Below are positions 1 to 64,000 of a DNA stretch of 64,000 nucleotides, piece after piece (within the stretch, counting starts at the first letter, position 1; the number at the start of each line of letters is the position of its first letter). This DNA comes from a virus: positions 1 through 64,000 of IMG/VR virus record IMGVR_UViG_3300028196_000007; one strand, 5' to 3'. Both the position numbers and the translations under genes were made by a program. Under the pieces are notes generated by a model. That model was not told the origin of the DNA, searched no databases, and saw only the letters and a program-made list of their open reading frames with translations.

Positions 1-118
1 TAATATCCCAACTTGTCTCAGACGGATAATTATCAGTCATCAATTGGATATGAATCCAGCTTCCTTGACTAAATAATAATGTTGGTACTAATGCTAATAA
101 TACTAATAACTTTTTCAT
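1..118 (-). CDS. Secreted protein, N-terminal fragment cut by window edge
   Basis: The first 39 codons of a gene that runs off the low-coordinate edge. It begins MKKLLVLLALVPTLLFSQ, a clear signal peptide with a Lys-Lys start, hydrophobic core and small residue before Gln, the style common in Bacteroidota. The mature part starts GSWIHIQLMTDNYPSETSW, which resembles a beta-rich motif frequent in secreted Bacteroidota proteins. Its ATG overlaps the stop of the preceding small ORF as ATGA, so the two are probably translationally coupled. Function unknown; export is inferred from the signal peptide. Confidence 0.6.
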   Translation of the reverse strand, partial: MKKLLVLLALVPTLLFSQGSWIHIQLMTDNYPSETSWDI

Positions 119-288
119 ATCTCAAACCCTACATTCAATACCATAAATCTAAATTTTCTGTTACTGCAGTTAGAATCACAGAGCAAACATGCTTTTAATT
201 CTAATACTGTGAATGTACCTAGTCTAAATGTCAAACTATATTTCTGTTTTTTATTTCCTGCTTTAAATCCGTTTATCCAATTTACCAT
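115..288 (-). CDS. Small hypothetical protein, 57 aa
   Basis: I start it at the ATG of MVNWINGF, just after the SNase gene ends, because the earlier in-frame ATG lies well inside that gene. A purine-rich GGGG stretch lies shortly upstream. The stop overlaps the next start as ATGA, which argues for real translation. The protein is basic with two cysteines and no recognisable domain. Confidence 0.4.
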   Translation of the reverse strand: MVNWINGFKAGNKKQKYSLTFRLGTFTVLELKACLLCDSNCSNRKFRFMVLNVGFEI

Positions 289-292
289 GAGT

Positions 293-682
293 TTACCCCT
301 TAAATATCTGCTTTTTACCTCCGAAGTATCTATATGCATGACCCTCGATTTGTAATTGTTCGTTTATATTGTACTGTTTTCCTTCTGCATCCTGTATAAA
401 GATTTCTCCTAATACTCTTCCGTATTTTCCTACACCGTGAGATTTTAATCTAAAATATCCAGGTTTTCCACTTACCTTTTCAAGTAATTCTTTATTGCGT
501 TCTTTAGCTGCAAGACCTTTTTTCTTTTCTTCCAAATCTCTCGTACGAGATTCCCAAGTATCGATACCCATGTACCGAATCCTTTTTTTAACCCATATGT
601 CGAAACCAACATCAATAAGAGCATCAATAGTATCACCATCTACAACTCTCTCCAGCTTTGCTCTGTAAATGTATTTATCCAT
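293..682 (-). CDS. Staphylococcal nuclease-like (SNase) protein
   Basis: A 129-residue SNase/thermonuclease fold protein that would cut DNA or RNA in a calcium-dependent way. The family motifs are in order: VVDGDT at 13-18, RIRYMGIDTWESR at 34-46 (supplying the Arg, Asp and Glu of the active site), and KYGR at 86-89 giving the second catalytic Arg. No signal peptide is visible, so it probably acts inside the infected cell, for example in host DNA breakdown or nucleotide salvage. It starts 1 nt after the upstream stop. The length is close to the bare catalytic domain of the family. Confidence 0.85.
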   Translation of the reverse strand: MDKYIYRAKLERVVDGDTIDALIDVGFDIWVKKRIRYMGIDTWESRTRDLEEKKKGLAAKERNKELLEKVSGKPGYFRLKSHGVGKYGRVLGEIFIQDAEGKQYNINEQLQIEGHAYRYFGGKKQIFKG

Positions 683-683
683 T

Positions 684-1013
684 TTAGAATCTAGTTTTCT
701 TGATTACATTGTTGAATAATGTTCTATCAAACCAACCTCTAATATCATAAGCTTCATAGCCTTCGTCAGCAAACTCTTCTGATATCTTTGCAGCATTTAT
801 TTCTATCTGCTTCATAAGTTTTATGTTTACAAAACCATCCATTCTTCTCCACGTATTAGGTGATTCATTAAGCTTTTCAGCTTCTTCATCTTCTTGTAAA
901 TGTTTTTTAGCTTCATAAGCTTTTTGTACATCATCAAGTGTAGGTAAAGCTTTACCTGAGGTGTGGTCCCAAGCAGCTTCTTCTAATATTTTCTTAAATT
1001 TAATTTTTGACAT
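684..1013 (-). CDS. Hypothetical protein, 109 aa
   Basis: Not recognised. Charged, mainly helical sequence starting MSKIKFKKILEEA, a lysine-rich amphipathic start like that of several other proteins here (549-, 468- and 95-residue proteins). It contains a KLNES stretch matching the (L/I)xE prohead protease consensus. Its start overlaps the stop of the upstream 549-residue gene as TAATG, so the two form one translational unit. Confidence 0.6.
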   Translation of the reverse strand: MSKIKFKKILEEAAWDHTSGKALPTLDDVQKAYEAKKHLQEDEEAEKLNESPNTWRRMDGFVNIKLMKQIEINAAKISEEFADEGYEAYDIRGWFDRTLFNNVIKKTRF

Positions 1014-2662
1014 TAGTATTGCTCCATTTTATCTATTTTAGCGCTGACCTTTTTAAATTCAGCTTTTCGTTTTTTATACATCTTTTCATATTTTTCAATT
1101 TCCCTACCATATCTATCAGCTACTTTACCACCTTCTGGTTCAGCTTCTTGTTCCATATTTTTATGTAGTTGCTTGATGGTTAATGTGATGTTTCTTAGAT
1201 CGTTTTCTATATCCATTGATTCGTCATACAATTTCCATTTTGCATCTAATGCTTTCCAAATAGATGAAGCTTCATTATATAAATCCTTCCCTTTGTGTTT
1301 ACCTTTATATGTAATTTCTGCAGCTTCAATAGGGTGAAAACTTCCAGGCATTGAGTCAAGTTTTATATATGCTACTCTACCTTTAACTTTATTGACTACA
1401 CCAATTTCTCCGTCTTTCATTTTGATAGCATCACCTTTTTTAACTCTAACTTCATTTACTGATTCCTTAGCCATCATGACTTTAAGTCTTAAAGCATCTA
1501 TAATCTTCATAGCTTCCTTGTAGTATTTCTTGTCCAATTTTAATGCTGTTAGTGTCACAGATAATCTATTCATCTGAAAACCTTTGATTCCAGCTCGTTC
1601 CAATGCGCCTTTAAGCTGTAAAGGTTTAAAGTTTGCTTTGGTTTGTATACCAATCATACTTTCAGTTAATTTGCCTTCAATAATAAAATCATCAACAGAT
1701 TCATAATAAGGTCTTTTTTCAAATTTATTTAGTTTTTTGACATCGCCTTTAATGTTTCCATACACCTGGCCGAGGTCAGCTCCCCATTTCTTAAAATCTG
1801 CATATTTTTGTATATTTCCTTTTTTAGTTAAGGTAATGTCTACTTTCTTATTATTCTTATCTATTGCTGTAAATATAGGCTGTTTACCAATCAATTTTAT
1901 AAATTTAGCGTTTTTCATTCCCTGTTTAAGATTTTTATCAACTATCTTTGCAAGTTTATTATCTTCGTTTAATTTACCTTCTTTCAATCTACTGATTGTT
2001 TTCTTAGCATTTTTTATAAATGTCTTCATATGTTTATCAGCTGATTTAATATACATGCGATATTCTTTATCATCTTCAACATCATTTACACCAGGAACAC
2101 CTGCATCTTGTACAAGTTCAAGTGCTGCATATAGTGGGTCAACTACTTCATTATATTCATCATCTGCTAATCTGTCAAGCTCCTCTGCATAATCATACAA
2201 CTTATCTTCACCATCTTTAACAGATAGTCTTAGACCTTTTTTCAAGAAAAGTTTTAGCTTAAATTGTGCAGCTTTCTCTTCTTTACTAATTTCAGTTAAT
2301 TTATCGTATTCTTCTGAAACTATTTCTTTTATGCCTTCAAGTGAAAGCTCTACGTCTCTGTCTAATTGAGCAATTAAACTGTTTGCTTCAGACTCTGCAG
2401 CTTTCTTCTTTTTTGTGAGGTCGCCAGCAATCTTAGTGTGTTTTGCAATTGCGTTTTCATCGCCACTTGACTTTGCTGATTTATATTTTTCAAGGTTGGT
2501 TATCATCAACTTTGAAATTTCAGCTACCTTTGTAAATGCCTTTGAAACTTTTGCTGGTGTGACTTTCGATTCATCTAAGTCGTGTAATATTTTTCGTTTT
2601 TGTTCTTCTGTTAAATGTGATAGCTCCTCGCGAACTATTTTCTGAATATGAATTTTACCCAT
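1013..2662 (-). CDS. Large helical hypothetical protein with prohead-protease-like sites
   Basis: A 549-residue Lys/Glu-rich protein of unknown function. It opens with MGKIHIQKIVREEL and is predicted to be largely helical and coiled-coil in the first 230 residues and in the last 80. The middle has a small compact segment (MIGIQTKANFKPLQLKG) that looks like a separate domain. Repeated KLNE, KLTES, VNE and YNEA stretches fit the (L/I/V)xE consensus of T4-type prohead protease gp21, suggesting a processed internal head protein, although the gene lies far from the head module. A late-type motif GATATTTATA lies about 40 nt upstream and an AGGAG sits before the ATG. Confidence 0.7.
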   Translation of the reverse strand: MGKIHIQKIVREELSHLTEEQKRKILHDLDESKVTPAKVSKAFTKVAEISKLMITNLEKYKSAKSSGDENAIAKHTKIAGDLTKKKKAAESEANSLIAQLDRDVELSLEGIKEIVSEEYDKLTEISKEEKAAQFKLKLFLKKGLRLSVKDGEDKLYDYAEELDRLADDEYNEVVDPLYAALELVQDAGVPGVNDVEDDKEYRMYIKSADKHMKTFIKNAKKTISRLKEGKLNEDNKLAKIVDKNLKQGMKNAKFIKLIGKQPIFTAIDKNNKKVDITLTKKGNIQKYADFKKWGADLGQVYGNIKGDVKKLNKFEKRPYYESVDDFIIEGKLTESMIGIQTKANFKPLQLKGALERAGIKGFQMNRLSVTLTALKLDKKYYKEAMKIIDALRLKVMMAKESVNEVRVKKGDAIKMKDGEIGVVNKVKGRVAYIKLDSMPGSFHPIEAAEITYKGKHKGKDLYNEASSIWKALDAKWKLYDESMDIENDLRNITLTIKQLHKNMEQEAEPEGGKVADRYGREIEKYEKMYKKRKAEFKKVSAKIDKMEQY

Positions 2663-2698
2663 AAGGAGCTTCTCCTATTTAATTAGTTGTTCTATTAT

Positions 2699-2712
2699 GA
2701 TATAAATATCAA
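2699..2712 (-). promoter_or_regulatory. Late-type promoter motif before the 549-aa gene
   Basis: In sense orientation it reads GATATTTATATC, about 40 nt upstream of the ATG at 2662. The same GATATTTATA string stands before most structural genes in this window. Its role as a promoter is inferred from recurrence and position. Confidence 0.5.
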
Positions 2713-2713
2713 A

Positions 2714-2902
2714 CTATTTTATTAAAATGTCATCATTTTCGACCCAATATCGCCTTCCTGATTGTTCAACAGCTATGTTTTTAGAAGTCTTACATGTGCA
2801 CACTTTATCTCGTACCAAAACCGTAGAGCCTTTATAAAGCATACCAGATGGTGTCTGTATATCCTTTACGACTGTTGCCTTTTTGCCTATTATAACTTTC
2901 AT
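2714..2902 (-). CDS. Small hypothetical protein, 62 aa
   Basis: Not recognised. A compact beta-rich protein (MKVIIGKKATVVKD...) with two cysteines in CTCK; the pattern resembles a small SH3-like barrel but I cannot assign a family. It follows the 84-residue gene with no gap, so it is likely co-translated with it. Confidence 0.55.
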   Translation of the reverse strand: MKVIIGKKATVVKDIQTPSGMLYKGSTVLVRDKVCTCKTSKNIAVEQSGRRYWVENDDILIK

Positions 2903-3157
2903 TTATTTTCTTCTGAATTTGTCGAACTTATATCCTTCACCCATCAATTCTTGAGCACTGATTATTGCCTGCTCATGGGACTTAAAAGGACCACCTACTT
3001 TATTTTTTGAGTGATATACAAACACTTCAACTTTTCCTGGAATTGTTTGTATATCTCCATTCTGTAGCTTTCTACTTCTAGGCATTTCGATTTTTTGTCT
3101 TATATCAAAATAACCTACTTTGCATATATAACTTCCATATTTTTCTTTTTTACCCAA
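2903..3157 (-). CDS. Small hypothetical protein, 84 aa
   Basis: Not recognised. Basic protein rich in Lys, Arg and aromatic residues with alternating beta-like segments. It is directly followed by the 62-residue gene. A TATATTTATA motif lies about 30 nt before its ATG. Confidence 0.55.
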   Translation of the reverse strand: MGKKEKYGSYICKVGYFDIRQKIEMPRSRKLQNGDIQTIPGKVEVFVYHSKNKVGGPFKSHEQAIISAQELMGEGYKFDKFRRK

Positions 3158-3187
3158 AATATCTATCTTCCTTGTTTTTAGTTCGTA

Positions 3188-3197
3188 TATAAATATA
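3188..3197 (-). promoter_or_regulatory. TATATTTATA promoter-like motif
   Basis: Sense strand TATATTTATA about 30 nt upstream of the 84-residue gene and within the end of the preceding small-gene gap. It is a variant of the recurrent GATATTTATA element and weakly supported by itself in AT-rich DNA. Confidence 0.3.
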
Positions 3198-3200
3198 TAT

Positions 3201-3335
3201 TTATTTGATTTTTACAGCTTTTTTCAATAGTCGTTCAAGTTCTTTTCTAAGACCCTCGACAACCCAGCCGTCCTGTCTGTCTCTTGCTGCTAGTTCTTGC
3301 TTTAGATACTTGATTCTATTTTCTAAATCTTTCAT
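3201..3335 (-). CDS. Small coiled-coil protein, 44 aa
   Basis: A short gene in what otherwise looks like a gap. The product MKDLENRIKYLKQELAAR... is a charged, heptad-like helix ending KKAVKIK. Its ATG overlaps the stop of the 81-residue gene as TAATG, the same coupling seen elsewhere in the operon. Small size and simple composition leave its function open. Confidence 0.55.
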   Translation of the reverse strand: MKDLENRIKYLKQELAARDRQDGWVVEGLRKELERLLKKAVKIK

Positions 3336-3580
3336 TAGTTTACTCTTACTTTAAGTTTTTTTATTTCAGTTAAAAATTCTTCCACTGTCAATGTCTTTCC
3401 TTTTTCGGTTTTTATTTTTATATCTGGTAATACCTCAGGTGTTTTGTCCACAATCGACATTAAAACTTTTAATCCAGAACCTGCCCAGAATACTCCAAAT
3501 CCTGTATTTTCACCTAAAAGATTAGAATCGAAATAAACTTCTTTCTCTGTATCACCTGGCATCATTATAAAATATGTCAT
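3335..3580 (-). CDS. Conserved-type phage hypothetical protein, 81 aa
   Basis: Starts MTYFIMMPGDTEKEVYFDSN and ends with a Lys-rich helix. It resembles small uncharacterised proteins I associate with marine T4-like phages, but no function is known to me. It overlaps the sugar dehydrogenase-like gene by ATGA at its start and the 44-residue gene by TAATG at its end. Confidence 0.6.
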   Translation of the reverse strand: MTYFIMMPGDTEKEVYFDSNLLGENTGFGVFWAGSGLKVLMSIVDKTPEVLPDIKIKTEKGKTLTVEEFLTEIKKLKVRVN

Positions 3581-4299
3581 TTTTTATACTCCATAATTAA
3601 ATCCAGTGCTTTACTTTCAAACTGTTCCATAAGTAATTCTACATTAGGTATTACACAGTGACCTCCTATTCCGTCTTCTGGTGGATATAAATTAGGTCTT
3701 ACAACGTTCTGCATATCAAGCCCCATATAACCTATATTATATGAGAGCGTCCATTTGTTAATGACATCAAAATCTATACCATGTTTATCGCACATCTTTT
3801 TCATTTCACCATGCCAAGCTATACACAAGCCATAGTATGTTGTACTTGTTAACTTTGCTAACTCTGTAGCATCTGAGTTTTCAACAGGATAAAATGTTAT
3901 TTTTAAATCTTCATAATGCTCCTTTGCCAAAGCTAAATCAACTGGATTGTTATATCCTATAAACTTAACAAATTTTTCTATGCCTTCTTTTAGATTAGGA
4001 TGTATACCTCTTACAGGTGAATGTACACAAGGTCGAGATATTTCTTTTGTAGTACCAACAGGTACAGTTGAATGTATTATTGTTAATTTTGGTAAATACA
4101 GGTCGATATAACTATTGACTGTACTTATAAAGTTTTCGCCATAAGGCAGACATATATCTAAAATATCTATGTCTCCGTGTATTGTATTGAAGTTCAAGTC
4201 TCTAATCATAGGTACATGGCCTCTTTCTTGGTATACCTTTGCTAATGAGGAACCTATCTCACCAAAACCTATTATTGCTACCTTTGTTTTATATTCCAT
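3577..4299 (-). CDS. Nucleotide-sugar dehydrogenase-like protein
   Basis: A 240-residue NAD(P)-binding protein of the UDP-glucose/GDP-mannose dehydrogenase type. The Rossmann loop GFGEIG is at 11-16, a STVPVGTT segment typical of the family follows, and GIGGHCVIP near residues 210-218 resembles the catalytic Cys motif GGxCxP of UDP-sugar dehydrogenases. It is much shorter than the usual 380-450 residues, so the C-terminal domain is reduced or missing and activity is uncertain. It is last among the sugar genes, which suggests a role in making or sensing a sugar precursor. Confidence 0.65.
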   Translation of the reverse strand: MEYKTKVAIIGFGEIGSSLAKVYQERGHVPMIRDLNFNTIHGDIDILDICLPYGENFISTVNSYIDLYLPKLTIIHSTVPVGTTKEISRPCVHSPVRGIHPNLKEGIEKFVKFIGYNNPVDLALAKEHYEDLKITFYPVENSDATELAKLTSTTYYGLCIAWHGEMKKMCDKHGIDFDVINKWTLSYNIGYMGLDMQNVVRPNLYPPEDGIGGHCVIPNVELLMEQFESKALDLIMEYKK

Positions 4300-4338
4300 T
4301 TAATGTCTCCGTTGTTGAATATCCTTTTGTCCAGATTA

Positions 4339-5082
4339 TCATGTCGTAGTTACACCTCTTTCTTGTACAACTTTACTTGCGCATGAGTTTGCAAAGTCAA
4401 TAGCTTCTTCAATTATATTACCAGAATCTATATATTTGTAAACCAAACCTGCCATGAATGTATCTCCTGCACCTGATACATCTGATACCTTAACTTTATT
4501 TTTTACTTTAAAAATATTGTTTTTATACAATGCACCTTCTGAACCATCTGTTACTATAATATTATCATAAGTATAATCTTTGTTGTTATTCCACTCAGGA
4601 TTATTTATTTTAATAAAATCTATATTTTTACACCAATCACCTAATTTCTTCTTTGTATCTAAAAACGTAGGACACTTTGCTGTTTTACCTATATGAGCTA
4701 TATCATGAATTGTAAGAAAACCTTTATTATAGTCTGATATTACTATTGCATCATAACCTAAATCAAAATCTGAGTCTATACATTTTTGCCATTCTTTATT
4801 AAAGTCAATCGGCATGCAGGTGTCGTTTTCATCTAATCTCATAATCATCTGGCCAGATTTATCATCTACATATCTGGTCTTTTTAATAAAATCATCATTA
4901 GTTATCAAATCAACTTCTGCACCTAATGATTCTAAATTTGCAACTACATTTCCTGCCATTCCAGGATTTTCTGTTTTATTAACAGGATTAAGTACTGGTA
5001 CTGGCGCTTCAGGACAGAGTCTGCTTATATCGCAATAAACAAATTTATCAATACAACTATCACCTATAACTAAAACTCTCAT
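4339..5082 (-). CDS. PfkB-family sugar kinase, HldE kinase-domain-like
   Basis: A ribokinase-fold kinase of 247 residues. The start VLVIGDSCIDKF, then ISRLCPEAPVPVL and PGMAGNVVANLESLGA, closely follow the first domain of HldE (RfaE), which phosphorylates heptose 7-phosphate for ADP-heptose synthesis. The PfkB signature DVSGAGDTFMAG at 201-212 supplies the anion hole and catalytic Asp (GAGD, 204-207). It lacks the second HldE domain (nucleotidyltransferase). Together with the HldD-like epimerase and GT9 proteins in the same operon it implies heptose handling. It overlaps the upstream cupin by ATGA. Confidence 0.8.
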   Translation of the reverse strand: MRVLVIGDSCIDKFVYCDISRLCPEAPVPVLNPVNKTENPGMAGNVVANLESLGAEVDLITNDDFIKKTRYVDDKSGQMIMRLDENDTCMPIDFNKEWQKCIDSDFDLGYDAIVISDYNKGFLTIHDIAHIGKTAKCPTFLDTKKKLGDWCKNIDFIKINNPEWNNNKDYTYDNIIVTDGSEGALYKNNIFKVKNKVKVSDVSGAGDTFMAGLVYKYIDSGNIIEEAIDFANSCASKVVQERGVTTT

Positions 5083-5441
5083 TGACTATCTCCTTTTTTA
5101 ATTCTATAACTATCAAGGTCAAAATGTTGAGTTGAGACTTCAAATATTTCTGAATTATCCTCCAATGCAACAAGCTGGTGAGGCTGGCCTCTTTCTATTG
5201 TAATACACGTACCAATTTCTATAATTGTAGAATGTTCTTCTGCAGTCTCTGTGTTAATCCATTTATATTCAAAACTTCCTCTTCCTACATACCAAGATTC
5301 TTTCTTGATTATGTGATAGTGCATTGAAAATTTATTTCCTTTTTTATTGAATCTTAAAAGCTTTCCGCAATATTCTTCATCGTTATGAATCCAGATTTCT
5401 TGTCCCCAAGCCTTGTCTACTGTTTTAGGTTTTACTATCAT
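5079..5441 (-). CDS. Cupin protein, mannose-6-phosphate isomerase-like
   Basis: A 120-residue single-domain cupin. MHYH at about 40-43 with a downstream Glu (KKESWYVGRGSFEY) and RGQPHQL near 85-91 give the His/Glu metal ligands of the two cupin motifs. The family includes type II phosphomannose isomerases and small sugar isomerases. In this operon a role in sugar-phosphate isomerisation is plausible but not proven. Both ends overlap neighbours by ATGA. Confidence 0.75.
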   Translation of the reverse strand: MIVKPKTVDKAWGQEIWIHNDEEYCGKLLRFNKKGNKFSMHYHIIKKESWYVGRGSFEYKWINTETAEEHSTIIEIGTCITIERGQPHQLVALEDNSEIFEVSTQHFDLDSYRIKKGDSQ

Positions 5442-6217
5442 AATAAAATTTCCATTTTCTGTATTACATCCTTAGCAGATGGATTCCAGTTATTATCTAC
5501 AATATATTCTACGTCAGTATTGTGAGGGTTCCAGTCCGTACTGTATCTGTTGATATTTTTTACCTCACCCCAAGCAACTTGATTTAAACCACATAAAGAT
5601 GCCAAATGCATTGGTCCTGAAGATGGCCCTATTATTAGTTTAGAACTAGCCATATAATCACATAATTCTTTTAACTCTATGCCTCTTAAGTCCTCTGTGT
5701 CTTTTATATGGTGTGCTGCAGATTTAAGACCTATACTAGCAAATTTATAACCGCTAAAACTTTTTACTATCTCATCGAACTTAATAGTATCCCAATTTCG
5801 TACTTGAGTACCTGCCTTGTTTGTATTTCTTGCATGTATAAGAATATAATTTTCGTATTTATTTTTGCCATATTTTATAAAGCTCTGCTCTAATTTAGGC
5901 CTCCAAATAGGCTCTCCCTGTGTTGGAGTATAGTGAGTGACACAATGATTTGGTGGAATATATTCACTGCCTTTTTCAGGTTTAGGATATTCTGTTATTG
6001 GCGTTCTATTAAAATATGAATCAGGTTGATAATCACTAGGCTCATAAGGAATATATTCATCACAAAAATCTTCATACAAGAATTTGTTAATACCTCTACC
6101 TGATATAATAACTTTATCGAACTTCTTGACTTCAGCATATCGTCTTAAAACTCCTTGCCAGCAAAATAATTCCCATCCAAACTCTCCAACCCAAGGTCCT
6201 GCAAATAATGTTTTCAT
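5438..6217 (-). CDS. Glycosyltransferase family 9-like (heptosyltransferase-like)
   Basis: A 259-residue protein with a GT-B-type C-terminal half: the segment LIIGPSSGPMHLASLCG near 196-212 is the GT9 heptosyltransferase donor-site motif (GxDTGxxHLAAA-like). The N-terminus FAGPWVGEFGWELFCWQGVLR is seen in phage and bacterial sugar-transfer proteins. It is shorter than a standard heptosyltransferase (about 320-350). It probably transfers a heptose or similar sugar to an unknown acceptor. Confidence 0.7.
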   Translation of the reverse strand: MKTLFAGPWVGEFGWELFCWQGVLRRYAEVKKFDKVIISGRGINKFLYEDFCDEYIPYEPSDYQPDSYFNRTPITEYPKPEKGSEYIPPNHCVTHYTPTQGEPIWRPKLEQSFIKYGKNKYENYILIHARNTNKAGTQVRNWDTIKFDEIVKSFSGYKFASIGLKSAAHHIKDTEDLRGIELKELCDYMASSKLIIGPSSGPMHLASLCGLNQVAWGEVKNINRYSTDWNPHNTDVEYIVDNNWNPSAKDVIQKMEILL

Positions 6218-6237
6218 ATCTTTAATATAACAAATTT

Positions 6238-7020
6238 TTATGAATTAAGTAAATAATTTCGGTACTTTTTTGTTCCTAACTGCACATTGTTTTTTGGTTC
6301 CCAGCCTGGCATAAACTTTTCTCTATCAGCTTGTGTAAAGTATTGGTACCATCCAGGTATCTTATCTGGTGTGTGGTATTCATAATCTACACCTATGCCT
6401 CCGACAAGACTTTCAAATGTTTCTGCATTTCCTGAGCCCACATCGAACAAGCCTCTTTCAAGAGTTGCAGCGTGCATATTAGCATCTATTATGTCTTCAA
6501 TATATACAAAGTCTCTTTTTATATCACCTGGGAATAATTTGAACTCTCCTGCTTTCCAAGCTTGATATGCAACTGATGCCATTTTGCCTTTGTGTTCTTC
6601 ACCTGGCCCATATACGTTAAAATACCTTAACGCAACAAATCTTTCACATGCTTTCAATCCATAGTCTTCTGCAAGTAGTTTTGACCAACCATAAATATTG
6701 TTAGGTATACCATCGCCATCGCCATAATTTGCAGCTGAACTTGAATATACAACCTTGACATTATATTTTCTTGCCAAATCAAATATTCTTTTACTCAATG
6801 TGTAATTATAGTAAAGCATTTCATTGGCATCCTGTAATGTTGTATCAGATATTGCACCTACATGAAATATCACGTCGCATTGTTTTATTATAGATTCTAG
6901 ATTATACTCTTCAAAGTTTCCATCTCTTTCTAGACAATAAGCATAGTGCCCTAACTGTTTTAATTTTTTTAATAAATTAGAACCTACAAATCCTTTATGT
7001 CCTGTTAGTAATACTTTCAT
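6238..7020 (-). CDS. NAD-dependent sugar epimerase, HldD-like
   Basis: Short-chain dehydrogenase/epimerase of 260 residues. The NAD-binding GHKGFVG is at 7-13, SSSAANYG at 93-100 and the catalytic YGWSK at 110-114. The run GAISDTTLQDANEML followed by YNYTLSKRIFD is close to HldD (RfaD), the ADP-glycero-manno-heptose 6-epimerase. With the HldE-like kinase downstream this gives two of the steps of ADP-heptose formation. A TTATATTA-like string lies in the 20-nt gap after this gene. Galactose-type epimerase remains the alternative. Confidence 0.8.
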   Translation of the reverse strand: MKVLLTGHKGFVGSNLLKKLKQLGHYAYCLERDGNFEEYNLESIIKQCDVIFHVGAISDTTLQDANEMLYYNYTLSKRIFDLARKYNVKVVYSSSAANYGDGDGIPNNIYGWSKLLAEDYGLKACERFVALRYFNVYGPGEEHKGKMASVAYQAWKAGEFKLFPGDIKRDFVYIEDIIDANMHAATLERGLFDVGSGNAETFESLVGGIGVDYEYHTPDKIPGWYQYFTQADREKFMPGWEPKNNVQLGTKKYRNYLLNS

Positions 7021-7784
7021 TATATACTCTCCAAATCATATACAACATTTTCATTTACGCTGTGTAAGGGTTTTACTCTTTCCCAAATATCTCTACCTCT
7101 TCCAAAATATACAAAATCTACATCTTTATCTATTGCATGACACGCGTGATAAAAAACCGAGTCAGGTATACACACAGCCTTTGCACGTCTCATTATCTCA
7201 AATTGAACATTTATATTATATTCCAAATAATCTATTTCAACTCCTATTTCAATAAAGTGCTTGATATTTTTATTTTTATCTAGCCATTTTCTACCAAAAT
7301 ATATAGGCAAGTCTTTTGAAGGTACACCAGTGTTTGTCTGTATAAAACCAAAATCGTTGTAGCCTACAATATCTTTAATTATATTTTCTGCCTGTATTAC
7401 GTCTTCATGATTTGTGTGTATTTCTGTAAGTGGATTTTTCAAATCTATATTTAGATACTTTGAATTTAGCAATATCTTGCTTTCATTTATAGAGTGCATT
7501 GGCATACACATAAAATTATATCCGTTTTCTATTGCAAACTGTTTCCACTGTTTTTGTAGTGATTGAAAGCCAATATTAGAATTGTCAAAGTCATGCCAAG
7601 CATCTTTACAATAATATATTTTGTCCACGTCAGGATTATTATCAAAAAACTTTGCAGACTTAAACCTTTCAAGTGTAACTACTGATATATGATTACCTGT
7701 TTGTTTTTTATATTCTCTTAATGCAGGTGTAAGTAATACGCAATCACCTAAACCGTGGGGGTATAATATTAAATTCTTTTTCAT
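7020..7784 (-). CDS. Glycosyltransferase family 9-like (heptosyltransferase-like)
   Basis: A 254-residue protein beginning NLILYPHGLGDCVLLTPALR, the N-terminal acceptor-site motif of GT9 (GDxxLxTPxLR). RAKAVCIPDSVFYHACHA near 205-222 corresponds to the donor-site motif. It is therefore a second heptosyltransferase-type enzyme in the operon. It overlaps both neighbours by a few bases. The acceptor could be host lipopolysaccharide core or a phage component. Confidence 0.75.
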   Translation of the reverse strand: MKKNLILYPHGLGDCVLLTPALREYKKQTGNHISVVTLERFKSAKFFDNNPDVDKIYYCKDAWHDFDNSNIGFQSLQKQWKQFAIENGYNFMCMPMHSINESKILLNSKYLNIDLKNPLTEIHTNHEDVIQAENIIKDIVGYNDFGFIQTNTGVPSKDLPIYFGRKWLDKNKNIKHFIEIGVEIDYLEYNINVQFEIMRRAKAVCIPDSVFYHACHAIDKDVDFVYFGRGRDIWERVKPLHSVNENVVYDLESI

Positions 7785-8359
7785 ATTTTATCTATAATTA
7801 TTAAATAGTCAGCCTGACCCATCTGAATATCTCGTTCTTTTGTCAGAATTTTCACTATTTTAGTTTTGTGATTTGTAAAGTTTCTGAATTCATTTATATC
7901 TGTATACTTGCCAGGAACTTCTGTATCATCCCACCAATTAGCGTGTCCCATAGGTGGTGGTGATGGTTCATCATAAGAATGTTTCCAGGGCACTGTTATT
8001 ATCAATCTTTTGTTTGTTAATAGCATTAAATTATCAAAAGCTTTTTTATATTCTACCAAATGTTCTAAAGTTTCAGAGCATATAACAACATCAGCCGATT
8101 TAATTGGAAATGTTGATAAGTCGAATATATCCGAATTGTAATAATCTATTATGTCTTTAAAACTCTCCATTTCTTTTATGAATTTTTTATTGTCGTCAAA
8201 TCCAAAATAATCTGTTGAATAAACCTTAAAGCCTAAATGATTTAGATGAGCATCAGGCTTGCAATGTCCTGAACCAACATTGAGTATTGTTTTAGGTTCT
8301 AATTCTATAGCCTCTTTTATTATTCGCTCGTGCCTAATATCTATTATTGGTAACTTCAT
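7781..8359 (-). CDS. Class I SAM-dependent methyltransferase
   Basis: 192 residues with a Rossmann methyltransferase fold: LNVGSGHCKPDAHL near 26-39 is motif I, SADVVICSETLEHLVEY near 87-103 contains the Asp/Glu-rich motif IV seen in methyltransferase type 11 proteins, followed by LIITVPW. It probably methylates a sugar made by neighbouring enzymes. The gene overlaps the upstream glycosyltransferase by 26 nt. Confidence 0.75.
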   Translation of the reverse strand: MKLPIIDIRHERIIKEAIELEPKTILNVGSGHCKPDAHLNHLGFKVYSTDYFGFDDNKKFIKEMESFKDIIDYYNSDIFDLSTFPIKSADVVICSETLEHLVEYKKAFDNLMLLTNKRLIITVPWKHSYDEPSPPPMGHANWWDDTEVPGKYTDINEFRNFTNHKTKIVKILTKERDIQMGQADYLIIIDKI

Positions 8360-9152
8360 TTGCCCACTTCATTCTTGTTAATTTTTTTACATTTTTCATA
8401 CCGCTTTTAGATATTTTATTTCTTAAATCTTCATTATTAAGATAATAAATAATCTTTTCTTGCAAGTCTGAAATATCTTTATATACAACCAAGTCCTCTC
8501 CATCTACAAGGCCAGTTAATTCTCTACCATACCATTCGTCTGTCAGCAGAAACCCTCCTGCTGCAAGTATTTTATATACTCTATCGGATGCACAACTATC
8601 TGTACATATATTCAGATTTATCCTTGATTTTCCTACCTCTATTGAATGCTGCAAACCATAGGCTGATGAAATTATCTTAACGTCATTTAAGCGTCCTAAC
8701 ACAGTGCTTCTATTACCATACACATTACCAATAAATGAAATATCGTATTCTTTTTTTACATTTTGCACAAAATCAACAGATTCATCGTATCCTTCACAAA
8801 TATACCTGCCTAGCTTTGCTTTTTCAAGAGAACTCTTTTTGTCAAAAAATGCTATGTCGCTTAGCATTGCTTTTTCTGCCATTTCCATAGTAAATGTTGT
8901 TGCAGGGTCTGGAAACCAATATACAATTTTTTTATTATTGTGTTTTAGCTTGCCCATTGTATATTTACTTGTTCCATTTCCTTTAGCTATAAGTACAATA
9001 TCATACCCTGTTTTTTCTTGTAAAACAATATTGAAGTTGCTTATAGATCTGTATGGGAATTCTTCTACGTCATGCCCAAGATTTCTTAAACAATCTCTTT
9101 GAGAATTATTTGTTGAGCCTTCAGTAAAAACTCCTACAAATAATATTCTCAT
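8334..9152 (-). CDS. Glycosyltransferase, CgeB/YkvP-like GT-B
   Basis: A 272-residue protein with a glycosyl transferase group 1 (CgeB-like) layout: an N-terminal half with a YWFPDPATT segment and a C-terminal half with RINLNICTDSCASDRVYKIL and GGFLLTDEW, where a conserved Arg and a Glu-like acidic position bind the nucleotide-sugar phosphate. The final LNNEDLRNKISKSGMKNV helix is typical. Acceptor unknown. Tightly coupled to the genes on both sides. Confidence 0.75.
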   Translation of the reverse strand: MRILFVGVFTEGSTNNSQRDCLRNLGHDVEEFPYRSISNFNIVLQEKTGYDIVLIAKGNGTSKYTMGKLKHNNKKIVYWFPDPATTFTMEMAEKAMLSDIAFFDKKSSLEKAKLGRYICEGYDESVDFVQNVKKEYDISFIGNVYGNRSTVLGRLNDVKIISSAYGLQHSIEVGKSRINLNICTDSCASDRVYKILAAGGFLLTDEWYGRELTGLVDGEDLVVYKDISDLQEKIIYYLNNEDLRNKISKSGMKNVKKLTRMKWANEVTNNRY

Positions 9153-9973
9153 ATCTGGCCTTCAATAATTTCAAGTGATGAATGAACTTTTTTCTCTAAA
9201 AAGTCTATAAGCTCAATTCCTTTGTATTTGTCAAACCAATCTTCATATGTACATCCAACTCTATTATCTGTCTTTACTTTCAGACCTAGCATTCTAGCTT
9301 CTACAACTAGCCTGCAGCATGTTTCTACTGCGTGTGAGAAAAATACCAAACCTTCGTATTCTGACATCGTCTCCATTAACTCTTTCCATTGACAGTTTTT
9401 AAGATAGTCATAATCTATTTTTTGTATTTCACAAAGCTGTATTCCTTTATTACTTCTTTTACCTGGTACAACACACCACTTGCCATTTTTAGATTCTTTA
9501 TACATTTTTCTTATATAGTCAAACTGCTCTTGTGAAAATTGCGTACAGCCAAGAGATTCGACGTTTGTTAAGTCAATATGTTTTAGTAATAAATCTGCAG
9601 AGTGATTTGTTAGACAGAAAACCTTTTGAGCACCTCGATAAAATGTTTGGTTAACAACTTCAGACTCTGGTGCAGCAAAATCTTTATACATTGCAGTGTT
9701 TCTAGACCTAACATATTTTTGGTCGCGTTCAATAATAATATAATTTACCCCTGATGAAAAGAACCAGTTCTTATTTACCCCTGATAAACCAACAAAGTTA
9801 GAAATGATAAAAGTATCAGCCTTATGTATGGTCGGGTCAAACTTTTCACTTTTGACAGTTTTTATATTATGTCCTTCTTTAGCCAAATAATCGATTAAAA
9901 CTCCATCGGAAATTTCAGCCCCTCCTAGTACCTCAGCTTCAAAGAAGTCTGAAATGTATATTAAATTCTTCAT
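9149..9973 (-). CDS. Glycosyltransferase-like protein
   Basis: 274 residues with a GT4-type start (YISDFFEAEVLGGAEISDG), a central VFCLTNHSADLLL segment and KWCVVPGKRSNKGIQL, resembling the donor half of GT-B enzymes. No strongly diagnostic catalytic motif is visible, so the assignment rests on overall pattern and operon context. Confidence 0.55.
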   Translation of the reverse strand: MKNLIYISDFFEAEVLGGAEISDGVLIDYLAKEGHNIKTVKSEKFDPTIHKADTFIISNFVGLSGVNKNWFFSSGVNYIIIERDQKYVRSRNTAMYKDFAAPESEVVNQTFYRGAQKVFCLTNHSADLLLKHIDLTNVESLGCTQFSQEQFDYIRKMYKESKNGKWCVVPGKRSNKGIQLCEIQKIDYDYLKNCQWKELMETMSEYEGLVFFSHAVETCCRLVVEARMLGLKVKTDNRVGCTYEDWFDKYKGIELIDFLEKKVHSSLEIIEGQI

Positions 9974-9975
9974 AT

Positions 9976-10428
9976 CTATTTACTCATTAAAACGTCATCA
10001 TCGAACTGATAGTCTATAAGCTGTAATAAGCCCATTTTCTGTAAAAACAATGTTCTGTAACTATTATTATAAAACCTGGCTAAGTCTTGTTTCAGTGTTC
10101 TAATATAAAATCTGTTCGAAGACTCTTCCATTATAAGCTTAGGTATATCCAAAGCTCTTCTTTTGTATTTTGGTATCATACGAATACCAGTATCTCTTGC
10201 AACATTATTGAATACAATAGTACTAATCTCATTTAGATTGAGTACATGAACCATATTTCTAAATCCTGGATTTAGTATCAAGAACATATATTGCTTTTTC
10301 TCACCTTGTCTATTTTCATAAAGATTAGAGACTACCATCCCTTTTTGCAAATCATTTTTTGGTATAATTAACCTTGATTGCATTTTCATCAAGTGCATGT
10401 TATAATAATTTGTAGAAGGTCTTTTCAT
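9976..10428 (-). CDS. Hypothetical protein, 150 aa
   Basis: Not recognised. Basic, mixed alpha/beta protein with a central LILNPGFRNMVHVLNL segment and a C-terminal helix-rich part. It lies inside the glycosyltransferase cluster yet shows no enzyme motif. It overlaps the upstream 161-residue gene by one base (TAATG). Confidence 0.6.
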   Translation of the reverse strand: MKRPSTNYYNMHLMKMQSRLIIPKNDLQKGMVVSNLYENRQGEKKQYMFLILNPGFRNMVHVLNLNEISTIVFNNVARDTGIRMIPKYKRRALDIPKLIMEESSNRFYIRTLKQDLARFYNNSYRTLFLQKMGLLQLIDYQFDDDVLMSK

Positions 10429-10913
10429 TATATATCGCCTAAAGCAAAGCCTTTAACTTTTTTACAAGCTTCTAAATAACTTATAAAGTATTCAGCTTCT
10501 TCCATGTTTACTTTAGATTCATAAGTGTCAGTTACAAGTCTAGACTTTTCTTCAACTGTAAGTGGCTGTATTGGTGCGTAACACCATTTTATTAGTTCGT
10601 CACCTACGCTTTCTCCATCCTTTACAGCTTGAACTTTACCTACAGGGAAAACCATTGCTGTTGCTGTTTCTATTGTTGCTGGGTACCAATATGATTCTCC
10701 ATCATCGTACCTTAAGTCTTTTAATAAATCTGGCATCCCTTCTTCAAATTTTTTCATATCAAAATCTGGATGCTTTTTATAATTTAAAGGATATTCATTA
10801 GTATAATATCCTGTACTTAAATCCATTTTAGATGCTCCATTTTTTTCATCAAATTCTTGAAGGACCATATTTTTTCCTGTTATCGGGCTTTTGCCCCAAT
10901 TTTCTTTATTCAT
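10428..10913 (-). CDS. Hypothetical protein, 161 aa
   Basis: Not recognised. It starts MNKENWGKSPITGKNM, is acidic and contains WYPATIETATAMVFPVGK and WCYAPIQPLT. Beta-rich first half and helical last third. Sits between glycosyltransferase genes with short overlaps, so it may serve the same pathway or a virion role. Confidence 0.6.
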   Translation of the reverse strand: MNKENWGKSPITGKNMVLQEFDEKNGASKMDLSTGYYTNEYPLNYKKHPDFDMKKFEEGMPDLLKDLRYDDGESYWYPATIETATAMVFPVGKVQAVKDGESVGDELIKWCYAPIQPLTVEEKSRLVTDTYESKVNMEEAEYFISYLEACKKVKGFALGDI

Positions 10914-12186
10914 AAGTCTGTAACTCCTCTAATTTAGGTATTTCAACATCAAAGCTTGGTAAGTATTTTTCAAGTATCTCACCAAATTTAACAGTCATGG
11001 TATTAAGTGAAAAATTATCTTTCATGTGTTTTGTTTGTTTTCTAGATTTTTCTAAGTATTTTTTATAATTTTTATGCAAGTCCTTAAGGATGCTTGAAGC
11101 AAATCCATAGTTTACATAAAACCATTGTGAATCCTTCATGATAACATTTTCCCATTCAACTGACTTGTGTATTTGCTTCATCTCGCCTTGAAGTAGTATA
11201 CCATATTCATTTAAAAAGTCAACATGACCTGACCACCCAGGTGCTATAGTTGGTTTTCCTGTGATTGAAAATTCAGCAAGAGGTCTGCCATATCCTTCAC
11301 CATGCGTAAAGCTAAGCATCGCTTTAATCTTAGGGTGATTGTATAAAGAATTCATTTCATTATCTGCTAAGTCTCCCCAAACAATATAAATACTAGGAAG
11401 TTTTTTGCCTTCAGATTTAAAGCCAGATTTGATATTATTTATCTTGCTTTTTAACTGAACTTCTTCAGGTACAGAAAAAGCTATTCCTGTCTTTATTACC
11501 AAAGCAGGTTGGTTTCTTTCTGCAAGTGGTGAAAAAGTACTTAAGAATGTGTGTATTGTACCACCTATATCTTTTCTATCGTGTAGAAAGTCACCGTTCA
11601 TCCAATGTCCACATAGAAGGAAGCAGAAGTCTTCTTTTATACCGCTCATAGTTTCAGAAACAGTTTTTTCAATATCACTTGTTTTATTATATACATTAGT
11701 GTCAACTCCTTCGAACAACACTTCTAATGGCTTCACTGAACTTAATGTTTCAACTGCTTGTTTTGTTCTTGAGTCCATTTTGTCATATGTACATGTAAAC
11801 CCTCTAGCTGAATGCTGTGAAGGTACGATGTTCATGTCCATTCTATTCATTCCTTCTATCCATGTAGGTGAAACCCTGTCAGTTTCAATTCCTGCAGTTA
11901 TTCCAATATTGTATTTACCTACAGGCTGAAACTCATTTGGAACTGTTACTTGAATCCAAATATCAGGTTGTTCTTTCATGTCGCCTTGTAATGCAAGCTT
12001 TGCCAAATCAGAATTCTCTTCTCTATTCAGCTCTGTTCTAGGACAGTTTCCCCATCTCTGGTCAATAATATTTATGTCAAATTTATTCAAATCAATTAAA
12101 CTTCTTATTAAGTCTCTTGAGTGATTTCCGTAACCACTTCTGCTTGATGCAGGACAGCTAATTACTATTTTTGGTTTGTTATTCAT
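10906..12186 (-). CDS. Glycosyltransferase, GT-B fold
   Basis: A 426-residue protein. SRSGYGNHSRDLIRSL near 16-31 is the N-terminal GT4-like loop; NIVPSQHSARGF and the C-terminal LSFTHGEGYGRPLAEFSITG carry the HGEGYGRP(L)xE donor-binding motif, where the Glu contacts the nucleotide sugar. GHVDF follows. This is a retaining GT4-type layout common in phage sugar clusters. The acceptor may be a virion protein, modified DNA or host glycan. Confidence 0.8.
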   Translation of the reverse strand: MNNKPKIVISCPASSRSGYGNHSRDLIRSLIDLNKFDINIIDQRWGNCPRTELNREENSDLAKLALQGDMKEQPDIWIQVTVPNEFQPVGKYNIGITAGIETDRVSPTWIEGMNRMDMNIVPSQHSARGFTCTYDKMDSRTKQAVETLSSVKPLEVLFEGVDTNVYNKTSDIEKTVSETMSGIKEDFCFLLCGHWMNGDFLHDRKDIGGTIHTFLSTFSPLAERNQPALVIKTGIAFSVPEEVQLKSKINNIKSGFKSEGKKLPSIYIVWGDLADNEMNSLYNHPKIKAMLSFTHGEGYGRPLAEFSITGKPTIAPGWSGHVDFLNEYGILLQGEMKQIHKSVEWENVIMKDSQWFYVNYGFASSILKDLHKNYKKYLEKSRKQTKHMKDNFSLNTMTVKFGEILEKYLPSFDVEIPKLEELQTYE

Positions 12187-13601
12187 TATGATAATACTCC
12201 TGTTGGATAAGTAGGTTCTTCTTCGTTCATATCTATTAGTTTAAATCTTTTTAGCGGCTTCCATGTGTTGAATAGACTTTCGAAAGAATTTATAACAGCG
12301 TTACACATACCTTCTCTATTGAATCCGTTTTCTATTGCCCAAGCTCTACCTTCTTTTCCGCATAATTCTCTTTTTTCTTTCTCCATATCATACCAGTATT
12401 TTAGTCCTTTTTCAATATCGCATATTGTAGGTCTGCTATCATATATATATGGTGTCACCGGCGAACCCTGAATACTTTGATTTGGCCAAAGAGGGTATGT
12501 CCACTTTCCATAATCTTTAGATATTAAACCTGTACTGTTACTAGGCTTATCTTCTGTAAAGTGTTTTACAGACAGCTCTTCGCCGTCAACCTTAAAGCCC
12601 ATCTGGTCCTGCAGACCACCAAGTACGGTTGCTATAGTAGGTGTTCCAGACATAAGAGATTCCATATGAGATAATCCAAAACCTTCTGCTGAAGATGGAT
12701 TACAAGTGACATCTGCTATATTATATAACACGTTTAGCTGAGTGTGTGGTAATTTAGAAGTACTAAATATTAAATTCATTTTAGGGTATAATCTATTTGC
12801 CACTTCTTGAAGATGAGTACCGTGTTCATCTACAACATCAGTGTGCATTATTAAAAACGCCTTGCTTCTATCTTCTTCACTAAGCTTAGAAGAAAACTGG
12901 CCAAATGCCTGTATTAAATCAGAACAGCCTTTTCTTCTAATATTTCTACTGTTATAAAAAGCAACGAATTCAGGTTCAACGTCTCCAAACAGATTTGTTG
13001 ATGTTCCAATAAGCTCAGGTGACATATCATCTAAAGGGAAGTATTTCTTGTCATCAATTCCATGCTGCACATAGTGTAAATCTTGCCCTTCTACTCTTGG
13101 TTTTCTTTGGCACACATGCTTGTTTATATTGTATGTCTGTTTAGATATACCCATAAGCAAGTCGCATGATTCGTAGAAAGGTTCATTCCAATGAGGGAAT
13201 GGAAGGTCATCCCATATATTATAGTATGCTATTGGCGTATGCTCTCTTAATTCATGACACATATCATATAGCCATCCCCAGAACCTAGGGTCTGTAAAGT
13301 GCATGATAGCGTCTGGTTTTTCTAAAGATATAACATCTCTTAATACATCTGGATTACCATATCCAGAAAATGGTAGTATCTTTATATAACCATCAGTTAC
13401 GCCGCCTGACTCTTGAATTGTTTCAGGTGCTTGTGATAAGTCTACAAATCCTTTTCCTTCGTCAGGGTGTTTGATAGCACCACCAATTTGTACCCAATCA
13501 TATTTGTGCAATGTTCCCATTACAATTTCTCTTGACATTGTACCTACACCGGAATGTAGCCTCATGTCATCTCCTAATAATAGTATCTTCTTTTTTGCCA
13601 T
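12186..13601 (-). CDS. Glycosyltransferase family 4
   Basis: A 471-residue GT-B enzyme. GDDMRLHSGVGTMSREIV at 10-27 is the nucleotide-sugar enzyme N-terminal loop, FYNSRNIRRKGCSDLIQAFGQ starts the donor domain, and NPSSAEGFGLSHMESLMSG holds the classic EGFGLxxxE motif with catalytic/phosphate-binding Glu. Start and stop overlap neighbours. It is the first sugar gene of the operon in the direction of transcription. Confidence 0.85.
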   Translation of the reverse strand: MAKKKILLLGDDMRLHSGVGTMSREIVMGTLHKYDWVQIGGAIKHPDEGKGFVDLSQAPETIQESGGVTDGYIKILPFSGYGNPDVLRDVISLEKPDAIMHFTDPRFWGWLYDMCHELREHTPIAYYNIWDDLPFPHWNEPFYESCDLLMGISKQTYNINKHVCQRKPRVEGQDLHYVQHGIDDKKYFPLDDMSPELIGTSTNLFGDVEPEFVAFYNSRNIRRKGCSDLIQAFGQFSSKLSEEDRSKAFLIMHTDVVDEHGTHLQEVANRLYPKMNLIFSTSKLPHTQLNVLYNIADVTCNPSSAEGFGLSHMESLMSGTPTIATVLGGLQDQMGFKVDGEELSVKHFTEDKPSNSTGLISKDYGKWTYPLWPNQSIQGSPVTPYIYDSRPTICDIEKGLKYWYDMEKEKRELCGKEGRAWAIENGFNREGMCNAVINSFESLFNTWKPLKRFKLIDMNEEEPTYPTGVLS

Positions 13602-13770
13602 TGTTTATAACCTTTTCTTTTATTGTGTTTCTATAACCTTTGTTGTTAATAAACTCCATAAGAGATATTTGTACTAATTCTCTAAATGTAATTTTCTCAT
13701 CTATAGAAAGTTTTCTAAAACTATCCCATGATTCTATGTCTACTTTAACTGATGTTAATTTTTGTTTCAT
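13567..13770 (-). CDS. Ribbon-helix-helix-like small protein, 67 aa
   Basis: MKQKLTSVKVDIESWDSFRKL followed by two helices fits the Arc/CopG ribbon-helix-helix DNA-binding fold (beta strand TSVKVD, then helices). I choose the second in-frame ATG because AAGGAG stands 7 nt before it. It overlaps the following glycosyltransferase by 35 nt. A possible transcriptional repressor at the head of the sugar operon; fold assignment by pattern only. Confidence 0.55.
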   Translation of the reverse strand: MKQKLTSVKVDIESWDSFRKLSIDEKITFRELVQISLMEFINNKGYRNTIKEKVINNGKKEDTIIRR

Positions 13771-13792
13771 AACTAATCTCCTTGAATGCATA

Positions 13793-13802
13793 TATAAATA
13801 TA
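13793..13802 (-). promoter_or_regulatory. TATATTTATA promoter-like motif
   Basis: Sense strand TATATTTATA about 23 nt before the ribbon-helix-helix-like gene and hence upstream of the sugar operon. Variant of the recurrent late-type motif. Confidence 0.35.
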
Positions 13803-13816
13803 TACCTATATATGTT

Positions 13817-14215
13817 TTATGAGATAATCACAACACTTTTTTTTAATTTTTTTGCCTCTTTTATTGTATTTTCACTACCACTAGACTTTGCACCTTCTGG
13901 TATAAATGCTATTAAGTAGTCTACATAATTTGCTATCATCTTGTTTCTATGAAAGAAATTTTTTGGTTGGTATTTCTTACCATAATAATTTTCGTGCAAT
14001 GCTGAATATAAATTTTTTGGAGTATGAGCTGGATTAAATTCGATATATTTGCAGTTTAATTCTATTGCATATTTCTTTGCAAATTTATCTGCACCATCTC
14101 TACAGCCACCGGAAACTATTGTTATATCGTCAAATCTACCTTTTAAAGAAAATATAGTATCTTTTATTTTTCTAAAATTTTGATATTCTCTACTTCCTAT
14201 TACCCCTATTTTCAT
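13817..14215 (-). CDS. SLOG-superfamily (YspA/DprA-like) protein
   Basis: A 132-residue Rossmann-like protein. It opens with MKIGVIGSREYQNF and has IVSGGCRDGADKFAKKYA near 34-51, the signature of the SLOG/DUF2493 family that binds nucleotides or nucleotide-like ligands. A later AFIPEGAKSSGSENTI loop completes the site. Members are found in phage genomes and in nucleotide-signalling contexts; the ligand here is unknown. It overlaps the upstream nuclease by ATGA. Confidence 0.75.
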   Translation of the reverse strand: MKIGVIGSREYQNFRKIKDTIFSLKGRFDDITIVSGGCRDGADKFAKKYAIELNCKYIEFNPAHTPKNLYSALHENYYGKKYQPKNFFHRNKMIANYVDYLIAFIPEGAKSSGSENTIKEAKKLKKSVVIIS

Positions 14216-15126
14216 ACAGCCAACCTTTGTTTAGGATTACATAAGTCATGTCGTTTTTTGAAAGGACAATATGTACAGCCAGATTTTAGTGCAGGGTATT
14301 CGCCATCCGGATTTCGCTTGCCGTTTACAAATGCTTTTTCTACAAATTCCTTAAGTATCTTATCTGTTTTATTCATAGAAGGCTTACCAGCTGGTGGTCT
14401 ATATTGCTGTATACGTTTTTGTGGGAAGTCTAGGTTTTCATATAACTTACGCTTGACAATAAAGTATTCTATGTCTATGTCTGATTCGTCTACACCGTAT
14501 TGTTTTGCAAAATACTTTTTGTATATACGAAGCTGGTCACCTTCGCCTTTTTTCTTCTTTGCTTTCCAGCCAAACATAGATGTTTTTATATCTACAATCT
14601 TTATCCTGTCACCTTCTTTCATTACAAGGTCGACAAAACCCATAACCATTATTTTATCTGAACCATCTACAGGACACAGTATAGGTATTTCTACACCTAA
14701 TAACTCTGTATTTTTTTTAGAAAAATAAGCACCTCTACGCCTTTTGAATTCTTCGATAATTTCTACACCATCGTTATAAAAGTCATTGATTTCTTCTGAA
14801 AATGAAAAGTGTTTACCGTCCTGTTCATCGACTGCTTTTTTGTATTCTAGCTTCATTGTGTCTGATAGCTGTTTGTGCAGGTCAAGCTTATTAGCATTTA
14901 CAATAGAATCCTTATACATTGTGTCTAAATATGTTTGAAGAACCTCGTGCATTGCAGTACCAAAAACCAAAAACATACTAGGTTCGAAGTCTCTTATTCT
15001 GTCTACGTATGTTAACTTCCATTGTAGTGGGCAGTTTTTGTACATGTTGATTTGACTATAAGAAATGGTAGTCTTACCTTGTTTTCTTGCGGCTATTGCC
15101 AAGTCTTTTGGTGTCTTGATGTTCAT
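14212..15126 (-). CDS. PD-(D/E)XK nuclease, RecB/Cas4-type with Fe-S cysteines
   Basis: A 304-residue RecB-family nuclease. SYSQINMYKNCPLQWKLTY near 23-41 carries the Q and first Cys (C32); GTAMHEVLQ gives the conserved His; GFVDLVMKEG and IVDIKTS supply the Asp and D-x-K catalytic residues; GDQLRIYKKYF is the QxxxY motif. The C-terminus GCTYCPFKKRHDLC adds three cysteines (284, 287, 296), which with C32 form the four-Cys pattern of the AddB/Cas4 iron-sulfur cluster. It probably trims DNA ends in recombination or host DNA degradation. A TCGGA/TTATATTA-type promoter lies just upstream. Confidence 0.85.
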   Translation of the reverse strand: MNIKTPKDLAIAARKQGKTTISYSQINMYKNCPLQWKLTYVDRIRDFEPSMFLVFGTAMHEVLQTYLDTMYKDSIVNANKLDLHKQLSDTMKLEYKKAVDEQDGKHFSFSEEINDFYNDGVEIIEEFKRRRGAYFSKKNTELLGVEIPILCPVDGSDKIMVMGFVDLVMKEGDRIKIVDIKTSMFGWKAKKKKGEGDQLRIYKKYFAKQYGVDESDIDIEYFIVKRKLYENLDFPQKRIQQYRPPAGKPSMNKTDKILKEFVEKAFVNGKRNPDGEYPALKSGCTYCPFKKRHDLCNPKQRLAV

Positions 15127-15145
15127 AATGATTTATTTATATATC

Positions 15146-15170
15146 TAATATACGCAAAATAACCGAGATA
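15146..15170 (-). promoter_or_regulatory. TCGG/TATATTA-type phage promoter
   Basis: Sense strand TATCTCGGTTATTTTGCGTATATTA, a member of the recurrent intergenic family, ending about 20 nt before the Cas4-type nuclease ATG. Confidence 0.6.
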
Positions 15171-15180
15171 AAAAAATTTT

Positions 15181-15381
15181 TTAGCGATTATTTTTAATAA
15201 GTTTGTCAAGATATTGCTTTGCTTTCAGTAGGTCTTCAATACCATTTTTGTGCTGCCATCTTGTTACGTACTTTATTATATTACCTTCGAAGAAGTCGAG
15301 CTTGTGAGAATAAGCATAATCCCACATCTCGATTCCTTGAGTGTAATGTTTAGGATGTTTTATAATATCATCCTTAGCCAT
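15181..15381 (-). CDS. DUF3310 protein
   Basis: A 66-residue protein with the DUF3310 pattern: HPKHYTQGIEMWDY, then FFEGNIIKYVTRW and DLLKAKQYLDKLI. The family is common in phages as a short nucleotide-kinase-associated or stand-alone domain; its biochemical role is not established. It overlaps the upstream zinc-ribbon-like gene by 8 nt. Confidence 0.85.
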   Translation of the reverse strand: MAKDDIIKHPKHYTQGIEMWDYAYSHKLDFFEGNIIKYVTRWQHKNGIEDLLKAKQYLDKLIKNNR

Positions 15382-15633
15382 TTGGCTGGTCCTTAGGTAA
15401 AAATCCTTCGTTTATATGACCACAGTCTGTACACTTATATATCTGTAAAGGTATAAGAGTATCTTTTCCTGATGGTGACATTACAGCTGAAAGCTTTTTA
15501 AATAAAAATGCTGGTGCAAATGTTTGGCATTCACATTTTTCGCATAGCATGTCTTCTAAATCATTAGGATTTATATTTAGCTGTTGCTGGGCCTGCTGAC
15601 CTTGATTTGGATTTAAGTTTATTGTTTTTGACA

Positions 15634-15634
<1 letters not shown>
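15374..15634 (-). CDS. Small zinc-ribbon-like protein, 86 aa
   Basis: CEKCECQTF at about 32-40 and KCTDCGHINEGFL near 67-79 give two CxxC knuckles spaced as in a zinc ribbon. A disordered Gln/Asn-rich N-terminus precedes them. Its start overlaps the groEL stop by one base. Function unknown; metal binding is inferred from the Cys pairs. Confidence 0.6.
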
Positions 15635-17540
<1,906 letters not shown>

Positions 17541-17551
<11 letters not shown>

Positions 17552-18260
17552 GTTTATCCTCTTTTTCTAATTCATACTCTGATTTTGTACACACAACGCC
17601 TGTCTGCTCTTTTACAAGTTCAGGTGTTGTACATGATTGATTAAAACTTGCAAACTCTGTGTGTGATTTCCATCTTCCACATCCAGCAAATAAACAGCCA
17701 AACGCGTTAGATAAATAATCTGCTTTAGCATATTCACATTTTTTTGTAATGTCACACATAGGTTTAAAACCTTCAGCCAAACCTATACCTGCTTCTATCA
17801 TCTTTTCTCTTAATAGCCAGTGTAAACCAACAATAAATTCTTCTTCACAAAATTGAAGTCTTCTTGTCATTTGACCTCGAAGCGAACCTATATTTTGCTC
17901 TACAACATAACTACATTCTCTTGACATAAGATTTAGTGCAGACATTTCTACTTGAGAAAACATGTTTACTTCACGCTCTTCTCTAATCTCCTCAAGCTGT
18001 TCCAATGTTTCTATAACCTCTTGTTTAAATTTAGGGTCTTTCTGCATTGTATCCCATACTTGTGTATATACAACATAGTTTGGTTTTTCGCTTACCTTAT
18101 AGTCTTTAAATTTAATTCCAACTCTAGCTCTTGAATGCTGATCGTATTGACATACTGGTGTTCCTGTTACTTTATATGTTATCATTTGAGAATCAGGATT
18201 CCACATTAGTATTTCAACGTCTAGACATTCGATGCCTTTTTTAATTTTAATATTACTCAT
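17541..18260 (-). CDS. Hypothetical protein next to ThyX-like gene, 239 aa
   Basis: Not recognised. I start it at the ATG of MSNIKIKKG, which overlaps the end of the ThyX-like gene; a TTG codon two residues earlier is less likely. The protein has a beta-rich first third, a helical middle (QLEEIREEREVNMFSQ) and many cysteines in the last third (CDITKKC, FGCLFAGCGRW, CTTPE, VCTK), which may bind metal. Its tight coupling to the ThyX-like gene hints at a joint role. Confidence 0.6.
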
Positions 18261-19068
18261 TTTCAAATAACTTTTTATCAGATTCTTTCAAATCCTCATA
18301 TTTAATATTTTTAATAAACTCTAATACATTTTCTGTATCTTCTGATATCACTCTTAAGTATTCACCTATTAAAGGGAATTTTTCTGTAACTGATTCCACA
18401 ACCTTTTTATATAATTCATTTAATGCCCAGTCTTTATTGTCCATTAGATTGAAAGTGCCTGACGCATTAAAACCTCTCATGCTCACAAGTGAAAGTAGAT
18501 TCTGTCCAAAATGATATGAGTGCTGGTATGATTGTGGTAAAAATGACCTTGCAGACTGCCAAGAAGCTTGGTCTGTATCTAAAGCTTTTGAATAAAGAGC
18601 CTTAAGTCTCTCCATAACTTTTATCTCCTTCTCCTCTAAAGAAGAAAGAGTTACGATGTCTACATCTGATTTATTGTTATCACGGCAGCCTATACTCATA
18701 AAGCTAGTAAATGGTGTTTGTGTGTGATAGTCGAATAGCCATCTTGGTACACCTCTTACACGAAATATAAACTGTATCATTTCTCTTGCTTGAGGCAGTG
18801 TGTTGTGAGTCATTACAGCCTTTACAACTTCAAGCTTTCCTTCTGGTGAAGTTAATGGCCATTTTCTTTTAAATTCATTATCACCCCATGTCGATGTGCT
18901 AGTAACAAACATAGACTTATAAGGATTTGACATGTGGTCTTCTAATGTGACCTCAACCTCATCTGATAATATTTTGAATTCTGTTTTTAGTAGTGGCTGT
19001 TCCTCAGGTAATGTTCCCATTACAATTCTCAGGTTTTCTACCACGTCGTAACTTAATTTATCTTGCAT
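18253..19068 (-). CDS. Divergent ThyX-like (flavin-dependent thymidylate synthase fold)
   Basis: 271 residues aligning by eye with ThyX: MIQFIFRVRGVPRWLFDYH corresponds to the strand and helix before the signature, TPFTSFMSIGCRDN occupies the RHRxxSxxxxSxR position, and SARSFLPQSYQHSYHFGQNLLSLVSMRG matches the ARxxLP ... RSLxxFxxLR segment. The RHR triad is replaced (here DYHTQTP), so ordinary dUMP methylation with FAD is doubtful; a changed substrate or a structural role is possible. It sits with other nucleotide genes. Confidence is in the fold, less in the activity. Confidence 0.6.
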   Translation of the reverse strand: MQDKLSYDVVENLRIVMGTLPEEQPLLKTEFKILSDEVEVTLEDHMSNPYKSMFVTSTSTWGDNEFKRKWPLTSPEGKLEVVKAVMTHNTLPQAREMIQFIFRVRGVPRWLFDYHTQTPFTSFMSIGCRDNNKSDVDIVTLSSLEEKEIKVMERLKALYSKALDTDQASWQSARSFLPQSYQHSYHFGQNLLSLVSMRGFNASGTFNLMDNKDWALNELYKKVVESVTEKFPLIGEYLRVISEDTENVLEFIKNIKYEDLKESDKKLFENE

Positions 19069-19092
19069 TTCTATAACCTTTTTATTTAATAT

Positions 19093-19118
19093 AAATATAA
19101 CAAAACTTTCCGATATAT
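19093..19118 (-). promoter_or_regulatory. TCGGA/TTATATTT-type phage promoter
   Basis: Sense strand TATATCGGAAAGTTTTGTTATATTT, member of the recurrent family, about 25 nt before the ThyX-like gene. Confidence 0.6.
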
Positions 19119-19123
19119 TAAAA

Positions 19124-22100
19124 TTATATCAACTTTTTTATCGAAGAGTTTTTGCTTTTTGTGAAACCAAATTTGTTTTTTGATGAAGGTATTAAAACAA
19201 ACTCACCTTCGTTAAGACCTGATATATCTCTAGTATTAAATATGGTTATAAACAACTGTTTGACGTCATCTTCTAACACAATTTTATAAAATTCCCTACC
19301 TGTCTTTTTAGATTTTTTAATAATTATTTTGTTTATAATACCATATAGTTGGAACTGACCTTTATCCAAGTCATCAGGTATTTGCTTAGGACTTGTTAAC
19401 TGTGCAATAATATCAGGTGCGTGGTCGTAGAAAAACTCCTTATATTTTGCAAAAGGGTGTTCGTTAAAATAAAAATCAAAGTATTTCTTTTCCCATTCAA
19501 ACTTTTGTGTTTTGTCCCAGTCTTTTTCACCTGTAGTTTCCTGTAAGATTTCTTGAATTATTGCATCGATTGTCTGCGACTTCTTTTTGTTTCTACAGGC
19601 ATTTACTATTTCCTCTAACACTCTAGAGTTTTTAAGTATAGAGTTAAAATAACCTAGTCTACAAAGAGGTTCGTATGTACGCTTTGTAACTTTTTTACTA
19701 AGTATAAATTCTATAAGTTCTTTAATTGTATTGATATCACTTTTTTTGATAGAGTTTATAAGTGCAGCATCTTTATCTGGTATACCTTTTACAAGGTTTA
19801 ATCCAAATTTTATAGAATCATTTTCATAGTCTATTTCAAAACTATTACCTGTCTGTCCTATTTCGAAGTCATTAAACTTTATACCTTTACTTTTTATCTG
19901 TTTAACAAACCAGCTTAACTCTGCATTTGTTGAATGGTTAAGAAGCGAAGCGTAATACTCTTTTGGAAAATGTACCTTTTGCCACATTGATATATAAGCG
20001 TTCATAGCATATGCTAGCGAGTGAGACTTATTAAATGAGTATTCTGAATATTTACCTAGTACGTCTAGTAACTCATCTATATCTCTATCCTTCATGCCAT
20101 TTGCTTTTGCGCCTTTTTTGAATCTATCAAGCATATCATAGAAATTACCTTTCTTTTCTTGATTACCTTTATGTAGTAATTTAAGAATTTTTCTACCACC
20201 ATCTGCTTCAGCAAGTGTAAAGCCACCAATTTTTTGTAGAATAAACATAATCTGCTCTTGAAATATTGGAACACCAAATGATTCTCCTAATATATCCCAC
20301 AGCAGTGGTGATTTTTCGTCTAGCAAAAATTTTGCCTCTTCCGGATTTTGTCGGTTTTTGATATACTCGTCAATTCCTCCGGCCTGAATTATTGCAGGTC
20401 TAAACATGGCATTGATGGATGATAAGTCAACAATGTTTTTAGGTTTTATTGTCCTAATTAAATTTATCATATTATCAGAGCCAAATTGAAATATGTCTTT
20501 ACAGTTACCTGTTTCGAACTCATCATAAACCATTTTGTCATCGAAGTCAGATTTTAGAATTCGTTGTTCTAAACCTTTTTCTCCATGCTTGCTTTCTATA
20601 AGTTTGAATGTATCATTTATTACTGATGCTGCTTTAAGACCAAGAATATCTAGCTTACAATAACCAAGTTCACTAACCTCTCGTTCATCACCACCTTCTT
20701 GTACACCAGTTACTGTTTCGCCTTTTAATCTTAACAAAGGTATTTCTGAACAGTCTAAATCTTTATTACTTACTAATATACCTGAAGCGTGTCTACCTGT
20801 TTGTCTTACCATACCTACCATTTTAGGTGCAACTTTCAAGAACAGTTCTTTGTTGTCCTTTATAAACGCCATTAAGTCTTTTTCACCTTTTTTCTGTGCA
20901 ATGCTAAAAGCGTTTTTCATTTCTATATCTATAGGTGAGTTTGGGTCATCGCTAAAATATCCTGTAAGTTTGTTTGATAATACAAAGTCAAGTTCATGTA
21001 TTCTACATAAATCCTTTACAGTTGTTTTAGCACCAAATTTTCCAAAGTTTGCAATGTGACATACACGTTCAGTACCAAACTTTTCTTTAAGATAACCTTC
21101 GCACAACTTTTGTGTATCGGAATCAATGTCCAAATCCACATCGGCAGGGTCAATTCTAGCAGGGTTTAAGAACCTTTCAAAAATTAAATTATGTCTTATC
21201 GGATCGATTTTTGTAATATCTAGTACAAATAGTACAAGTGAACCACCAGCAGAACCTCTACCAGCACCAGTTGCACCACCTACTTTGTATACAAAATTAT
21301 TTAATAAGTCATCTAGAATTAAAAAATAATCGATAAATCCTTTGTCTTTTATAATGTCTAATTCGTATTTAAGTCTGTCTGTATATCGTTTGTCGTTTTC
21401 AGGTAGTAAGCCATTACCTATTTTTTCAACCCATTTAACTTTTAGCTTATCCATAAATTCAGTTTCACTTTGCTTTTTGTCTTCATGATACTTAGGGAAG
21501 TTGTCAGGATATTTTGGCAATTCAATATTTACCTTGTCGTTTATTTCAAAAGTAGAATCTATTGCAAGTTCAAGAAAGTTTTTATCCATTCCATATTTTT
21601 CTGCTTCAGCATATATTTCATCTATCTCTTTAATATAAAGTGAGTGTACTGTATAAAACCAATCATCTGGAGTGTAAGACTGTACAGTTTCTCTTTGACG
21701 TATTACATATAAAAGATATTGAATGTACCAATCATCTTTATTTGCATAGTGATAATCAAGAGAGAACACAGGCTTTATTCCTGTTTTCTGATATACTTTA
21801 TGATAGAAATTATTACATTGCATTTGTATATCTAGATTGTTTAGCTGTATCTCCAAATAAAAATCATCACCAAACTTATCTCTATATTTTTTTATAAGTT
21901 CTAATGCTGCAACTTCATTTCCTGCAAGTATATATTGATTCCATTTTGATTGTAAACAACCTGTTGTAATTATATTATTCTCATCTAGTGTATTGTATAC
22001 TTTATCCATACTTGAAAGAGGCTTTCTATAAAACGTATCGAAACTTGCATTAGATACTTTTAATATATTCTTTACACCTTCATAGTTTTTTGAATAAACT

Positions 22101-22477
22101 AAAGTGTGATTGTTTGCAGCAGCAGTCTTATCAAGGTGTTCACCAGCATCACCAATTACATCTGTAGAACCTTTTTTAAGTTCAAGGAACTTTTCATTAT
22201 CTGAGTGGTATAAGTCATTTGTATATAGTTCACAACCTACGATTGGATTTATATTACTTTCCTTTGCATGTTTATAAAACTTGTAGAAAGACGACATATT
22301 TCCATGTTCGGTTAGTGATATACCAGGTGCACCAACCTCTTTTGCACGCGTCATTATATCTTCAATTTTTGTTACGCCATCCCCTTGTGAGTAAGTAGAA
22401 TGGCCATGCAAAGGAACGTAATTTGTAAATTTATTTCCTGTTTTGTATTTTAGTTTTAAGTCACACTTTTGACACAT
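19124..22477 (-). CDS. dnaE: DNA polymerase III alpha subunit (family C, DnaE-type)
   Basis: A 1117-residue replicative polymerase. The PHP domain starts with PLHGHSTYSQGDG (H24, H26) and TEHGNMSSFYKF; GTGAGRGSAGG-like GATGAGRGSAGGSLVLF opens the palm, and PADVDLDID near 440-452 carries the catalytic aspartates. The fingers (GRKILKLLHKGNQEKK, YSEYSFNKSHSLAYA) and tandem HhH region follow, with a C-terminal OB-fold near 1020-1110. Near-complete DnaE length and intact palm suggest an active enzyme. T4-type phages usually use a family B polymerase (gp43), so this is a replacement of the core replicase. A weak promoter of the TTATATTA class lies upstream. Confidence 0.95.
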   Translation of the reverse strand: MCQKCDLKLKYKTGNKFTNYVPLHGHSTYSQGDGVTKIEDIMTRAKEVGAPGISLTEHGNMSSFYKFYKHAKESNINPIVGCELYTNDLYHSDNEKFLELKKGSTDVIGDAGEHLDKTAAANNHTLVYSKNYEGVKNILKVSNASFDTFYRKPLSSMDKVYNTLDENNIITTGCLQSKWNQYILAGNEVAALELIKKYRDKFGDDFYLEIQLNNLDIQMQCNNFYHKVYQKTGIKPVFSLDYHYANKDDWYIQYLLYVIRQRETVQSYTPDDWFYTVHSLYIKEIDEIYAEAEKYGMDKNFLELAIDSTFEINDKVNIELPKYPDNFPKYHEDKKQSETEFMDKLKVKWVEKIGNGLLPENDKRYTDRLKYELDIIKDKGFIDYFLILDDLLNNFVYKVGGATGAGRGSAGGSLVLFVLDITKIDPIRHNLIFERFLNPARIDPADVDLDIDSDTQKLCEGYLKEKFGTERVCHIANFGKFGAKTTVKDLCRIHELDFVLSNKLTGYFSDDPNSPIDIEMKNAFSIAQKKGEKDLMAFIKDNKELFLKVAPKMVGMVRQTGRHASGILVSNKDLDCSEIPLLRLKGETVTGVQEGGDEREVSELGYCKLDILGLKAASVINDTFKLIESKHGEKGLEQRILKSDFDDKMVYDEFETGNCKDIFQFGSDNMINLIRTIKPKNIVDLSSINAMFRPAIIQAGGIDEYIKNRQNPEEAKFLLDEKSPLLWDILGESFGVPIFQEQIMFILQKIGGFTLAEADGGRKILKLLHKGNQEKKGNFYDMLDRFKKGAKANGMKDRDIDELLDVLGKYSEYSFNKSHSLAYAMNAYISMWQKVHFPKEYYASLLNHSTNAELSWFVKQIKSKGIKFNDFEIGQTGNSFEIDYENDSIKFGLNLVKGIPDKDAALINSIKKSDINTIKELIEFILSKKVTKRTYEPLCRLGYFNSILKNSRVLEEIVNACRNKKKSQTIDAIIQEILQETTGEKDWDKTQKFEWEKKYFDFYFNEHPFAKYKEFFYDHAPDIIAQLTSPKQIPDDLDKGQFQLYGIINKIIIKKSKKTGREFYKIVLEDDVKQLFITIFNTRDISGLNEGEFVLIPSSKNKFGFTKSKNSSIKKLI

Positions 22478-22502
22478 AGATTACCTTTTTTATATTATAC
22501 TA

Positions 22503-22529
22503 TAATATAACAAATTTATGGGAGATATG
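22503..22529 (-). promoter_or_regulatory. Variant TTATATTA-type promoter before dnaE
   Basis: Sense strand ends AATTTGTTATATTATA about 25 nt before the dnaE ATG, with TATCTCCCA in place of TATNTCGGA. A weaker copy of the recurrent family. Confidence 0.4.
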
Positions 22530-22561
22530 AAAGGATTTGAGGAAGTATTTTTTGAAAGTTA

Positions 22562-23053
22562 TTAACAATAAGTCCACGGCTTATTTCCATTCTCCATAAA
22601 CCTATGAAGAGATGTTATCTTAACATATATTTTTCCAGGCCTATATTTTGGCCAACAAGCTATAAGTGCAGACATAACCATCATATAAGTCTGGTTGTCA
22701 TAGCAGAAATTGTTATCGAAGTTTTGACTTCTTACAAAAACATGCAGGTCTATCTTTCCATCTCTTGCTATTGCCTGTATTGTAGAAAGACATGCTGCTA
22801 AATCTGGATTATCTTGATAAGCTTTATGAAGTACACACTGTCTAGACTCTATGCCTTTTGTTTCGCATATCTGAAGTATGTCTTCTATAATCTCGTTTCT
22901 TTCAATCTCATCGCCTTCTAAAGCAGGAGGTATTTTTTTATCCATAAAGTCTGAATCGACCTCTACCTCGTAATTAAAATTGTATACTTCTCTATACGTG
23001 CCACTGTCTTGTTTGCTTAACAGGCTTTCTATTTTCTGTGCTATTTTCTTCAT
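22562..23053 (-). CDS. ThyA-like (thymidylate synthase/hydroxymethylase family) short protein
   Basis: A 163-residue protein covering the C-terminal half of the ThyA fold. SRQCVLHKAYQDNPDLAACL matches the ThyA region leading to the catalytic Cys (AAC for PC), then STIQAIARDGKIDLHVFVR and SQNFDNNFCYDNQTYMMVM follow the Q...RSxD...N pattern, ending KITSLHRFMEN like the dUMP-binding H-x-Y loop. The N-terminal 80-100 residues of ThyA are missing. It could be a dUMP/dCMP hydroxymethylase relative or an inactive remnant. It overlaps the upstream epimerase by 62 nt, so a downstream start is possible. Confidence 0.6.
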   Translation of the reverse strand: MKKIAQKIESLLSKQDSGTYREVYNFNYEVEVDSDFMDKKIPPALEGDEIERNEIIEDILQICETKGIESRQCVLHKAYQDNPDLAACLSTIQAIARDGKIDLHVFVRSQNFDNNFCYDNQTYMMVMSALIACWPKYRPGKIYVKITSLHRFMENGNKPWTYC

Positions 23054-24056
23054 AATGCTTTGCTATCGATAAATATGTTTTTGTTATACCTTCTGCTGAA
23101 TTCATTGCATTTGCAGACAGATTGTAATGTTGATATAATTTATAAAAGTTTTCTGATTTCCCATTGTGTCTTGCAAGATAGTCACCTTCTGGAATTAAAT
23201 TTATGTGTTCTGTTAAATCGTTGCATTGTGTAATTTCTTGAATAAGGTATAAGTAATTTTCAAATGGCATTGGCTTATCTTTACTTATAATAAAGTCTTT
23301 ACCCCAACCATTATCCATCATAAGTATAGTCAAAAACATATCAGCGAAATATTCATATCTCATATAGTCTTTTTCTATTGAAGGGTCAAGTAATACATCA
23401 AGTTTGCCATTTTTGTTAAGTGGAGACAATGTATAAGGTATGTTGTTCTTACTACAATATACTTTTTCTGTTATCTTTCTTATCATAGACGAGTTATCGA
23501 ATGGTGCGTCACCATAAATAAACACAGGCTTTATTACCATCATTTTTTCGAAGTCCATAGCCTGTTTTACAGCAAGCTCACCTGAATACTTTGAAAGACC
23601 ATATAGTGTTTTTGGGTCTATAGGTGCTGTTTCATTAAACTCTCCATTGTTCTTCATGTATTCATCAGGATTGAATACGGCTGTAGTAGAAAAGTATATC
23701 ATTTTACAACCAACACTGCTTGCTATGTTAATAAGATTTTGAGTACTTATAATATTTGAGTTAACAGCTTCGTATGAAAAGTCATCGCACTTATCTGTAT
23801 TCACATAAGCAGCAGTGTGAATTATAATATCGTCTTCAGTAAGTCTTGATGCTACCTTGTCTAGTACATCAGTATCTGTAACATCTACCTCTTTTGATTT
23901 CACAAGCTTTCCGTTTAAATAACTAAAGTCATTTGTATATTCTGCTAAATCAGAATTGTCCATTACCTCAAATCTTTCTGTCCCGCTTTCTTCCAACGCT
24001 TTAATTATAGAGGTTGCTAGCATTCCACTTTCACCTGTTATAAATAATTTTCTCAT
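22992..24056 (-). CDS. NAD-dependent epimerase/dehydratase family protein
   Basis: 354 residues. GESGMLATSI near 8-17 is a modified glycine-rich NAD loop, IIHTAAYVNTDKCDD is typical of dTDP-4-dehydrorhamnose reductase-like and NAD epimerase proteins, and FSTTAVFNPD ... LYGLSKYSGE gives the Ser and YxxxK catalytic residues. It lies among nucleotide genes rather than in the sugar operon. A reductase or epimerase acting on a nucleotide sugar is likely; the substrate cannot be read from sequence. Confidence 0.8.
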   Translation of the reverse strand: MRKLFITGESGMLATSIIKALEESGTERFEVMDNSDLAEYTNDFSYLNGKLVKSKEVDVTDTDVLDKVASRLTEDDIIIHTAAYVNTDKCDDFSYEAVNSNIISTQNLINIASSVGCKMIYFSTTAVFNPDEYMKNNGEFNETAPIDPKTLYGLSKYSGELAVKQAMDFEKMMVIKPVFIYGDAPFDNSSMIRKITEKVYCSKNNIPYTLSPLNKNGKLDVLLDPSIEKDYMRYEYFADMFLTILMMDNGWGKDFIISKDKPMPFENYLYLIQEITQCNDLTEHINLIPEGDYLARHNGKSENFYKLYQHYNLSANAMNSAEGITKTYLSIAKHYEENSTENRKPVKQTRQWHV

Positions 24057-24475
24057 AATTTCTCCTGTATTTTTTCTGCTGATTGTGACACTGTATCTTT
24101 TGTCGTATCTATTCTTTTTATATCCATTCCATAGAAATTTTCTGCAATTTCAAGTACATGGTAAAACACTCTTCTGTGTTCTTTCCAATCTCTTATATCC
24201 AAATCTTTTTCATCGTGCTTTACAAATCTTTCTTTAACAAGCTCAAAAGAACAGTCGATAAAATAAAACTCTTCACCTCTACTGTAAGCTTCTTTCCACA
24301 ATGAAAACCACTTGTCTTCATCTATGTCTCTATTATATAATCTAGAGTACACTATTTGTGATAAAAAAGACCTGACATAAACTAGCGCGTTTCCTTCTGC
24401 GTTGCTTACAACCTGTCTTCTTATAGAATCTTTTCCTGTTTTATCAGGTCCATCTATGTGTATTATTTTTGCCAT
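24053..24475 (-). CDS. P-loop kinase, thymidylate/deoxynucleoside kinase-like
   Basis: 140 residues beginning MAKIIHIDGPDKTGKDSIRR. GPDKTGKD is a Walker A loop with Asp where Ser/Thr is normal, in the context typical of dTMP kinase-like proteins. FYFIDCSFELVKERFVKHDEKD resembles the lid/LID Arg region. The protein is shorter than dTMP kinase (about 210). A dNMP or modified-nucleotide kinase is plausible beside ThyA-like, dUTPase and MazG genes. ATGA overlap with the epimerase. Confidence 0.6.
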   Translation of the reverse strand: MAKIIHIDGPDKTGKDSIRRQVVSNAEGNALVYVRSFLSQIVYSRLYNRDIDEDKWFSLWKEAYSRGEEFYFIDCSFELVKERFVKHDEKDLDIRDWKEHRRVFYHVLEIAENFYGMDIKRIDTTKDTVSQSAEKIQEKL

Positions 24476-24843
24476 ATTTTCATTTTAGTTGATATATAAG
24501 TTAGCTGTTCTGTTTCTACCTTTCCAAATATAAGTACTTTGTTATATACAAGTATATCGAATTCATTTTCTCTATGTAAACCAAATACATCATCTGCAAC
24601 TTTAGTAGGTTCGAAATCTCTGTTTAAATCTTGTAGAGGTATGCAGCATAAGAATTCTCGTTCGTCATCTTTTTCTAATGAATATCCCCAATTGTCTCCT
24701 ATAAAAGACTTTGTTTTTATTCTATCCTCTACCAAAGATTCCCAAAACTTAATTTCTTGTTTTGCAGCTGGATTCTCGTAGAAGCAATAAGTTAACTTAA
24801 CTTCCTGTACTACCAAATCCTCCATCTCCTCTACTTGTATCAC
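24463..24843 (-). CDS. Hypothetical protein, 126 aa
   Basis: Not recognised. Acidic alpha/beta protein with LTYCFYENPAAKQEIKFW near the start and FDILVYNKVLIFGK later. The listed ATG overlaps the dUTPase 3' end by 47 nt in another frame, so translation may begin later, at MEDLVV or a non-ATG codon. Its stop overlaps the kinase start. Confidence 0.5.
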   Translation of the reverse strand: MIQVEEMEDLVVQEVKLTYCFYENPAAKQEIKFWESLVEDRIKTKSFIGDNWGYSLEKDDEREFLCCIPLQDLNRDFEPTKVADDVFGLHRENEFDILVYNKVLIFGKVETEQLTYISTKMKIWQK

Positions 24844-25258
24844 TTAACTCATCAACTTCTTTAAATTCAAAATTAGGCACAGGCATGATAATAATCTGAC
24901 CTACTCTATCACCTGGTGAATATCTTGAAATGTCTGTTGAACAACCTGATTTTTTAAATCTTAACTTTACAGGGCCTCTGTAACCTGAGTCAACTACTCC
25001 GACACAGTTTGCTAGCATTAGATCTGTTTTTGATACAGAGCTTCGCGGGAATAGATAACCTACATATCCTTCAGGTATTTCCATAGCCAAGCCTGTATCG
25101 TATTCGATATACTTAACTTCTTTTGATGTATAACCTTCTTTATCGTCACTATATTTTATCTTCATTGACACTGATGTTAAATCCATACCTGCATCGCCTT
25201 GCTTTGCATATTTTGGTATTACCGCTGTTGGGTCTAATTTTTTTATATTAATCTTCAT
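24797..25258 (-). CDS. dut: dUTPase (deoxyuridine 5'-triphosphate nucleotidohydrolase)
   Basis: Trimeric dUTPase of 153 residues with all five motifs: GDAGMDL, PRSSVSK, GVVDSGYRGPVKL, GDRVGQIIIMPV and the C-terminal RGDGGFGSTG arm that closes over the active site. It hydrolyses dUTP to dUMP and pyrophosphate, keeping uracil out of phage DNA and supplying dUMP for thymidylate-type reactions. An insertion of charged residues lies between motifs 1 and 2. Overlaps the MazG-HAD gene by 11 nt. Confidence 0.97.
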   Translation of the reverse strand: MKINIKKLDPTAVIPKYAKQGDAGMDLTSVSMKIKYSDDKEGYTSKEVKYIEYDTGLAMEIPEGYVGYLFPRSSVSKTDLMLANCVGVVDSGYRGPVKLRFKKSGCSTDISRYSPGDRVGQIIIMPVPNFEFKEVDELSDTSRGDGGFGSTGS

Positions 25259-26186
25259 TGTGAATAACCTCTATTATATTTCCGTTAATTGTTTTAATTC
25301 CTTCGTTTAGTTTTCTATCAAGTGTTTTCTGTGAGTATATACCTAAGTTCTTTCTTAGGAACACTTTGAATCCACTGTCATGAAGCTTGTTTGCATTTTG
25401 TATATCATCATCTATACAGAAAGCTACTTTATCTGTATCAAAGTTATTGATAATATATTTTTCTTTTTCTTCATCAAATACAATAGCATCATAACAAATA
25501 TTGTTATCAGCCAACCACTTTATTGTATCTGAATATATTCTAAAGTATTTCTTGTATGGTCTTGCTGTAAGCAATACTACATTATATTCTTCACATGTCT
25601 TCTTCATAAAAGATTCTACACCTGACAATACTTTAAGTTTAGCTTTAATACCGCAAGTTCTATATTCAGACTTAATTTTGTATTGCTCTTTTTTGTCAAC
25701 CTGACTTTTGAATTCAGCAAGAGATTTATACCCTGCCCATTCTAAAAAACCACCTGGCCAATCGGCAAGTACTCCATCGATATCAATAAAAGCTATTTGC
25801 TTATCTGAAGCCTTAATTCTATCCATTACTTCTTCTTGATTGAACTTTGCTTCAACAACTTTTGATTTATCTATAAATTTTTCATACAAATCATCTACAC
25901 CAAAACCATTTAATTGTATAATACCAAATAAGTATTTTAGTACATCAACACATTCTTCTAATACATTGTCGTTAATATCTTCTGTATTTTTAGAAGTGTG
26001 CATTTTCCAATCTATCTCATCGAGTACTTCATATACCTCTTTAGACAGCGCTAGAACGTACTCCTTGTTCCATTTAATCTTAAGTTCTTTATCCTCCATC
26101 ACCTCATTTAACGATAAACCTTGTTTTTCGAAAAATTTATTAGTAAATTCTTTTTGTATCTTAAATACTTCTTTTAATCTATCCAT
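25248..26186 (-). CDS. MazG-like NTP pyrophosphatase fused to HAD deoxyribonucleotidase
   Basis: Two domains in 312 residues. Residues 1 to about 120 are all-helical with the all-alpha NTP-PPase ligands (ALSKEVYEVLDEIDW and LEECVDVLKYL). From about 130 comes a HAD domain: FIDIDGVLADWPGGF carries the nucleophile and acid Asp pair, VVLLTARP supplies the Thr, and FCIDDDIQNA the last acidic cluster, matching 5'(3')-deoxyribonucleotidases. The pair would convert dNTP to dNMP and then to nucleoside, shaping the pool next to dUTPase. The fusion is unusual. Confidence 0.8.
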   Translation of the reverse strand: MDRLKEVFKIQKEFTNKFFEKQGLSLNEVMEDKELKIKWNKEYVLALSKEVYEVLDEIDWKMHTSKNTEDINDNVLEECVDVLKYLFGIIQLNGFGVDDLYEKFIDKSKVVEAKFNQEEVMDRIKASDKQIAFIDIDGVLADWPGGFLEWAGYKSLAEFKSQVDKKEQYKIKSEYRTCGIKAKLKVLSGVESFMKKTCEEYNVVLLTARPYKKYFRIYSDTIKWLADNNICYDAIVFDEEKEKYIINNFDTDKVAFCIDDDIQNANKLHDSGFKVFLRKNLGIYSQKTLDRKLNEGIKTINGNIIEVIHNED

Positions 26187-27118
26187 TCTTTCACCCTGTC
26201 TAATACTTCGTTAGCTTTTATTTTATGATTCCATTCTGCAAATCTACCTAACAAAGTGATTCCTTTTATTTCATTGATTTTTTGGCTTTTCTCTATCTGT
26301 ATAGGTAAATCCTCAAACTTCATTTCTATTTTATTTCCTTCGATGCTGTCACCTTCTATAGGCTTAACAGATTCGTATACAATATAATCTTTAAAATATG
26401 TACATCTTGTCCAGTCTGCATGTATTGAATATATGTAGTCATATGTTAATGAAGGATGCTTACTATCCATAGCCTCAGGTACTGTAAATCCATAACTACA
26501 TTTATAAAAAGATTTTTTGCTTGTTGAAAAATCAAATCCTAGTTTTGTACATTCGTTATCAACATCTGCGCATATCTTTCTTAATATGTTTATATTTAAA
26601 GTATTTATTATATTACCATATTCTAATGTTGAGCCATTTGCTAACTCTAATTGGCTCAAGGTTGTGTCAATTGATTTTACAGATGTTTTTATTAACTGAC
26701 CTCTTTCTTCTATAATACTAAGTAGTCTCGTAAATATTTCTTTATAGCTATCTTCACCCAACTCATCAACTTCGCAATGCATGATTTCTGTCTTACCTTC
26801 TGACAAATGACTGCCTTCGCCTTCATTGCCTCTTGTTCTCATGCTGTATTTCTTTTTAAAGTTTTCGTCAGGTGAATCATACACACCTTCTTTTTCATGA
26901 TAACCTATAACACACTTTTCAATTTTTAATTCTAAATCATTTGCAACTTCCTTTACAAACCATTTCATGTTTGGATTTGACTGCAAAAGTCTAGGGCCTG
27001 GTATAAACGGCATGTTTAATTGACCTAAAGGTTTTTCGTCTATAACCTTATAGTCTTTATTAAAATATGCAGCTATCAAACCTGCTGGTCCTGCTCCTAA
27101 TATGTAATTTTGTTTCAT
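26174..27118 (-). CDS. FAD/NAD(P)-binding oxidoreductase
   Basis: 314 residues starting YILGAGPAGLIAAYF, the GxGxxG Rossmann loop of flavoproteins, followed by VIDEKPLGQ binding the ribose. The C-terminal ITLLGRFAEWNHKIKANEVLD resembles the FAD-binding tail of UDP-galactopyranose mutase and related amine oxidases. Substrate unknown; neighbours suggest a nucleotide or sugar. A TCG/TTATATTA-type promoter lies upstream. Confidence 0.75.
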   Translation of the reverse strand: MKQNYILGAGPAGLIAAYFNKDYKVIDEKPLGQLNMPFIPGPRLLQSNPNMKWFVKEVANDLELKIEKCVIGYHEKEGVYDSPDENFKKKYSMRTRGNEGEGSHLSEGKTEIMHCEVDELGEDSYKEIFTRLLSIIEERGQLIKTSVKSIDTTLSQLELANGSTLEYGNIINTLNINILRKICADVDNECTKLGFDFSTSKKSFYKCSYGFTVPEAMDSKHPSLTYDYIYSIHADWTRCTYFKDYIVYESVKPIEGDSIEGNKIEMKFEDLPIQIEKSQKINEIKGITLLGRFAEWNHKIKANEVLDRVKEWID

Positions 27119-27140
27119 CTGTAACCTTTTTATTTATATA

Positions 27141-27168
27141 TAATATAACAAATTTTTACGACATATAA
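27141..27168 (-). promoter_or_regulatory. TCG/TTATATTA-type phage promoter
   Basis: Sense strand TTATATGTCGTAAAAATTTGTTATATTA in the gap before the FAD protein gene; member of the recurrent family. Confidence 0.6.
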
Positions 27169-27204
27169 TACATTTTATAGTATAATTGTTGTATCCAATC
27201 TTCT

Positions 27205-29064
27205 CTAATTGATTTCACAACTACCTCCTGCACATGCTAGCTCACCAGATAGATTTGTATTATCTTCAATTTCTATAACATTTGATAAATCTACATCTGT
27301 TAGTACCTTCATCATCTCGTTGTATTTTTCTTTAGTAATATCTTCGAATGGAGCTTGAGTATATGTTCCGCCATCATAAGGTAGAACTGATAGGCCATTG
27401 TAGTATTTTCTATTAAGCCACATCCATTCTCCTGCTAAATCCCATTCGTTTTCTTTCAAGCTAATCGTTGCAGAAACGTTATGTGTGTTACTGCCATTTC
27501 TATGTCCTGGTACTACCCATTCAGTTGCAACTTTCTTAACTCTTTCAAGTGTGTTAAATGGAGATTCTGTTCTTAATATCGAACCTTCAGGTGATTTTTG
27601 AGGTACTTGAATAACTGCAGTATCATGTGGTCTAAAATATTCATCTTCAACTAACTCTGGATGGTTTGTTTTTAGATGTTGGTATATTGACTCGTTTTTG
27701 CCAACTCGAATTCTACGTACATAGTATTCATTGTGCCATGCATGAATACCTGAACTTGTACCTAAAACTAAACTTGTAGTACCTGCTGGCTTTACAGTCG
27801 TTGTTCTAGCTGATTTGTTTATTCCGATAATTTTAGCAACTCGAGTATTCTCTCTCTTAACTAAACTTGCTGCTTTTTTCATATCATATCCAAGTACTAC
27901 ACCTGAACCAATACCTGTCATACTTACACCAATCAACGCATCCTTTTCTGTTGTTTCTCTCCAAACATCTCGCAAATAATGAAAATCTGTATACCCTGCC
28001 TGTAAAGTTCCAACAAACGCAGCAGCCTTAACTCTTTCGTTTAAATCTTCTTGTGATTCTATATTAGAAACATTTACTTCACAAAGATTACAGAACTGAT
28101 TTGGTCTTAATGCTATTTCACAACAAGGATTGGTTCCCCAATCTTTATCGTTATTAAAGTATATACCTGGTTCACCAGCACCTGAAAGCTCTACTCTTTT
28201 CCATAGGTCCATAAAGAATTCTTGAGTTATTTTATGTCTCATTAGACAAGCTGAATTGTTCGCTCTACCTCTTTGTGGATTTGTTTCCCACCAGTTACCG
28301 CTTTTACAACTAATCATTTCGTCATCATCAGCATTGAATAAACTAATAAGTGCGGCTCTTCTAATACCGCCAGCCAATACAGCATCAGCAATGTGGCAAA
28401 TAATATCATGAGCTTCCAATGTAGTTAGTCTTTCTCCAGCCTGCTTAGTCTCCAATATTCCTGTAAGTTTAAGAATACATTCTTTTAATGGCTGAGGTCC
28501 TGGAGCTTTACCACCAGAAGTAACTAGCATAGAACCTTTAGGTCTTACATCTGAATAATCAAATTCTATATTACTTCCACCACCATTCATATATGATTTC
28601 ATAAGAACTTTGATAGCGTCAGCCCAACCTTCAATAGAATCACCTACTAAAAATCTTCTCTTTCTTTTCGGCCAAGGTTTTTGTATTACAGGTAGCTTGT
28701 TTACGTGATGTCTTTGTACTGAGTATCCAACTCCAGTACCACCTAGTAATAAAAACATAGTTTCACTAAAAGCGTCAACGCAATCGATTGGAAGATACGC
28801 ACAGTTGTAAATTCTGTTTGGAGATATCTCAATAGGTTTTCCACCAAATTGTAAACTACGCATTGACGGTAGTATTTTTTTATCATACACTAATTTATAT
28901 TTTTCTTCAATCTCATCTTTTAACATCGGGAATTTCTTTTGGTGCATTTTTTTATTACGAGTCACCAACTCTTCCCACGTCTCTCTTCTGTTTAAATCTG
29001 TCGCATACTTTGCGTATTTCATATAAACTGTAATTTCCGATAATATTTGATTTGATATTTCCAT
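27205..29064 (-). CDS. nrdJ: Ribonucleotide reductase, class II (adenosylcobalamin-type)
   Basis: 619 residues resembling the monomeric class II reductases. LPSMRSLQFGG and NCAYLPIDC (first redox Cys) begin the barrel, NPCCEIALRPNQFCNLCEVN holds the catalytic Cys region and second redox Cys, and KPAGTTSLVLGTSSGIHAW is the substrate phosphate loop. The tail ends CAGGSC, the C-terminal redox Cys pair. Class II enzymes need vitamin B12 coenzyme and no oxygen or small subunit; none is encoded nearby. It would convert host ribonucleotides to deoxyribonucleotides for phage DNA. The class is assigned by overall similarity. Confidence 0.88.
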   Translation of the reverse strand: MEISNQILSEITVYMKYAKYATDLNRRETWEELVTRNKKMHQKKFPMLKDEIEEKYKLVYDKKILPSMRSLQFGGKPIEISPNRIYNCAYLPIDCVDAFSETMFLLLGGTGVGYSVQRHHVNKLPVIQKPWPKRKRRFLVGDSIEGWADAIKVLMKSYMNGGGSNIEFDYSDVRPKGSMLVTSGGKAPGPQPLKECILKLTGILETKQAGERLTTLEAHDIICHIADAVLAGGIRRAALISLFNADDDEMISCKSGNWWETNPQRGRANNSACLMRHKITQEFFMDLWKRVELSGAGEPGIYFNNDKDWGTNPCCEIALRPNQFCNLCEVNVSNIESQEDLNERVKAAAFVGTLQAGYTDFHYLRDVWRETTEKDALIGVSMTGIGSGVVLGYDMKKAASLVKRENTRVAKIIGINKSARTTTVKPAGTTSLVLGTSSGIHAWHNEYYVRRIRVGKNESIYQHLKTNHPELVEDEYFRPHDTAVIQVPQKSPEGSILRTESPFNTLERVKKVATEWVVPGHRNGSNTHNVSATISLKENEWDLAGEWMWLNRKYYNGLSVLPYDGGTYTQAPFEDITKEKYNEMMKVLTDVDLSNVIEIEDNTNLSGELACAGGSCEIN

Positions 29065-29098
29065 TTTCTTCCCTTTATTTTTAAGTGTTCTGACTTAT

Positions 29099-29120
29099 AA
29101 TGCCAACAGCTGTTGGCATT
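29099..29120. promoter_or_regulatory. Perfect 22-bp palindrome in the nrdJ leader
   Basis: AATGCCAACAGCTGTTGGCATT reads the same on both strands. As RNA it forms a 9-bp stem with an AGCT loop. No T-run follows on the minus strand, so it is not an ordinary terminator. It stands between a TATATTTATA motif and the nrdJ start, so it may be an operator or an mRNA leader hairpin. Confidence 0.55.
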
Positions 29121-29125
29121 GCTAG

Positions 29126-29135
29126 TATAAATATA
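29126..29135 (-). promoter_or_regulatory. TATATTTATA promoter-like motif before nrdJ
   Basis: Sense strand TATATTTATA immediately after the helicase gene stop and just upstream of the palindrome. Confidence 0.4.
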
Positions 29136-30485
29136 TTAGTCATCAAGTTCTTCGAACCTCTTTTTCATTTCTTTTCTTAAATATTCTTGATGGTTACTCA
29201 TCTGAGTTGTTAGCTCTTTACCTGTAACTGAGTTTTCATCAAATATGTTAAAGTTACCGTTGTTTGTATTTATCTGACTTGGAAAAGTTATACCATCAGG
29301 CCCAAATCTATTTTTGATAACATGTATTCTACCTGTGCCTCCAACTTTATCTTCTATCTTTCTAGATAATGACATTACAAAATCTGCTGTCATAATCTTT
29401 GAATATGATTCTGCAATCTTGTCTGCCTGGATTACATCTTCCTGAAGTGCAGATCTGTTTGCTTGTGATGCTGTCCAAACTGGCACATCTAAAGTACCTG
29501 CAAGACCTCTTAGTTCTTCATAAATATTACCTAGCTCTAACCTATAGTCTTTTTGTCCGCCGTTACCTCTTAATAAATCTGCATAATCCAAAATTACCAT
29601 ATCAGGTTCTTTACCTAGCATTCTGTACCTTTCGACATGAGAAGCTATTGTTGATATAGCAGCTGTTTTTGTTGGATAGTATTTTACAATTAAATTACCT
29701 GGTATCTTTTCAACTGTTTCCTTTACAGAATCGATATTATATTTAAGCTCTTGGTTTGCAATTCCTGTTATAACTGAATCGTATCTTAATCCAACATAAG
29801 CTTCGTTTAATTCGAGTGTATAGTGTAGTACATTCTTACCTTGTTTGATAACATTTGCACCTAAGTTAACAAGCAGAAACGATTTACCAATTCCAGCTGG
29901 TGCAACAACAACTCCAAGCTCGCCTTTACCTAACCCGCCGTCCATAAGATTATCAATCACATCCCAGCCTGTAGGTAATATGTGTCTTGTTGCTTGGTTA
30001 TATCTTTCTTCTACCATTGCAACGTAATCATGGCCTACATTTCTTTCTGTACCTGCTGTCATTGCAGCATCAACCTTAGCTTTTATTGCGTCATATTTTC
30101 CTGATTTTAGTAATTCGACAGAGTCAATTATTGCATTCTTTAAAACTTTATTTTTACAAAAGTCCAATGTTTGCTTCATTACAAAATCTAGGTCTTGTGA
30201 GTCTACATATTTAAAAGTGTCCTTTACGTTAGCAACTATACTTTTCTTAAACACATCGTCAGTAATTTCAGATATCTTTACCTTTAATACCTCTGCTGTT
30301 GGCTGAGATTTATATTCCTTAAAATATTCTTTTATAACTGAAACCAAAAATTGATTTGATTCATTCTCAAAATATTCAGGTTGAAGTATATCGTCAATCT
30401 GTTGAAGAAACTGTTTGTCTTTTAGTAGACATGTTATAATTTTTATCTGGAATGTATAACCAAACTCGCTTAATCTATCACTCAT
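29136..30485 (-). CDS. DnaB-like replicative helicase (T4 gp41-type)
   Basis: A 449-residue helicase. An N-terminal helical domain is followed by a RecA-like motor with LPTGWDVIDNLMDGGLGKGEL, Walker A APAGIGKS at 195-202, Walker B DMVILDYADLL, and ASQANRSAL with the sensor Gln. It unwinds DNA 5' to 3' ahead of the phage polymerase. It overlaps the exonuclease gene by 8 nt, so replication proteins are co-expressed. No primase domain is fused. Confidence 0.92.
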   Translation of the reverse strand: MSDRLSEFGYTFQIKIITCLLKDKQFLQQIDDILQPEYFENESNQFLVSVIKEYFKEYKSQPTAEVLKVKISEITDDVFKKSIVANVKDTFKYVDSQDLDFVMKQTLDFCKNKVLKNAIIDSVELLKSGKYDAIKAKVDAAMTAGTERNVGHDYVAMVEERYNQATRHILPTGWDVIDNLMDGGLGKGELGVVVAPAGIGKSFLLVNLGANVIKQGKNVLHYTLELNEAYVGLRYDSVITGIANQELKYNIDSVKETVEKIPGNLIVKYYPTKTAAISTIASHVERYRMLGKEPDMVILDYADLLRGNGGQKDYRLELGNIYEELRGLAGTLDVPVWTASQANRSALQEDVIQADKIAESYSKIMTADFVMSLSRKIEDKVGGTGRIHVIKNRFGPDGITFPSQINTNNGNFNIFDENSVTGKELTTQMSNHQEYLRKEMKKRFEELDD

Positions 30486-31524
30486 AACTTTTTGATGCCA
30501 TTGCTTCTAGGTGAGAAAAACATGTTTTTAGCCAAAGGTCTGGATTTCTAATTGCAGAGTTTGTCTTATCCTCTAACATGAGTTTCTGGAATTTATACTT
30601 TACTAATCTATTTATAGGTTTTCTAACTGCATCAATTATTCCTGATTTTATACTACCAGGAATGTCAACGTTGCTTAGTTGCATCAAATCATAGTTTAAC
30701 CTTATCATATCTTCACTATTTTTAATATCTGATATTACTTTTGAAGTGTCGTCTAAATCTTTTACATGACTAATCATTTCGTCCAAAGTAAGTTTTTTAT
30801 CTTCAAATAATATAGGAAGTTTTTTCTTTAATGTCTTTACACCTACACCTCTTATACCAGGAATATTATCCGATGCATCACCTTTCATAGTTCTATAAAG
30901 CAAGAAGTTGTGAGCAGGTATTTCAAAGTCATCATTTACTGTTTCTTTAAAATAGTATTTCTTTTTAGTAGGTGACCAAACTTGTACTCTATCATCAACA
31001 AGTTGTAGAAAGTCTTTGTCAGTTGACATTATATAGAAGTGACTTTCAGGATAAACTTGTTGTGACAAGTACGCCATAGCATCATCAGCTTCTATGTTTT
31101 CTGGTGCTATCACCGTAATTGGTAGAGTGTCAAGATACTGAGTTAATCTACGAATTTGATTTTTCATAGATATACTTTCATCTTCTTGATTGTGGAAGGA
31201 GTCTAGACGGGTTAACCGCTTTCTAACTTTTCTGTTTGCTTTGTACTCGGGAAAGAGTTTTCGCCTTTTACTAGAACCACCTTTACCATCAAAACATACA
31301 ATAACTCTTGTAGGCTTGATGTTTTTTATTGCGTAACCAATAGACTGCAGAAAACCCGTCATCCCTCCAATATGTATACCGTCTTCGTTCATACTAGGGT
31401 TGACGGCAAATGCCCTAATAAATGTGTTTAATCCATCAATCACGAGTATTCTATCGTCTGGTGACTGATTTACTGAATCATCTTTTTTTAGATTTTTCAG
31501 GATTTCTATATAACTTTGTTTCAT
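30478..31524 (-). CDS. 5'-3' exonuclease / RNase H (FEN-1 family)
   Basis: 348 residues of the FEN family, equivalent to T4 RNase H. VIDGLNTFIRAF supplies the first Asp, VCFDGKGGSSKRRKLFPEYK the second Asp and Arg/Lys gateway, APENIEADDAMAYL and STDKDFLQL the metal-binding acidic residues, and GDASDNIPGIRGVGVKTLKK the helix-3-turn-helix with final Asp. It removes RNA primers and flaps during lagging-strand synthesis. The ATG lies only about 5 nt after a TTATATTA element, so the message may lack a leader. Confidence 0.92.
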   Translation of the reverse strand: MKQSYIEILKNLKKDDSVNQSPDDRILVIDGLNTFIRAFAVNPSMNEDGIHIGGMTGFLQSIGYAIKNIKPTRVIVCFDGKGGSSKRRKLFPEYKANRKVRKRLTRLDSFHNQEDESISMKNQIRRLTQYLDTLPITVIAPENIEADDAMAYLSQQVYPESHFYIMSTDKDFLQLVDDRVQVWSPTKKKYYFKETVNDDFEIPAHNFLLYRTMKGDASDNIPGIRGVGVKTLKKKLPILFEDKKLTLDEMISHVKDLDDTSKVISDIKNSEDMIRLNYDLMQLSNVDIPGSIKSGIIDAVRKPINRLVKYKFQKLMLEDKTNSAIRNPDLWLKTCFSHLEAMASKSYE

Positions 31525-31529
31525 ATATC

Positions 31530-31556
31530 TAATATAATAAAAATATCCGACATATA
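31530..31556 (-). promoter_or_regulatory. TCGGA/TTATATTA-type phage promoter
   Basis: Sense strand TATATGTCGGATATTTTTATTATATTA, 5 nt before the exonuclease ATG. One of the best copies of the family. Confidence 0.65.
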
Positions 31557-31563
31557 AAAATAA

Positions 31564-31581
31564 TTAACGTACTAAGTAGGC
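31564..31581. repeat. Inverted repeat, left copy, flanking hsp20
   Basis: TTAACGTACTAAGTAGGC, the exact 18-bp reverse complement of 32055-32072. It lies 6 nt after the hsp20 stop codon. Confidence 0.8.
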
Positions 31582-31587
31582 TGTTTG

Positions 31588-32022
31588 TTATTTTATTTCT
31601 ATAAACTTGGCTTTTGCCGTTTCGAATTTTGGAACTGTGATTTGTAATAAACCATTTTTCATTTCTGCATCCAGACTTGTTAAGTCAAAGTCCGGACTGA
31701 CCTTCCATCCCATATCAAAACTACGTCTTGCAATTCCTCTATGGATATAAGTTGGTGCTTCTTTATTTGATGGGTTTGATTCGACAGTAGGTTTTTTGTA
31801 GGTAACCTTTAAAGTGTTTCCTTCTACTAAAACGTGTATGTCGTCTTTTTCCAATCCAACACATGCGATATCAAAGCATAGTACTTCGTTGTCAACAAAT
31901 ACGTCAACCGGATAATCAGGCTTTGTATCCATTGCTGAACCAAATCCTACATTTGTGTCGAAAAAATTTTTGAATAATAAATCGGTAGAGAAGAGTCTCT
32001 CACCTAATAAGTGTCTTGTCAT
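31588..32022 (-). CDS. Small heat-shock protein Hsp20
   Basis: A 144-residue alpha-crystallin-domain chaperone. PVDVFVDNEVLCFDIACVG begins the domain, and the sHSP signatures follow: VEGNTLKVTYKK, the IHRGIARRSFDM strand, and GLLQITVPKFETAK (the GxLxITxP motif). An N-terminal FFDTNVGFGS segment matches Hsp20 proteins. AAGGAG precedes the ATG by 7 nt. Exact 18-bp inverted repeats lie on both sides of the gene, so it may be a distinct expression or transfer unit. Hsp20 would hold unfolded phage proteins for GroEL. Confidence 0.9.
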   Translation of the reverse strand: MTRHLLGERLFSTDLLFKNFFDTNVGFGSAMDTKPDYPVDVFVDNEVLCFDIACVGLEKDDIHVLVEGNTLKVTYKKPTVESNPSNKEAPTYIHRGIARRSFDMGWKVSPDFDLTSLDAEMKNGLLQITVPKFETAKAKFIEIK

Positions 32023-32054
32023 AATAAATCTCCTTAAATAATTTTAATGTTATC

Positions 32055-32072
32055 GCCTACTTAGTACGTTAA
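32055..32072. repeat. Inverted repeat, right copy, flanking hsp20
   Basis: GCCTACTTAGTACGTTAA, exact reverse complement of 31564-31581, in the 5' leader of hsp20. It contains the quasi-palindrome TACTTAGTA, so each copy could also be a protein-binding site. Confidence 0.8.
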
Positions 32073-32076
32073 CATA

Positions 32077-32086
32077 TATAAATATA
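32077..32086 (-). promoter_or_regulatory. TATATTTATA promoter-like motif before hsp20
   Basis: Sense strand TATATTTATA directly upstream of the right inverted repeat and 55 nt before the hsp20 ATG. Confidence 0.4.
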
Positions 32087-32099
32087 CAGCTGCTCAGTA

Positions 32100-32444
32100 T
32101 TATTTCTGATTCGCTATATGAAACATTTCTTCACCTGCTTTCCAGTAACTCCTTTTAGAGTCTTTGCATATTGCTATTGTATACTTAGACCTAACATCAG
32201 AAAGAGCTGCTTCAACAGCTTTACTATCTTTCAAGTCTCTAACTGTTATTGTAGTATACGTCTTAAATCTTCCTTTAGATTTAGATTTTTTACCATCATC
32301 TGACTCAGCTTGAGCTTTGTCTTTTATACCCTGGTCTATACCTCTTTGATAAGCTGATATTGATGTAGACTTTTTTGTTTTAGCCACTGGCTTTTGAGTG
32401 TCAACTGTTTGTTGGTTCTCTAAATGTACTGTCAATCTTTTCAT
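32100..32444 (-). CDS. Hypothetical basic protein, 114 aa
   Basis: Not recognised. The first 60 residues are Lys/Ser/Thr-rich and probably disordered; the rest (TYTTITVRDLKDSKAVEAAL) looks like a small alpha/beta fold ending in YWKAGEEMFHIANQK. The start overlaps the stop of a 29-codon ORF as ATGA. Confidence 0.55.
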   Translation of the reverse strand: MKRLTVHLENQQTVDTQKPVAKTKKSTSISAYQRGIDQGIKDKAQAESDDGKKSKSKGRFKTYTTITVRDLKDSKAVEAALSDVRSKYTIAICKDSKRSYWKAGEEMFHIANQK

Positions 32445-32530
32445 ATAATTTCTTTTTTTAGTTTAAAAATAAAGGCTCTTGGTTGGTTAAATAAATCTTT
32501 ACCATAGTGAGGATTTTTAACTCTTAACAT
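32441..32530 (-). CDS. Possible 29-aa small protein
   Basis: The ORF MLRVKNPHYGKDLFNQPRAF... ends TGA overlapping the next ATG as ATGA, the coupling used all through this genome. It begins exactly at the foot of a nested hairpin. Very short and basic, so only moderately supported. Confidence 0.4.
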   Translation of the reverse strand: MLRVKNPHYGKDLFNQPRAFIFKLKKEII

Positions 32531-32565
32531 TCTGCACCACGTGAAGGTGGCCTTTGTTAGCAGAA
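32530..32565 (-). promoter_or_regulatory. Nested hairpin at the start of the 29-aa ORF
   Basis: Outer arms TTCTGC and GCAGAA enclose inner arms CCAC and GTGG. The 3' arm ends at the A of the ATG, so the structure could gate translation of the small ORF and the gene coupled to it. Confidence 0.45.
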
Positions 32566-32574
32566 CTAGGTGCT

Positions 32575-32772
32575 TTACAACACCTTGATTACATCAGATT
32601 TTTTAACTTCAACAACCTCAAATTCTACTGAGTCATTGGCAAAGTCTTTATTTACTATTGCTTCTGCATCCGTAACTGATACCGCTGAAACTAAATAAGC
32701 TTCTTTTTTCCAAGTAACCTTAGTTCCGTTGTCGGTCGCTACTTTAACTCTTGCTAAATAATACATATCCAT
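32575..32772 (-). CDS. DUF4494-like small protein, 65 aa
   Basis: MDMYYLARVKVATDNGTKVTW followed by EAYLVSAVSVTDAEAIVNK and FEVVEVKKSDVIKVL resembles the opening of DUF4494, a family I know from Bacteroidota genomes and their phages. It is shorter than the family. AAGGAG lies 7 nt before the chosen ATG. Function unknown. Confidence 0.55.
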   Translation of the reverse strand: MDMYYLARVKVATDNGTKVTWKKEAYLVSAVSVTDAEAIVNKDFANDSVEFEVVEVKKSDVIKVL

Positions 32773-32783
32773 AATTTTCTCCT

Positions 32784-33323
32784 TTATTTTCTTATATATA
32801 ATTTTTGATTTCTAATATACATTTTACCTGTAGGTATTTCTGTTAACTCTCTACCTAGCATATCGTATATTTTATTACTCATACAACAACTACATCCCAT
32901 TTGACATTCATATTCTAATATTGCAGTTGGTACTCCAATGTTGCTCATTAACATCCAAGCTTGTCCGTCCCATACTTGATTGAAACAACAACTCATTGTG
33001 TCAACATAACCTAATGAATCTGTTAAAGTATAAGATATACACGTTGTTATTGTATCATAAGGCATTCCTGTGGTTGGATTGTAATTGTATACTAAGTGTG
33101 TACAAGGACCACTAAAACAACTGTCTTGACCCAACATTGTTTGACCACCATAAGTTACAGCATACAAAGGTGCCATAGTAGGCAAACTATTTCCAGTTAC
33201 TGGTATTGCTATTTCTAATTGATATTGTGAGCCTATTGTGTAAGTCATGTTTGAATCACATAAGGTTTGTGCTTGTGTTTGTAGTCCAAGCGAAACTAAT
33301 AATACTGCTAATAATCTTTTCAT
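32784..33323 (-). CDS. Secreted protein with type IX sorting-like C-terminus
   Basis: A 179-residue protein. Residues 1-18 (MKRLLAVLLVSLGLQTQA) form a signal peptide. The middle is beta-rich with many cysteines. The last 30 residues, NKIYDMLGRELTEIPTGK then MYIRNQKLYIRK, match the type A C-terminal sorting domain of the Bacteroidota type IX secretion system (Y/FDxxGRE ... GxYI). Such tails send cargo across the outer membrane. A phage copy implies export from the infected host or a host-derived gene. It is immediately downstream of the tRNA-like RNA. Confidence 0.75.
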   Translation of the reverse strand: MKRLLAVLLVSLGLQTQAQTLCDSNMTYTIGSQYQLEIAIPVTGNSLPTMAPLYAVTYGGQTMLGQDSCFSGPCTHLVYNYNPTTGMPYDTITTCISYTLTDSLGYVDTMSCCFNQVWDGQAWMLMSNIGVPTAILEYECQMGCSCCMSNKIYDMLGRELTEIPTGKMYIRNQKLYIRK

Positions 33324-33367
33324 ATTTTATTCTTTTATTCTTTTTAAATTAATTTAATATAATAATA

Positions 33368-33587
33368 TCTATGCGGTTGGATTCGAACCAACAGTTTTTC
33401 AAGTACAAATTTGTAGGCTAAAAACTTAAAAAAAGCCTTATAGTTCCTGTACTCTTGAGGAACTCGGGGTCGTTGTTAGCGCCACCATAAACCTTAGTAG
33501 CTACAAGTAGCTTATAAAGGTTGCGTATCTCCAAGCTAATATATTCATGTTTTATATACATGTCAATTAGCATTCCGCCACGCATAG
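33368..33587 (-). ncRNA. Structured tRNA-like RNA, about 220 nt
   Basis: Acceptor arms CTATGCG (33587-33581) and CGCATAG (33375-33369) pair over 7 bp with an A discriminator, and the T arm is GTTGG-TTCGAAT-CCAAC. After the 5' arm comes TGGCGGAAT, as in class II tRNA-Leu, with a 3-bp D stem GCG/CGC (33578-33576 with 33525-33523). The D loop holds an extra hairpin GCTAAT/ATTAGC; an anticodon-like stem AACCTT/AAGGTT contains AGCTAC/GTAGCT; further stems are AGTTCCT/AGGAACT and AGTTTTT/AAAAACT. CCA is not encoded. Too short for an ordinary group I intron plus tRNA, and lacks the G3-U70 pair of tmRNA. Confidence 0.6.
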
Positions 33588-33593
33588 TTATTA

Positions 33594-34721
33594 TTATCCT
33601 ATTGGCACATCATCATTTCCGATTTCAATATCATCGATACCTAAATCATCTGTTTTGTATGCCATAATCAATGTTTCGCAAATCTTGTTATATATTCTCT
33701 CTTTCCTTTCGGGGTCAGAAAGTACTAACTTTTCAAAGTCTTTTGATAAAAACTTTATTTCTTTGCCTGTTACATCATCAGTATAAGTATACCAAGAACC
33801 GCCTTGTTTAATAAGGCTGTAGTCTTTTAACACCTGAAGCCAACCACCAAAGTCATCGATGCCTGATTCGAAATAAATATTAAATTCTGCTTCTCGTAAA
33901 GGTGGTCCCATTCTGTTCTTGACAACCTTTGCCTTTGTTTTAATACCTATAACTTGTTCTTTACCGTTAACCTTAGCTTTAATCTGTCCTGCTGCTTTCA
34001 ATCTTAATCTACAACTAGCATGAAACTGGATTGCTTTACCGCCTGATGTAGTATATTTGTCACCAAACATAACACCTAGCTTTTCTCTTAGCTGATTTGT
34101 AAATATCAAACATACTCTTTCTCTACCAATTAACTGAGTAATTTTTCTCATACCTTTTGACAACACAATTGCTTTTGACGTAGCCCAACCTTCTTTGTCA
34201 TAGTCTTGAGCCTGTTCAATTTTTGTTGTTGCTGCAGCTACTGAGTCTACTGCAATTGATACCAATCTATTTTTGTCTGATTCTTTTACTTTTAAGATTA
34301 TATTTTCAATAACCTCAAATATATCTTCTACAGCTTCGAGTTGAATATACAACATCTTAGAAATGTCCATTCCTATAGCAGTTAAAAACTCCTCATTCAT
34401 GGCATTTTCTGTATCTATGTATACTGCAAGGCCTCCTTGCTTTTGCGTGTTAGCGAGTAGATGAGCTGCAATGAGTGATTTACCAGAAGCTTCCATTCCA
34501 GTAATTTCTGTAATTCTACCTACCGGTAAACCACCATTAGCTCTATTTGAAATAGCTAGGTCAAGTAAAGATGAACCTGTACTTATCCATTCAGTTAAGT
34601 CAGTTGGTGTTTCATCTGCACCATCTAGAAAGTATGCAACTTTCATTCCTTTAAACTGTTTGTTTAATGAGTCAGCTAATACGCTGGCTAATTCATCTCG
34701 TTTTGTCTTATCCTTTGCCAT
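33594..34721 (-). CDS. uvsX: RecA-like recombinase UvsX
   Basis: A 375-residue strand-exchange protein. Walker A GMEASGKS at 75-82, the VYIDTENAMNEEFL acidic strand, RLVSIAVDSVAAATT Walker B region and FTNQLREKLGVMFGDKYTTSGG, the L2-type loop with Gln. It coats ssDNA with gp32's help and drives recombination-dependent replication and repair. Directly upstream lies gp32 (12 nt apart). Confidence 0.95.
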   Translation of the reverse strand: MAKDKTKRDELASVLADSLNKQFKGMKVAYFLDGADETPTDLTEWISTGSSLLDLAISNRANGGLPVGRITEITGMEASGKSLIAAHLLANTQKQGGLAVYIDTENAMNEEFLTAIGMDISKMLYIQLEAVEDIFEVIENIILKVKESDKNRLVSIAVDSVAAATTKIEQAQDYDKEGWATSKAIVLSKGMRKITQLIGRERVCLIFTNQLREKLGVMFGDKYTTSGGKAIQFHASCRLRLKAAGQIKAKVNGKEQVIGIKTKAKVVKNRMGPPLREAEFNIYFESGIDDFGGWLQVLKDYSLIKQGGSWYTYTDDVTGKEIKFLSKDFEKLVLSDPERKERIYNKICETLIMAYKTDDLGIDDIEIGNDDVPIG

Positions 34722-34733
34722 GTTAATTTCCTC

Positions 34734-35486
34734 TTACTCGTTAAATAAATCATCAAATGCTGATTCAACATCTTTTGTTGATGATACGCCTGTTGCTGCA
34801 GCTGTTGATGTTTGAGCTGGAGCTGCTTCACCACCATCTGGGTTCAACCATTCTTCCAATACAGCTTTTAAGTCATCGTATGAATTTTTTCTAAAAATTT
34901 CAAAGATTTCTTTTTGTCCACTAACAATTTTATCTGCAATGTTTGCATCTGTTGTTGCTGGTGTCTGATTTGGTTTTACACGGATTGCAGTTTTAGGATA
35001 GTTCCCTACTCCTTCTGCTGGTGTGAATTCTACAGAGATATCTCTACCAGATTTTACATCTGTGATATCACCATAGTCTGGGTCTGAAATAAATCCTAGC
35101 AATTCAGTATATACCTGCTTACCAAATCCCCAAAATTTAACACCATCAGATTCTTCTCCTCTAACAATAACTGGCACATAACATCTCATTTTCGGTGATA
35201 GTTTTCTTGCCAATTTAAAGTCATCAGATTTACCTGTTGCTCTAAGCTTTTGTGCAAACTCTTCTACTGGGTCTGCTTCGCCATAAGTTACTGGTGATAG
35301 GTAATTCTTTTTACCTAAGTCATAGTGAAAATACATTTCAATAAACGGATTTTCTTTGTTGTGTTGGTAAGGTACAATTCTTACTTGGTTCTTACCTGGT
35401 TCAGGTTTCCACAAGTTGTCTTGTCTTCCTGTTTGTGTTTGTAAGTTATTTAACTTACGTCGGATTGCTTCTAAATCAATAGCCAT
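34734..35486 (-). CDS. gp32: ssDNA-binding protein gp32
   Basis: 250 residues with the T4 gp32-like layout: an N-terminal Arg/Lys segment RRKLNNLQTQTGRQDNLWKP for cooperativity, an OB-fold core (VRIVPYQHNKENPFIEMYFHY, GVKFWGFGKQVYTEL), then Ala/Thr-rich linker and the acidic tail DVESAFDDLFNE that recruits partner proteins. The T4 zinc cysteines are absent, as in several marine relatives. AGGAG lies before the ATG. Confidence 0.92.
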   Translation of the reverse strand: MAIDLEAIRRKLNNLQTQTGRQDNLWKPEPGKNQVRIVPYQHNKENPFIEMYFHYDLGKKNYLSPVTYGEADPVEEFAQKLRATGKSDDFKLARKLSPKMRCYVPVIVRGEESDGVKFWGFGKQVYTELLGFISDPDYGDITDVKSGRDISVEFTPAEGVGNYPKTAIRVKPNQTPATTDANIADKIVSGQKEIFEIFRKNSYDDLKAVLEEWLNPDGGEAAPAQTSTAAATGVSSTKDVESAFDDLFNE

Positions 35487-35517
35487 TTTTTTCTCCTGTT
35501 TTTAATTATTATTTAGT

Positions 35518-35545
35518 TAATATAACAAAAATATTCCACATTATA
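35518..35545 (-). promoter_or_regulatory. TTATATTA-type phage promoter before gp32
   Basis: Sense strand TATAATGTGGAATATTTTTGTTATATTA, a family copy with TGTGGAA for TNTCGGA, about 31 nt before the gp32 ATG and overlapping the uvsE stop. Confidence 0.55.
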
Positions 35546-36557
35546 AAACTTTATGTAAACTATTTTTGTATTTTTTTAAGTAGCCTATTACAGCTATTTC
35601 CTTATGCTTTGCTTCGACAACCACATCGATGTCTAGACCATAGTCGTTGATTTCGTCTACAACTAAGTCTGAATGTGCTTGTACTTTTATTTTTTGAGAT
35701 TCCTTGTGTAGCTTTTCCATAGTAGGATATTCGGATAACTTTTCCATTGGTATATTACTGTTTTTAAGAAAAGTTTCAACTATGAGTCCTTGTTCTCGCC
35801 TACGTGATTCGGAATAATGAGTACAAGGTTTTACATCACCCCATGTAGATGCTGCTAGTTTTAGTGCTTGTTCTTCGGTAAGACCACCTGTACAGAATTT
35901 GTGGTGGTGATAATCGAATACAATAGGTATACCTGTATTTTGGAATACACCTGTATATAAATCTTGAACTGAATACATGCTAGCTTTGTCGTCGTTTTCC
36001 ACTGTTAACCTGGATTTTGCTGATTCTGATAATTTGTCGAAATTATTGCAAAACCTAACAAGAGCTGTTTCCTTGTTGCCATAAGCACCGCCAACATGTA
36101 TATTGATTTTTGCCATACGTGTTCGTGGTAAACCCATAAGGTCCATAATTTGAGCAGACTTATTAAGTTCGTTCCAAGCACCTTCTACTGTTTTTTGAGT
36201 TGGTGAAGCTAGCACTGTAAACTGGCCTGGGTGGAATGACAACCTTTGGCCATAACCTTGAGCCAAGTCGCCAGCTTGCTTTAATAGCACACATAATTCA
36301 TCGTAGCCAGGCAGGTCTGTAAATTCATATTCAGACATCCACGGATATATGTCACTAGACATACGGAATACTTTTATTCCATTGTCCTCATTCCATTGAA
36401 TAATCTTGATTAAGTCTTTGGTATTTGCTATACACAATTCTGACACATAGTCTAGACCTTTTGCATCGAATGTTCGCCTAATCATTGAGCGGCCTGTGTA
36501 TATACCTTGTTTTCGTAAGTGCATGTTTATACATGCGTATCCTAATTGCTTTGCCAT
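35541..36557 (-). CDS. uvdE: UV damage endonuclease UvsE (UvdE)
   Basis: 338 residues with the UvdE TIM-barrel motifs: LGYACINMHLR at the start, RMSSDIYPWMSEY, LSFHPGQFTVLASP, INIHVGGAYG, LTVENDDKASMY, VFDYHHHKFC and KVQAHSDLVVDE. These supply the three-metal site. It nicks 5' to UV photoproducts, so the phage can start repair of its own DNA, useful in sunlit water. The ATG lies about 6 nt after a strong TTATATTA promoter element. Confidence 0.95.
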   Translation of the reverse strand: MAKQLGYACINMHLRKQGIYTGRSMIRRTFDAKGLDYVSELCIANTKDLIKIIQWNEDNGIKVFRMSSDIYPWMSEYEFTDLPGYDELCVLLKQAGDLAQGYGQRLSFHPGQFTVLASPTQKTVEGAWNELNKSAQIMDLMGLPRTRMAKINIHVGGAYGNKETALVRFCNNFDKLSESAKSRLTVENDDKASMYSVQDLYTGVFQNTGIPIVFDYHHHKFCTGGLTEEQALKLAASTWGDVKPCTHYSESRRREQGLIVETFLKNSNIPMEKLSEYPTMEKLHKESQKIKVQAHSDLVVDEINDYGLDIDVVVEAKHKEIAVIGYLKKYKNSLHKVL

Positions 36558-36562
36558 ATTCT

Positions 36563-36590
36563 ATAATATAATAAATTTTTCCGACATATA
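36563..36590 (-). promoter_or_regulatory. TCGGA/TTATATTA-type phage promoter
   Basis: Sense strand TATATGTCGGAAAAATTTATTATATTAT, 6 nt before the uvdE ATG. Confidence 0.65.
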
Positions 36591-36594
36591 AAAA

Positions 36595-36939
36595 TTATTT
36601 CCATAATATTTGTATACAAACTAGTGTCGTTGCTAATACAAGTGAAACTGCAGTTTTTGTTGTTATACCTTCTCCCATAAAAATCCATGTTAATACAACA
36701 AACGATATCATTCCTGTGCCAAAGCCTATAAATCTGCCTGGCCAAAGCAAGCCATCAAAGTGAGCTACAACATGTTTGGTAGCAAATATAAACATATAGG
36801 ATATTATACTTCCCATGCCTATTGATAAAATTATTGGATTTTTTTCGAACCATTTCCATATGAATTGGCCGTTTGTCTGGAACCAGATTAGAGACTGGCC
36901 CGCGAAGAATAGTACTATTGCTAGTGTCAATTGTTTCAT
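36595..36939 (-). CDS. Small four-helix membrane protein
   Basis: 114 residues with four predicted transmembrane segments: LTLAIVLFFAGQSLIWF, IILSIGMGSIISYMFIFA, FIGFGTGMISFVVLTWIFM and SLVLATTLVCIQIL. A single GEGITTKT loop joins the last two. The layout recalls DMT-type small transporters but no substrate motif is visible. It may alter the host membrane during infection. Confidence 0.65.
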   Translation of the reverse strand: MKQLTLAIVLFFAGQSLIWFQTNGQFIWKWFEKNPIILSIGMGSIISYMFIFATKHVVAHFDGLLWPGRFIGFGTGMISFVVLTWIFMGEGITTKTAVSLVLATTLVCIQILWK

Positions 36940-36975
36940 TCGTTAATTATTATTCGTTATTACTTATTTATATAT

Positions 36976-37002
36976 AAATATACACAAATTATCCGAGATA
37001 TA
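36976..37002 (-). promoter_or_regulatory. TCGGA-type phage promoter
   Basis: Sense strand TATATCTCGGATAATTTGTGTATATTT, about 36 nt before the membrane protein gene. Confidence 0.55.
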
Positions 37003-37041
37003 AAAATTTTTTGATGTTTTTTTTATAAAGTTATTAACAAT

Positions 37042-37443
37042 TTATTTTTTAACTTTTATGTATATAACTTCTTTTACTGATGTATCTATTCTTCTCAAGC
37101 CTTCATCATTTGTTACAAGTATTGAGTTTCTATAGTTATCCCATTCTAATTGAAAGCGAGTATCTAAAACACCATTGTTGCATATTTTTATACATTCATT
37201 TAATGCGTTTATTGTATATAAAGTGTTTGTCTGCTTTTTTCTATGTAAAGAAATAGTATCAGGTATTATCTCTATTTTGTTTGTCGAGTCTATATTATAT
37301 GTACACATCAACTCAGACTTGTTCTCTTCGTTATTAAGTATAAACAACTTGTTATATAATATGTCGTATGTGTCGACAATTCTATCTATAGTTTTTGTAA
37401 GAAACTTTGATTTTGTAAATGTGCATAGTAATTGTGATTTCAT
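37042..37443 (-). CDS. Hypothetical protein, 133 aa
   Basis: Not recognised. It is beta-rich with repeated short strands (KSELMCTYNIDSTN, QLEWDNYRNSILVTNDEG). No signal peptide or membrane segment. The start overlaps the stop of the 678-residue gene by one base, so it is the last gene of that unit. Confidence 0.6.
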   Translation of the reverse strand: MKSQLLCTFTKSKFLTKTIDRIVDTYDILYNKLFILNNEENKSELMCTYNIDSTNKIEIIPDTISLHRKKQTNTLYTINALNECIKICNNGVLDTRFQLEWDNYRNSILVTNDEGLRRIDTSVKEVIYIKVKK

Positions 37444-39479
37444 TATATCTTTCCTAATACTCTTCTTCCAGGTATTATACTACCACCACTTACTGAAAAT
37501 GATAGTGTTGATTCAGAGCCTGAACGGAAGTCTACTTGTGTATATTTTGTTCCATTTTCTGATATTGAATGTAATATCCATGCTTTAACAGAGCAATGCC
37601 CTGCTCCTTGAATAGAAGAGTCAACAACAACGCCTGGAATATATTTGCCATCTTTAACAGCATCATTCATTGTCATAGCTTTTAATCTGTCTTCTCTAAA
37701 TTCTTTACCACTTTTAAGAAATTCGTAAGCTTTTCCACTAGGGTCTGCTCCATAAACTTTAAATAAAGGTAGTTCGGTTCTACCAAAATACATTTCTTTT
37801 TCTAGCTCAACAAATTCTTCTAATACTTTTGATACGTCTTTTATACTTCCTTTAGAGCTTTTTAACATAGCATTAAGATGCTGATACCCCATTACGTTTA
37901 TCATAATTTTTAGCACATATTTTCTGCCTTCATCTACACTTGATATTGACATTTTTTTAGGACCTGCTGATTGTGATGTTCTGTCTATTCCATCATCTGG
38001 AGCATCTAACATCTTTGACAACGTACTCCATTCACTGTTAGCAAGACTTAACAACATATCGATTTCTTTGTAGTTATTCTGCATTGCAAGTTTAGAACAC
38101 ATTTCAGCATAAGCGTTATATGAATATTTCTGCTTTGCCTCTTTAATTAGTTTTGATGAAGTGTTAAATCTTTTTTTCATAAAAGAATTTAATTTAGGTG
38201 TAGGCTTTGTTGTTTTCATACTTAGTTTTTTAACAATTCCACCACTAAAGTTTTTAATTTTATCTTTTGCCTTTACTATCAAATCTGTAAATGTATCTTT
38301 AATAAATTTTAATCCCTGCTTAAAGTAATCTCCTAGGCCTTCGCTTAGAATAAATTTTGATTCTTCGTATTTAAGTATTTCGTTTGTAAGCTGGAGTCTC
38401 CACGTATCACCTGGTGATTTTGTACCATACATATCTCTAAAGCTTCCAACAATTCTACCTAGTTGTGCGCCACCATCAGATTTTTTATTACTTATCTGAT
38501 AGAATTCATCACCTGATTCTGTGGTACATTTACCATTACTATCAAACGTAACTTTATCTTTTGCAATATTTGCAATTAGTGTTGCTGGCTGTGATTTTGT
38601 AATAATTGTGTCTGCTGTATTATCTTTAAATCCTTTTGAATCTAGATTTTCATTTCCATATCCTGAACTATAAAACTTATTTATACTTTTATGTATAAAA
38701 TTCCAGCCTTTACATCCGTGAGCCTCTGCAAATTTTTGTACGCCTATTGCTAATTGTAGAGCTTGTAATAAATCTGGTATAGCTGTTAGCTTGCCTTTTA
38801 ACTCACTGCCTCCTGCAGATTCACTTCCTAGTGCGCCTTCAAATGCAGATATTGCAGCTTGTTGGTCCGCGAGTGTCACATTAGGATTCATTATTTTATT
38901 ATAGTGAGATACAGCATCGAAATACAGACCTGTACATGCAGCTGACTCTAGTGTTTTTTCGTTCCAGCTTACGTTAGATGAGCTCTTACCTTTGCCAACT
39001 TTACCAAACATTTGTTTAGCTGCAGCCTTTGATGCTGTAATTTTATATACATCGCTACCTGATTTTACATAAAATGTAATACCTGAACTTATATTAACTT
39101 CGATTGCATTGTCAACAGGTGGTGATTTGAAGAACGGTCCTTTAGGTGCAGTAACTCCGCCTTTTGCAAATAAAGAATCTGTATTTTTAATTGAAACAAA
39201 TTCAGTTCCAACAGAGTATTTATCTTCATATACAGAAGCTTCAGTTAGTAAGCTTTCTTTACTTACTATTTTTCCAACCTCTACACAAAATTGTTGGAAT
39301 CTCTTTTCATCTCTATATGGATTTTTTATACTATCAATATACGCGGATATAAAATCGTCGGAATATTTGTAGTCTCGTAAGACCGCTTCAAGTAACTCAA
39401 GATGATTTCTATTTTTTGGGTCAGGCATTCCGTCATTTACTCTATATGCCCAATCTGTAATTAAATGATTTATATTCAT
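37443..39479 (-). CDS. Large hypothetical protein, 678 aa
   Basis: Not recognised. It contains several domain-like stretches: a helical start (HLELLEAVLRDYKYSDDFIS), a middle beta region, a basic segment near 390-450 rich in Lys, and a C-terminal beta part. KESLLTEAS and KFILSEGLG fit the prohead protease consensus (L/I)xE. A late-type motif lies just before the start, consistent with a virion protein. Confidence 0.65.
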   Translation of the reverse strand: MNINHLITDWAYRVNDGMPDPKNRNHLELLEAVLRDYKYSDDFISAYIDSIKNPYRDEKRFQQFCVEVGKIVSKESLLTEASVYEDKYSVGTEFVSIKNTDSLFAKGGVTAPKGPFFKSPPVDNAIEVNISSGITFYVKSGSDVYKITASKAAAKQMFGKVGKGKSSSNVSWNEKTLESAACTGLYFDAVSHYNKIMNPNVTLADQQAAISAFEGALGSESAGGSELKGKLTAIPDLLQALQLAIGVQKFAEAHGCKGWNFIHKSINKFYSSGYGNENLDSKGFKDNTADTIITKSQPATLIANIAKDKVTFDSNGKCTTESGDEFYQISNKKSDGGAQLGRIVGSFRDMYGTKSPGDTWRLQLTNEILKYEESKFILSEGLGDYFKQGLKFIKDTFTDLIVKAKDKIKNFSGGIVKKLSMKTTKPTPKLNSFMKKRFNTSSKLIKEAKQKYSYNAYAEMCSKLAMQNNYKEIDMLLSLANSEWSTLSKMLDAPDDGIDRTSQSAGPKKMSISSVDEGRKYVLKIMINVMGYQHLNAMLKSSKGSIKDVSKVLEEFVELEKEMYFGRTELPLFKVYGADPSGKAYEFLKSGKEFREDRLKAMTMNDAVKDGKYIPGVVVDSSIQGAGHCSVKAWILHSISENGTKYTQVDFRSGSESTLSFSVSGGSIIPGRRVLGKI

Positions 39480-39496
39480 AGTTATCCCTTTATCTA

Positions 39497-39506
39497 TATA
39501 AATATC
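39497..39506 (-). promoter_or_regulatory. Late-type promoter motif GATATTTATA
   Basis: Sense GATATTTATA about 18 nt before the 678-residue gene and directly after the family A polymerase gene. Confidence 0.55.
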
Positions 39507-39509
39507 AAA

Positions 39510-40520
39510 TTAGAGGTCCAAAGACCTCATATTGTGATAGTCTCTACCTATTTTAAGCTTAGTAGGAAAAACCATTAGTTTCTTTATTTCCTTTAAAATT
39601 TCTTTTCCATCATCTGAACTAATATCAAATACAAAAGCATCGTATACATAAAGAATCATCTTGCTAAATTTATTTTCTAACATATCTAAAATATTTTTTA
39701 GATTTTCAGAATTCTTTTCTGTTTCGAATGCTTGTATAAAATAGTTAAATAATTTTTGAGGATTCATATCCTTAAAATTTCTTTTATAAAACCTTCGCTT
39801 TAAAATTGGTGTTTCTATATAACCTTTACTATTATAAATATCCCACAACTTAAAAATATAATCATTAGTCTTGCTGAAATATTCTATATGTAAAAACTCT
39901 TTTGGAATACCTCCATATAGTATTTGAAAACTTATTTTTTTAGAGTCATTATATTGCTCATCGGTTAGGTTATCTGTGTCGAAATAAAGTTTACCTAGAT
40001 ATTTGTGGAAACTACCTTCTGGCTGTTCTATGCCTATAAGCTCTGCAATTAGTCTAAGATGATACGCGTCATAGTCAAGCTCTGCAATAATACCACCTTG
40101 ATGCCTGCTTATGTATTTCATTCTTGTGCCGTCTTCTTTATTAAGAGCAGCATAGTTTATACCATTTTTAGAGTTGGAAGGTCTGCCTGTAGTTGTGAAT
40201 ACGTTGTATTTTGTATACTCAAATCCATCTTCAGTCCACAAGCCGCTTTCTTCAATTTTTCTAAAAGTATTAACAACATTATCATTATAAGATTGAAATA
40301 TGCTATCAGACACATCAGGAATCGCATGCGATATAGCGTTTAAATGGTCTTTTTCTTCTCTAATCTTGTTAGAAGGTATAATGTCATATATGTTATATCG
40401 ATCACCGTAAAGCCTTTTATAAAAAGTGTTTATAGGCAAATCTAGACTATGAATATCTATAGACTTGTTATTGTGTAGATAGTGTTTTATTTGTATTTTA
40501 TTTCGAAGTTCAGATAACAT
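39510..40520 (-). CDS. Short family A DNA polymerase core
   Basis: 336 residues showing only the palm and fingers of Pol I. TTTGRPS at 109-115, motif A LDYDAYHLRLIAEL with Asp149, motif B SKKISFQILYGG with the O-helix Lys and YG (202-203), and motif C YVYDAFVF with Asp294 where the usual sequence is VHDE. Both metal-binding aspartates remain, so synthesis is possible, but no 3'-5' or 5'-3' exonuclease is present and the thumb is reduced. The genome also encodes DnaE, so this may serve repair, gap filling or priming. Promoter 5 nt upstream. Confidence 0.82.
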   Translation of the reverse strand: MLSELRNKIQIKHYLHNNKSIDIHSLDLPINTFYKRLYGDRYNIYDIIPSNKIREEKDHLNAISHAIPDVSDSIFQSYNDNVVNTFRKIEESGLWTEDGFEYTKYNVFTTTGRPSNSKNGINYAALNKEDGTRMKYISRHQGGIIAELDYDAYHLRLIAELIGIEQPEGSFHKYLGKLYFDTDNLTDEQYNDSKKISFQILYGGIPKEFLHIEYFSKTNDYIFKLWDIYNSKGYIETPILKRRFYKRNFKDMNPQKLFNYFIQAFETEKNSENLKNILDMLENKFSKMILYVYDAFVFDISSDDGKEILKEIKKLMVFPTKLKIGRDYHNMRSLDL

Positions 40521-40525
40521 GTATC

Positions 40526-40552
40526 TAATATAACAAAATTATCTGAAATATA
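40526..40552 (-). promoter_or_regulatory. TCAGA/TTATATTA-type phage promoter
   Basis: Sense strand TATATTTCAGATAATTTTGTTATATTA, 5 nt before the polymerase ATG; a member of the recurrent family. Confidence 0.6.
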
Positions 40553-40555
40553 AAA

Positions 40556-41386
40556 TTATTTAGGTAGTTTTATTTTTGGCCTGTAATATGGGTCGTCGTT
40601 TACATCATATATATATTTTGCGCACCAATAATTATCTCTAACTTCTGCGTCAAATTTTTCACAAACTCCATTTTCATAAAAAAAGCAATTTGCACAATTT
40701 TGATTAGGAGGCACCAAAGCGTTAACTTGTTCAGTTCCTAAGTTGCCTATCTGAAATGCTGCTGGTAAATTTGTAGGTACTAGCATTTCCCCTCCTTCGT
40801 ATATTCTTCTACCATCAGGACTTGTAGATACGCCTTTAGGGTTTGCTGGCCAATTCATATAGTCTGTAGGTAGTACAAATTTATGAATATTTTTTATTGT
40901 CTGCTTCGCTTCCAATATTGCCTCATAATTAAGCCCTACAGCTTTTGTAGAAATTTTTAATTTTATTTCTACCCATAATAAGTTTTTATGATAAGGTGTG
41001 CTGTCTTTTTTAAAGTACTTATACTGCTCTTTGTCAACCTCGCATATTGCGCCTGTATTTTGTACTTCTGTAAAATATCTAGTATACTCACCTTTTTCTA
41101 TTTCTTTTTCTGTAAGTTTGTGTTTATAAGGAACAGGTTCCCTAAAGTTTCTATTATACTCAGGCTTTATCTCGTCATATAAAATGTTGTTTTTAGATGC
41201 CTGAAATGGATACAGCCGCATATTTTTCTGTACTTCTTTTGTCATTGACTCACCACCAAAAGGGTTGCCAGCATAGAATACTATCGGACCTATATATTCT
41301 GCAATTCGACCTTTTTTATCTTTTGTCATCCACTCTTTACCTGGAGTAAATCCTTTCGTAATATATTTCTTTTTATATACTCTCAT
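40556..41386 (-). CDS. Putative structural protein with Cys cluster, 276 aa
   Basis: Not assigned to a named family. Near residues 230-262, NCANCFFYENGVCEKF then YWCAKY form a four-Cys cluster (CxxC...C...WC) seen in uncharacterised marine phage proteins and resembling a high-potential iron-sulfur-type arrangement. The rest is beta-rich. It sits after baseplate genes, so a virion role is likely. Confidence 0.6.
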   Translation of the reverse strand: MRVYKKKYITKGFTPGKEWMTKDKKGRIAEYIGPIVFYAGNPFGGESMTKEVQKNMRLYPFQASKNNILYDEIKPEYNRNFREPVPYKHKLTEKEIEKGEYTRYFTEVQNTGAICEVDKEQYKYFKKDSTPYHKNLLWVEIKLKISTKAVGLNYEAILEAKQTIKNIHKFVLPTDYMNWPANPKGVSTSPDGRRIYEGGEMLVPTNLPAAFQIGNLGTEQVNALVPPNQNCANCFFYENGVCEKFDAEVRDNYWCAKYIYDVNDDPYYRPKIKLPK

Positions 41387-41393
41387 GATAAAC

Positions 41394-43418
41394 CTATTCT
41401 GCTATTCTTAATGCAGTTTCTATACTTGTTGTCCAGTCTTGTTGAGATACAGAATGTTTTATACTTGTCACTTGAAACTGGTGCTTTACGGCAAGTACAG
41501 ATGACGTTTGGTCTGTTGTAAACATCATCCCCCAGTGCAGCCCTCCTATTCCATCAAACGTTCCATCAAAACCAATAGGTACTACAGTACCACCTACATC
41601 AGTTGGTGGTTTTATTTTATTCCAATATGCTTTCATAGCTCCTTTAACTTCATCAACAGCTTCATCGTCTCTATTATCAGCTAGCGTTGCCATTGCATCT
41701 TCAAGTGCTTTTTTAGGGTCTGCAGCTTCACCATCTCCACTTTTTGAAGTACCTCCTGAATCCGGACGGCATTTTTCACCAAAATTAAGAGTATTGTCAA
41801 GCTGCTGGTTTCCCATCATTGTATCTTTTATACCTTCAGCATAATCGAAGTACGCTCCTTGTGGTTCATCTGTATTTTTAGCTCCTTTTTTAGTTTTTCT
41901 TTGGGTTCCCATCATTATAGAATGTCGAAGTGCTTGAGGTATTTCAGTACTCATTCCCCAATTTCTACAAGACGTGTTACCATATATATTTAAGTTAGGA
42001 TAGGTTGTTATATTTGGTACATAGTTCTTGTCTATTATTCTCATTGTTGAAGGGTCTGACGGGTCGTCTACTAGTTCTATATTCCAAAAACCACCACACA
42101 CGTCGTTAACTTTTCTTGCAACTTTAAGTACATACTCATCTATTGTTTTAGAATCCTGAAATGTTTTCCAAAGAAAGAATGTGTTTAGAAGTACTCTTCC
42201 TAAGTACAAGTAACCGTTAGAATGAACTGCAGGTTTGGCTCCTTGCAGACCTTGTGCTTTTTTAATACCAAATGATGAACCATTATCACCGCCTGTTGCA
42301 TTTCCGCTATACCAGTGAAACCTACCTGGAATTAAACAAACCCATGGGTCAGCTGACGCATAAGGCAGACCTGCAGGACATTTCATTCTAGATTCTGAAC
42401 TATCAAGTCTCCATACAAAACCTTTGTTCCATTTTATCATATGTGATTCAATACCTACTGATTTAAGTACTTTACTTTTTGCGTGGCCTGGAGTTACTGG
42501 TGCCATACCTGAAACTATAGTTGACTCCCACCAGTTCCATGTCACATAATAATTCATAGTTGGAGAACCAAAAAATCCTGTTACGTTATCCCACCACGAT
42601 GTGTCTTCTTTTGCATCTTCATCTAGATTTACCGAACCTCCGGCATAAATCGTTTGTATTTTCCACGGATGGTTTTCTCTTATATTTCTTTCAGCAATAT
42701 CTTTTAGTGCAACTTTCATCCAATTTCCATTACCATCACCTTTGTCATCTTCTTCTTTACCAGCACAGCCTGCAGCTCCTTTATTTGAAACATCAATAGG
42801 TCCACTTATGTAAGCTTTACCTGGTGAATCTATTGTAATATCACACGAATAAGATTTTGTTGCAGGATCGAACGACCAATTGAAGTCTGATATAACACCT
42901 AGCATAGCATCCATACATCCTTTTTCTGCTTTAATCTTATCCTGTATATCTATCTGTCCTTGATTCCAACTTTCAAAACTTGTTGCAGAAAGCTTTGTTA
43001 TTGTTCCACCAGCAGAATCCATGTTCCAACCCCATTGAGCAAAAGCTGTAAGTCCTGGTACGAAGTAAGCACGCTGAGCTTTTTTAAGCTGGTCTAAAGA
43101 ATATAGCGTAAATTTAACTGTAGATTTTTTCATAGAACCGTTAGTACCTGTTGTATTAACTTCTATAGATTGTAATACAGGTGATGCAACAAGTCTTCCA
43201 CTAGCTGCTTTATCATAAAAATCTGATTGTTTTCTTTTTTCGTACCCTGCTATAGGCATTGGTTCGCTTGAAAAAGATGTTAGATGCATCCAGGGTTTCT
43301 TTGAAACTTTCCATTTAGATGCAGGATTTGCTTTACCTCTTGCATTTATTTCATCTGCCACTGCATCTGGAATAGTAGCATTATTCAAATAAAAAGATGA
43401 TGGTTTTTGCATTGCCAT
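41394..43418 (-). CDS. Putative baseplate hub protein, 674 aa
   Basis: A large structural protein. The N-terminus is followed by domains with VLQSIEVNTTGTNGSMKKST and TVKFTLYSLDQLKKAQRAYF, resembling the first barrel of tail hub proteins (gp27/gpD type); the C-terminus AVKHQFQVTSIKHSVSQQDW then TTSIETALRI is the matching hub ending. A long insertion lies between. It would form the central baseplate hub below the tube. It is 3 nt downstream of the LysM protein. Confidence 0.6.
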   Translation of the reverse strand: MAMQKPSSFYLNNATIPDAVADEINARGKANPASKWKVSKKPWMHLTSFSSEPMPIAGYEKRKQSDFYDKAASGRLVASPVLQSIEVNTTGTNGSMKKSTVKFTLYSLDQLKKAQRAYFVPGLTAFAQWGWNMDSAGGTITKLSATSFESWNQGQIDIQDKIKAEKGCMDAMLGVISDFNWSFDPATKSYSCDITIDSPGKAYISGPIDVSNKGAAGCAGKEEDDKGDGNGNWMKVALKDIAERNIRENHPWKIQTIYAGGSVNLDEDAKEDTSWWDNVTGFFGSPTMNYYVTWNWWESTIVSGMAPVTPGHAKSKVLKSVGIESHMIKWNKGFVWRLDSSESRMKCPAGLPYASADPWVCLIPGRFHWYSGNATGGDNGSSFGIKKAQGLQGAKPAVHSNGYLYLGRVLLNTFFLWKTFQDSKTIDEYVLKVARKVNDVCGGFWNIELVDDPSDPSTMRIIDKNYVPNITTYPNLNIYGNTSCRNWGMSTEIPQALRHSIMMGTQRKTKKGAKNTDEPQGAYFDYAEGIKDTMMGNQQLDNTLNFGEKCRPDSGGTSKSGDGEAADPKKALEDAMATLADNRDDEAVDEVKGAMKAYWNKIKPPTDVGGTVVPIGFDGTFDGIGGLHWGMMFTTDQTSSVLAVKHQFQVTSIKHSVSQQDWTTSIETALRIAE

Positions 43419-43420
43419 AA

Positions 43421-43825
43421 TTATTCCTCTTCTGTTTCAGGCTGCGGTGCCTGATATAACCTTTCTTTTAACATTGCTTGATATTCATCTATTATTTTAG
43501 GTAGTCTATCAGGATGAGGTATTCTAATTCTCTGTCCTGGTTTAACATACATTGAACCTTTACCTATTCCTTCTTTCATACTTGTTGTAATACCATAATT
43601 AGTAGATCTGTCAAGCTTATTTCCATTAGCTATAATCCACCACAGCGTTACGTCATCATAATATTGGTATGCTAAATTATCAAGTCTATCCTCTTGTAAC
43701 ACATCGATATAATAATCATCTACGTGTCGTTCTATTTTAGGATATATTATTGTTGCATAAACCTTTTTAGGTTTTAAATTAAATTTGTCAGTTCTTTTAG
43801 TTTTATTAGACTCATATCTTTTCAT
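43421..43825 (-). CDS. LysM-containing baseplate protein (gp53-like)
   Basis: 134 residues. DRLDNLAYQYYDDVTLWWII followed by GIGKGSMYVKPGQRIRIP is a LysM fold, as in T4 baseplate wedge protein gp53 and related small wedge proteins. Basic N-terminus and acidic C-terminal tail. The domain binds within the virion rather than peptidoglycan in such phages. Short intergenic gaps tie it to the hub gene and the 779-residue gene. Confidence 0.72.
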   Translation of the reverse strand: MKRYESNKTKRTDKFNLKPKKVYATIIYPKIERHVDDYYIDVLQEDRLDNLAYQYYDDVTLWWIIANGNKLDRSTNYGITTSMKEGIGKGSMYVKPGQRIRIPHPDRLPKIIDEYQAMLKERLYQAPQPETEEE

Positions 43826-43827
43826 TG

Positions 43828-46167
43828 TTAGCTCCAGATTTCAGATTTAAAGAATTGTCCACCAGATTGCCATATTGTACCATCTGCATTAACCAAGAAT
43901 TTACCACTCATTTTTATGTCAAATAACATAGGCAATTCTTTTCCTGAAGTTTCTTTACCTTCTCCATGATTTATATCCCAGCCTGCATCTAAATTTACAG
44001 TATAGTCAAAGCTGTCAACTATACAAGGTATATTATCCCAAAGATGTCCTACAGTTATTTTTTGGATTCTACCACCACCAACTTCGCTATACATTTTTGG
44101 TGATATATAACCCATAATACTGTTAAGTGTTTTGTAATTCTGCTTTAGTTCTTCAGATGTAAATGCGGGCATTGTTAAACCTAAGCTCCATTCTCTAGAT
44201 ATTTTATCGAACATATAAGCATTAACAGGATTACCTGCATATGATATCTCTGAGTATGATGGGCTAAGCTTGTCACTTATTTCTGTTATATAAGCACGTA
44301 ATTTAATATCATCGTTGAATCTTATTTTTACGTAATCTTTTCCATAATCTAAGTCAGATTCTGACTCACCTGGTTTTGTTGCGCCATAATCTTTTATTCC
44401 AATTCGTTTAACAGAATTATTTTCATAACTATCTGTATCATCTTTCTTTCTAAAATCTCTAAAAGATTTAGGGTTTCTTCTATGATTACCTAAGTCTATA
44501 TAACTAAATACTGAAAATTCTTTATCTCCACTTCCTGGATAAATCTCTCCACTGTTAGCAGGTGATTGTACATATAAGTTCTTATCTGTATTCTTTGTAG
44601 CTTTAGGTGCGCCTTGAGTATCTTCATCTATACCAAATTTAGATTGTTCGAAAGTTTCAAGGTCTGGGTTTCCATATTTATTATCACCTGCATCGTTTCC
44701 AAACTTGTCATGTATTCCAGAATAATCTTTTGTTTTGTACTTACCTTGATTAACTCCTGTTGGGTCGATGTCTCCTTCATGTTTTGGAAAGCCTTTCCAG
44801 CTATCAGTTGAATCCTGCACATAAGGTTCATATCCATTGTCGCCTTTAAAAGTAAGAATACCTAAAGATAAATCTTCATTGTCTTCACCTTTAGAAGCTT
44901 CTGATATTTTTCCGTCATCATAGTGAGTTGTAGCTTTCTGCTTGTAATAAGGTTCATCAGGTGTATACAGAAAAGTACTTTCTAATCTTCTACCAGATGT
45001 ATGTTTATATATTGTAGATTGTCCTATTCCAAAGAAAGAATGAGGTCCCATAATTCCTGATAGTCTTTTTATAGGTTGACCTACTCCTCTCATTTTTGCA
45101 AGCATTGTTGTAAATTTAGTGTAAAGCTTTTCTAGACCTTTTAGCTTTTGAGGCATTAAGCCTTTACGAGGATTTTTAAAAAACCCAACTTCCATATCTT
45201 CACCTAGCTTCACAAGTCTATTATCTCCACCAGGACTTCCAGGGTTTTTATTTTCTATTGCAGATACTATTCTTTCATATGTAATATCTCTAGGATTTAA
45301 TTGACCTAGTGAATGTCTGTCTCCGTGTATACCTAAAGCGCTTAATGGTACTTGAAGTGCTAAAGCTAGTGGATTGTATATTCTGTCAGCATTAGGTAAG
45401 CCTAGCTGCCAAAACTGTTTTTTAGGATTTGTTGCCTGAAGACCGAACTGTTTTAAGTTAAACAACAAGCCATCAGGGCTTACCATGTATTTAGCAATTC
45501 TAGCAGTATCTATTACTGGAGCTGTTAACATGTTTATTCTTTCAAATAATCCTGATGGATTATCTTTACCTCTCTGTATACCTCTCTGCATAAATGGTGA
45601 TTTTAGCCAAAGTGGAGACCTAGGGTTATTTCTTTCTGCTTCAGTTCTTATATCGACAAAATCATTTTTACCTACTTTTTTATAAAACTGGTCTACCTGG
45701 TCATTCTTAACCCTCATCTTTCTAATGTTGCCAGCAACTCCTGCAGGAATAGAATCATTACCATCCCAAGGTTCATCAGTTGGTCTAACTCTTGCGAAAT
45801 AGTTATTGTATTGCAATCTAGTAAATGTATTTGATGAACCACCTATAGGAAGTTTTTCATTAAACTTAAATTTTGTAGTACCATCTCTTTTATCAGGCTG
45901 TGAGTCTATTTTTAAAAAACCTGACGTCATATTATTCATGTGAGTTATTTTAGGTGTGCCTTGAGCTGCAAATATAGGCACTCTATCACCTGGCGTTAGT
46001 CCAGCAAATAATTGTAATAATGCGCTTTGCTTAGGTTTTACTTTAGCCATAGGTGATATAGGGTTTGTTGTAGAATGAGCATCACCAATTATTTTAGGAC
46101 TAATAATATCGTTCCTATTCTTTCCACTTAAGTAGTATTCTTCTAGATTTTTAAAATTAAATGCCAT
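43828..46167 (-). CDS. Large virion structural protein, 779 aa
   Basis: Not recognised with certainty. It starts MAFNFKNLEEYYLSGKNRND, is mostly polar with long low-complexity Asp/Gly/Lys linkers in the middle, and ends in a beta-rich domain (YTVNLDAGWDINHGEGKETS). It lies between tape measure and baseplate genes, so it is probably a baseplate or tail-tip protein. Confidence 0.7.
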   Translation of the reverse strand: MAFNFKNLEEYYLSGKNRNDIISPKIIGDAHSTTNPISPMAKVKPKQSALLQLFAGLTPGDRVPIFAAQGTPKITHMNNMTSGFLKIDSQPDKRDGTTKFKFNEKLPIGGSSNTFTRLQYNNYFARVRPTDEPWDGNDSIPAGVAGNIRKMRVKNDQVDQFYKKVGKNDFVDIRTEAERNNPRSPLWLKSPFMQRGIQRGKDNPSGLFERINMLTAPVIDTARIAKYMVSPDGLLFNLKQFGLQATNPKKQFWQLGLPNADRIYNPLALALQVPLSALGIHGDRHSLGQLNPRDITYERIVSAIENKNPGSPGGDNRLVKLGEDMEVGFFKNPRKGLMPQKLKGLEKLYTKFTTMLAKMRGVGQPIKRLSGIMGPHSFFGIGQSTIYKHTSGRRLESTFLYTPDEPYYKQKATTHYDDGKISEASKGEDNEDLSLGILTFKGDNGYEPYVQDSTDSWKGFPKHEGDIDPTGVNQGKYKTKDYSGIHDKFGNDAGDNKYGNPDLETFEQSKFGIDEDTQGAPKATKNTDKNLYVQSPANSGEIYPGSGDKEFSVFSYIDLGNHRRNPKSFRDFRKKDDTDSYENNSVKRIGIKDYGATKPGESESDLDYGKDYVKIRFNDDIKLRAYITEISDKLSPSYSEISYAGNPVNAYMFDKISREWSLGLTMPAFTSEELKQNYKTLNSIMGYISPKMYSEVGGGRIQKITVGHLWDNIPCIVDSFDYTVNLDAGWDINHGEGKETSGKELPMLFDIKMSGKFLVNADGTIWQSGGQFFKSEIWS

Positions 46168-46168
46168 G

Positions 46169-49078
46169 TTATGCTCCTATAGGTCCTGATGCTAATTGAA
46201 TTACTTTACCTACTTCTTTTCCGTCCATAACCACTTTACCACCAGCTTGAATAACTGATATAAGTTCATCTAATTTCTTGATGATTTCATCGGAACCACC
46301 TGCGTTTTTAGTTTCTGATTGTGATTCTCCACCACCTTCTCCCATACCAAATAAACCAAGTGAACCTAGTTTTTCCATTACAGGCAAGAGAGGTACAAGT
46401 AATAATAATGATGCTGCAAATAAAGTTAAAGCTCCAGCCATCATAACAAATCCTAGTGAACCTGGAACTAAAGTTATACCTGCTAAACCTAATGCTGCTG
46501 TTCCTGCAGCGAAGCCTATCATATCTAAACCTAGAGGTATTGAGCCTAGAGCTGCACCATATCCTGGTAGTGCAAGTGATATAGCTGATAAACCTATTGT
46601 ACCTAATAGTATCGCAGGTAAGAATGCCCCTATTCCACCAACTGCTGCTCCTATGAGTCCTAGTCCTACACCGAATCCAATTATACCTTTAGGGTCTATT
46701 CCTGATAATCCTGATAGTGCTTCAACGGCTGGTTCTATTGCAAAGCCTAAAGCGTGTGCAGATAAAGCGCCTAATAGTATTGCAGGTAATAAGAAACCCA
46801 TCCCTGCTACTGCTGCAGCCATTAAACCAAGACCTACAGCAAATCCAGTAATTGCTGCAGGGTCAACTCCTGCTAGATTACTCATTGCCATTGCTGCAGG
46901 TATAATTGCAACACCTAATATTGCTAATGCCGCCGAACCTAGTGCAACCATAGGGAATATAAATCCTAAACCTGCAGCTGCAAGTCCTAGTATTGCTAGT
47001 GAACCTGAAAATGCAATCATAGCCATTGGGTCAACACCTTCCAATAATCCAAATGCTAATGCTGCAGGTATCATTGCAACACCTAATAATCCTAATACAA
47101 GTAATCCTTTTAAGATACTTGAAAATCCTTTCCCGAGTGATTTAAGACCTTGAGCTAAAAACTTAAAGTTTGTTGCCAACATAGCAAGTGGTACTAACCC
47201 CATAAACATTAAGAACGGTATCGATGGTAAAGCCAATAATAGTGCAGGTCCTGCTAATGCTAATGCTGCAATACCTTTAAATGTACCTTTACCCATCGAT
47301 CTAAGTCCAGCAGCAAGGTCTTGCATTTTCTTTTTAATGCCACCTTTTTTACCGCCAGCTCCTAATTTGTCTGATGAGCCTAGTTCTTTTTTACCCATGT
47401 CAGCCATATCTGCTGATTTGTCTTTACCGTGGCCTAACATCGAACCAAGCTTTGTAGATTTTAATTTATCTCCAACTTTACCGCCAAGTCCTTTTAATGC
47501 TGGAGCGAAAGAGCCTATACCTTTTGCCATAGAACCTAAAAGATTTCCTGTTGCTGCAAGTGTTGTTGCGTTTTCTTTTAGATATCCGCCATATCTTGCT
47601 GTAGCTTCTGCAATTGCAGCTGAGGTTGCTGATTGTTTTTCTCCTGTCTCTGTCAGACCTGCTGCTTTATTTAATTGCTTTTCAAGTTCTCCAGTAGTTA
47701 CACCCATTAACTCTGCAGCTTGTTTCTTCTGGTAATAATCCATTTGATTAAAGCCTTGTATGCCACCAAGCTGTCCTAGCATTTCTTTATATGCGCCTGA
47801 TATATCGCCTTCGTATATAAGTTGTTGTGCTTTATCTACATTTACTTGTCTACCAAGCATCACACTTAGCTCCATTGCGCTAGCCCTTGCATTGTCTATA
47901 TCCATTAACTTGTCGCCTAAAGCACTCATTTGGCTAAGTGAAGTTCCTAACTTTCCAGCCTCTACTGCCATATCACCTAATTGTGATACTGATATATTAC
48001 CGAACTTGGATGTGAGCTCCATGTTTTCTGCAACGTCTGACATTACTTTTCCTATAGGGAGGTTTGCACCACGTGCTAGATTTGAAACTGTTTTTAGTGT
48101 TTCTTTAGATTGAGCTATAGATGAACCTTCAACAAGACTCATATGACCAACAAGCTTACCTGCATTTATTTCTGATAAACCTGTCTGCCTTGCTATATTT
48201 CCAACTTGTACAACAGCACTTGCAGAAATATCTTTAAGACTTCCCATACCTTCAACAAGTCCTGCCATAGAATCAGCATTTTGCTTTGCTGATAATCCGA
48301 ATAGTGCACCTTGTATATTAGCACCTAACATTTCATCGGCCATTCCTGCCGTTTGTGTTCTAGACATACCAATAGCATCACCAGCACTCGACATAGTATC
48401 TGTAAACTTACTTGCCTGTCTTCCCATCTCTACAAGAAATAATCCTCTAGCTACTTTAGGGTCTGATATTATATCTTTAAAATCTTCAAATCTATCTCTG
48501 AATCCAGAAAAAGTCTTGTCAATTTCTTCATGTCTAGCTTTTTGTTTTTTAAGAGATTCTAATATTTTTGTATTTGGGTCTTGCAGTGCTTCTTTTTCCA
48601 GCCTCTGCTGTAATACAAAGTTAGATATTGCTTCTTCACTAGTAGCTCTTTGTTCATTTAACTTAGATGATAACAAATCATCTTGATATGCTTGATTTTT
48701 TGAAAGTGCTATTCTCTTTTGAGAATCATATGCAGATGCTATTGAAGCAACCTTAGCATTGTCTATATCTAGCTCCATTTGCATTTTCTGCAACCTGGAG
48801 TTTTGTATCATTTTTATCTTATTTTCATTTTCAGATAGAGCATCTACAATCTGACTTCGCTTCTCATACATTTGAGTAAGAAGCTCTTCTTTTTTAACCT
48901 GTTTATTTGCAGCTGCTAATATATTGTCCTTAGCATTTTCTTGTCTAGTAAGTATTGCAGATAGAGAAGTTTGTATACCTTGTTCTTTTTTGGCAGCTTC
49001 TATTCTAGCCTTCTCTCGCTTTTCTTGCGCCTCATAAAAGCGCTTCATGTTATCTCTATCTCTATCGTTCATTGCCAT
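46169..49078 (-). CDS. Tail tape measure protein
   Basis: 969 residues. A charged coiled-coil N-terminal third (residues 1-150, Lys/Glu/Gln-rich) leads to a Gly/Ala-rich helical body and then a long hydrophobic region. It contains three tandem 56-residue repeats (VDP or IDP at the start of each). Tape measure proteins set tail length at roughly 0.15 nm per residue, so a tail near 145 nm is expected if most of it is helical and extended. It lies between gp26-like and baseplate genes as in other myoviruses. It is not alignable by eye with T4 gp29. Confidence 0.9.
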   Translation of the reverse strand: MAMNDRDRDNMKRFYEAQEKREKARIEAAKKEQGIQTSLSAILTRQENAKDNILAAANKQVKKEELLTQMYEKRSQIVDALSENENKIKMIQNSRLQKMQMELDIDNAKVASIASAYDSQKRIALSKNQAYQDDLLSSKLNEQRATSEEAISNFVLQQRLEKEALQDPNTKILESLKKQKARHEEIDKTFSGFRDRFEDFKDIISDPKVARGLFLVEMGRQASKFTDTMSSAGDAIGMSRTQTAGMADEMLGANIQGALFGLSAKQNADSMAGLVEGMGSLKDISASAVVQVGNIARQTGLSEINAGKLVGHMSLVEGSSIAQSKETLKTVSNLARGANLPIGKVMSDVAENMELTSKFGNISVSQLGDMAVEAGKLGTSLSQMSALGDKLMDIDNARASAMELSVMLGRQVNVDKAQQLIYEGDISGAYKEMLGQLGGIQGFNQMDYYQKKQAAELMGVTTGELEKQLNKAAGLTETGEKQSATSAAIAEATARYGGYLKENATTLAATGNLLGSMAKGIGSFAPALKGLGGKVGDKLKSTKLGSMLGHGKDKSADMADMGKKELGSSDKLGAGGKKGGIKKKMQDLAAGLRSMGKGTFKGIAALALAGPALLLALPSIPFLMFMGLVPLAMLATNFKFLAQGLKSLGKGFSSILKGLLVLGLLGVAMIPAALAFGLLEGVDPMAMIAFSGSLAILGLAAAGLGFIFPMVALGSAALAILGVAIIPAAMAMSNLAGVDPAAITGFAVGLGLMAAAVAGMGFLLPAILLGALSAHALGFAIEPAVEALSGLSGIDPKGIIGFGVGLGLIGAAVGGIGAFLPAILLGTIGLSAISLALPGYGAALGSIPLGLDMIGFAAGTAALGLAGITLVPGSLGFVMMAGALTLFAASLLLLVPLLPVMEKLGSLGLFGMGEGGGESQSETKNAGGSDEIIKKLDELISVIQAGGKVVMDGKEVGKVIQLASGPIGA
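46541..47044 (-). repeat. Three tandem 168-nt repeats inside the tape measure gene
   Basis: Protein repeats of 56 residues start LEGVDP, LAGVDP and LSGIDP; each has a GLGF or GIGAFLP-like hydrophobic core ending in a PA(A/V)(M/E)A-type segment. At the DNA level the repeat starts are spaced exactly 168 bp (47044, 46876, 46708). Confidence 0.85.
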
Positions 49079-49084
49079 AATTTA

Positions 49085-49372
49085 TTAACTAAATATATCT
49101 GCCTTTGCCATTAAATCATCTGCTTTCTTAACAGCATCATCTGTAGCTTCTATTTTTTTTATTAAATCTTCAACAGCCTTTTTGCCTTTAGGTCCTGATG
49201 CAGCAATCTTTTCTAGATTAGCTTTAAATCTTTTGTCGTTTGATTTCTTAAGTATTCCTGATATGTGGTTCAAAACGCCATCAACTATACCTTCACGTGT
49301 AAGCTCACTGTTTTCTGAAAGTTTTTTAGAAATTATGTTTTTGATGTATTCTCGAAGTTCTTTGTTCTTCAT
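49085..49372 (-). CDS. Small helical protein, 95 aa
   Basis: Not recognised. It begins MKNKELREYIKNIISKKLSE and is all-helical, ending DDLMAKADIFS. The start is like those of the other Lys/Glu-rich proteins here. It stands between the gp26-like unit and the tape measure gene, a position used by tail chaperones and small tail proteins. A late-type motif lies upstream. Confidence 0.6.
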   Translation of the reverse strand: MKNKELREYIKNIISKKLSENSELTREGIVDGVLNHISGILKKSNDKRFKANLEKIAASGPKGKKAVEDLIKKIEATDDAVKKADDLMAKADIFS

Positions 49373-49405
49373 GTATACTCTCCGTATTACGCTTAATTAG
49401 TTTTA

Positions 49406-49415
49406 TATAAATATC
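49406..49415 (-). promoter_or_regulatory. Late-type promoter motif GATATTTATA
   Basis: Sense GATATTTATA about 34 nt before the 95-residue gene; it overlaps the stop of the +1-frame extension. Confidence 0.5.
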
Positions 49416-49656
49416 AACGTTTTCCGGATTTCGAGAAGCTTGGACGCTTAATAGATGTGTTACTTGAACTACCTTTTTTAGCTTTATCCATCTCCTCTCT
49501 TTCAGTTTTATGCTGATCGTTTAGTTTTCGTAAATAAAATAACCTAAGATATACAGGCATTTTATAAACGTCATCATGACTAAACCCACCATTAGAGAAA
49601 TACAGTAACTGAAATATCTGTTCGTGTAGAATGGCCTTATAATTAAGACCTAGGCC
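49414..49656 (-). CDS. 80-aa extension reachable by +1 frameshift from gp26-like gene
   Basis: An open frame of 80 codons with no ATG near its 5' end (the only one is about 33 codons in). It reads GLGLNYKAILHEQIFQLLYF, then SNGGFSHDDVYKMPVYLRLF, with a Lys/Ser tail, and looks like the small hub assembly/tail chaperone proteins of T4-like phages (gp51-type). It joins the gp26-like frame at a run of seven T: GAG TTT TTT T, then GGC. A +1 shift gives a fused product of about 362 residues. A lost start codon or a sequencing error in the T run is the alternative. Confidence 0.65.
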   Translation of the reverse strand, partial: GLGLNYKAILHEQIFQLLYFSNGGFSHDDVYKMPVYLRLFYLRKLNDQHKTEREEMDKAKKGSSSNTSIKRPSFSKSGKR

Positions 49657-50503
49657 AAAAAAACTCTACGGTCATAGGTATAGATACTGAAGTTTCATGT
49701 CCGCATTCTTCGCATTCGAAATATATGTTCATATCAACATCAGGTGTTACCTTGTCAAGATTGTTTCTGAACGCTAATGAATCTCTAGATATAAACTCAT
49801 TTTCTACAAAATTGTTTATTGTCTTTCTAGTTTCATCACCATCAACTGCTACAATAAGCTGCTTTAATCTACTTGTTAAATCATAAGATATTGTAGATTG
49901 ATGCGTTTTCTTCTTCATTCTTTTTACCTCTGCTTGTATTTTTTCTTCATCAGCATGAGATAATAACTTAAATGTTAAAGTCTTTTTACTTAAAGGTAAT
50001 TCGAATTCAAATCTGTTTCCATTATCTACTATCTCTACATCTTTATTTTCTAATGTAGCAAGATCGATAGTCTCTTTTTGTTTATGACCACAAGCAGGAC
50101 AAGGTATTTCTACAGGATATTCTGCACCATAACCTAATACTCTGGCTGCAATCATTACTGCATTTTTATCACCTAGTAATAGGTCATCATAGTTTACTCT
50201 TTTGCCTTCACCGTTACCCATAATTAAAGAGCGTAAAAGCATATCAATAACCACACCTTTCTGTATAAGGTTTTGAGAAGTCAAGATGTCTTCTTCTTTT
50301 GCGGTCATGTACTTCATTTCTATCTTACCTGTTCTTAAAGGATGTCCTTCAGGATATAATAAACCTTTTGTTGGTAAGTCTATAATCTCAGTAGGGAATT
50401 TAGAGTCAGAAATATTCTTAATCTGAGTCTCTTCTATTAACTGTTCTTTTAAATCGTCTGTTGATAGTTCCTTTCCAGGATAATTGTCTGTCATTTTTGC
50501 CAT
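49643..50503 (-). CDS. gp26: gp26-like baseplate hub protein, zero frame
   Basis: 286 residues. ELPTKG-like IIDLPTKGLLYPEGHPLRTG near 40-59 and MTAKEEDILTS are typical of the T4-like hub protein family, and two CxxC pairs (CPACGHKQ at 135-142, CEECGHET near 264-271) form a zinc ribbon. The zero frame ends after FFWPRS right behind the seven-T run where the +1 frame takes over. AAGGAG lies upstream of the ATG. Confidence 0.75.
   Translation of the reverse strand: MAKMTDNYPGKELSTDDLKEQLIEETQIKNISDSKFPTEIIDLPTKGLLYPEGHPLRTGKIEMKYMTAKEEDILTSQNLIQKGVVIDMLLRSLIMGNGEGKRVNYDDLLLGDKNAVMIAARVLGYGAEYPVEIPCPACGHKQKETIDLATLENKDVEIVDNGNRFEFELPLSKKTLTFKLLSHADEEKIQAEVKRMKKKTHQSTISYDLTSRLKQLIVAVDGDETRKTINNFVENEFISRDSLAFRNNLDKVTPDVDMNIYFECEECGHETSVSIPMTVEFFWPRS
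49657..49663 (-). promoter_or_regulatory. Seven-T slippery run (candidate +1 frameshift site)
   Basis: The zero frame reads GAG TTT TTT TGG. Phe-tRNA on the second TTT can slip forward by one to another TTT, giving GGC as the next codon. A -1 shift would meet a stop within three codons (TTG GCC TAG). Confidence 0.55.
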
Positions 50504-50544
50504 AATATATAACTCCTTTTGTATTGTTTTGTATAACTAGTATA

Positions 50545-50554
50545 TATAAATATA
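50545..50554 (-). promoter_or_regulatory. TATATTTATA promoter-like motif before gp26-like gene
   Basis: Sense TATATTTATA about 42 nt upstream of the gp26-like ATG and just after the terminator that follows gp19. Confidence 0.45.
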
Positions 50555-50573
50555 TATGAACTTAAAAGTTTGC

Positions 50574-50600
50574 AAAAAAATAGCCTGAATTAACAGGCTA
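50574..50600 (-). terminator. Rho-independent terminator after gp19
   Basis: Sense strand: TAGCCTG, loop TTAATT, CAGGCTA, followed by seven T. A 7-bp stem, downstream of the tube gene stop. Confidence 0.8.
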
Positions 50601-50640
50601 CTTAATTTTAATATATGAAATTTGCCATCTATAAATCTTC

Positions 50641-51132
50641 TTAGTACTGTAGAATCCAGTAGTCACATCTTATAGTTAAAGCGATGATAGCCGGAACACC
50701 GTCATTTTCCCAAGATATTTCACCAAAGTCAGCATCTACAAGGAAAGCACCTTTACCAGTCCATTCTTCTACTTTATCACCTACAGGTCCAAGTACATTG
50801 ATTGTCACATCTTTCTTATAGAAGTCTGCGTAACCATTTCTACCTGTTACTGATTCGTGGTGAAGTCTTGCCCATTCCATAACAGCTTGTGCGCCTGATG
50901 GTACAATTGGGTCATATAACTCTACAGTTATAGCATCCCAATTACTTCTTCCTTTAATAAATCTTGAATTATTGATATGTTTTATTTCAGTTTCACCATT
51001 AACAAGTTTCGGTCTAGCCGCTTTTCTTATTAAGTATGAAGGTATACCATCTACGTAAAATACGAATCTGTTTGTTACCTTTGGCTCAAAGGCCGTGAAC
51101 ATTAGTTCTGTTGGGTCAATTAAATTTGCCAT
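50641..51132 (-). CDS. gp19: Tail tube protein gp19
   Basis: 163 residues matching the T4 gp19 tail tube family: PTELMFTAFEPKVTNRFVFY, VDGIPSYLIRKAARP, then GFWTG-like LYDPIVPSGAQAVMEW, and ending WENDGVPAIIALTIRCDYW. Rings of this protein form the inner tube through which DNA passes. A late-type promoter and AGGAG precede it, and a terminator follows. Confidence 0.93.
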   Translation of the reverse strand: MANLIDPTELMFTAFEPKVTNRFVFYVDGIPSYLIRKAARPKLVNGETEIKHINNSRFIKGRSNWDAITVELYDPIVPSGAQAVMEWARLHHESVTGRNGYADFYKKDVTINVLGPVGDKVEEWTGKGAFLVDADFGEISWENDGVPAIIALTIRCDYWILQY

Positions 51133-51153
51133 TTTGTTTTATCTCCTATTTAG

Positions 51154-51163
51154 TATAAATATC
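51154..51163 (-). promoter_or_regulatory. Late-type promoter motif GATATTTATA
   Basis: Sense GATATTTATA about 22 nt before the gp19 ATG, followed by AATAGGAG. Confidence 0.6.
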
Positions 51164-51164
51164 A

Positions 51165-53399
51165 CTAATCGTTAAATGTTGCGCCTGTTGGCATTATGTT
51201 AAAGTCAACAACAATGAATTCAGCGGCTTTAGCTGGTTGAATAAATATATCACCTTTCATGATGTTTCTATCAATGATATCTGGTGTATTGTTTGTTTCA
51301 TCCATTACAACCTTGAAAGCATAAAGACCTTGTCTTTGTTGAACTGATTCCATATAAGGATTAACTTGTGATAAGAATCTATTTCTAGTTGCTGTTGTAT
51401 TGTTTTCAAATAATAAGTATTTAGATACTGATGCAATAAATTTCTTAAGATTTATTAGTAATCTTCTTACGTTTACACGGTCAAGAGCAGAAGCTTTCTT
51501 TTGAAGAGTTTTCTGTCCCCATACACAAACACCTTCACCTGGGAATGTTGCAACTGGGTTAACTGAACCTTCATATAATACATCCCTGTTAGCGTGTGTT
51601 AGTTTTCTTTTAGCTTGTACTACTGTTTCCTGTCCACCTCTATTTAAACCAGCAGGAGCAAACCATTCTGCAGATACCTTATCGTTAAATGCATAGATAC
51701 TTGGCATAATTACAGATTGTGGAACCCAGATATATTTACCTGTTTGAGGGTCCGCAATTTGTACCCATGGCCAATACATTGCTGCATATGATGAGTCAAA
51801 GTTTTCTGCTTCTTGAGTTACAGATGCTATTTCGTTAGTTGAATAATCTACTGGATCGATTATAGTCATCACATCACCACGTTCTTCACATACAGTAACC
51901 ATTTTATTAGCTAGTCCTGTCATAGATTGAGCTGTAATTCCTGGAGCGATTAGTAAGTTAATATCGAATTCATCTTGATTAGCTAATAGATTGAATGCAC
52001 ATTCGTATGCAATATATCCAGTATCTGTTACTGCTGCTACATCCAACCCTTGGAAGTTTCCAGCAGTTGCGTTTTCATAGTAATTAGCTGCACCTGGAGT
52101 TGATGAACCTAATGGAGAATCTACAATAAAGTTTGTACCATCAGCACCACCAAAGAATGAACCAGAACCTATTTGAGGTAACGATGCAGTTGCATTAGTA
52201 TCTCTAATGTTTCCGTTTTCATCTAAATAATCTACTGTATTTAATATTGAAGCTTCATCGATGTAAACGTATTGTGAACGGTTTTTAAAATTACCGCTTG
52301 GTTGTATATATGGATTTGCAGATGTTGCGTCTCCAATTGTCGATCTTTGAGTACCTATTACCGAACCAACATAATTTTTTTCGTTAGGGTCAAGTGAGCA
52401 ATTATTCCATGTTTCAAGAATAACTTTTCTCTTTTTAGAATCATCACCTCTACGAATAGCTAAAGTAAATGTACCTTTCTTTTCGTTAACGTTTGATATT
52501 TCCCATCTAAGATTATTTCTTGTTCCAAATTTAGTTCCTGTTCCATTAAGAGATGCAGATACGTGTACTTGGTTAGCAGCAACCTTAAGATTAGTTGTAG
52601 TTGAACCAGGTAAGCTATTCATAAGCTGACCATCAGTATGTGTGTATATTTCGAATGATACAGTGTTTGAAGAATATGTTGAACCAGATGAAACTACACC
52701 TGTTACTGCAGCTAATGAGCTAGTTGATGCAACAGCGTTAGTTGATAGTGTTGTTGTTGAACCAGATATAAATTGAATTTCTGCACCATCTGCTGTAGCT
52801 GAACCAGATACCGAGAATGTACCATCAGAATGTGATACTGCAGTTCCAGCACCAACAACTGTATTCATTTCAGCTGCAAGATTTGTCATTGTCTCACCAA
52901 CAAGAGTTGCTATATCATAGTAGTAAATACCAGCAGCTGTGTTATCAGCTGGAATAGTACCTGTTTCTCCAATGAATTGATATGCAGTACCATCAGAATG
53001 AGTATACTGAATCATAACTCCATCGGCAAGAATTTTGAATGTACCAGCTGAAGCAGAAGGAGCAATACCAGCATTAGCCGTTTGGTCTAAATGAGTATAT
53101 GAATTTGCATTTCCAGAATCAGTAGGCATTATCCTTACGATAGTAGCAGGGCCACCATGCTTTAAGTATTCTTTTGCAGTGATTGATGTTAAGTATTGAT
53201 AGTAATTACTACCTGATTTAAAAGAGTCTCCATATAGAGCTTGATACTCTGAATATGAAAATACTTGTGTCGGTACTAGTGCCTGTCCTTTTACAGTTGG
53301 TCCTACGATCGCAGCACCAATTTGAGCGACGCCTTGCTGTACAAATGATAAATCATTTTCTCTTGTAAATACACCAGGGCTAATTATTTTTTCAGCCAT
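51165..53399 (-). CDS. gp18: Tail sheath protein gp18
   Basis: 744 residues. It starts ISPGVFTRENDLSFVQQGV, the sheath N-terminal linker, and ends with the conserved contractile core (NVRRLLINLKKFIASVSKYL, FLSQVNPYMESVQQRQGLY and VVDFNIMPTGA). The middle has Ser/Thr/Ala-rich insertions that probably form outer domains. The sheath contracts on the tube to drive it into the cell. RBS AGGAG and a TATATTTATA motif lie upstream. Confidence 0.95.
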   Translation of the reverse strand: MAEKIISPGVFTRENDLSFVQQGVAQIGAAIVGPTVKGQALVPTQVFSYSEYQALYGDSFKSGSNYYQYLTSITAKEYLKHGGPATIVRIMPTDSGNANSYTHLDQTANAGIAPSASAGTFKILADGVMIQYTHSDGTAYQFIGETGTIPADNTAAGIYYYDIATLVGETMTNLAAEMNTVVGAGTAVSHSDGTFSVSGSATADGAEIQFISGSTTTLSTNAVASTSSLAAVTGVVSSGSTYSSNTVSFEIYTHTDGQLMNSLPGSTTTNLKVAANQVHVSASLNGTGTKFGTRNNLRWEISNVNEKKGTFTLAIRRGDDSKKRKVILETWNNCSLDPNEKNYVGSVIGTQRSTIGDATSANPYIQPSGNFKNRSQYVYIDEASILNTVDYLDENGNIRDTNATASLPQIGSGSFFGGADGTNFIVDSPLGSSTPGAANYYENATAGNFQGLDVAAVTDTGYIAYECAFNLLANQDEFDINLLIAPGITAQSMTGLANKMVTVCEERGDVMTIIDPVDYSTNEIASVTQEAENFDSSYAAMYWPWVQIADPQTGKYIWVPQSVIMPSIYAFNDKVSAEWFAPAGLNRGGQETVVQAKRKLTHANRDVLYEGSVNPVATFPGEGVCVWGQKTLQKKASALDRVNVRRLLINLKKFIASVSKYLLFENNTTATRNRFLSQVNPYMESVQQRQGLYAFKVVMDETNNTPDIIDRNIMKGDIFIQPAKAAEFIVVDFNIMPTGATFND

Positions 53400-53454
53400 T
53401 TATTTGTCTCCTATTATTGTAAGAATTAACCTTTTTGGGTCATGTTATTTCTAA

Positions 53455-53464
53455 TATAAATATA
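53455..53464 (-). promoter_or_regulatory. TATATTTATA promoter-like motif before sheath gene
   Basis: Sense TATATTTATA about 56 nt before the gp18 ATG. Confidence 0.45.
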
Positions 53465-53487
53465 ATGTTACAGTCTCAAAAATATTT

Positions 53488-53748
53488 TTATTCAGGCATA
53501 AATACGCCTGTTTCAAGATTTAATTGACCAACTCCATACTTTTTAGAAAGCTCTTGTACAAAAGCTTTTTCTTCTGCTCGTGTTTTATTATATTCTTTTC
53601 TTATTTGGTTTTCCGATTCGTCCAAAACTAATCTATCCATTGCAACTTGTCCATAACTAACTGTTATAGTATCATATTTGTTTTTGAATCCTTCAACCTT
53701 TTTCATTTCTTCTTCTGTAAATTTTGTGCCTTCTTTAATCTCAGCCAT
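53488..53748 (-). CDS. Small hypothetical protein, 86 aa
   Basis: I place the start at MAEIKEGTKF because AAGGAG lies 6 nt upstream; an earlier in-frame ATG overlaps the previous gene. Helical, charged; AEIKEGTKFTEEEMKKVEGF and AEEKAFVQELSKKYGVGQLN are two helix-rich stretches. It sits between gp15-like and gp18 genes. Function unknown. Confidence 0.6.
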   Translation of the reverse strand: MAEIKEGTKFTEEEMKKVEGFKNKYDTITVSYGQVAMDRLVLDESENQIRKEYNKTRAEEKAFVQELSKKYGVGQLNLETGVFMPE

Positions 53749-53764
53749 TTTGTTCTCCTTATAA

Positions 53765-54589
53765 CTATTTATCGAAACCTTTTTTCTTTTTAAATTCAGC
53801 CTCATCTGGAGCGAGGTTTCTGTTTATATCCTCCATCGTTGAAACTGTTTCGTTGTTAACTGTTATCTTTACTTTACCATAATCTTTAGGATTATAGTTG
53901 CTCATAGCTTTTTGTATATTATCAGGTATAACAAATCCGCTCATACCTATTGAAAAACTAGCTTTTGCAATTCTATCTTCTCCCTGTGCTGCAGCTGATT
54001 CGATATCAAAACTATCTATTTTAGAAAGAAACTTAAATGTATTATCCTGTCCCCAATATTGACCTTCAGCATAATTTATATCTTCTACTATCTTATTTAG
54101 CTGCTCCAAGTACTCTGCATATATTACGCATTCGTATGTGAGTTTTACATAATCAGGTATTACTATGTTGTGGAATTCTGTTTCAGGTTTTCTTCCTATG
54201 AGTATATCAAATCTATCGTATCTATTTCTTTTAGAATATTTTTTTTGAAAGCCGTAGTATAAAGGATTGTTTGTATCAACTTTACTTCCTAAGTCTCTAC
54301 GTTTTTCTACACTAGTTCTTTTGTAAACAATTGCAGGATATTGTACCTTTCCTTTCTTGTCTCTATATATTCCTGTTTTCTGTATAGACTTCCATCTTTC
54401 AGGTGAACCATATACTACAGGTACATTAACTCTTTCTCCATCTTCCATTACACTTGGCTGTATTACATTGTCAAAATAGTATTTAATTACAGAGTCAACA
54501 TCATATAGATTTACAGACAAATCTTTTACATTATCATCTCTTCTGATTTGATTTGCTCTGTCAACGTTTTTATAATTAGGATTATCCAT
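53765..54589 (-). CDS. gp15: Tail completion / sheath-stabilising protein gp15-like
   Basis: 274 residues, close to the 272 of T4 gp15. FHNIVIPDYVKLTYECVIYA near 145-164 followed by EYLEQLNKIVEDINYAEGQY is the family core strand-helix unit. It would cap the tail tube and sheath at the neck. It follows gp14-like by an 8-nt overlap, in the same neck gene order as T4-like phages. Confidence 0.75.
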   Translation of the reverse strand: MDNPNYKNVDRANQIRRDDNVKDLSVNLYDVDSVIKYYFDNVIQPSVMEDGERVNVPVVYGSPERWKSIQKTGIYRDKKGKVQYPAIVYKRTSVEKRRDLGSKVDTNNPLYYGFQKKYSKRNRYDRFDILIGRKPETEFHNIVIPDYVKLTYECVIYAEYLEQLNKIVEDINYAEGQYWGQDNTFKFLSKIDSFDIESAAAQGEDRIAKASFSIGMSGFVIPDNIQKAMSNYNPKDYGKVKITVNNETVSTMEDINRNLAPDEAEFKKKKGFDK

Positions 54590-55184
54590 AAAGTCCTCCT
54601 CTCTGCTCGTCTATTTTTGTCCCGCTAACATACTCATCATATCCAGCTCTTACATTTTCAAGTGTATTTATCTTACTTCTTCTCATTTCGTGTGTTTCTA
54701 TAATAACAGACCAGCTAGCTCCGTGTGTACCACCAAGAGAATCTGTTGCTGGATTTTTGCCAAATAGATATTGGCCTTGTGCTACTGTATCGATTTCACA
54801 GTACATATTATCCCAAAATATTACATCGCCAACTTCTAGGAATATGTCTGCTTCTTGTGCGTTTTCATTAGGGTCTGTAGTATTGTTTGTAGAACCTAAT
54901 TCTAGTGCTGCAAGGTCGTCTCTTAAAAATGAGAATTTTATATTTCTAGTATAATCCGAACCAATATCTTCAGAAGTATATGACTTGGCATCCATTTCTA
55001 TAAGACCTGCAACTCGGACTCCTGGCTTGAATACTTTACTAAGAGCTTCTCCATAAAGATTTTCCTTTGTATCAAATATTGAATACTTAAATATATCACA
55101 TCGAGTATCGATTATTTCGTTTATCAATTCTCTGTTCAAATGTCTAAATAGACTTATATCTCTGCTTCCTCCGAATAGTGCCAT
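54582..55184 (-). CDS. gp14: Neck protein gp14-like
   Basis: 200 residues beginning MALFGGSRDISLFRHLNREL, the gp14-type N-terminus, with VGDVIFWDNMYCEIDTVAQG as the later beta-barrel core. It would bind the neck between head and tail. Shorter than T4 gp14 (256), probably lacking an insertion. The stop overlaps gp15-like by 8 nt. Confidence 0.7.
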   Translation of the reverse strand: MALFGGSRDISLFRHLNRELINEIIDTRCDIFKYSIFDTKENLYGEALSKVFKPGVRVAGLIEMDAKSYTSEDIGSDYTRNIKFSFLRDDLAALELGSTNNTTDPNENAQEADIFLEVGDVIFWDNMYCEIDTVAQGQYLFGKNPATDSLGGTHGASWSVIIETHEMRRSKINTLENVRAGYDEYVSGTKIDEQRGGLYG

Positions 55185-55185
55185 G

Positions 55186-56322
55186 TTATCCTATGTATAT
55201 GTTAAGCGGTGCTTTGTTAAGCATACCTTGTTGAAAATCTGTTATTTCTTGTTCTTTCTCCATCAAGTTTCTTCTTGATGCAGCTTCTAAGTCTTCTCTT
55301 AATGTGGCTATTAAAGCTTCTGCTTCTGCAATACCTTCAGATCGTAATGTGTCGCCATCTAAAGTTGTATCTGCTCCTGGAATTGGAATTGTACTATATT
55401 TACTTCTAATAGAGCCTAGAATCTGCTTTGTTAGTGCTAATGTATATTTTCTTATCCACTGCAATCCTGGGTCGTTGATATTTGCATATGTCATATTATC
55501 GTATGTCATGTTTGAATAATCAGATATTGAAGCTGAAGTTATTAAAGTGTCTCTATCTGAAGTATGTATATATTCTACATAAAACTTAAAAGACGAATTA
55601 GGTCTAGGGAATATTTTTAGTTTATTATTGACAAGTTCAAAAGTGTAGTGAGATTTACGGATAGTGTCATTGAACTCTGTCTGCTGTATTTTTAGTAAAT
55701 CGTCATAAATTGGCATTGCTAGATATTGAGCTCCACCTAAACTACCTCCCCAACCAAAGTTGTTAAGTGCGTAATCAAAACCTAGTCCCTGATCGTAATG
55801 TCTATCAGCTGCTGGTGATATATGGTGGAATACTCTTTTTACTTCTATGTCTGAAGTTTCAACTACATCAGCTGAAGATGTTAATACCAAGTTTAAATCG
55901 TATTCCTGTACACTTGCTGTTGTATTTATGTATCCTTTTCTCCAGTCAACATTACCTCCACTACCAGCTTCTGAGCCATACTGCTTTGATAGTGCTATTA
56001 GTCTACCTAAATTTGGAGTTATTGCTTTATGTGTAAAATTTGTCGATGTTGAATTACCTTTCGCACTTAATAGATTTTCTCTTATATTGAATCTATTTAC
56101 CTGAGCACTATATTCAGTTACAGATTCTTCAAAACATGCAAAGAATTGATCGTTGCTCATTTCTATATCTGTTATGGGATATCCTAAACGTGATGCGCAC
56201 CATACTGCAGTTTTTGCAGATGCAGTTACGTATGATTGGTCGTTATCATATAAGCCAAATGGTGTACTACCACTTACTGAAGATGATGCTACCGTTCCAT
56301 TATATATTGCTATGTTTGCCAT
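55186..56322 (-). CDS. gp13: Neck protein gp13-like
   Basis: 378 residues at the gp13 position of the neck operon. DNDQSYVTASAKTAVWCASRLGYPI near the N-terminus, then FFACFEESVTEYSAQVN and KLKIFPRPNSSFKFYVEYIH look like portal-adjacent completion proteins; GGAAxYL-like SLGGAQYLAMPIYDDLL is also visible. The N-terminus is somewhat unlike T4 gp13, so the assignment relies on order and overall pattern. A late-type motif precedes it. Confidence 0.6.
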   Translation of the reverse strand: MANIAIYNGTVASSSVSGSTPFGLYDNDQSYVTASAKTAVWCASRLGYPITDIEMSNDQFFACFEESVTEYSAQVNRFNIRENLLSAKGNSTSTNFTHKAITPNLGRLIALSKQYGSEAGSGGNVDWRKGYINTTASVQEYDLNLVLTSSADVVETSDIEVKRVFHHISPAADRHYDQGLGFDYALNNFGWGGSLGGAQYLAMPIYDDLLKIQQTEFNDTIRKSHYTFELVNNKLKIFPRPNSSFKFYVEYIHTSDRDTLITSASISDYSNMTYDNMTYANINDPGLQWIRKYTLALTKQILGSIRSKYSTIPIPGADTTLDGDTLRSEGIAEAEALIATLREDLEAASRRNLMEKEQEITDFQQGMLNKAPLNIYIG

Positions 56323-56346
56323 TATTTATTCCCTATATTAGTTTTA

Positions 56347-56356
56347 TATAAATATC
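56347..56356 (-). promoter_or_regulatory. Late-type promoter motif GATATTTATA
   Basis: Sense GATATTTATA about 25 nt before the gp13-like ATG. Confidence 0.55.
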
Positions 56357-56374
56357 AAGAACTAGTCTCTTTGT

Positions 56375-57037
56375 CTACATACCCATTAGCATTTCAAACA
56401 CATTGTCAATTGCTGGATGTCTGTGGTTATCTAGTAGTATTCTTTTGTATACATAAGGCGATTCTTTTATTTTTGAGACATCTACTATTGCAGAGTAGTT
56501 TATATCTTTTAAATCTATCTGTTGATTGTCACCACAGAATATCATTGTAGAACCTTTACCTAGCCTACCTAATGCCATTCTTAGCTGAGCCCTAGTTAAG
56601 TTCTGGAACTCATCTATAATTACAACTGAATTTTCAAATGTGCGGCCTCTGAAGTGAGCAAGTGATACCAATTCTATATCTTCGCTGCTTTCCATTTTTT
56701 CTAATATCTGAGGTTTGTTATATACCTTTCGCATATTTGAGCGTATAGGTACTAACCACGGCTCCATCTTTTCTTTTTCAGAACCTGGTAAAAAACCGTT
56801 GTCTTCTGTAGACACTGTAGGTCTTGTTATAATAATCTTGTTTATCATTCTTTTAAAAAACATATCAAGTGCAACCTGGCATGCTAGTAGTGTTTTACCT
56901 GAGCCGGCTTTTCCTACAATAAAATTATAGGGATGGTGCAGCATTGCTTGCTTTGCTGACTTCTGTTCTTCTGATAGTGATATTGAAAATTTTACGTTTC
57001 CTTTGGGCGGTGTTTTTTCAATGTTTTGTTTAGCCAT
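56375..57037 (-). CDS. phoH: PhoH-like P-loop ATPase
   Basis: 220 residues of the PhoH family. Walker A GKAGSGKT at 42-49, IITRPTVSTEDNGFLPGS (conserved family loop), VVIIDEFQN Walker B and STMIFCGDNQQID. The family is common in marine phages and linked to RNA metabolism or phosphate stress, although the exact role is unsettled. A late-type motif lies about 23 nt before the ATG, so here it is transcribed with structural genes. Confidence 0.93.
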   Translation of the reverse strand: MAKQNIEKTPPKGNVKFSISLSEEQKSAKQAMLHHPYNFIVGKAGSGKTLLACQVALDMFFKRMINKIIITRPTVSTEDNGFLPGSEKEKMEPWLVPIRSNMRKVYNKPQILEKMESSEDIELVSLAHFRGRTFENSVVIIDEFQNLTRAQLRMALGRLGKGSTMIFCGDNQQIDLKDINYSAIVDVSKIKESPYVYKRILLDNHRHPAIDNVFEMLMGM

Positions 57038-57059
57038 AATTAACCTCCATTGTATTTAC

Positions 57060-57069
57060 TATAAATATC
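57060..57069 (-). promoter_or_regulatory. Late-type promoter motif GATATTTATA
   Basis: Sense GATATTTATA about 23 nt before the phoH ATG and right after the capsid gene terminator. Confidence 0.55.
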
Positions 57070-57076
57070 ACTATAC

Positions 57077-57103
57077 AAAAAAAGACCCCTCCGAAGAGGG
57101 GTC
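57077..57103 (-). terminator. Strong rho-independent terminator with UUCG loop after capsid gene
   Basis: Sense: GACCCCTC, TTCG, GAGGGGTC, then seven T. An exact 8-bp stem closed by a UUCG tetraloop, the most stable hairpin type. It ends the highly expressed capsid message before phoH restarts. Confidence 0.93.
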
Positions 57104-57137
57104 CTTAAATAAAATATAATCTGTTTCTTAACTAATA

Positions 57138-58736
57138 TTAGCTATTGAAAGAACCAGAAATTGAACCAAATGAAGATACCCAAGCAGCATCGTCGACAGT
57201 GATTTTACCGTAGAAGTCGTTTCTTACAACTTTCTTAGCGTATCTTGTCATCACACCTTTTCTTGGAGTAAAGTTAGTTGGGTCATATACTAGTGGAGTC
57301 ATGATTAACGGAATGTATGGAGCAAATACAGCACCAGTTTCAAGGAATTGTGTTCCTCTAAATCCTGTTAAAATTTCTTGTCCTGTCCAGTAAGGGTTTT
57401 TGTAAATTGTAAATCTGTTCGAAAGTGAACCGATTGCAGTTACACCCATTGCAAAGCTTCCTGCAGTACCATCAGTATTTGCAGAGTAACCAGCGATAGA
57501 CTCTAAGTATGTAGCGATTTGTGGAGAACAAACAGCGAAGTTAGCTCCTCCTCTCATCGTTGATTGGTGGATAGTGTTCGACATTACTTGCATTGTGATT
57601 CCTAGTTGAGCAAAAGCATCACCATAAGTTTCACCAGCTTGTGGTACGTCAGCAGTGAATGTTGCAGAGAATCCAGCAGCTTTTGAAAGCATTGCTAAAA
57701 TTTCCATGTCGATTTCCATTGAAATGTATTCAGATAGCATAGATGTTAATTCTGCTTCAGCATCAATTGAATGATAAGCATTTAAATCTTGTGCGAATTC
57801 TGGTGACCATTTAACTTTAAGTTTTCTAGTCTTAGCAACTAAAGCTTCTTGAGTTAATTGAACATCAATTTCTGGAATTTCTAAATCTGAACCAACTCCA
57901 GTACTAGCACCTCCCATTTCAATACCTACTGAATCTTCAAAGTCACCTCTTAAGGTAGCAGTTTGAGTATTTCTGTAGTAGAATAAGTTTCCACCTGTTC
58001 CAGGTAAAGCCATGTTAGAACCAGCTAATGTAGCAGCACTTCCAAGTCCTTTAAATGTTACAGATGTAGTACCATTATAAGCAGATGCAGTAAATACCGT
58101 ATCTCCTGCAGCACCACCAGTTGAACCAGATACAACATAAAATGCTGAAGCTAAATCGTAGTCTACGTCAGTTGGAGCATCTCCGAAAGATAAAGTACCT
58201 GCAAGGTTTAATACACCAGCAGCTAAATCAGCTGAGTTAGATACAGCAACTTTTACTTTTCCTAATGAATATCCAGCAGGACGTCCACCCATATCTGAAT
58301 CCCAGTTTCCGTATAATCCATCGTTCATGTTTGGTTTGTTTTTACCAGAACCACCGTATAAAGAATTGCCATCTTCATGACGTCCTTTAGCTGTTCCGTA
58401 TTTGAAATCTAACCAGAAAACTAGACCTGAAGGTAAGTTCATTGGTTGTACGCTGACAAATTCCTTTGCAGAAATTTCAGCAAAGATTCTTCTAACTAAT
58501 GGTAAAGCTACACCATTCCAGTCCTCACGACCACCAGCATCGGTAGCGTTAGCTTCTGAAATAAGTTGTTTAGCTTGATTTTCTAAAAGGATTGCAGTAT
58601 TGTGTTTGTTATACTCCTCAGTAACTCCTTCTAAAAGACCAGTTTTTTCCCATTTAGTTACAAGACCTTTAGTTTGGTTTCTCTGAGCAGCAAATTGTGC
58701 TTGAGAATCTTGTAATAAATCGTTAATTTGTGACAT
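57138..58736 (-). CDS. gp23: Major capsid protein gp23
   Basis: 532 residues of the T4-like HK97-fold family. After a helical leader (residues 1-61) the segment QLISEANA matches the gp21 cleavage site, with cutting expected after Glu61; the T4 site is at 65. LVRRIFAEISAKEFVSVQPM and LPSGLVFWLDFKYG are core family sequences, and KGVMTRYAKKVVRNDFYGKI ends the protein. Ser/Ala/Gly-rich insertions occur at 190-240. AGGAG lies before the ATG. It forms the hexamers of the head shell and is a likely client of the phage GroEL. Confidence 0.96.
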   Translation of the reverse strand: MSQINDLLQDSQAQFAAQRNQTKGLVTKWEKTGLLEGVTEEYNKHNTAILLENQAKQLISEANATDAGGREDWNGVALPLVRRIFAEISAKEFVSVQPMNLPSGLVFWLDFKYGTAKGRHEDGNSLYGGSGKNKPNMNDGLYGNWDSDMGGRPAGYSLGKVKVAVSNSADLAAGVLNLAGTLSFGDAPTDVDYDLASAFYVVSGSTGGAAGDTVFTASAYNGTTSVTFKGLGSAATLAGSNMALPGTGGNLFYYRNTQTATLRGDFEDSVGIEMGGASTGVGSDLEIPEIDVQLTQEALVAKTRKLKVKWSPEFAQDLNAYHSIDAEAELTSMLSEYISMEIDMEILAMLSKAAGFSATFTADVPQAGETYGDAFAQLGITMQVMSNTIHQSTMRGGANFAVCSPQIATYLESIAGYSANTDGTAGSFAMGVTAIGSLSNRFTIYKNPYWTGQEILTGFRGTQFLETGAVFAPYIPLIMTPLVYDPTNFTPRKGVMTRYAKKVVRNDFYGKITVDDAAWVSSFGSISGSFNS

Positions 58737-58767
58737 TTTTTAAGTCTCCTATTTTTTAAAAATTAAA

Positions 58768-59715
58768 TTATTTTAATCCTGCTAACCTTTGCATTCTAGC
58801 TGCAAAAGTATTTGATTCAACAATTACATCTTTCGATGGCTTTGTAGAACCGATTGTTTTTGATGCGAAGCTTTCGTTAACTTTCTTCTTTGGAACATAG
58901 TTCGTGATTGATTCAGCTAATGTAGAATAAACTAATTTAACTTCTCTTACAGAATTTGCTCTATCGAATGTTTCGATAACTTTCATCTTTTGTGATTCTG
59001 ATAAACTGTTTCCTCTGAATAATTTGTTTGAATAAAGTAATTTAGAGTTTAGTAAGTTTACTTCGTTAATTTTAGATTTTAAAAATCTAATAACTTTGTA
59101 AGCTTCTTCTAATTCATCTTCTTCTTCAAGTTCTTCAGTTTCTTCTAATTCATCTTCTTCTCTTAGTGCAGAAATAATCTCTTCTAAGTCCATTTCTTCC
59201 TCAACTTCATCTTCTTCAGATAGGGCTTTGGCGTCGTTATCAGGTTCAGCATCAAGTGACTTTTCGTTAGCAGCTGGGTCTTCAGTATCGGCTTTTAATT
59301 CGCCTTCTTCTAAATCCTCATCTTCTTCAAGTTCCTTAATGATTTCTTCCAATTCCATTTCGTCTTCGTCCATTTCTTCTGTTTCTTCGATTTCCTCAGT
59401 CTCATTGTATGATTCATCAGCAGGCATATCTGCACCTGTTTCGTCTGTTTCATCATCAGCAGAGCCAGTGTCAGCAGCATCAGCAGTAGTGTCAGCGATA
59501 GCAACTTCTTCGTCCTCAATTGAGGTATCAGTAGCAGCTAATTCATCTTCTTCTTCTAATTCTTCATCCATTTCTTCGGCAATCTTATTAGATAACATAG
59601 ATTGTAGTTTGGGAGTAAATGCTTCTTCAAGAGCTAATTTCGCGTTTGCTATTGCAGTTGAACGAACCGCTTTAGCGTCGGCAATTGCCTCTTTTAATAA
59701 GTCGTTTTTTGACAT
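58768..59715 (-). CDS. gp22: Prohead core/scaffold protein gp22-like
   Basis: 315 residues from the ATG of MSKNDLLKE, chosen because AAAGGAG lies at the right distance. The middle (about 40-200) is extraordinarily acidic, mostly Glu/Asp with Ala/Leu, forming a long helix-rich core; the C-terminus is basic (KKKVNESFASKTIGSTKPSK). This is the layout of T4-like scaffold proteins, placed between prohead protease and capsid genes. KVNES matches the (V/L/I)xE site. It would be cut and lost during head maturation. Confidence 0.8.
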   Translation of the reverse strand: MSKNDLLKEAIADAKAVRSTAIANAKLALEEAFTPKLQSMLSNKIAEEMDEELEEEDELAATDTSIEDEEVAIADTTADAADTGSADDETDETGADMPADESYNETEEIEETEEMDEDEMELEEIIKELEEDEDLEEGELKADTEDPAANEKSLDAEPDNDAKALSEEDEVEEEMDLEEIISALREEDELEETEELEEEDELEEAYKVIRFLKSKINEVNLLNSKLLYSNKLFRGNSLSESQKMKVIETFDRANSVREVKLVYSTLAESITNYVPKKKVNESFASKTIGSTKPSKDVIVESNTFAARMQRLAGLK

Positions 59716-59747
59716 TATCATTCTCCTTTAATTTTTGTTCTGGAAAT

Positions 59748-59765
59748 AAGGTTATTAGGAACCTT
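59748..59765 (-). promoter_or_regulatory. Hairpin in the gp22 leader
   Basis: AAGGTT, six-nt loop, AACCTT between the promoter-like motif at 59838 and the gp22 start. A 6-bp stem, possibly a leader structure; weak evidence. Confidence 0.25.
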
Positions 59766-59837
59766 AATAGGGTAGTTATAGTTTGTGTATTGTATTATAT
59801 AGAGATAATACATTTTGTATACACGTAATTTTTCCTA

Positions 59838-59847
59838 TATAAATATA
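59838..59847 (-). promoter_or_regulatory. TATATTTATA promoter-like motif before gp22
   Basis: Sense TATATTTATA about 120 nt upstream of the gp22 ATG. The 190-nt gap holds this motif, a small hairpin and a terminator but no gene. Confidence 0.4.
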
Positions 59848-59867
59848 TATGTAAAACCTGAAAAACT

Positions 59868-59891
59868 AAAAAAGAGCTTAAAAAAGCTCTT
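59868..59891 (-). terminator. Rho-independent terminator after S21-like gene
   Basis: Sense: AAGAGCTT, TTTT, AAGCTCTT, then a T-rich tail. An 8-bp stem behind the S21-like gene and before gp22. Confidence 0.7.
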
Positions 59892-59910
59892 CTTTATAAA
59901 AATATTTTAT

Positions 59911-60255
59911 TTATTTTGCCCTGCCTTCTTCTATGGCGACCCAAACATATCCCTTTTCATTTCTTTTAGCAATTCTTTCTTTATATTGCTGGGACCTTAT
60001 TGCCTCCTCTTTCTTCTTTCTTCTAACTTGTGCAGGTTTAATATATTCGTTTTTAGCTCTATACTTAGATATCTTATCTGAATCTTTTAATTGACGCTTA
60101 AGATATTTCAGTGCTCGTTCCAGTGTATATGTATTAGTGTCTGGAACTTTTACTCCTTCGGGATTTCCTTCTAGATAGAAGTCATGTCTTCCAAAGCTTT
60201 TCTTTTTAAAAGGCTTTTTCTTAAAGTCCTTTTTGTAATTGGGTTTGTGTTTCAT
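59911..60255 (-). CDS. Ribosomal protein bS21-like
   Basis: 114 residues with a Lys-rich N-terminus and a central block VKVPDTNTYTLERALKYLKR, then YIKPAQVRRKKKEEAIRSQQ. The order helix ALKYLKRQL, Arg/Lys pair, YxKPxxxRRKKKxxA matches bS21 (ALRRFKR ... YEKPxxxRKRK). The C-terminal tail WVAIEEGRAK is extra. bS21 sits beside the anti-Shine-Dalgarno sequence on the small subunit, so a phage copy could change which mRNAs are read. Many phage genes here carry AAGGAG. No Shine-Dalgarno sequence precedes its own ATG. Confidence 0.62.
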   Translation of the reverse strand: MKHKPNYKKDFKKKPFKKKSFGRHDFYLEGNPEGVKVPDTNTYTLERALKYLKRQLKDSDKISKYRAKNEYIKPAQVRRKKKEEAIRSQQYKERIAKRNEKGYVWVAIEEGRAK

Positions 60256-60287
60256 TTGTATTATTTACGTTAAACTTAATTTATATC

Positions 60288-60312
60288 TAATATAACAAAA
60301 AAATCCGATATA
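60288..60312 (-). promoter_or_regulatory. TCGGA/TTATATTA-type phage promoter
   Basis: Sense TATATCGGATTTTTTTGTTATATTA about 33 nt before the S21-like ATG; the only member of this family within the structural half. Confidence 0.6.
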
Positions 60313-60335
60313 TAAAACATATACCGGACTTTTTT
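60297..60335 (-). terminator. Possible terminator overlapping promoter element
   Basis: TCCG/CGGA and TATAT/ATATA arms with A-rich and T-rich flanks, positioned after the 468-residue gene stop. Imperfect and it shares bases with the promoter element, so it may have either role. Confidence 0.35.
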
Positions 60336-60358
60336 AAATATACTATTTTTATTGTATT

Positions 60359-61765
60359 TTATCGCTGCTTGCTTTCATTTGCCATGTTATATCTTACATC
60401 TTCTAACCAATCAGATACATCGAAATCTCCATAGTCTTTTACAAAATCCATTGGTTTTTTTCTTGCAATTTGCTCAATAGACTTTAGATAATCTTTAACA
60501 TAATTTTTATCTAATTTTCTACCACCTGTTGTTTTCATCAAAGCTTTAACTGCATTAGTTAAAGTGTCTTTTGCTGTTGCTTCATTTAATTTGCCTTCAT
60601 ATAACAAATCAAACATTGTGTTTTGTACTTTAGTTGAACTAGCTCTACCACCAGCTTTTTCAATTGCTCTTCTAGCTTTTAGAGCATTTTTCTTAAGTAC
60701 CATATAATATCCATTTCTAGGACCACCCATTTTCTTAATATATTGTGCACCTTGTATTTTAGAACCAACAGGTCTTGAATTACCTCTAGGGTCTATTATT
60801 ACAAATTCTCTAGATTCATTTATAGATTCTTTAACTATGTCTCTGTATTCGCCTTGATTAACTATCTTAGCTTTCTGTAGCATGTCAGTATAATAATCTT
60901 TGATTTCTTTCATATAGTTTGCAACGTAATCAGTTCTCCAAGATGTATCAACATCTTTTCCTTTCATTGCTGCCTTTTCTTTTTCTGCAGCAGCAAATTC
61001 TTGTTTGTATCTTACGTACGAGTCAACCATTCTAGAATATCTATCAGTAACAGTTTTATATGTATCCCACGATGTTTGGTATTTACCTTTTTTAAGCATC
61101 TGAGTATTTTTATCTATTACCTGTTGAACTACCTTAGCAGCTTGAGCCATAAGCTTTTCCATACCTTCTGCGCCTGTTGCTGCAACTTTCATAGTTAAAG
61201 CTTTTTTATATCTCTTATGATTTGCGTTAGCAACATCTCTAGCTTGCATTAATGCCGTAGCACCTTTTTGAGCTTCTGCTCTAGCAGCTTGTTTTTCTTT
61301 TGCTGAAGGTATATCTGATAAAGCAATGCTGATTACTCTGTCGGCTACTTCAGAATATCTTTTGTAATTGTCAACTGACTTCTGTTGATTACCTACCATA
61401 CTAGGTGTAGATGAATATCTTTGCTTTGGCCAATACATAGATTTTTTACCTATAGTAATTCCTATAATACCTTTTCTAAGTCTTCCGTATTCACTAGTTC
61501 GTTGGAATGGATTTTCTTTATCGTTATCTAATACAAAGATATTCATATAATCATTTGAAGGGTTAGCACTTGCTCCTACGTTTTTATCTTCTACATCAGA
61601 CCAAGCGAAGCCTCTAGTTTTAGCAGTAGAGCCAAAAAATCTCTGGTCTGTTGAATCCATCATTTTAAATAATTGAGTTATCTTGCTGGAAGCAAACTTT
61701 TCTGTAATTAGAGATTTCATTATTTCTTCTCTAATTATTTTTCTTAATTTTTCTTCTTTATTCAT
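60359..61765 (-). CDS. Large helical head-module protein, 468 aa
   Basis: Not recognised. It starts MNKEEKLRKIIREEIMKS like the 549-residue protein, has a long helical middle with Lys/Ala/Gln runs, and a C-terminal FVIIDPRGNSRPVGSKIQG domain. Sites SINES and KLNEA fit the prohead protease consensus. Encoded among head genes, it may be a processed internal core protein. Confidence 0.68.
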   Translation of the reverse strand: MNKEEKLRKIIREEIMKSLITEKFASSKITQLFKMMDSTDQRFFGSTAKTRGFAWSDVEDKNVGASANPSNDYMNIFVLDNDKENPFQRTSEYGRLRKGIIGITIGKKSMYWPKQRYSSTPSMVGNQQKSVDNYKRYSEVADRVISIALSDIPSAKEKQAARAEAQKGATALMQARDVANANHKRYKKALTMKVAATGAEGMEKLMAQAAKVVQQVIDKNTQMLKKGKYQTSWDTYKTVTDRYSRMVDSYVRYKQEFAAAEKEKAAMKGKDVDTSWRTDYVANYMKEIKDYYTDMLQKAKIVNQGEYRDIVKESINESREFVIIDPRGNSRPVGSKIQGAQYIKKMGGPRNGYYMVLKKNALKARRAIEKAGGRASSTKVQNTMFDLLYEGKLNEATAKDTLTNAVKALMKTTGGRKLDKNYVKDYLKSIEQIARKKPMDFVKDYGDFDVSDWLEDVRYNMANESKQR

Positions 61766-61769
61766 TGTA

Positions 61770-62660
61770 TTACCCTATCTTTGTTAGTTTGTGAGTTTGA
61801 GTTGACATCCAATAGTCACCGCTTAACCCTGCCATTTTTGATGCTTTTTTAATAGCTTCAACTGTTGAGCGTGCTTTAACTTTATATTTCTTCTTAGGGT
61901 CTAAATCTACACCACCTAGCTTCATTGGAGCAAATTGCATTTCCCATGTTGCGAATCCTTCATTTATATTTTTATTACTTCTCATATTTACTGCAATGCC
62001 TGGAGCAGATACTACATTTGATAAACCTTCGAATGCTTCGTTAACCAATTTTTGGTAAGATTTTTTACCTTCGTTCTTTCCTTTGTGCATCTTGTCAACT
62101 TTGTTAAAGAAGTCTTTCTTTTCTTCGTCGTCCAATTCTGCTGGAGAATCTACTCCTTCATCATCTAATGCAGCTTTGAATTTAGCTTGATATTTGTCTT
62201 GAGCCTCTGATTCTTCTACTGAATCACAAGTGCAATTGCCTGTAGGACATCCGCAGTCATCTTCGTTTAACTCTGCTATTTCGTAGTATTTACCAAGCTT
62301 ACCACCAATGTCTTCGAATACAGATTCCAATCTTTGTTGCAGTGTAGAGATTTCCTTGAATGTTCCTTCAAACACCTTTATAGATTCTCCTATAGCTTTA
62401 GTATCTCTTTTTACAGATACTGCATCGAACCAATCAGCTGTTTCTTCTATTGCCATTCTGCTAGCATTTTCAGCCATCATCTTGATATTTTCTACCAATT
62501 CGCTTATTTCGTTTGTTTTGTATATGTTTTGACCAAGCTCGTTAAATCTTTTAACAGCTTCTAAAGTCTGCTTCTTTTCTTGCTCTGTCATTCTTTTTTG
62601 AGACGAAGACTCGTTTAAGTAGTTTTTGTTTCTCCAATCTCTGATGTTGAATTTACTCAT
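61770..62660 (-). CDS. Head-core-type protein, 296 aa
   Basis: A Lys/Glu-rich helical protein with EEKKDFFNKVDKMHKGKNEG near 185-204, a segment I associate with head-core proteins of T4-like marine phages, and a cysteine cluster CGCPTGNCTCD near 137-147. YLNES, LVNEA and INEG match the (L/V/I)xE cleavage consensus. It lies directly after gp21 (1-nt gap), the position of core proteins, so a scaffold or internal head role is likely. Confidence 0.68.
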   Translation of the reverse strand: MSKFNIRDWRNKNYLNESSSQKRMTEQEKKQTLEAVKRFNELGQNIYKTNEISELVENIKMMAENASRMAIEETADWFDAVSVKRDTKAIGESIKVFEGTFKEISTLQQRLESVFEDIGGKLGKYYEIAELNEDDCGCPTGNCTCDSVEESEAQDKYQAKFKAALDDEGVDSPAELDDEEKKDFFNKVDKMHKGKNEGKKSYQKLVNEAFEGLSNVVSAPGIAVNMRSNKNINEGFATWEMQFAPMKLGGVDLDPKKKYKVKARSTVEAIKKASKMAGLSGDYWMSTQTHKLTKIG

Positions 62661-62661
62661 T

Positions 62662-63294
62662 TTATTTGCTCCTTGTTGGTAGTGCGCATTTGCAAGTTAA
62701 ATCGCAAAGCATTTCGTTTATTATATTGTTTACCTTATCGTATTTATTTATATAAATATCATTTACTGATTCCTTAATAGGTGCCATGAACGCTCCATGT
62801 GTCGATGGGTTAGATACAAAATCCCAGCATACTAATTCGAAGTCAGGTTGTACTTCAAGTGTTCCATCTTCAGAAAGTTGTTTTACTGAACCTAGTCCTC
62901 TTGATGATATTCCTAGTTTCACACCAGCTTTTAAAAGCTCTTTGAGAATGTTACCAGAAGGTGTACCTAGTACTTCTACCTGGCCTAACAAATCATCGCC
63001 TTTCCACCATATTTTTTTTATATTATGTGATACGTTCTGTAAATTTACAACTGAAGATTCTGGATGGTCTAATTCTCCAAGTGCTCTATTCTCTGCAATT
63101 TGTTCATTAGAATACTTTGATGCTTCACGCATAAGTGTTTCTTTAGGATATACTCTGCCATTCTGGTTTTTAGCTCCAGCTCTTTGAAGTACACCGGTTA
63201 CTATAACACGGCCTTCATTTCTTTCTTCTGATTCTTTAATCATCTGAGGTGTTATTTCAAATGATGTATAATCTATTAACACTTCTTTTGACAT
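62662..63294 (-). CDS. gp21: Prohead protease gp21
   Basis: 210 residues of the T4-type serine protease. GRVYPKETL near 46-54, GELDHPESSVV with catalytic His77, and LGISSRGLGSV with catalytic Ser130/131; FELVCWDFVSNPSTHGAFM is the conserved C-terminal block. It would cut scaffold and capsid proteins at (L/I)xE sites during head maturation. AAGGAG precedes the ATG. Confidence 0.93.
   Translation of the reverse strand: MSKEVLIDYTSFEITPQMIKESEERNEGRVIVTGVLQRAGAKNQNGRVYPKETLMREASKYSNEQIAENRALGELDHPESSVVNLQNVSHNIKKIWWKGDDLLGQVEVLGTPSGNILKELLKAGVKLGISSRGLGSVKQLSEDGTLEVQPDFELVCWDFVSNPSTHGAFMAPIKESVNDIYINKYDKVNNIINEMLCDLTCKCALPTRSK
62751..62760 (-). promoter_or_regulatory. GATATTTATA motif inside the gp21 gene
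   Basis: Sense GATATTTATA about 90 nt before the next gene. It may be an internal late promoter or chance in coding DNA. Confidence 0.3.
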
Positions 63295-63758
63295 TAGAAT
63301 CTCCTTAGTTTTTCAGACAGCCGCTCCATTTTACCAGAAATTTTTTCTAGATTCTCTCTAGTTGATTTCCAATATTTAGCCTCATCTATTCCTGTTTCTG
63401 TCTTGAGTTTGATATTTTGGTTTATTATTCTTTCTATCTTGAACAATTTGCTATTAACTTCCTTTATAGCTCTATTTACTTTTTGCTTTGACGTTGCTGA
63501 TTCATCTTTCTTATAATCATTGTAGTTAGCTTCATTCATTAACGTAAGCTTAGCCATCTTCATAAAAGTTGATTCTTTTACTTGCTTCATGCCTTTGAGA
63601 CCTACAGTTGCATCTTTCTTCTTTTTGTTACTAAATGCGTATTTTGTATCATATTCTCCACCTGCATCAGCTGTTGAGTTTGATTCTTCTATTTCAGATT
63701 CAAATGTCTTTTTGAAGTCTTCTTTAAACATTTTATCTAATTTATCATTTAATGACAT
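63294..63758 (-). CDS. Hypothetical head-module protein, 154 aa
   Basis: Not recognised. Lys/Glu-rich, largely helical, starting MSLNDKLDKMFKEDFKKTFE and with two heptad-like stretches (IERIINQNIKLKTE, LEKISGKMERLSEKLRRF). The stop overlaps gp21's start by one base. Probably a small head core protein like T4 gp67/68 by position. AAGGAG lies 6 nt before the ATG. Confidence 0.6.
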   Translation of the reverse strand: MSLNDKLDKMFKEDFKKTFESEIEESNSTADAGGEYDTKYAFSNKKKKDATVGLKGMKQVKESTFMKMAKLTLMNEANYNDYKKDESATSKQKVNRAIKEVNSKLFKIERIINQNIKLKTETGIDEAKYWKSTRENLEKISGKMERLSEKLRRF

Positions 63759-64000
63759 TGTTTATCTCCTTTATAAGGTCGTAAGCTCTTAGAACAGAAA
63801 GCATATGCTTATCTTGAATTTTTCTTTCTTTCTTTATAAGTCTTAACTGTGTTACAACTTCATTTAGCTTTATTGAAACTACATCATCTTTAACTTTTTT
63901 AGAAAGTGATTTTAAAGAAGATGCAGTTTTATTTATCTCTGAATGTAAATAAGTTTTAAGCTTTTCTGTATTTGATATATTGTTTATGTATTCTCGTAAA
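63745..64000 (-). CDS. Helical protein, C-terminal fragment at window edge
   Basis: The last 84 codons of a gene entering from beyond the window. Reading LREYINNISNTEKLKTYLHS and on to YDLIKEINNVIK, it is all-helical and coiled-coil-like. Its stop overlaps the next ATG by 14 nt. Head-module context suggests a small core protein; no family recognised. Confidence 0.5.
   Translation of the reverse strand, partial: LREYINNISNTEKLKTYLHSEINKTASSLKSLSKKVKDDVVSIKLNEVVTQLRLIKKERKIQDKHMLSVLRAYDLIKEINNVIK

Follow-up and report, generated by a model that had tools for sequence, protein, structure and literature searches.

A phage sugar operon with heptose-type enzymes and a cupin proposed to stand in for GmhA

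Introduction

The bacterial ADP-heptose pathway consists of GmhA, HldE (or HldA together with HldC), GmhB and HldD. GmhA is described in PMC11056994 as the first step common to bacterial heptose pathways and as an enzyme studied as a drug target. Heptose genes in phages are not new as such, since the cyanophages P-SSM2, S-SM2, S-SSM7, S-CAM1/3 and SynMITS9220M01 carry the same set of families as the locus described here. The phage set has HldA-, HldC- and HldD-type enzymes in common with the bacterial pathway; however, GmhA is absent and a cupin is found in its place. The HAD phosphatase of the phage cassette falls well short of GmhB in size and bears a distant resemblance to capsule phosphatases.

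Here we analysed a 64,000-nucleotide stretch (the window) of the virus record IMGVR_UViG_3300028196_000007. The kinase of the window is 42–50%, the cupin 43–48% and the epimerase about 31–33% identical to the cyanophage proteins. The cyanophage sets include a nucleotidyltransferase and a small HAD protein, whereas the window lacks both and has glycosyltransferases of its own. We consider it likely that the products of the operon synthesise an activated heptose and transfer it to an acceptor, with the cupin serving as the GmhA-type isomerase. It is this proposed stand-in role of the cupin that is new; our literature search, which covered mostly papers outside subscription, found none that gives a cupin the reaction of GmhA.

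Results

Organisation of the operon

The sugar operon lies on the minus strand, from 13601 to 3335 (Table 1). The genes that the initial annotation had assigned to the operon were all recovered as intact ORFs on this one strand, where it had placed them, and most of them overlap or abut. Its methyltransferase agrees with a PF08241 match above cut-off and its cupin with a predicted cupin fold, the PF07883 score of the latter being below cut-off. It had also proposed several other glycosyltransferases, which holds for the PF13524 and PF00534 proteins (both above cut-off) and for the PHROG match at 10906–12186; the 274-residue ORF has no useful family match. The last ORF (3335–3580) is 79% and 84% identical to its copies in the two nearest relatives, L009 and L265.

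Table 1. Features of the sugar operon in the window.
Feature	Coordinates	Strand	Evidence
GT4-type glycosyltransferase, 471 aa	12186..13601	−	PF00534 48.3 bits, above cut-off; PHROG 2170 glycosyltransferase
Probable glycosyltransferase, 426 aa	10906..12186	−	PHROG 2170 glycosyltransferase 53.7 bits only; no Pfam match
ORF, 161 aa	10428..10913	−	No Pfam or PHROGs match
ORF, 150 aa	9976..10428	−	No Pfam or PHROGs match
ORF, 274 aa	9149..9973	−	No useful family match; glycosyltransferase-like by eye only
CgeB-like glycosyltransferase, 272 aa	8334..9152	−	PF13524 56.3 bits, above cut-off
SAM-dependent methyltransferase, 192 aa	7781..8359	−	PF08241 32.7 bits, above cut-off
Candidate GT9 of the initial annotation, 254 aa	7020..7784	−	No family match; two viral relatives
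HldD-like ADP-heptose 6-epimerase, 260 aa	6238..7020	−	TIGR02197 187.2 bits; 1eq2 and 2x6t best PDB matches
Divergent GT9, probable heptosyltransferase, 259 aa	5438..6217	−	PF01075 matches of relatives; predicted fold
Cupin, 120 aa, proposed sedoheptulose-7-phosphate isomerase (GmhA role)	5079..5441	−	Cassette linkage, GmhA's place in bacteria, conserved residues, fold
HldE-N-like heptose-7-phosphate kinase, 247 aa	4339..5082	−	TIGR02198 131.6 bits; 4e84 best PDB match
17-codon remnant of deleted HldE-C-type nucleotidyltransferase	4289..4342	−	Comparison with L009
Shortened NDP-sugar dehydrogenase, 240 aa	3577..4299	−	PF00984 30.2 bits, above cut-off; TIGR03026 55 bits, below cut-off
ORF, 81 aa	3335..3580	−	No family match; kept in L009 and L265

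Kinase, epimerase and glycosyltransferases

To place the HldE-like kinase and HldD-like epimerase of the initial annotation, each enzyme was matched against heptose models, and for both the best family matches were heptose models rather than those of other sugars. The kinase is best matched in NCBIfam by TIGR02198, under its curated cut-off of 345 bits, and is about 68 residues shorter than that model; it bears the PfkB fold signature (PF00294, 71.7 bits, above cut-off), finds the heptose kinase 4e84 as its closest solved structure and keeps the PEAPVPV and GAGDT motifs. Likewise, TIGR02197 is the best match of the epimerase, under a curated cut-off of 274.6 bits, and Escherichia coli HldD (1eq2) is its best PDB match (E 1.3e-32). 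Alignment to 1eq2 shows that the YGxSK and HKGxMAS motifs of HldD, which we take to be catalytic, are kept.

Two proteins had been put forward as GT9 enzymes, and neither window sequence has a Pfam match itself. For the protein at 5438–6217, however, 10 of 21 aligned relatives match PF01075 at E ≤ 0.01, the window protein not being among them, and the best Foldseek matches of its predicted fold are GT9 heptosyltransferases (E 8.9e-7, TM 0.5–0.63), namely TibC with ADP-heptose, GT9 3tov, WaaC and WaaF. It is shorter than TibC, WaaC and WaaF and 10–15% identical to them, and from the model it is probably a heptosyltransferase of divergent GT9 type. The GT9 assignment found no such support for the protein at 7020–7784, which matches nothing in Pfam, NCBIfam or PHROGs, has no meaningful PDB match and has two viral relatives.

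The heptose chemistry of the operon is thus supported by the HldE-N and HldD best matches, by the HldE-C-type nucleotidyltransferase of L009 and L265 and by a glycosyltransferase of predicted heptosyltransferase fold.

A deletion in the nucleotidyltransferase gene

The nucleotidyltransferase gene is intact in L009 and L265, neither of which has the deletion seen here; compared with L009, 333 bp are missing in frame and the ends are kept as a 17-codon remnant. The initial annotation had noted neither this remnant nor the loss of the nucleotidyltransferase. We also found no cassette-type HAD phosphatase on the 86-kb record. Unless the host or sequence absent from the record provides both steps, the pathway of this phage is no longer complete. 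It is possible, though doubtful, that the heptose branch is decaying in this phage and makes nothing on its own, as the in-frame deletion with its remnant, the intact gene in both near relatives and the lack of a HAD gene would suggest. However, the genes for kinase, cupin and epimerase are undamaged and their products retain the expected motifs, mis-assembly at the deletion junction is possible and the missing steps may be supplied by the host. In addition, the record is probably only about half a genome, since the phages with the closest terminases are of 160–190 kb.

The cupin travels with heptose genes in viruses

In viruses the cupin travels with the kinase, nucleotidyltransferase, small HAD phosphatase and epimerase. 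Relatives were scanned (the best 80 of 574 and the best 80 of 590), and kinase and cupin were found together on 61 of 155 distinct viral contigs; among these 61, the nucleotidyltransferase is present on 50, the HAD on 43 and the epimerase on 34. Where a partner gene is present on the locus, 62 of 71 viral cupins lie within 60 bp of one. The cupin was alone on 33 of the 155 contigs; among 29 cupin-only records, most of them short, the kinase is encoded elsewhere in three and is absent from one of 166 kb. Two of the viral cupin records, G026 and G027, appear to be near duplicates.

Since the kinase, nucleotidyltransferase, HAD and epimerase cover every step except that of GmhA, we propose the cupin for this step. 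The GmhA family itself (SIS_2, PF13580) was found in none of 49 viral records bearing cupin and/or kinase, a set that includes fragments and cupin-only records, whereas the same search was positive in 9 of 14 control genomes. Scans of the window cupin and of a bacterial cupin (L180) gave no SIS_2 match, and so the cupin is not a member of the GmhA family.

The cupin occupies the place of GmhA in some bacterial heptose operons

The cupin adjoins HldA in one bacterial genome and is fused to the HldA N-terminus in eight, and in all nine GmhB and a nucleotidyltransferase are adjacent. When the loci were re-read, cupin and HldA were in one frame in 8/8, with GmhB and the nucleotidyltransferase alongside in 8/8. 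The L180 locus has cupin, HldA (274.8 bits), GmhB (NF006506, 181 bits, cut-off 178) and nucleotidyltransferase in a row, and its genome has no SIS_2 match. In a related genome, G209, it is GmhA that is fused in one frame to the same end of HldA. GmhA and the cupin share a place beside or fused with HldA as well as the proposed reaction, although the SIS fold of GmhA and the cupin fold are unrelated.

Two samples of 192 and 288 genomes, which share G265 and G286, gave 33 distinct HldA genomes. In nine the cupin lies next to HldA or is fused to it, and eight of these nine lack SIS_2 at E ≤ 1e-10. Another 23 encode SIS_2 but show no cupin linked to HldA, and one has neither. This distribution has a Fisher p of 5.6e-6 when relatedness is ignored, and the eight fusions may represent one event. 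We did note that G370 has a cupin–HldA fusion together with an unlinked SIS protein, and that G528 is the genome with neither. Among cupin loci of the cellular collection, 15 of 30 show no kinase, nucleotidyltransferase or HAD match among the neighbours displayed, and some SIS_2 match is present in 18 of the 28 genomes concerned. By eye, some of these loci adjoin a GDP-mannose dehydratase-like gene.

Sequence and fold of the cupin

The window cupin scores 21.6 bits against PF07883 (cut-off 27.2) and is also under the Pfam cut-offs for PF01050 and PF07385; the L180 cupin is above the PF07385 cut-off, but over only 30 of 222 positions. In an alignment of 36 cupins H41, H43, E48 and H88 are invariant (36/36), and in the model (pLDDT 96.3) they form a putative 3-His-1-Glu site within a cupin fold, at which they would bind metal, as expected of cupin sugar isomerases (PMI type II and D-lyxose isomerase). 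A tree based on few columns sets 19 KPWG-type cupins apart from the others (support 100/99) and contains no supported clade joining phage and HldA-fused cupins.

Weak matches were obtained to models of mannose-6-phosphate isomerase and D-lyxose isomerase. The single-domain archaeal phosphomannose isomerases 7zvy and 7zvm resemble the phage cupin in fold and size, and the D-lyxose isomerases 7nzo and 2y0o have a cupin fold and a near-full-length profile match to it. Identity to these four is 14–20%, and the fold comparison does not single out isomerases, many other cupins fitting about equally well. When solved structures were searched with a cupin profile, the lowest E-values went to quercetin dioxygenases and oxalate decarboxylases, over shorter stretches than for the D-lyxose isomerases, and with the L180 cupin alone as query oxalate decarboxylases lead.

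The cupin could instead be a small hexose-phosphate isomerase of phosphomannose type, or another sugar isomerase, serving other surface sugars while GmhA activity comes from the host. A common role in glycan synthesis alone would explain its travelling with heptose genes, and the weak isomerase matches, the archaeal folds and the 15 cellular loci away from heptose genes are consistent with this. We nevertheless regard it as fairly unlikely, because the cupin substitutes for GmhA by position and by HldA fusion, and because the great majority of viral cupins lie directly beside heptose enzymes.

In public annotation the cyanophage cupin and HAD bear labels at odds with the roles that we propose. 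Cysteine dioxygenases have a site of three His only, and the invariant Glu of HxHxxxxE therefore argues against the cupin being one, as it is labelled in PHROGs; a second label, nucleotidyltransferase, was rejected as no nucleotidyltransferase model matched. The ‘phosphoheptose isomerase’ of cyanophages and PHROGs is not a real GmhA but a HAD-type protein: alignment shows the HAD motifs DxDxT, TAR, K and DD, and its weak NCBIfam matches are all to HAD families.

Discussion

We infer each catalytic activity of the pathway, as well as the nucleotide and the acceptor. The cupin would isomerise sedoheptulose 7-phosphate, the step of GmhA; the HldE-N-like kinase would phosphorylate at C1; in relatives the small HAD phosphatase would remove the C7 phosphate and the HldE-C-like nucleotidyltransferase would form the nucleotide sugar; the HldD-like enzyme would epimerise this, and the GT9-like protein at 5438–6217 would transfer heptose to a glycan or protein. 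The initial annotation did not recognise that the cupin of this phage is probably one of the enzymes of the sugar pathway. Its viral linkage, the lack of SIS_2 in the viral records and its occupation of GmhA's place in bacterial operons and fusions together point to a sedoheptulose-7-phosphate isomerase unrelated to GmhA, position and fusion being the basis of that reading.

Small cupins carry out epimerase- or ketoisomerase-type work in other sugar pathways, and fusion to a kinase would also suit a cupin acting later, as a nucleotide-heptose epimerase or ketoisomerase, or as a sugar-binding regulator of the kinase. This is distinctly unlikely, as none of the 33 HldA genomes combines the cupin with a GmhA linked to HldA, and in G209 that end of HldA carries a fused GmhA instead. 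That kinase and epimerase have drifted to a sugar other than heptose is very unlikely: both score under curated cut-offs and the kinase is short, but the best matches are to heptose enzymes throughout with motifs kept, relatives have the HldE-C nucleotidyltransferase, and the operon encodes a heptosyltransferase fold.

The initial annotation offered remodelling of host lipopolysaccharide, exclusion of other phages, and decoration of virion or DNA as uses of the sugar, and any of these may apply. The LPS of Synechococcus WH8102 contains neither heptose nor KDO according to the account in PMC4515613, and the kinase is carried by three phages listed with WH8102 as host. For the cyanophage relatives, an ordinary LPS core with heptose is therefore improbable as the acceptor.

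With slightly less assurance than for the pathway set out above, we favour the view that these cupins form a widespread family, wrongly labelled in phages, and constitute a second and structurally unrelated class of sedoheptulose-7-phosphate isomerase. The family would complete a compact five-gene, five-step nucleotide-heptose cassette present in numerous phages, and in some bacteria it is fused to the heptose kinase. If so, two labels in a common phage cassette (‘phosphoheptose isomerase’, ‘cysteine dioxygenase’) would be corrected, and bacteria and phages with a seemingly incomplete heptose pathway would be explained. Phages would then bring a foreign sugar into cyanobacteria whose own LPS lacks heptose, and the question of why phages of such hosts have heptose genes becomes directly testable.

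Organisation of the sugar operon

The source record is a linear virus of 86,139 bases, and the operon runs along its minus strand from 13601 to 3335 through genes that mostly abut or overlap. The terminases closest to the record's own are those of Microcystis phage Mel-JY01 (61%) and the Flavobacterium phages 'immuto' (54%); because these phages have genomes of 160-190 kb, roughly half of a T4-like genome is probably represented in the record, and we infer a Bacteroidota host. Elsewhere, stretches 15634-17551 and 19124-22477 contain a phage GroEL (PF00118) and, by eye, a GroES-like ORF and a 1117-aa ORF resembling bacterial DNA polymerase III alpha subunit. Beyond the operon, 22992-24056 encodes another protein resembling nucleotide-sugar epimerases (PHROG 540), and a 312-aa protein at 25248-26186 joins a MazG-type pyrophosphohydrolase half to a HAD or polynucleotide-kinase-type half, the latter weakly matching PHROG 1238 (labelled phosphoheptose isomerase).

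Genes of the operon in the direction of transcription
Gene	Product	Position	Strand	Basis
1	GT4 glycosyltransferase		-	family scans
2	Probable glycosyltransferase		-	family scans
3-5	Three ORFs, no useful match		-	family scans
6	PF13524 glycosyltransferase		-	family scans
7	Methyltransferase		-	family scans
8	Protein of unconfirmed identity	7020-7784	-	family scans
9	HldD-like epimerase	6238-7020	-	family scans
10	Divergent GT9	5438-6217	-	
11	Cupin	5079-5441	-	family scans
12	HldE-N-like kinase	4339-5082	-	family scans
13	Shortened NDP-sugar dehydrogenase		-	family scans
14	81-aa ORF		-	family scans

Probable heptose enzymes and the lost nucleotidyltransferase

The initial annotation proposed a heptose-style kinase and epimerase together with two GT9 proteins. 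Heptose models are indeed the top NCBIfam matches of the kinase (heptose-7-phosphate kinase, 131.6 bits) and the epimerase (heptose epimerase, 187.2 bits), although neither reaches the curated cut-off. The kinase, some 68 residues shorter than the model, has heptose kinase 4e84 as its top PDB match and retains PEAPVPV and GAGDT; for the epimerase the top match is E. coli HldD 1eq2, with YGxSK and HKGxMAS retained. One of the proposed GT9 proteins, gene 8, finds no support as such. For gene 10, whose family was found at 24 viral loci, PF01075 is matched by 10 of the 21 aligned sequences (the window's own protein is not one of these ten), and the folds closest to its AlphaFold model (mean pLDDT 86.4) are TibC with bound ADP-heptose, GT9 3tov, WaaC and WaaF. 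Gene 10 probably encodes a heptosyltransferase.

At L009 and L265, loci of near viral relatives, an HldE-C-type nucleotidyltransferase lies between the kinase and the dehydrogenase; the L009 protein scores 117.7 bits against TIGR02199 (cut-off 181.5). Relative to L009, 333 bp of this gene are gone in frame from the window, where the junction shows a short match, and a 17-codon remnant consisting of the first 7 and last 10 codons is left at 4289-4342. Searched as separate pieces with profiles built for this analysis, the window and the other 22 kb yielded no nucleotidyltransferase, cassette-type HAD, GmhA or GmhB, and the cassette HAD was not found in the records of L009, L265 and L010 (G030, G565 and G031), all fragments.

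The phage cassette

In the annotated phage collection the kinase and the cupin each match 35 records. Most of these are cyanophages; for the kinase, a small number of hits are bacterial or unrelated. P-SSM2, S-SM2 and S-SSM7 carry a nucleotidyltransferase, kinase, small HAD, cupin and epimerase, with the HAD publicly labelled 'phosphoheptose isomerase' and the cupin 'putative nucleotidyltransferase'; the P-SSM2 HAD belongs to PHROG 1238 and the cupin to PHROG 7851 ('cysteine dioxygenase'). The HAD alignment retains DxDxT, TAR, K and DD. At viral locus L005:12719-13400 the public and PHROG names 'phosphoheptose isomerase' (HAD) and 'nucleotidyltransferase' or 'cysteine dioxygenase' (cupin) misfit the sequences.

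Two scans, taking the best 80 of 574 and the best 80 of 590 relatives, gave 155 distinct viral contigs. In this sample kinase and cupin occur together on 61 contigs, accompanied by the nucleotidyltransferase on 50, the HAD on 43 and the epimerase on 34; counting against this linkage, the cupin stands alone on 33 and the kinase on 36. At least four families are present on 52 contigs, in 26 arrangements, and 62 of the 71 cupins with a locus partner lie within 60 bp of it, all 62 on the same strand. Three of the 29 cupin-only records from the best 80 relatives of the cupin scan have a kinase elsewhere. These three, two of which are probably near duplicates, are among the four records exceeding 100 kb; the fourth, of 166 kb, lacks a kinase. 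SIS_2, the GmhA family, was found in 0/49 viral records tested, the identical search being positive in 9/14 control genomes.

Near the cassette of several phages, transketolase-like genes are seen at L004:9975-11183, L011:5927-7089, L013:5949-7087 and L017:3610-4742; transketolase can produce sedoheptulose 7-phosphate, and these genes might therefore supply the substrate. At L038:7953-9023, L039:619-1689 and L044:5134-6243 the cupin C-terminus is fused to a ~235-aa domain that by eye is FkbM-type methyltransferase-like.

A cupin in the proposed role of GmhA

When the five genes are set against the five pathway steps, GmhA isomerisation is the unmatched step and the cupin the unmatched gene. 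The window cupin is modelled confidently (mean pLDDT 96.3), and H41, H43, E48, H88, K27, E101 and D110 are invariant in 36/36 aligned cupins, the first four forming what we take to be a typical 3-His-1-Glu metal site. Near folds include the CapF C-terminal domain, KdgF, two archaeal phosphomannose isomerases of similar size and D-lyxose isomerases, as well as dioxygenases, decarboxylases and storage proteins. A 13-cupin profile matches D-lyxose isomerases over almost the full length (2y0o, E 8.7e-7), whereas dioxygenases and oxalate decarboxylases score higher across shorter stretches. A metal-assisted ketose-aldose isomerase is plausible.

As a test of this guess from the phage cassette, bacterial genomes were examined. 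Scanning the genomes of bacteria and archaea recovered 30 cupin loci, several resembling phage contigs. At L180, in a MAG with no SIS_2 match, the cupin is followed by HldA (274.8 bits), GmhB (NF006506, 181 bits, cut-off 178) and an HldC-type nucleotidyltransferase, which the end of the contig truncates. Because 15/30 loci show no kinase, nucleotidyltransferase or HAD match among the neighbours shown, and 18/28 searched genomes have some SIS_2 match, the cupin family is not confined to the heptose pathway; the wider family probably has other substrates too. Related-type cupins end ORFs of ~510-550 aa that by eye are NeuB-type sialic acid synthase-like (L262:4568-6118 in genome G171, L225, L227-L229).

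We then sampled 192 genomes from the phylum of the L180 genome (HldA-type kinase at E<=1e-40, SIS_2 at E<=1e-10). HldA was found in 13, of which 10 have SIS_2, adjoining or fused to HldA in eight; the other three (G074, G265 and G286) are the three with an HldA-linked cupin, SIS matches in G265 and G286 being weak and confined to long ORFs as large as a glucosamine synthase. Among 288 genomes drawn from a single class, HldA was found in 22: eight have the cupin fused to the HldA N-terminus, 13 have SIS_2 without a linked cupin and one (G528) has neither. One fusion genome, G370, has an additional unlinked SIS protein, and three SIS_2 genomes (G351, G403 and G496) have an unlinked cupin on a different contig. 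Pooling gave 33 distinct HldA genomes (Fisher p 5.6e-6, with relatedness ignored): in nine the cupin is linked to HldA, and eight of these nine lack SIS_2 at E<=1e-10; SIS_2 but no linked cupin is present in 23; and one genome has neither. When the ORFs were re-read, cupin and HldA shared a single frame in 8/8, with GmhB and the nucleotidyltransferase adjoining in 8/8; in genome G209 it is GmhA that shares a frame with HldA, followed by GmhB and the nucleotidyltransferase.

Some bacteria read TGA as an amino acid, and a like pattern is seen in eight HldA genomes (G336, G361, G411, G439, G510, G541, G544 and G547), whose HldA frames have 9-23 in-frame TGA codons and which have SIS_2 and no linked cupin.

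We conclude that, both in gene position and in fusion to HldA, the cupin stands where GmhA otherwise does. A single event may underlie all eight fusions, and the evidence is best treated as coming from three independent settings, namely phage cassettes, the operon at L180 and the lineage with the fusions. All functions given here are inferred from sequence, position and fold.

What the heptose may serve

Two articles describe heptose as mostly absent from cyanobacterial LPS, and that of Synechococcus WH8102 as having neither heptose nor KDO (PMC4515613, PMC4390846). The kinase is nevertheless present in three phages listed with WH8102 as host. A genome announcement assigns such genes to heptose-related LPS synthesis (PMC7378029), and pelagimyophages are noted to carry rfaE and glycosyltransferases (PMC7029224). 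The simplest idea is that the putative role of the pathway is to provide a phage-specified sugar on the virion or the host surface.

Follow-up and report, generated by a model that had tools for sequence, protein, structure and literature searches.

What is the tRNA-shaped, oversized element that sits directly behind the recA gene of an uncultured virus? The window, the whole 64,000-nt stretch of DNA that was analyzed, comes from a linear IMG/VR virus record of 86 kb whose gene set is T4-like (tail sheath, major head protein, RecA, gp32-like protein, DnaB-type helicase, 5'-3' exonuclease, GroEL, and HSP20), and the carriers of the element are uncultured T4-like viruses of bacteria. The element occupies positions 33369-33587 of the minus strand (219 nt, or 220 nt with tRNA position 73 at 33368), beginning 6 nt downstream of the recA stop codon (33594-33596) and sharing the orientation of that gene (33594-34721, minus strand; Pfam RecA, 198 bits). 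A preliminary description, which gave no strand, had reported a 7-bp acceptor stem, an A discriminator, the segment UGGCGGAAU, a D stem, a T arm, and extra hairpins, all of which were found at 33368-33587 on the minus strand. The same genome encodes the chaperones GroEL (15634-17256, minus strand) and HSP20 (31588-32022, minus strand), and a gene for the UV damage endonuclease UvdE (35541-36557, minus strand) lies beside recA and the gp32-like gene.

Read from 5' to 3', the RNA comprises the acceptor, U8 and G9, D stem, A14 and A15, a D-loop hairpin, G18 and G19, D stem, a variable hairpin, hairpins PC, PA, and PB, the partner strands of two pseudoknots (PK1 and PK2), T arm, and acceptor (these features are all on the minus strand). 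The 5' strand of the acceptor, CUAUGCG (33581-33587), pairs with CGCAUAG (33369-33375; 33368-33375 with A73), with 93% of the alignment cells paired and double changes in six of the seven pairs. U8, G9, the D stem 5' strand GCG, and A14 A15 make up the tRNA-Leu-like UGGCGGAAU at 33572-33580, and UUGG, containing G18 and G19, lies with the D stem 3' strand CGC at 33523-33534. The D stem was 100% paired and occurs among members as GCG, GUG, AUG, or GCA, with G18 and G19 invariant in 26 sequences. The T arm, GUUGG-UUCGAAU-CCAAC (33376-33392), was also 100% paired, and its loop sequence UUCGA was invariant in 29 sequences. Across those 29, the bases U8, A14, A15, U48, U54, U55, C56, G57, and A58 never change and the remainder varies widely; the identity of the elbow bases (U8, A14, A15, U48, and UUCGA) in every sequence indicates that a normal tRNA elbow is under selection. 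For the divergent member L035, the D arm is letter for letter that of tRNA-Leu, split by a hairpin (GTGGTGGAAT...TGGTAGACACA), and the clade L024-L027 has a bulged acceptor with 3-4 unpaired nt. The body of the RNA is thus that of a class II tRNA-Leu, with acceptor, D stem, T arm, and elbow bases kept, and we consider descent from tRNA-Leu very probable.

The D loop contains a hairpin (33535-33571) whose stems covary and whose A-rich apical loop, UAUAUAAAA (33550-33558), is similar in most members; a promoter-like TTGACA-17-TATATT inside it was taken as chance because the second hexamer is not conserved in relatives. A 5-bp anticodon stem with a 7-nt loop is absent. Its place is held by the variable hairpin (33490-33522), which has no anticodon loop, which was paired in 57-76% of cells in the MAFFT alignment, a low value that arises because lengths differ between members, and which in the shortest members (L009, L013, L019, and L024-L027) has a loop of ~4 nt. 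Hairpin PC (33466-33486), reading GAGG-CGG-UARCG-CCG-A-CCUC in relatives, was 71.5% paired with double changes in six of seven pairs. Hairpin PA (GUUCCU/AGGAAC, 33443-33463) was 100% paired with double changes in all six pairs, and its loop carries an invariant A, A, and G together with the PK1 5' strand GAGUAC (33449-33454; 100% paired), for which GUACUU (33401-33406) is the covarying partner. The pairing types of PK1 were GAGUAC/GUACUU, GAUUAC/GUAAUC, GACUAU/AUAGUU, GUCUAC/GUAGAU, and GCAARC/GUUUGY. Hairpin PB (GGC/GCC, 33416-33437; 85-88% paired) likewise carries in its loop the PK2 5' strand AGUUUUU (33420-33426; 99% paired), which pairs with AAAAACU (33393-33399), a strand that abuts the 5' side of the T stem and whose last U is the invariant position 48; the types seen were AGUUUUU/AAAAACU, AGUACUU/AAGUACU, AGUGCU/AGCACU, and AGUGUUU/AAACACU. 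The two pseudoknots cross, in that the PA and PB loops both pair with the strand just 5' of the T stem, so the variable region has grown into a two-hairpin domain with its loops in interleaved pseudoknots before the T stem. These pseudoknots, and an outer helix formed by the acceptor flanks, go beyond what had been described before. The many G-U pairs (the first PK1 pair, for example, is G-U in 23 of 26) favor the minus strand, the sense of recA, as the one that acts as RNA.

Folded as a single sequence, the element beats 199 of 200 shuffles (z -2.7), which is suggestive alone; the reality of a structured RNA is settled by covariation among homologues. Homologues were present in about 38 IMG/VR contigs, from which 29 distinct full sequences of 193-264 nt were examined. 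A RecA protein query returned 80 related viral loci, approximately 28 of them with a clear homologue directly behind recA, and four further loci with lower RecA identity also had one in that place. A search pattern built on the invariant bases, AAGTNNTN{12,42}AANNACTGNNGGTTCGAAYCC, matched 39 contigs, of which 38 are family members, including three divergent members linked to a DNA ligase gene (L340-L342) and L167, also ligase-linked. A structure with 64 proposed pairs was tested on a MAFFT alignment of 26 sequences (A1). In it, 87.6% of cells were paired in comparison to 71% when shuffled and 38-44% when the partners were slid, the last comparison being inflated, and the double changes not, since the structure was partly derived from the same sequences. 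Compensatory double changes occurred in 49 of the 64 pairs, the covariation score was 0.429 against 0.162 ± 0.008 in shuffles, and none of 500 shuffles reached A1 on any of five measures. RNAalifold by itself recovered the acceptor, D stem, PA hairpin, PK2 helix, and T stem from this alignment. A second alignment (A2), confined to the 3' core and comprising 23 sequences with three more divergent, ligase-linked rows added, was 98.1% paired, again unmatched by any of 500 shuffles. With a covariance model (R1), full members scored E values of 1e-18 to 1e-23 per record; R1 found no second full copy and no further full member in the other records of recA or ligase relatives that were searched, and L329 and L188 are not claimed as members because their R1 alignments break a pseudoknot helix. 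We conclude that the RNA family exists, which we regard as practically certain.

The family was previously uncatalogued. No Rfam 15 family reached its gathering score anywhere in the 64-kb window, and at E ≤ 10 the matches consisted of a 22-nt T-arm fragment of the tRNA model RF00005 (13.8 bits versus the 29 required) and chance-level matches. ARAGORN predicted no tRNA or tmRNA in the window and none in the remaining 22 kb of the record. Searches of isolate phages with blastn gave short matches only, mostly to T arms of ordinary tRNAs, and two strict patterns gave no matches in GTDB genomes, which hints at absence from cellular genomes. The matches to a looser pattern, AAAGAKTAC...GGTAMTYRAA, were almost all chance, and no description of such an RNA was found in the open-access literature. 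The preliminary description had held that the element is no normal tRNA, group I intron, or tmRNA, and this is borne out by the lack of an ARAGORN gene and of an Rfam match at gathering score. It had also named a clear Rfam hit, or homologues that lose acceptor and T-arm pairing, as grounds for giving up its view; no such hit was obtained, and the homologues keep both pairings (93% and 100%). Its proposal of a processed or regulatory tRNA mimic is a possible reading of the sequence.

With bacterial tRNA-Leu of class II the RNA has in common the 7-bp acceptor, U8, the 3-bp D stem, A14/A15, G18G19, the T arm, U48, and the D-arm sequence. It differs in its length of 193-264 nt, its D-loop hairpin, its lack of an anticodon arm, its free discriminator base, and an ~100-nt pseudoknotted domain in place of the variable arm. 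The tRNA-Leu discriminator A73 is not kept among the 29 sequences (position 73 is A in 8, U in 12, C in 5, and G in 4), and none of the 29 encodes CCA, which together suggest that charging as tRNA-Leu is not under selection. With neither the discriminator base nor the first acceptor pair conserved, aminoacylation as a leucine tRNA appears unlikely from these sequences.

Does the RNA act as part of an mRNA or apart from it? The main rival to a free RNA is a role in cis, in which the element would fold at the 3' end of the mRNA of recA (or ligase), block 3' exonucleases or separate recA from downstream genes, and never be released. Tight packing and the outer helix argue for a link between the RNA and the mRNA. 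The gap between the recA stop codon and the acceptor is 5-10 nt in all 25 recA-linked members, and the 5' strand of the outer helix (33588-33597, minus strand; partner at about 33357-33367) takes in the stop codon, as in the examples AUAAUAAUA/UAUUAUUAU, AUAACAACAA/UUGUUGUUAU, UAGUAAUUUG/CAAAUUACUA, and AACAGUUC/GAACUGUU from recA-linked members. The acceptor flanks pair at a mean of -6.2 kcal/mol with their own partners and -4.0 kcal/mol with swapped ones (0 of 500 permutations). Furthermore, recA relatives without the element bear other, unrelated-looking structured RNAs in this position, one kind of them ending in a terminator-like hairpin. Against a cis role, the outer helix, seen in many recA-linked members, is missing or weak in L007/L008, L011/L012, L032, L035, L036, and L044 (a tRNA-Glu follows the RNA directly in L032, L035, and L036 and lies nearby in L044), and a second group of carriers (L167 and L340-L342) has the element behind a DNA ligase gene, on the same strand as the gene. 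Occurrence behind this unrelated gene argues for an RNA that forms a unit of its own, independent of any particular gene. A plain stabilizer, moreover, needs neither all of the tRNA elbow bases nor two pseudoknots of conserved geometry. On balance we judge a purely cis-acting element to be rather unlikely, while taking it seriously.

It is well established that tRNA-Leu can contain a group I intron, and the acceptor, D arm, and T arm here are those of tRNA-Leu, so we considered a transcript that matures by splicing or trimming into an ordinary leucine tRNA, for instance by way of a degenerate group I intron. PA and PK1 resemble P3 and P7, and the loop AAAGAYUAC is reminiscent of the R motif of group I introns, but a P4-P6 is missing and Rfam gave no match; neither group I nor other intron models matched at E ≤ 10 for the window element or at E ≤ 5 for the divergent L341 and L035. 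No subset of the RNA yields an anticodon stem-loop, the insertions fall in three distinct places, the added helices pair with the stretch of the tRNA itself that precedes the T stem, and the base at position 73 is not conserved, all of which make a splicing product very improbable. An element acting as DNA or in priming, such as an origin transcript beside replication and recombination genes, would suit the neighboring recA, gp32-like, helicase, exonuclease, and ligase genes, but is just as improbable given that selection falls on RNA pairing, G-U pairs included, and on tRNA tertiary bases that a DNA site does not need.

The least tenable alternative is a divergent phage tmRNA. The RNA shares with tmRNA (RF00023) and permuted tmRNA (RF04321) the joining of tRNA-like ends to pseudoknots, and these or related phages also encode tmRNAs: permuted tmRNA genes exceeding the RF04321 gathering score are present at L370 876-1171 (G008:C1), L369 1055-1397 (G031:C1), G017:C1:72517-72677, and G024:C1:135409-135568, two of them with the tags GEQVEMAMAA and GEHVEMAMAA, and none exceeded it in G000. 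Unlike tmRNA, this RNA has a real D stem, no Rfam match over the gathering score, and no alanine identity (G3-U70 and A73), given that acceptor pair 3-70 and base 73 vary. The segment GCUAACAACGAC resembled the start of a tag, but no tag reading frame is kept, the lengths of 193-264 nt differing by non-multiples of 3 and the frames being interrupted, and G008 and G031 carry both this RNA and a separate permuted tmRNA. Lacking CCA, anticodon, and tag frame, and accompanied by a separate permuted tmRNA in two carriers, the RNA is neither a decoder nor the tmRNA.

We favor, as the reasonably probable explanation, a structured noncoding RNA of phages that uses a class II tRNA body of leucine type, is excised by the host, and has a pseudoknot domain working in trans. 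The RNA would be transcribed together with the recA or ligase gene. The elbow is a contact site on tRNA for RNase P, RNase Z, and LeuRS (PMC4810234), and from its recognition by the first two we infer that host enzymes would cut the RNA out of the transcript of recA or ligase, with RNase P making the 5' end and either RNase Z or exonucleases making the 3' end, to leave a stable RNA of ~200-260 nt. This product would not decode and probably would not be charged as tRNA-Leu; its working part would be the pseudoknot domain, which would most likely bind a host protein, the ribosome, or a tRNA-handling factor during infection. Two points weigh against excision: the flank pairing of many recA-linked members would hinder RNase P, so that the RNA might stay in the mRNA, and the bulged acceptor of L024-L027 is not a normal RNase P substrate. 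No co-occurring partner gene that names a target was found, TROVE included; the TROVE (Ro60/Rsr) gene was present in 0 of 13 records, which are fragments, with a control genome positive.

The RNA follows the plan of tRNA-like noncoding RNAs and, by those membership tests that could be run, appears to fall outside the known groups. Bacterial Y RNA (YrlA) is a noncoding RNA that mimics the tRNA elbow; here, by contrast, the RNA's own ends are the acceptor ends. The tRNA-like structures of plant viruses also combine tRNA mimicry with pseudoknots, except that in them the pseudoknot builds the acceptor, whereas this RNA has a plain helical acceptor and carries its pseudoknots in the variable region. 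MALAT1/mascRNA-type elements have in common with it a tRNA-like block on the 3' side of a transcript, through which long noncoding RNAs recruit tRNA end-processing enzymes (PMC4810234), but the present RNA belongs to bacterial viruses, has a large pseudoknot domain, and its processing is only predicted.

Other RNAs were also observed. L338, found in a phage that carries Mu-like genes, keeps the tRNA-Leu D arm uninterrupted, shares the PB/PK2 layout (AGUGGUU/AACCACU), lacks an anticodon arm, and scored 34.7 bits (E 4e-6) with R1; the minimum-energy fold of L338 itself departs from this in the D arm, so its place as a distant relative is tentative. Further tRNA-Leu-like RNAs of 119-159 nt (L102 +1218, L126 +7680, L128 +5083, L149 - strand 2689, L158 +1894, L173 +2096, L188 +13202, and L329 +3375) have a 7-bp acceptor, a GTGGCGGAA D arm, a T arm, no recognizable anticodon arm, and, in most, a D-loop hairpin. 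For most of them this insert belonged to the search pattern; the acceptor and T arm did not. They were unrecognized by ARAGORN where checked, and the pseudoknots of the main family are not clearly shared. Behind recA in L069, L070, L076, L077, L079, and L081 there is a second structured RNA, TTCTAC..AAGGCCACCTTCTCGTGGTGTAGAATGTTAAGGTTAAAA..TTTAACC..GAGCCTTTT, whose pairing looks pseudoknotted and covarying and which has no Rfam match, and in L066, L068, L078, and L080 a third, GCTGAWACCAATGT..ACTAGAAA..CTRATAGC, is followed by a terminator-like hairpin. The 3' side of recA seems to be a hotspot for structured RNAs.

An uncatalogued family with unusually strong structural conservation thus joins the short list of tRNA-like noncoding RNAs, and it is to our knowledge the first to keep the whole tRNA body while interleaved pseudoknots replace the codon-reading end. 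The covariance model, together with the known carriers, opens it to direct testing. We suggest, tentatively, that it may belong to a novel kind of phage RNA, a tRNA turned scaffold, which the host would make and stabilize like any tRNA and whose former anticodon and variable regions would form a pseudoknotted domain acting in trans during infection, be it on ribosomes, on tRNA enzymes, or on a host defense factor. Were this so, the tRNA-Leu-like RNAs of other phages that lack an anticodon arm would be parallel cases. If the RNA proves to be excised and stable, these phages would be reusing the tRNA fold to carry other RNA functions and would gain from the host both end-processing and stability.
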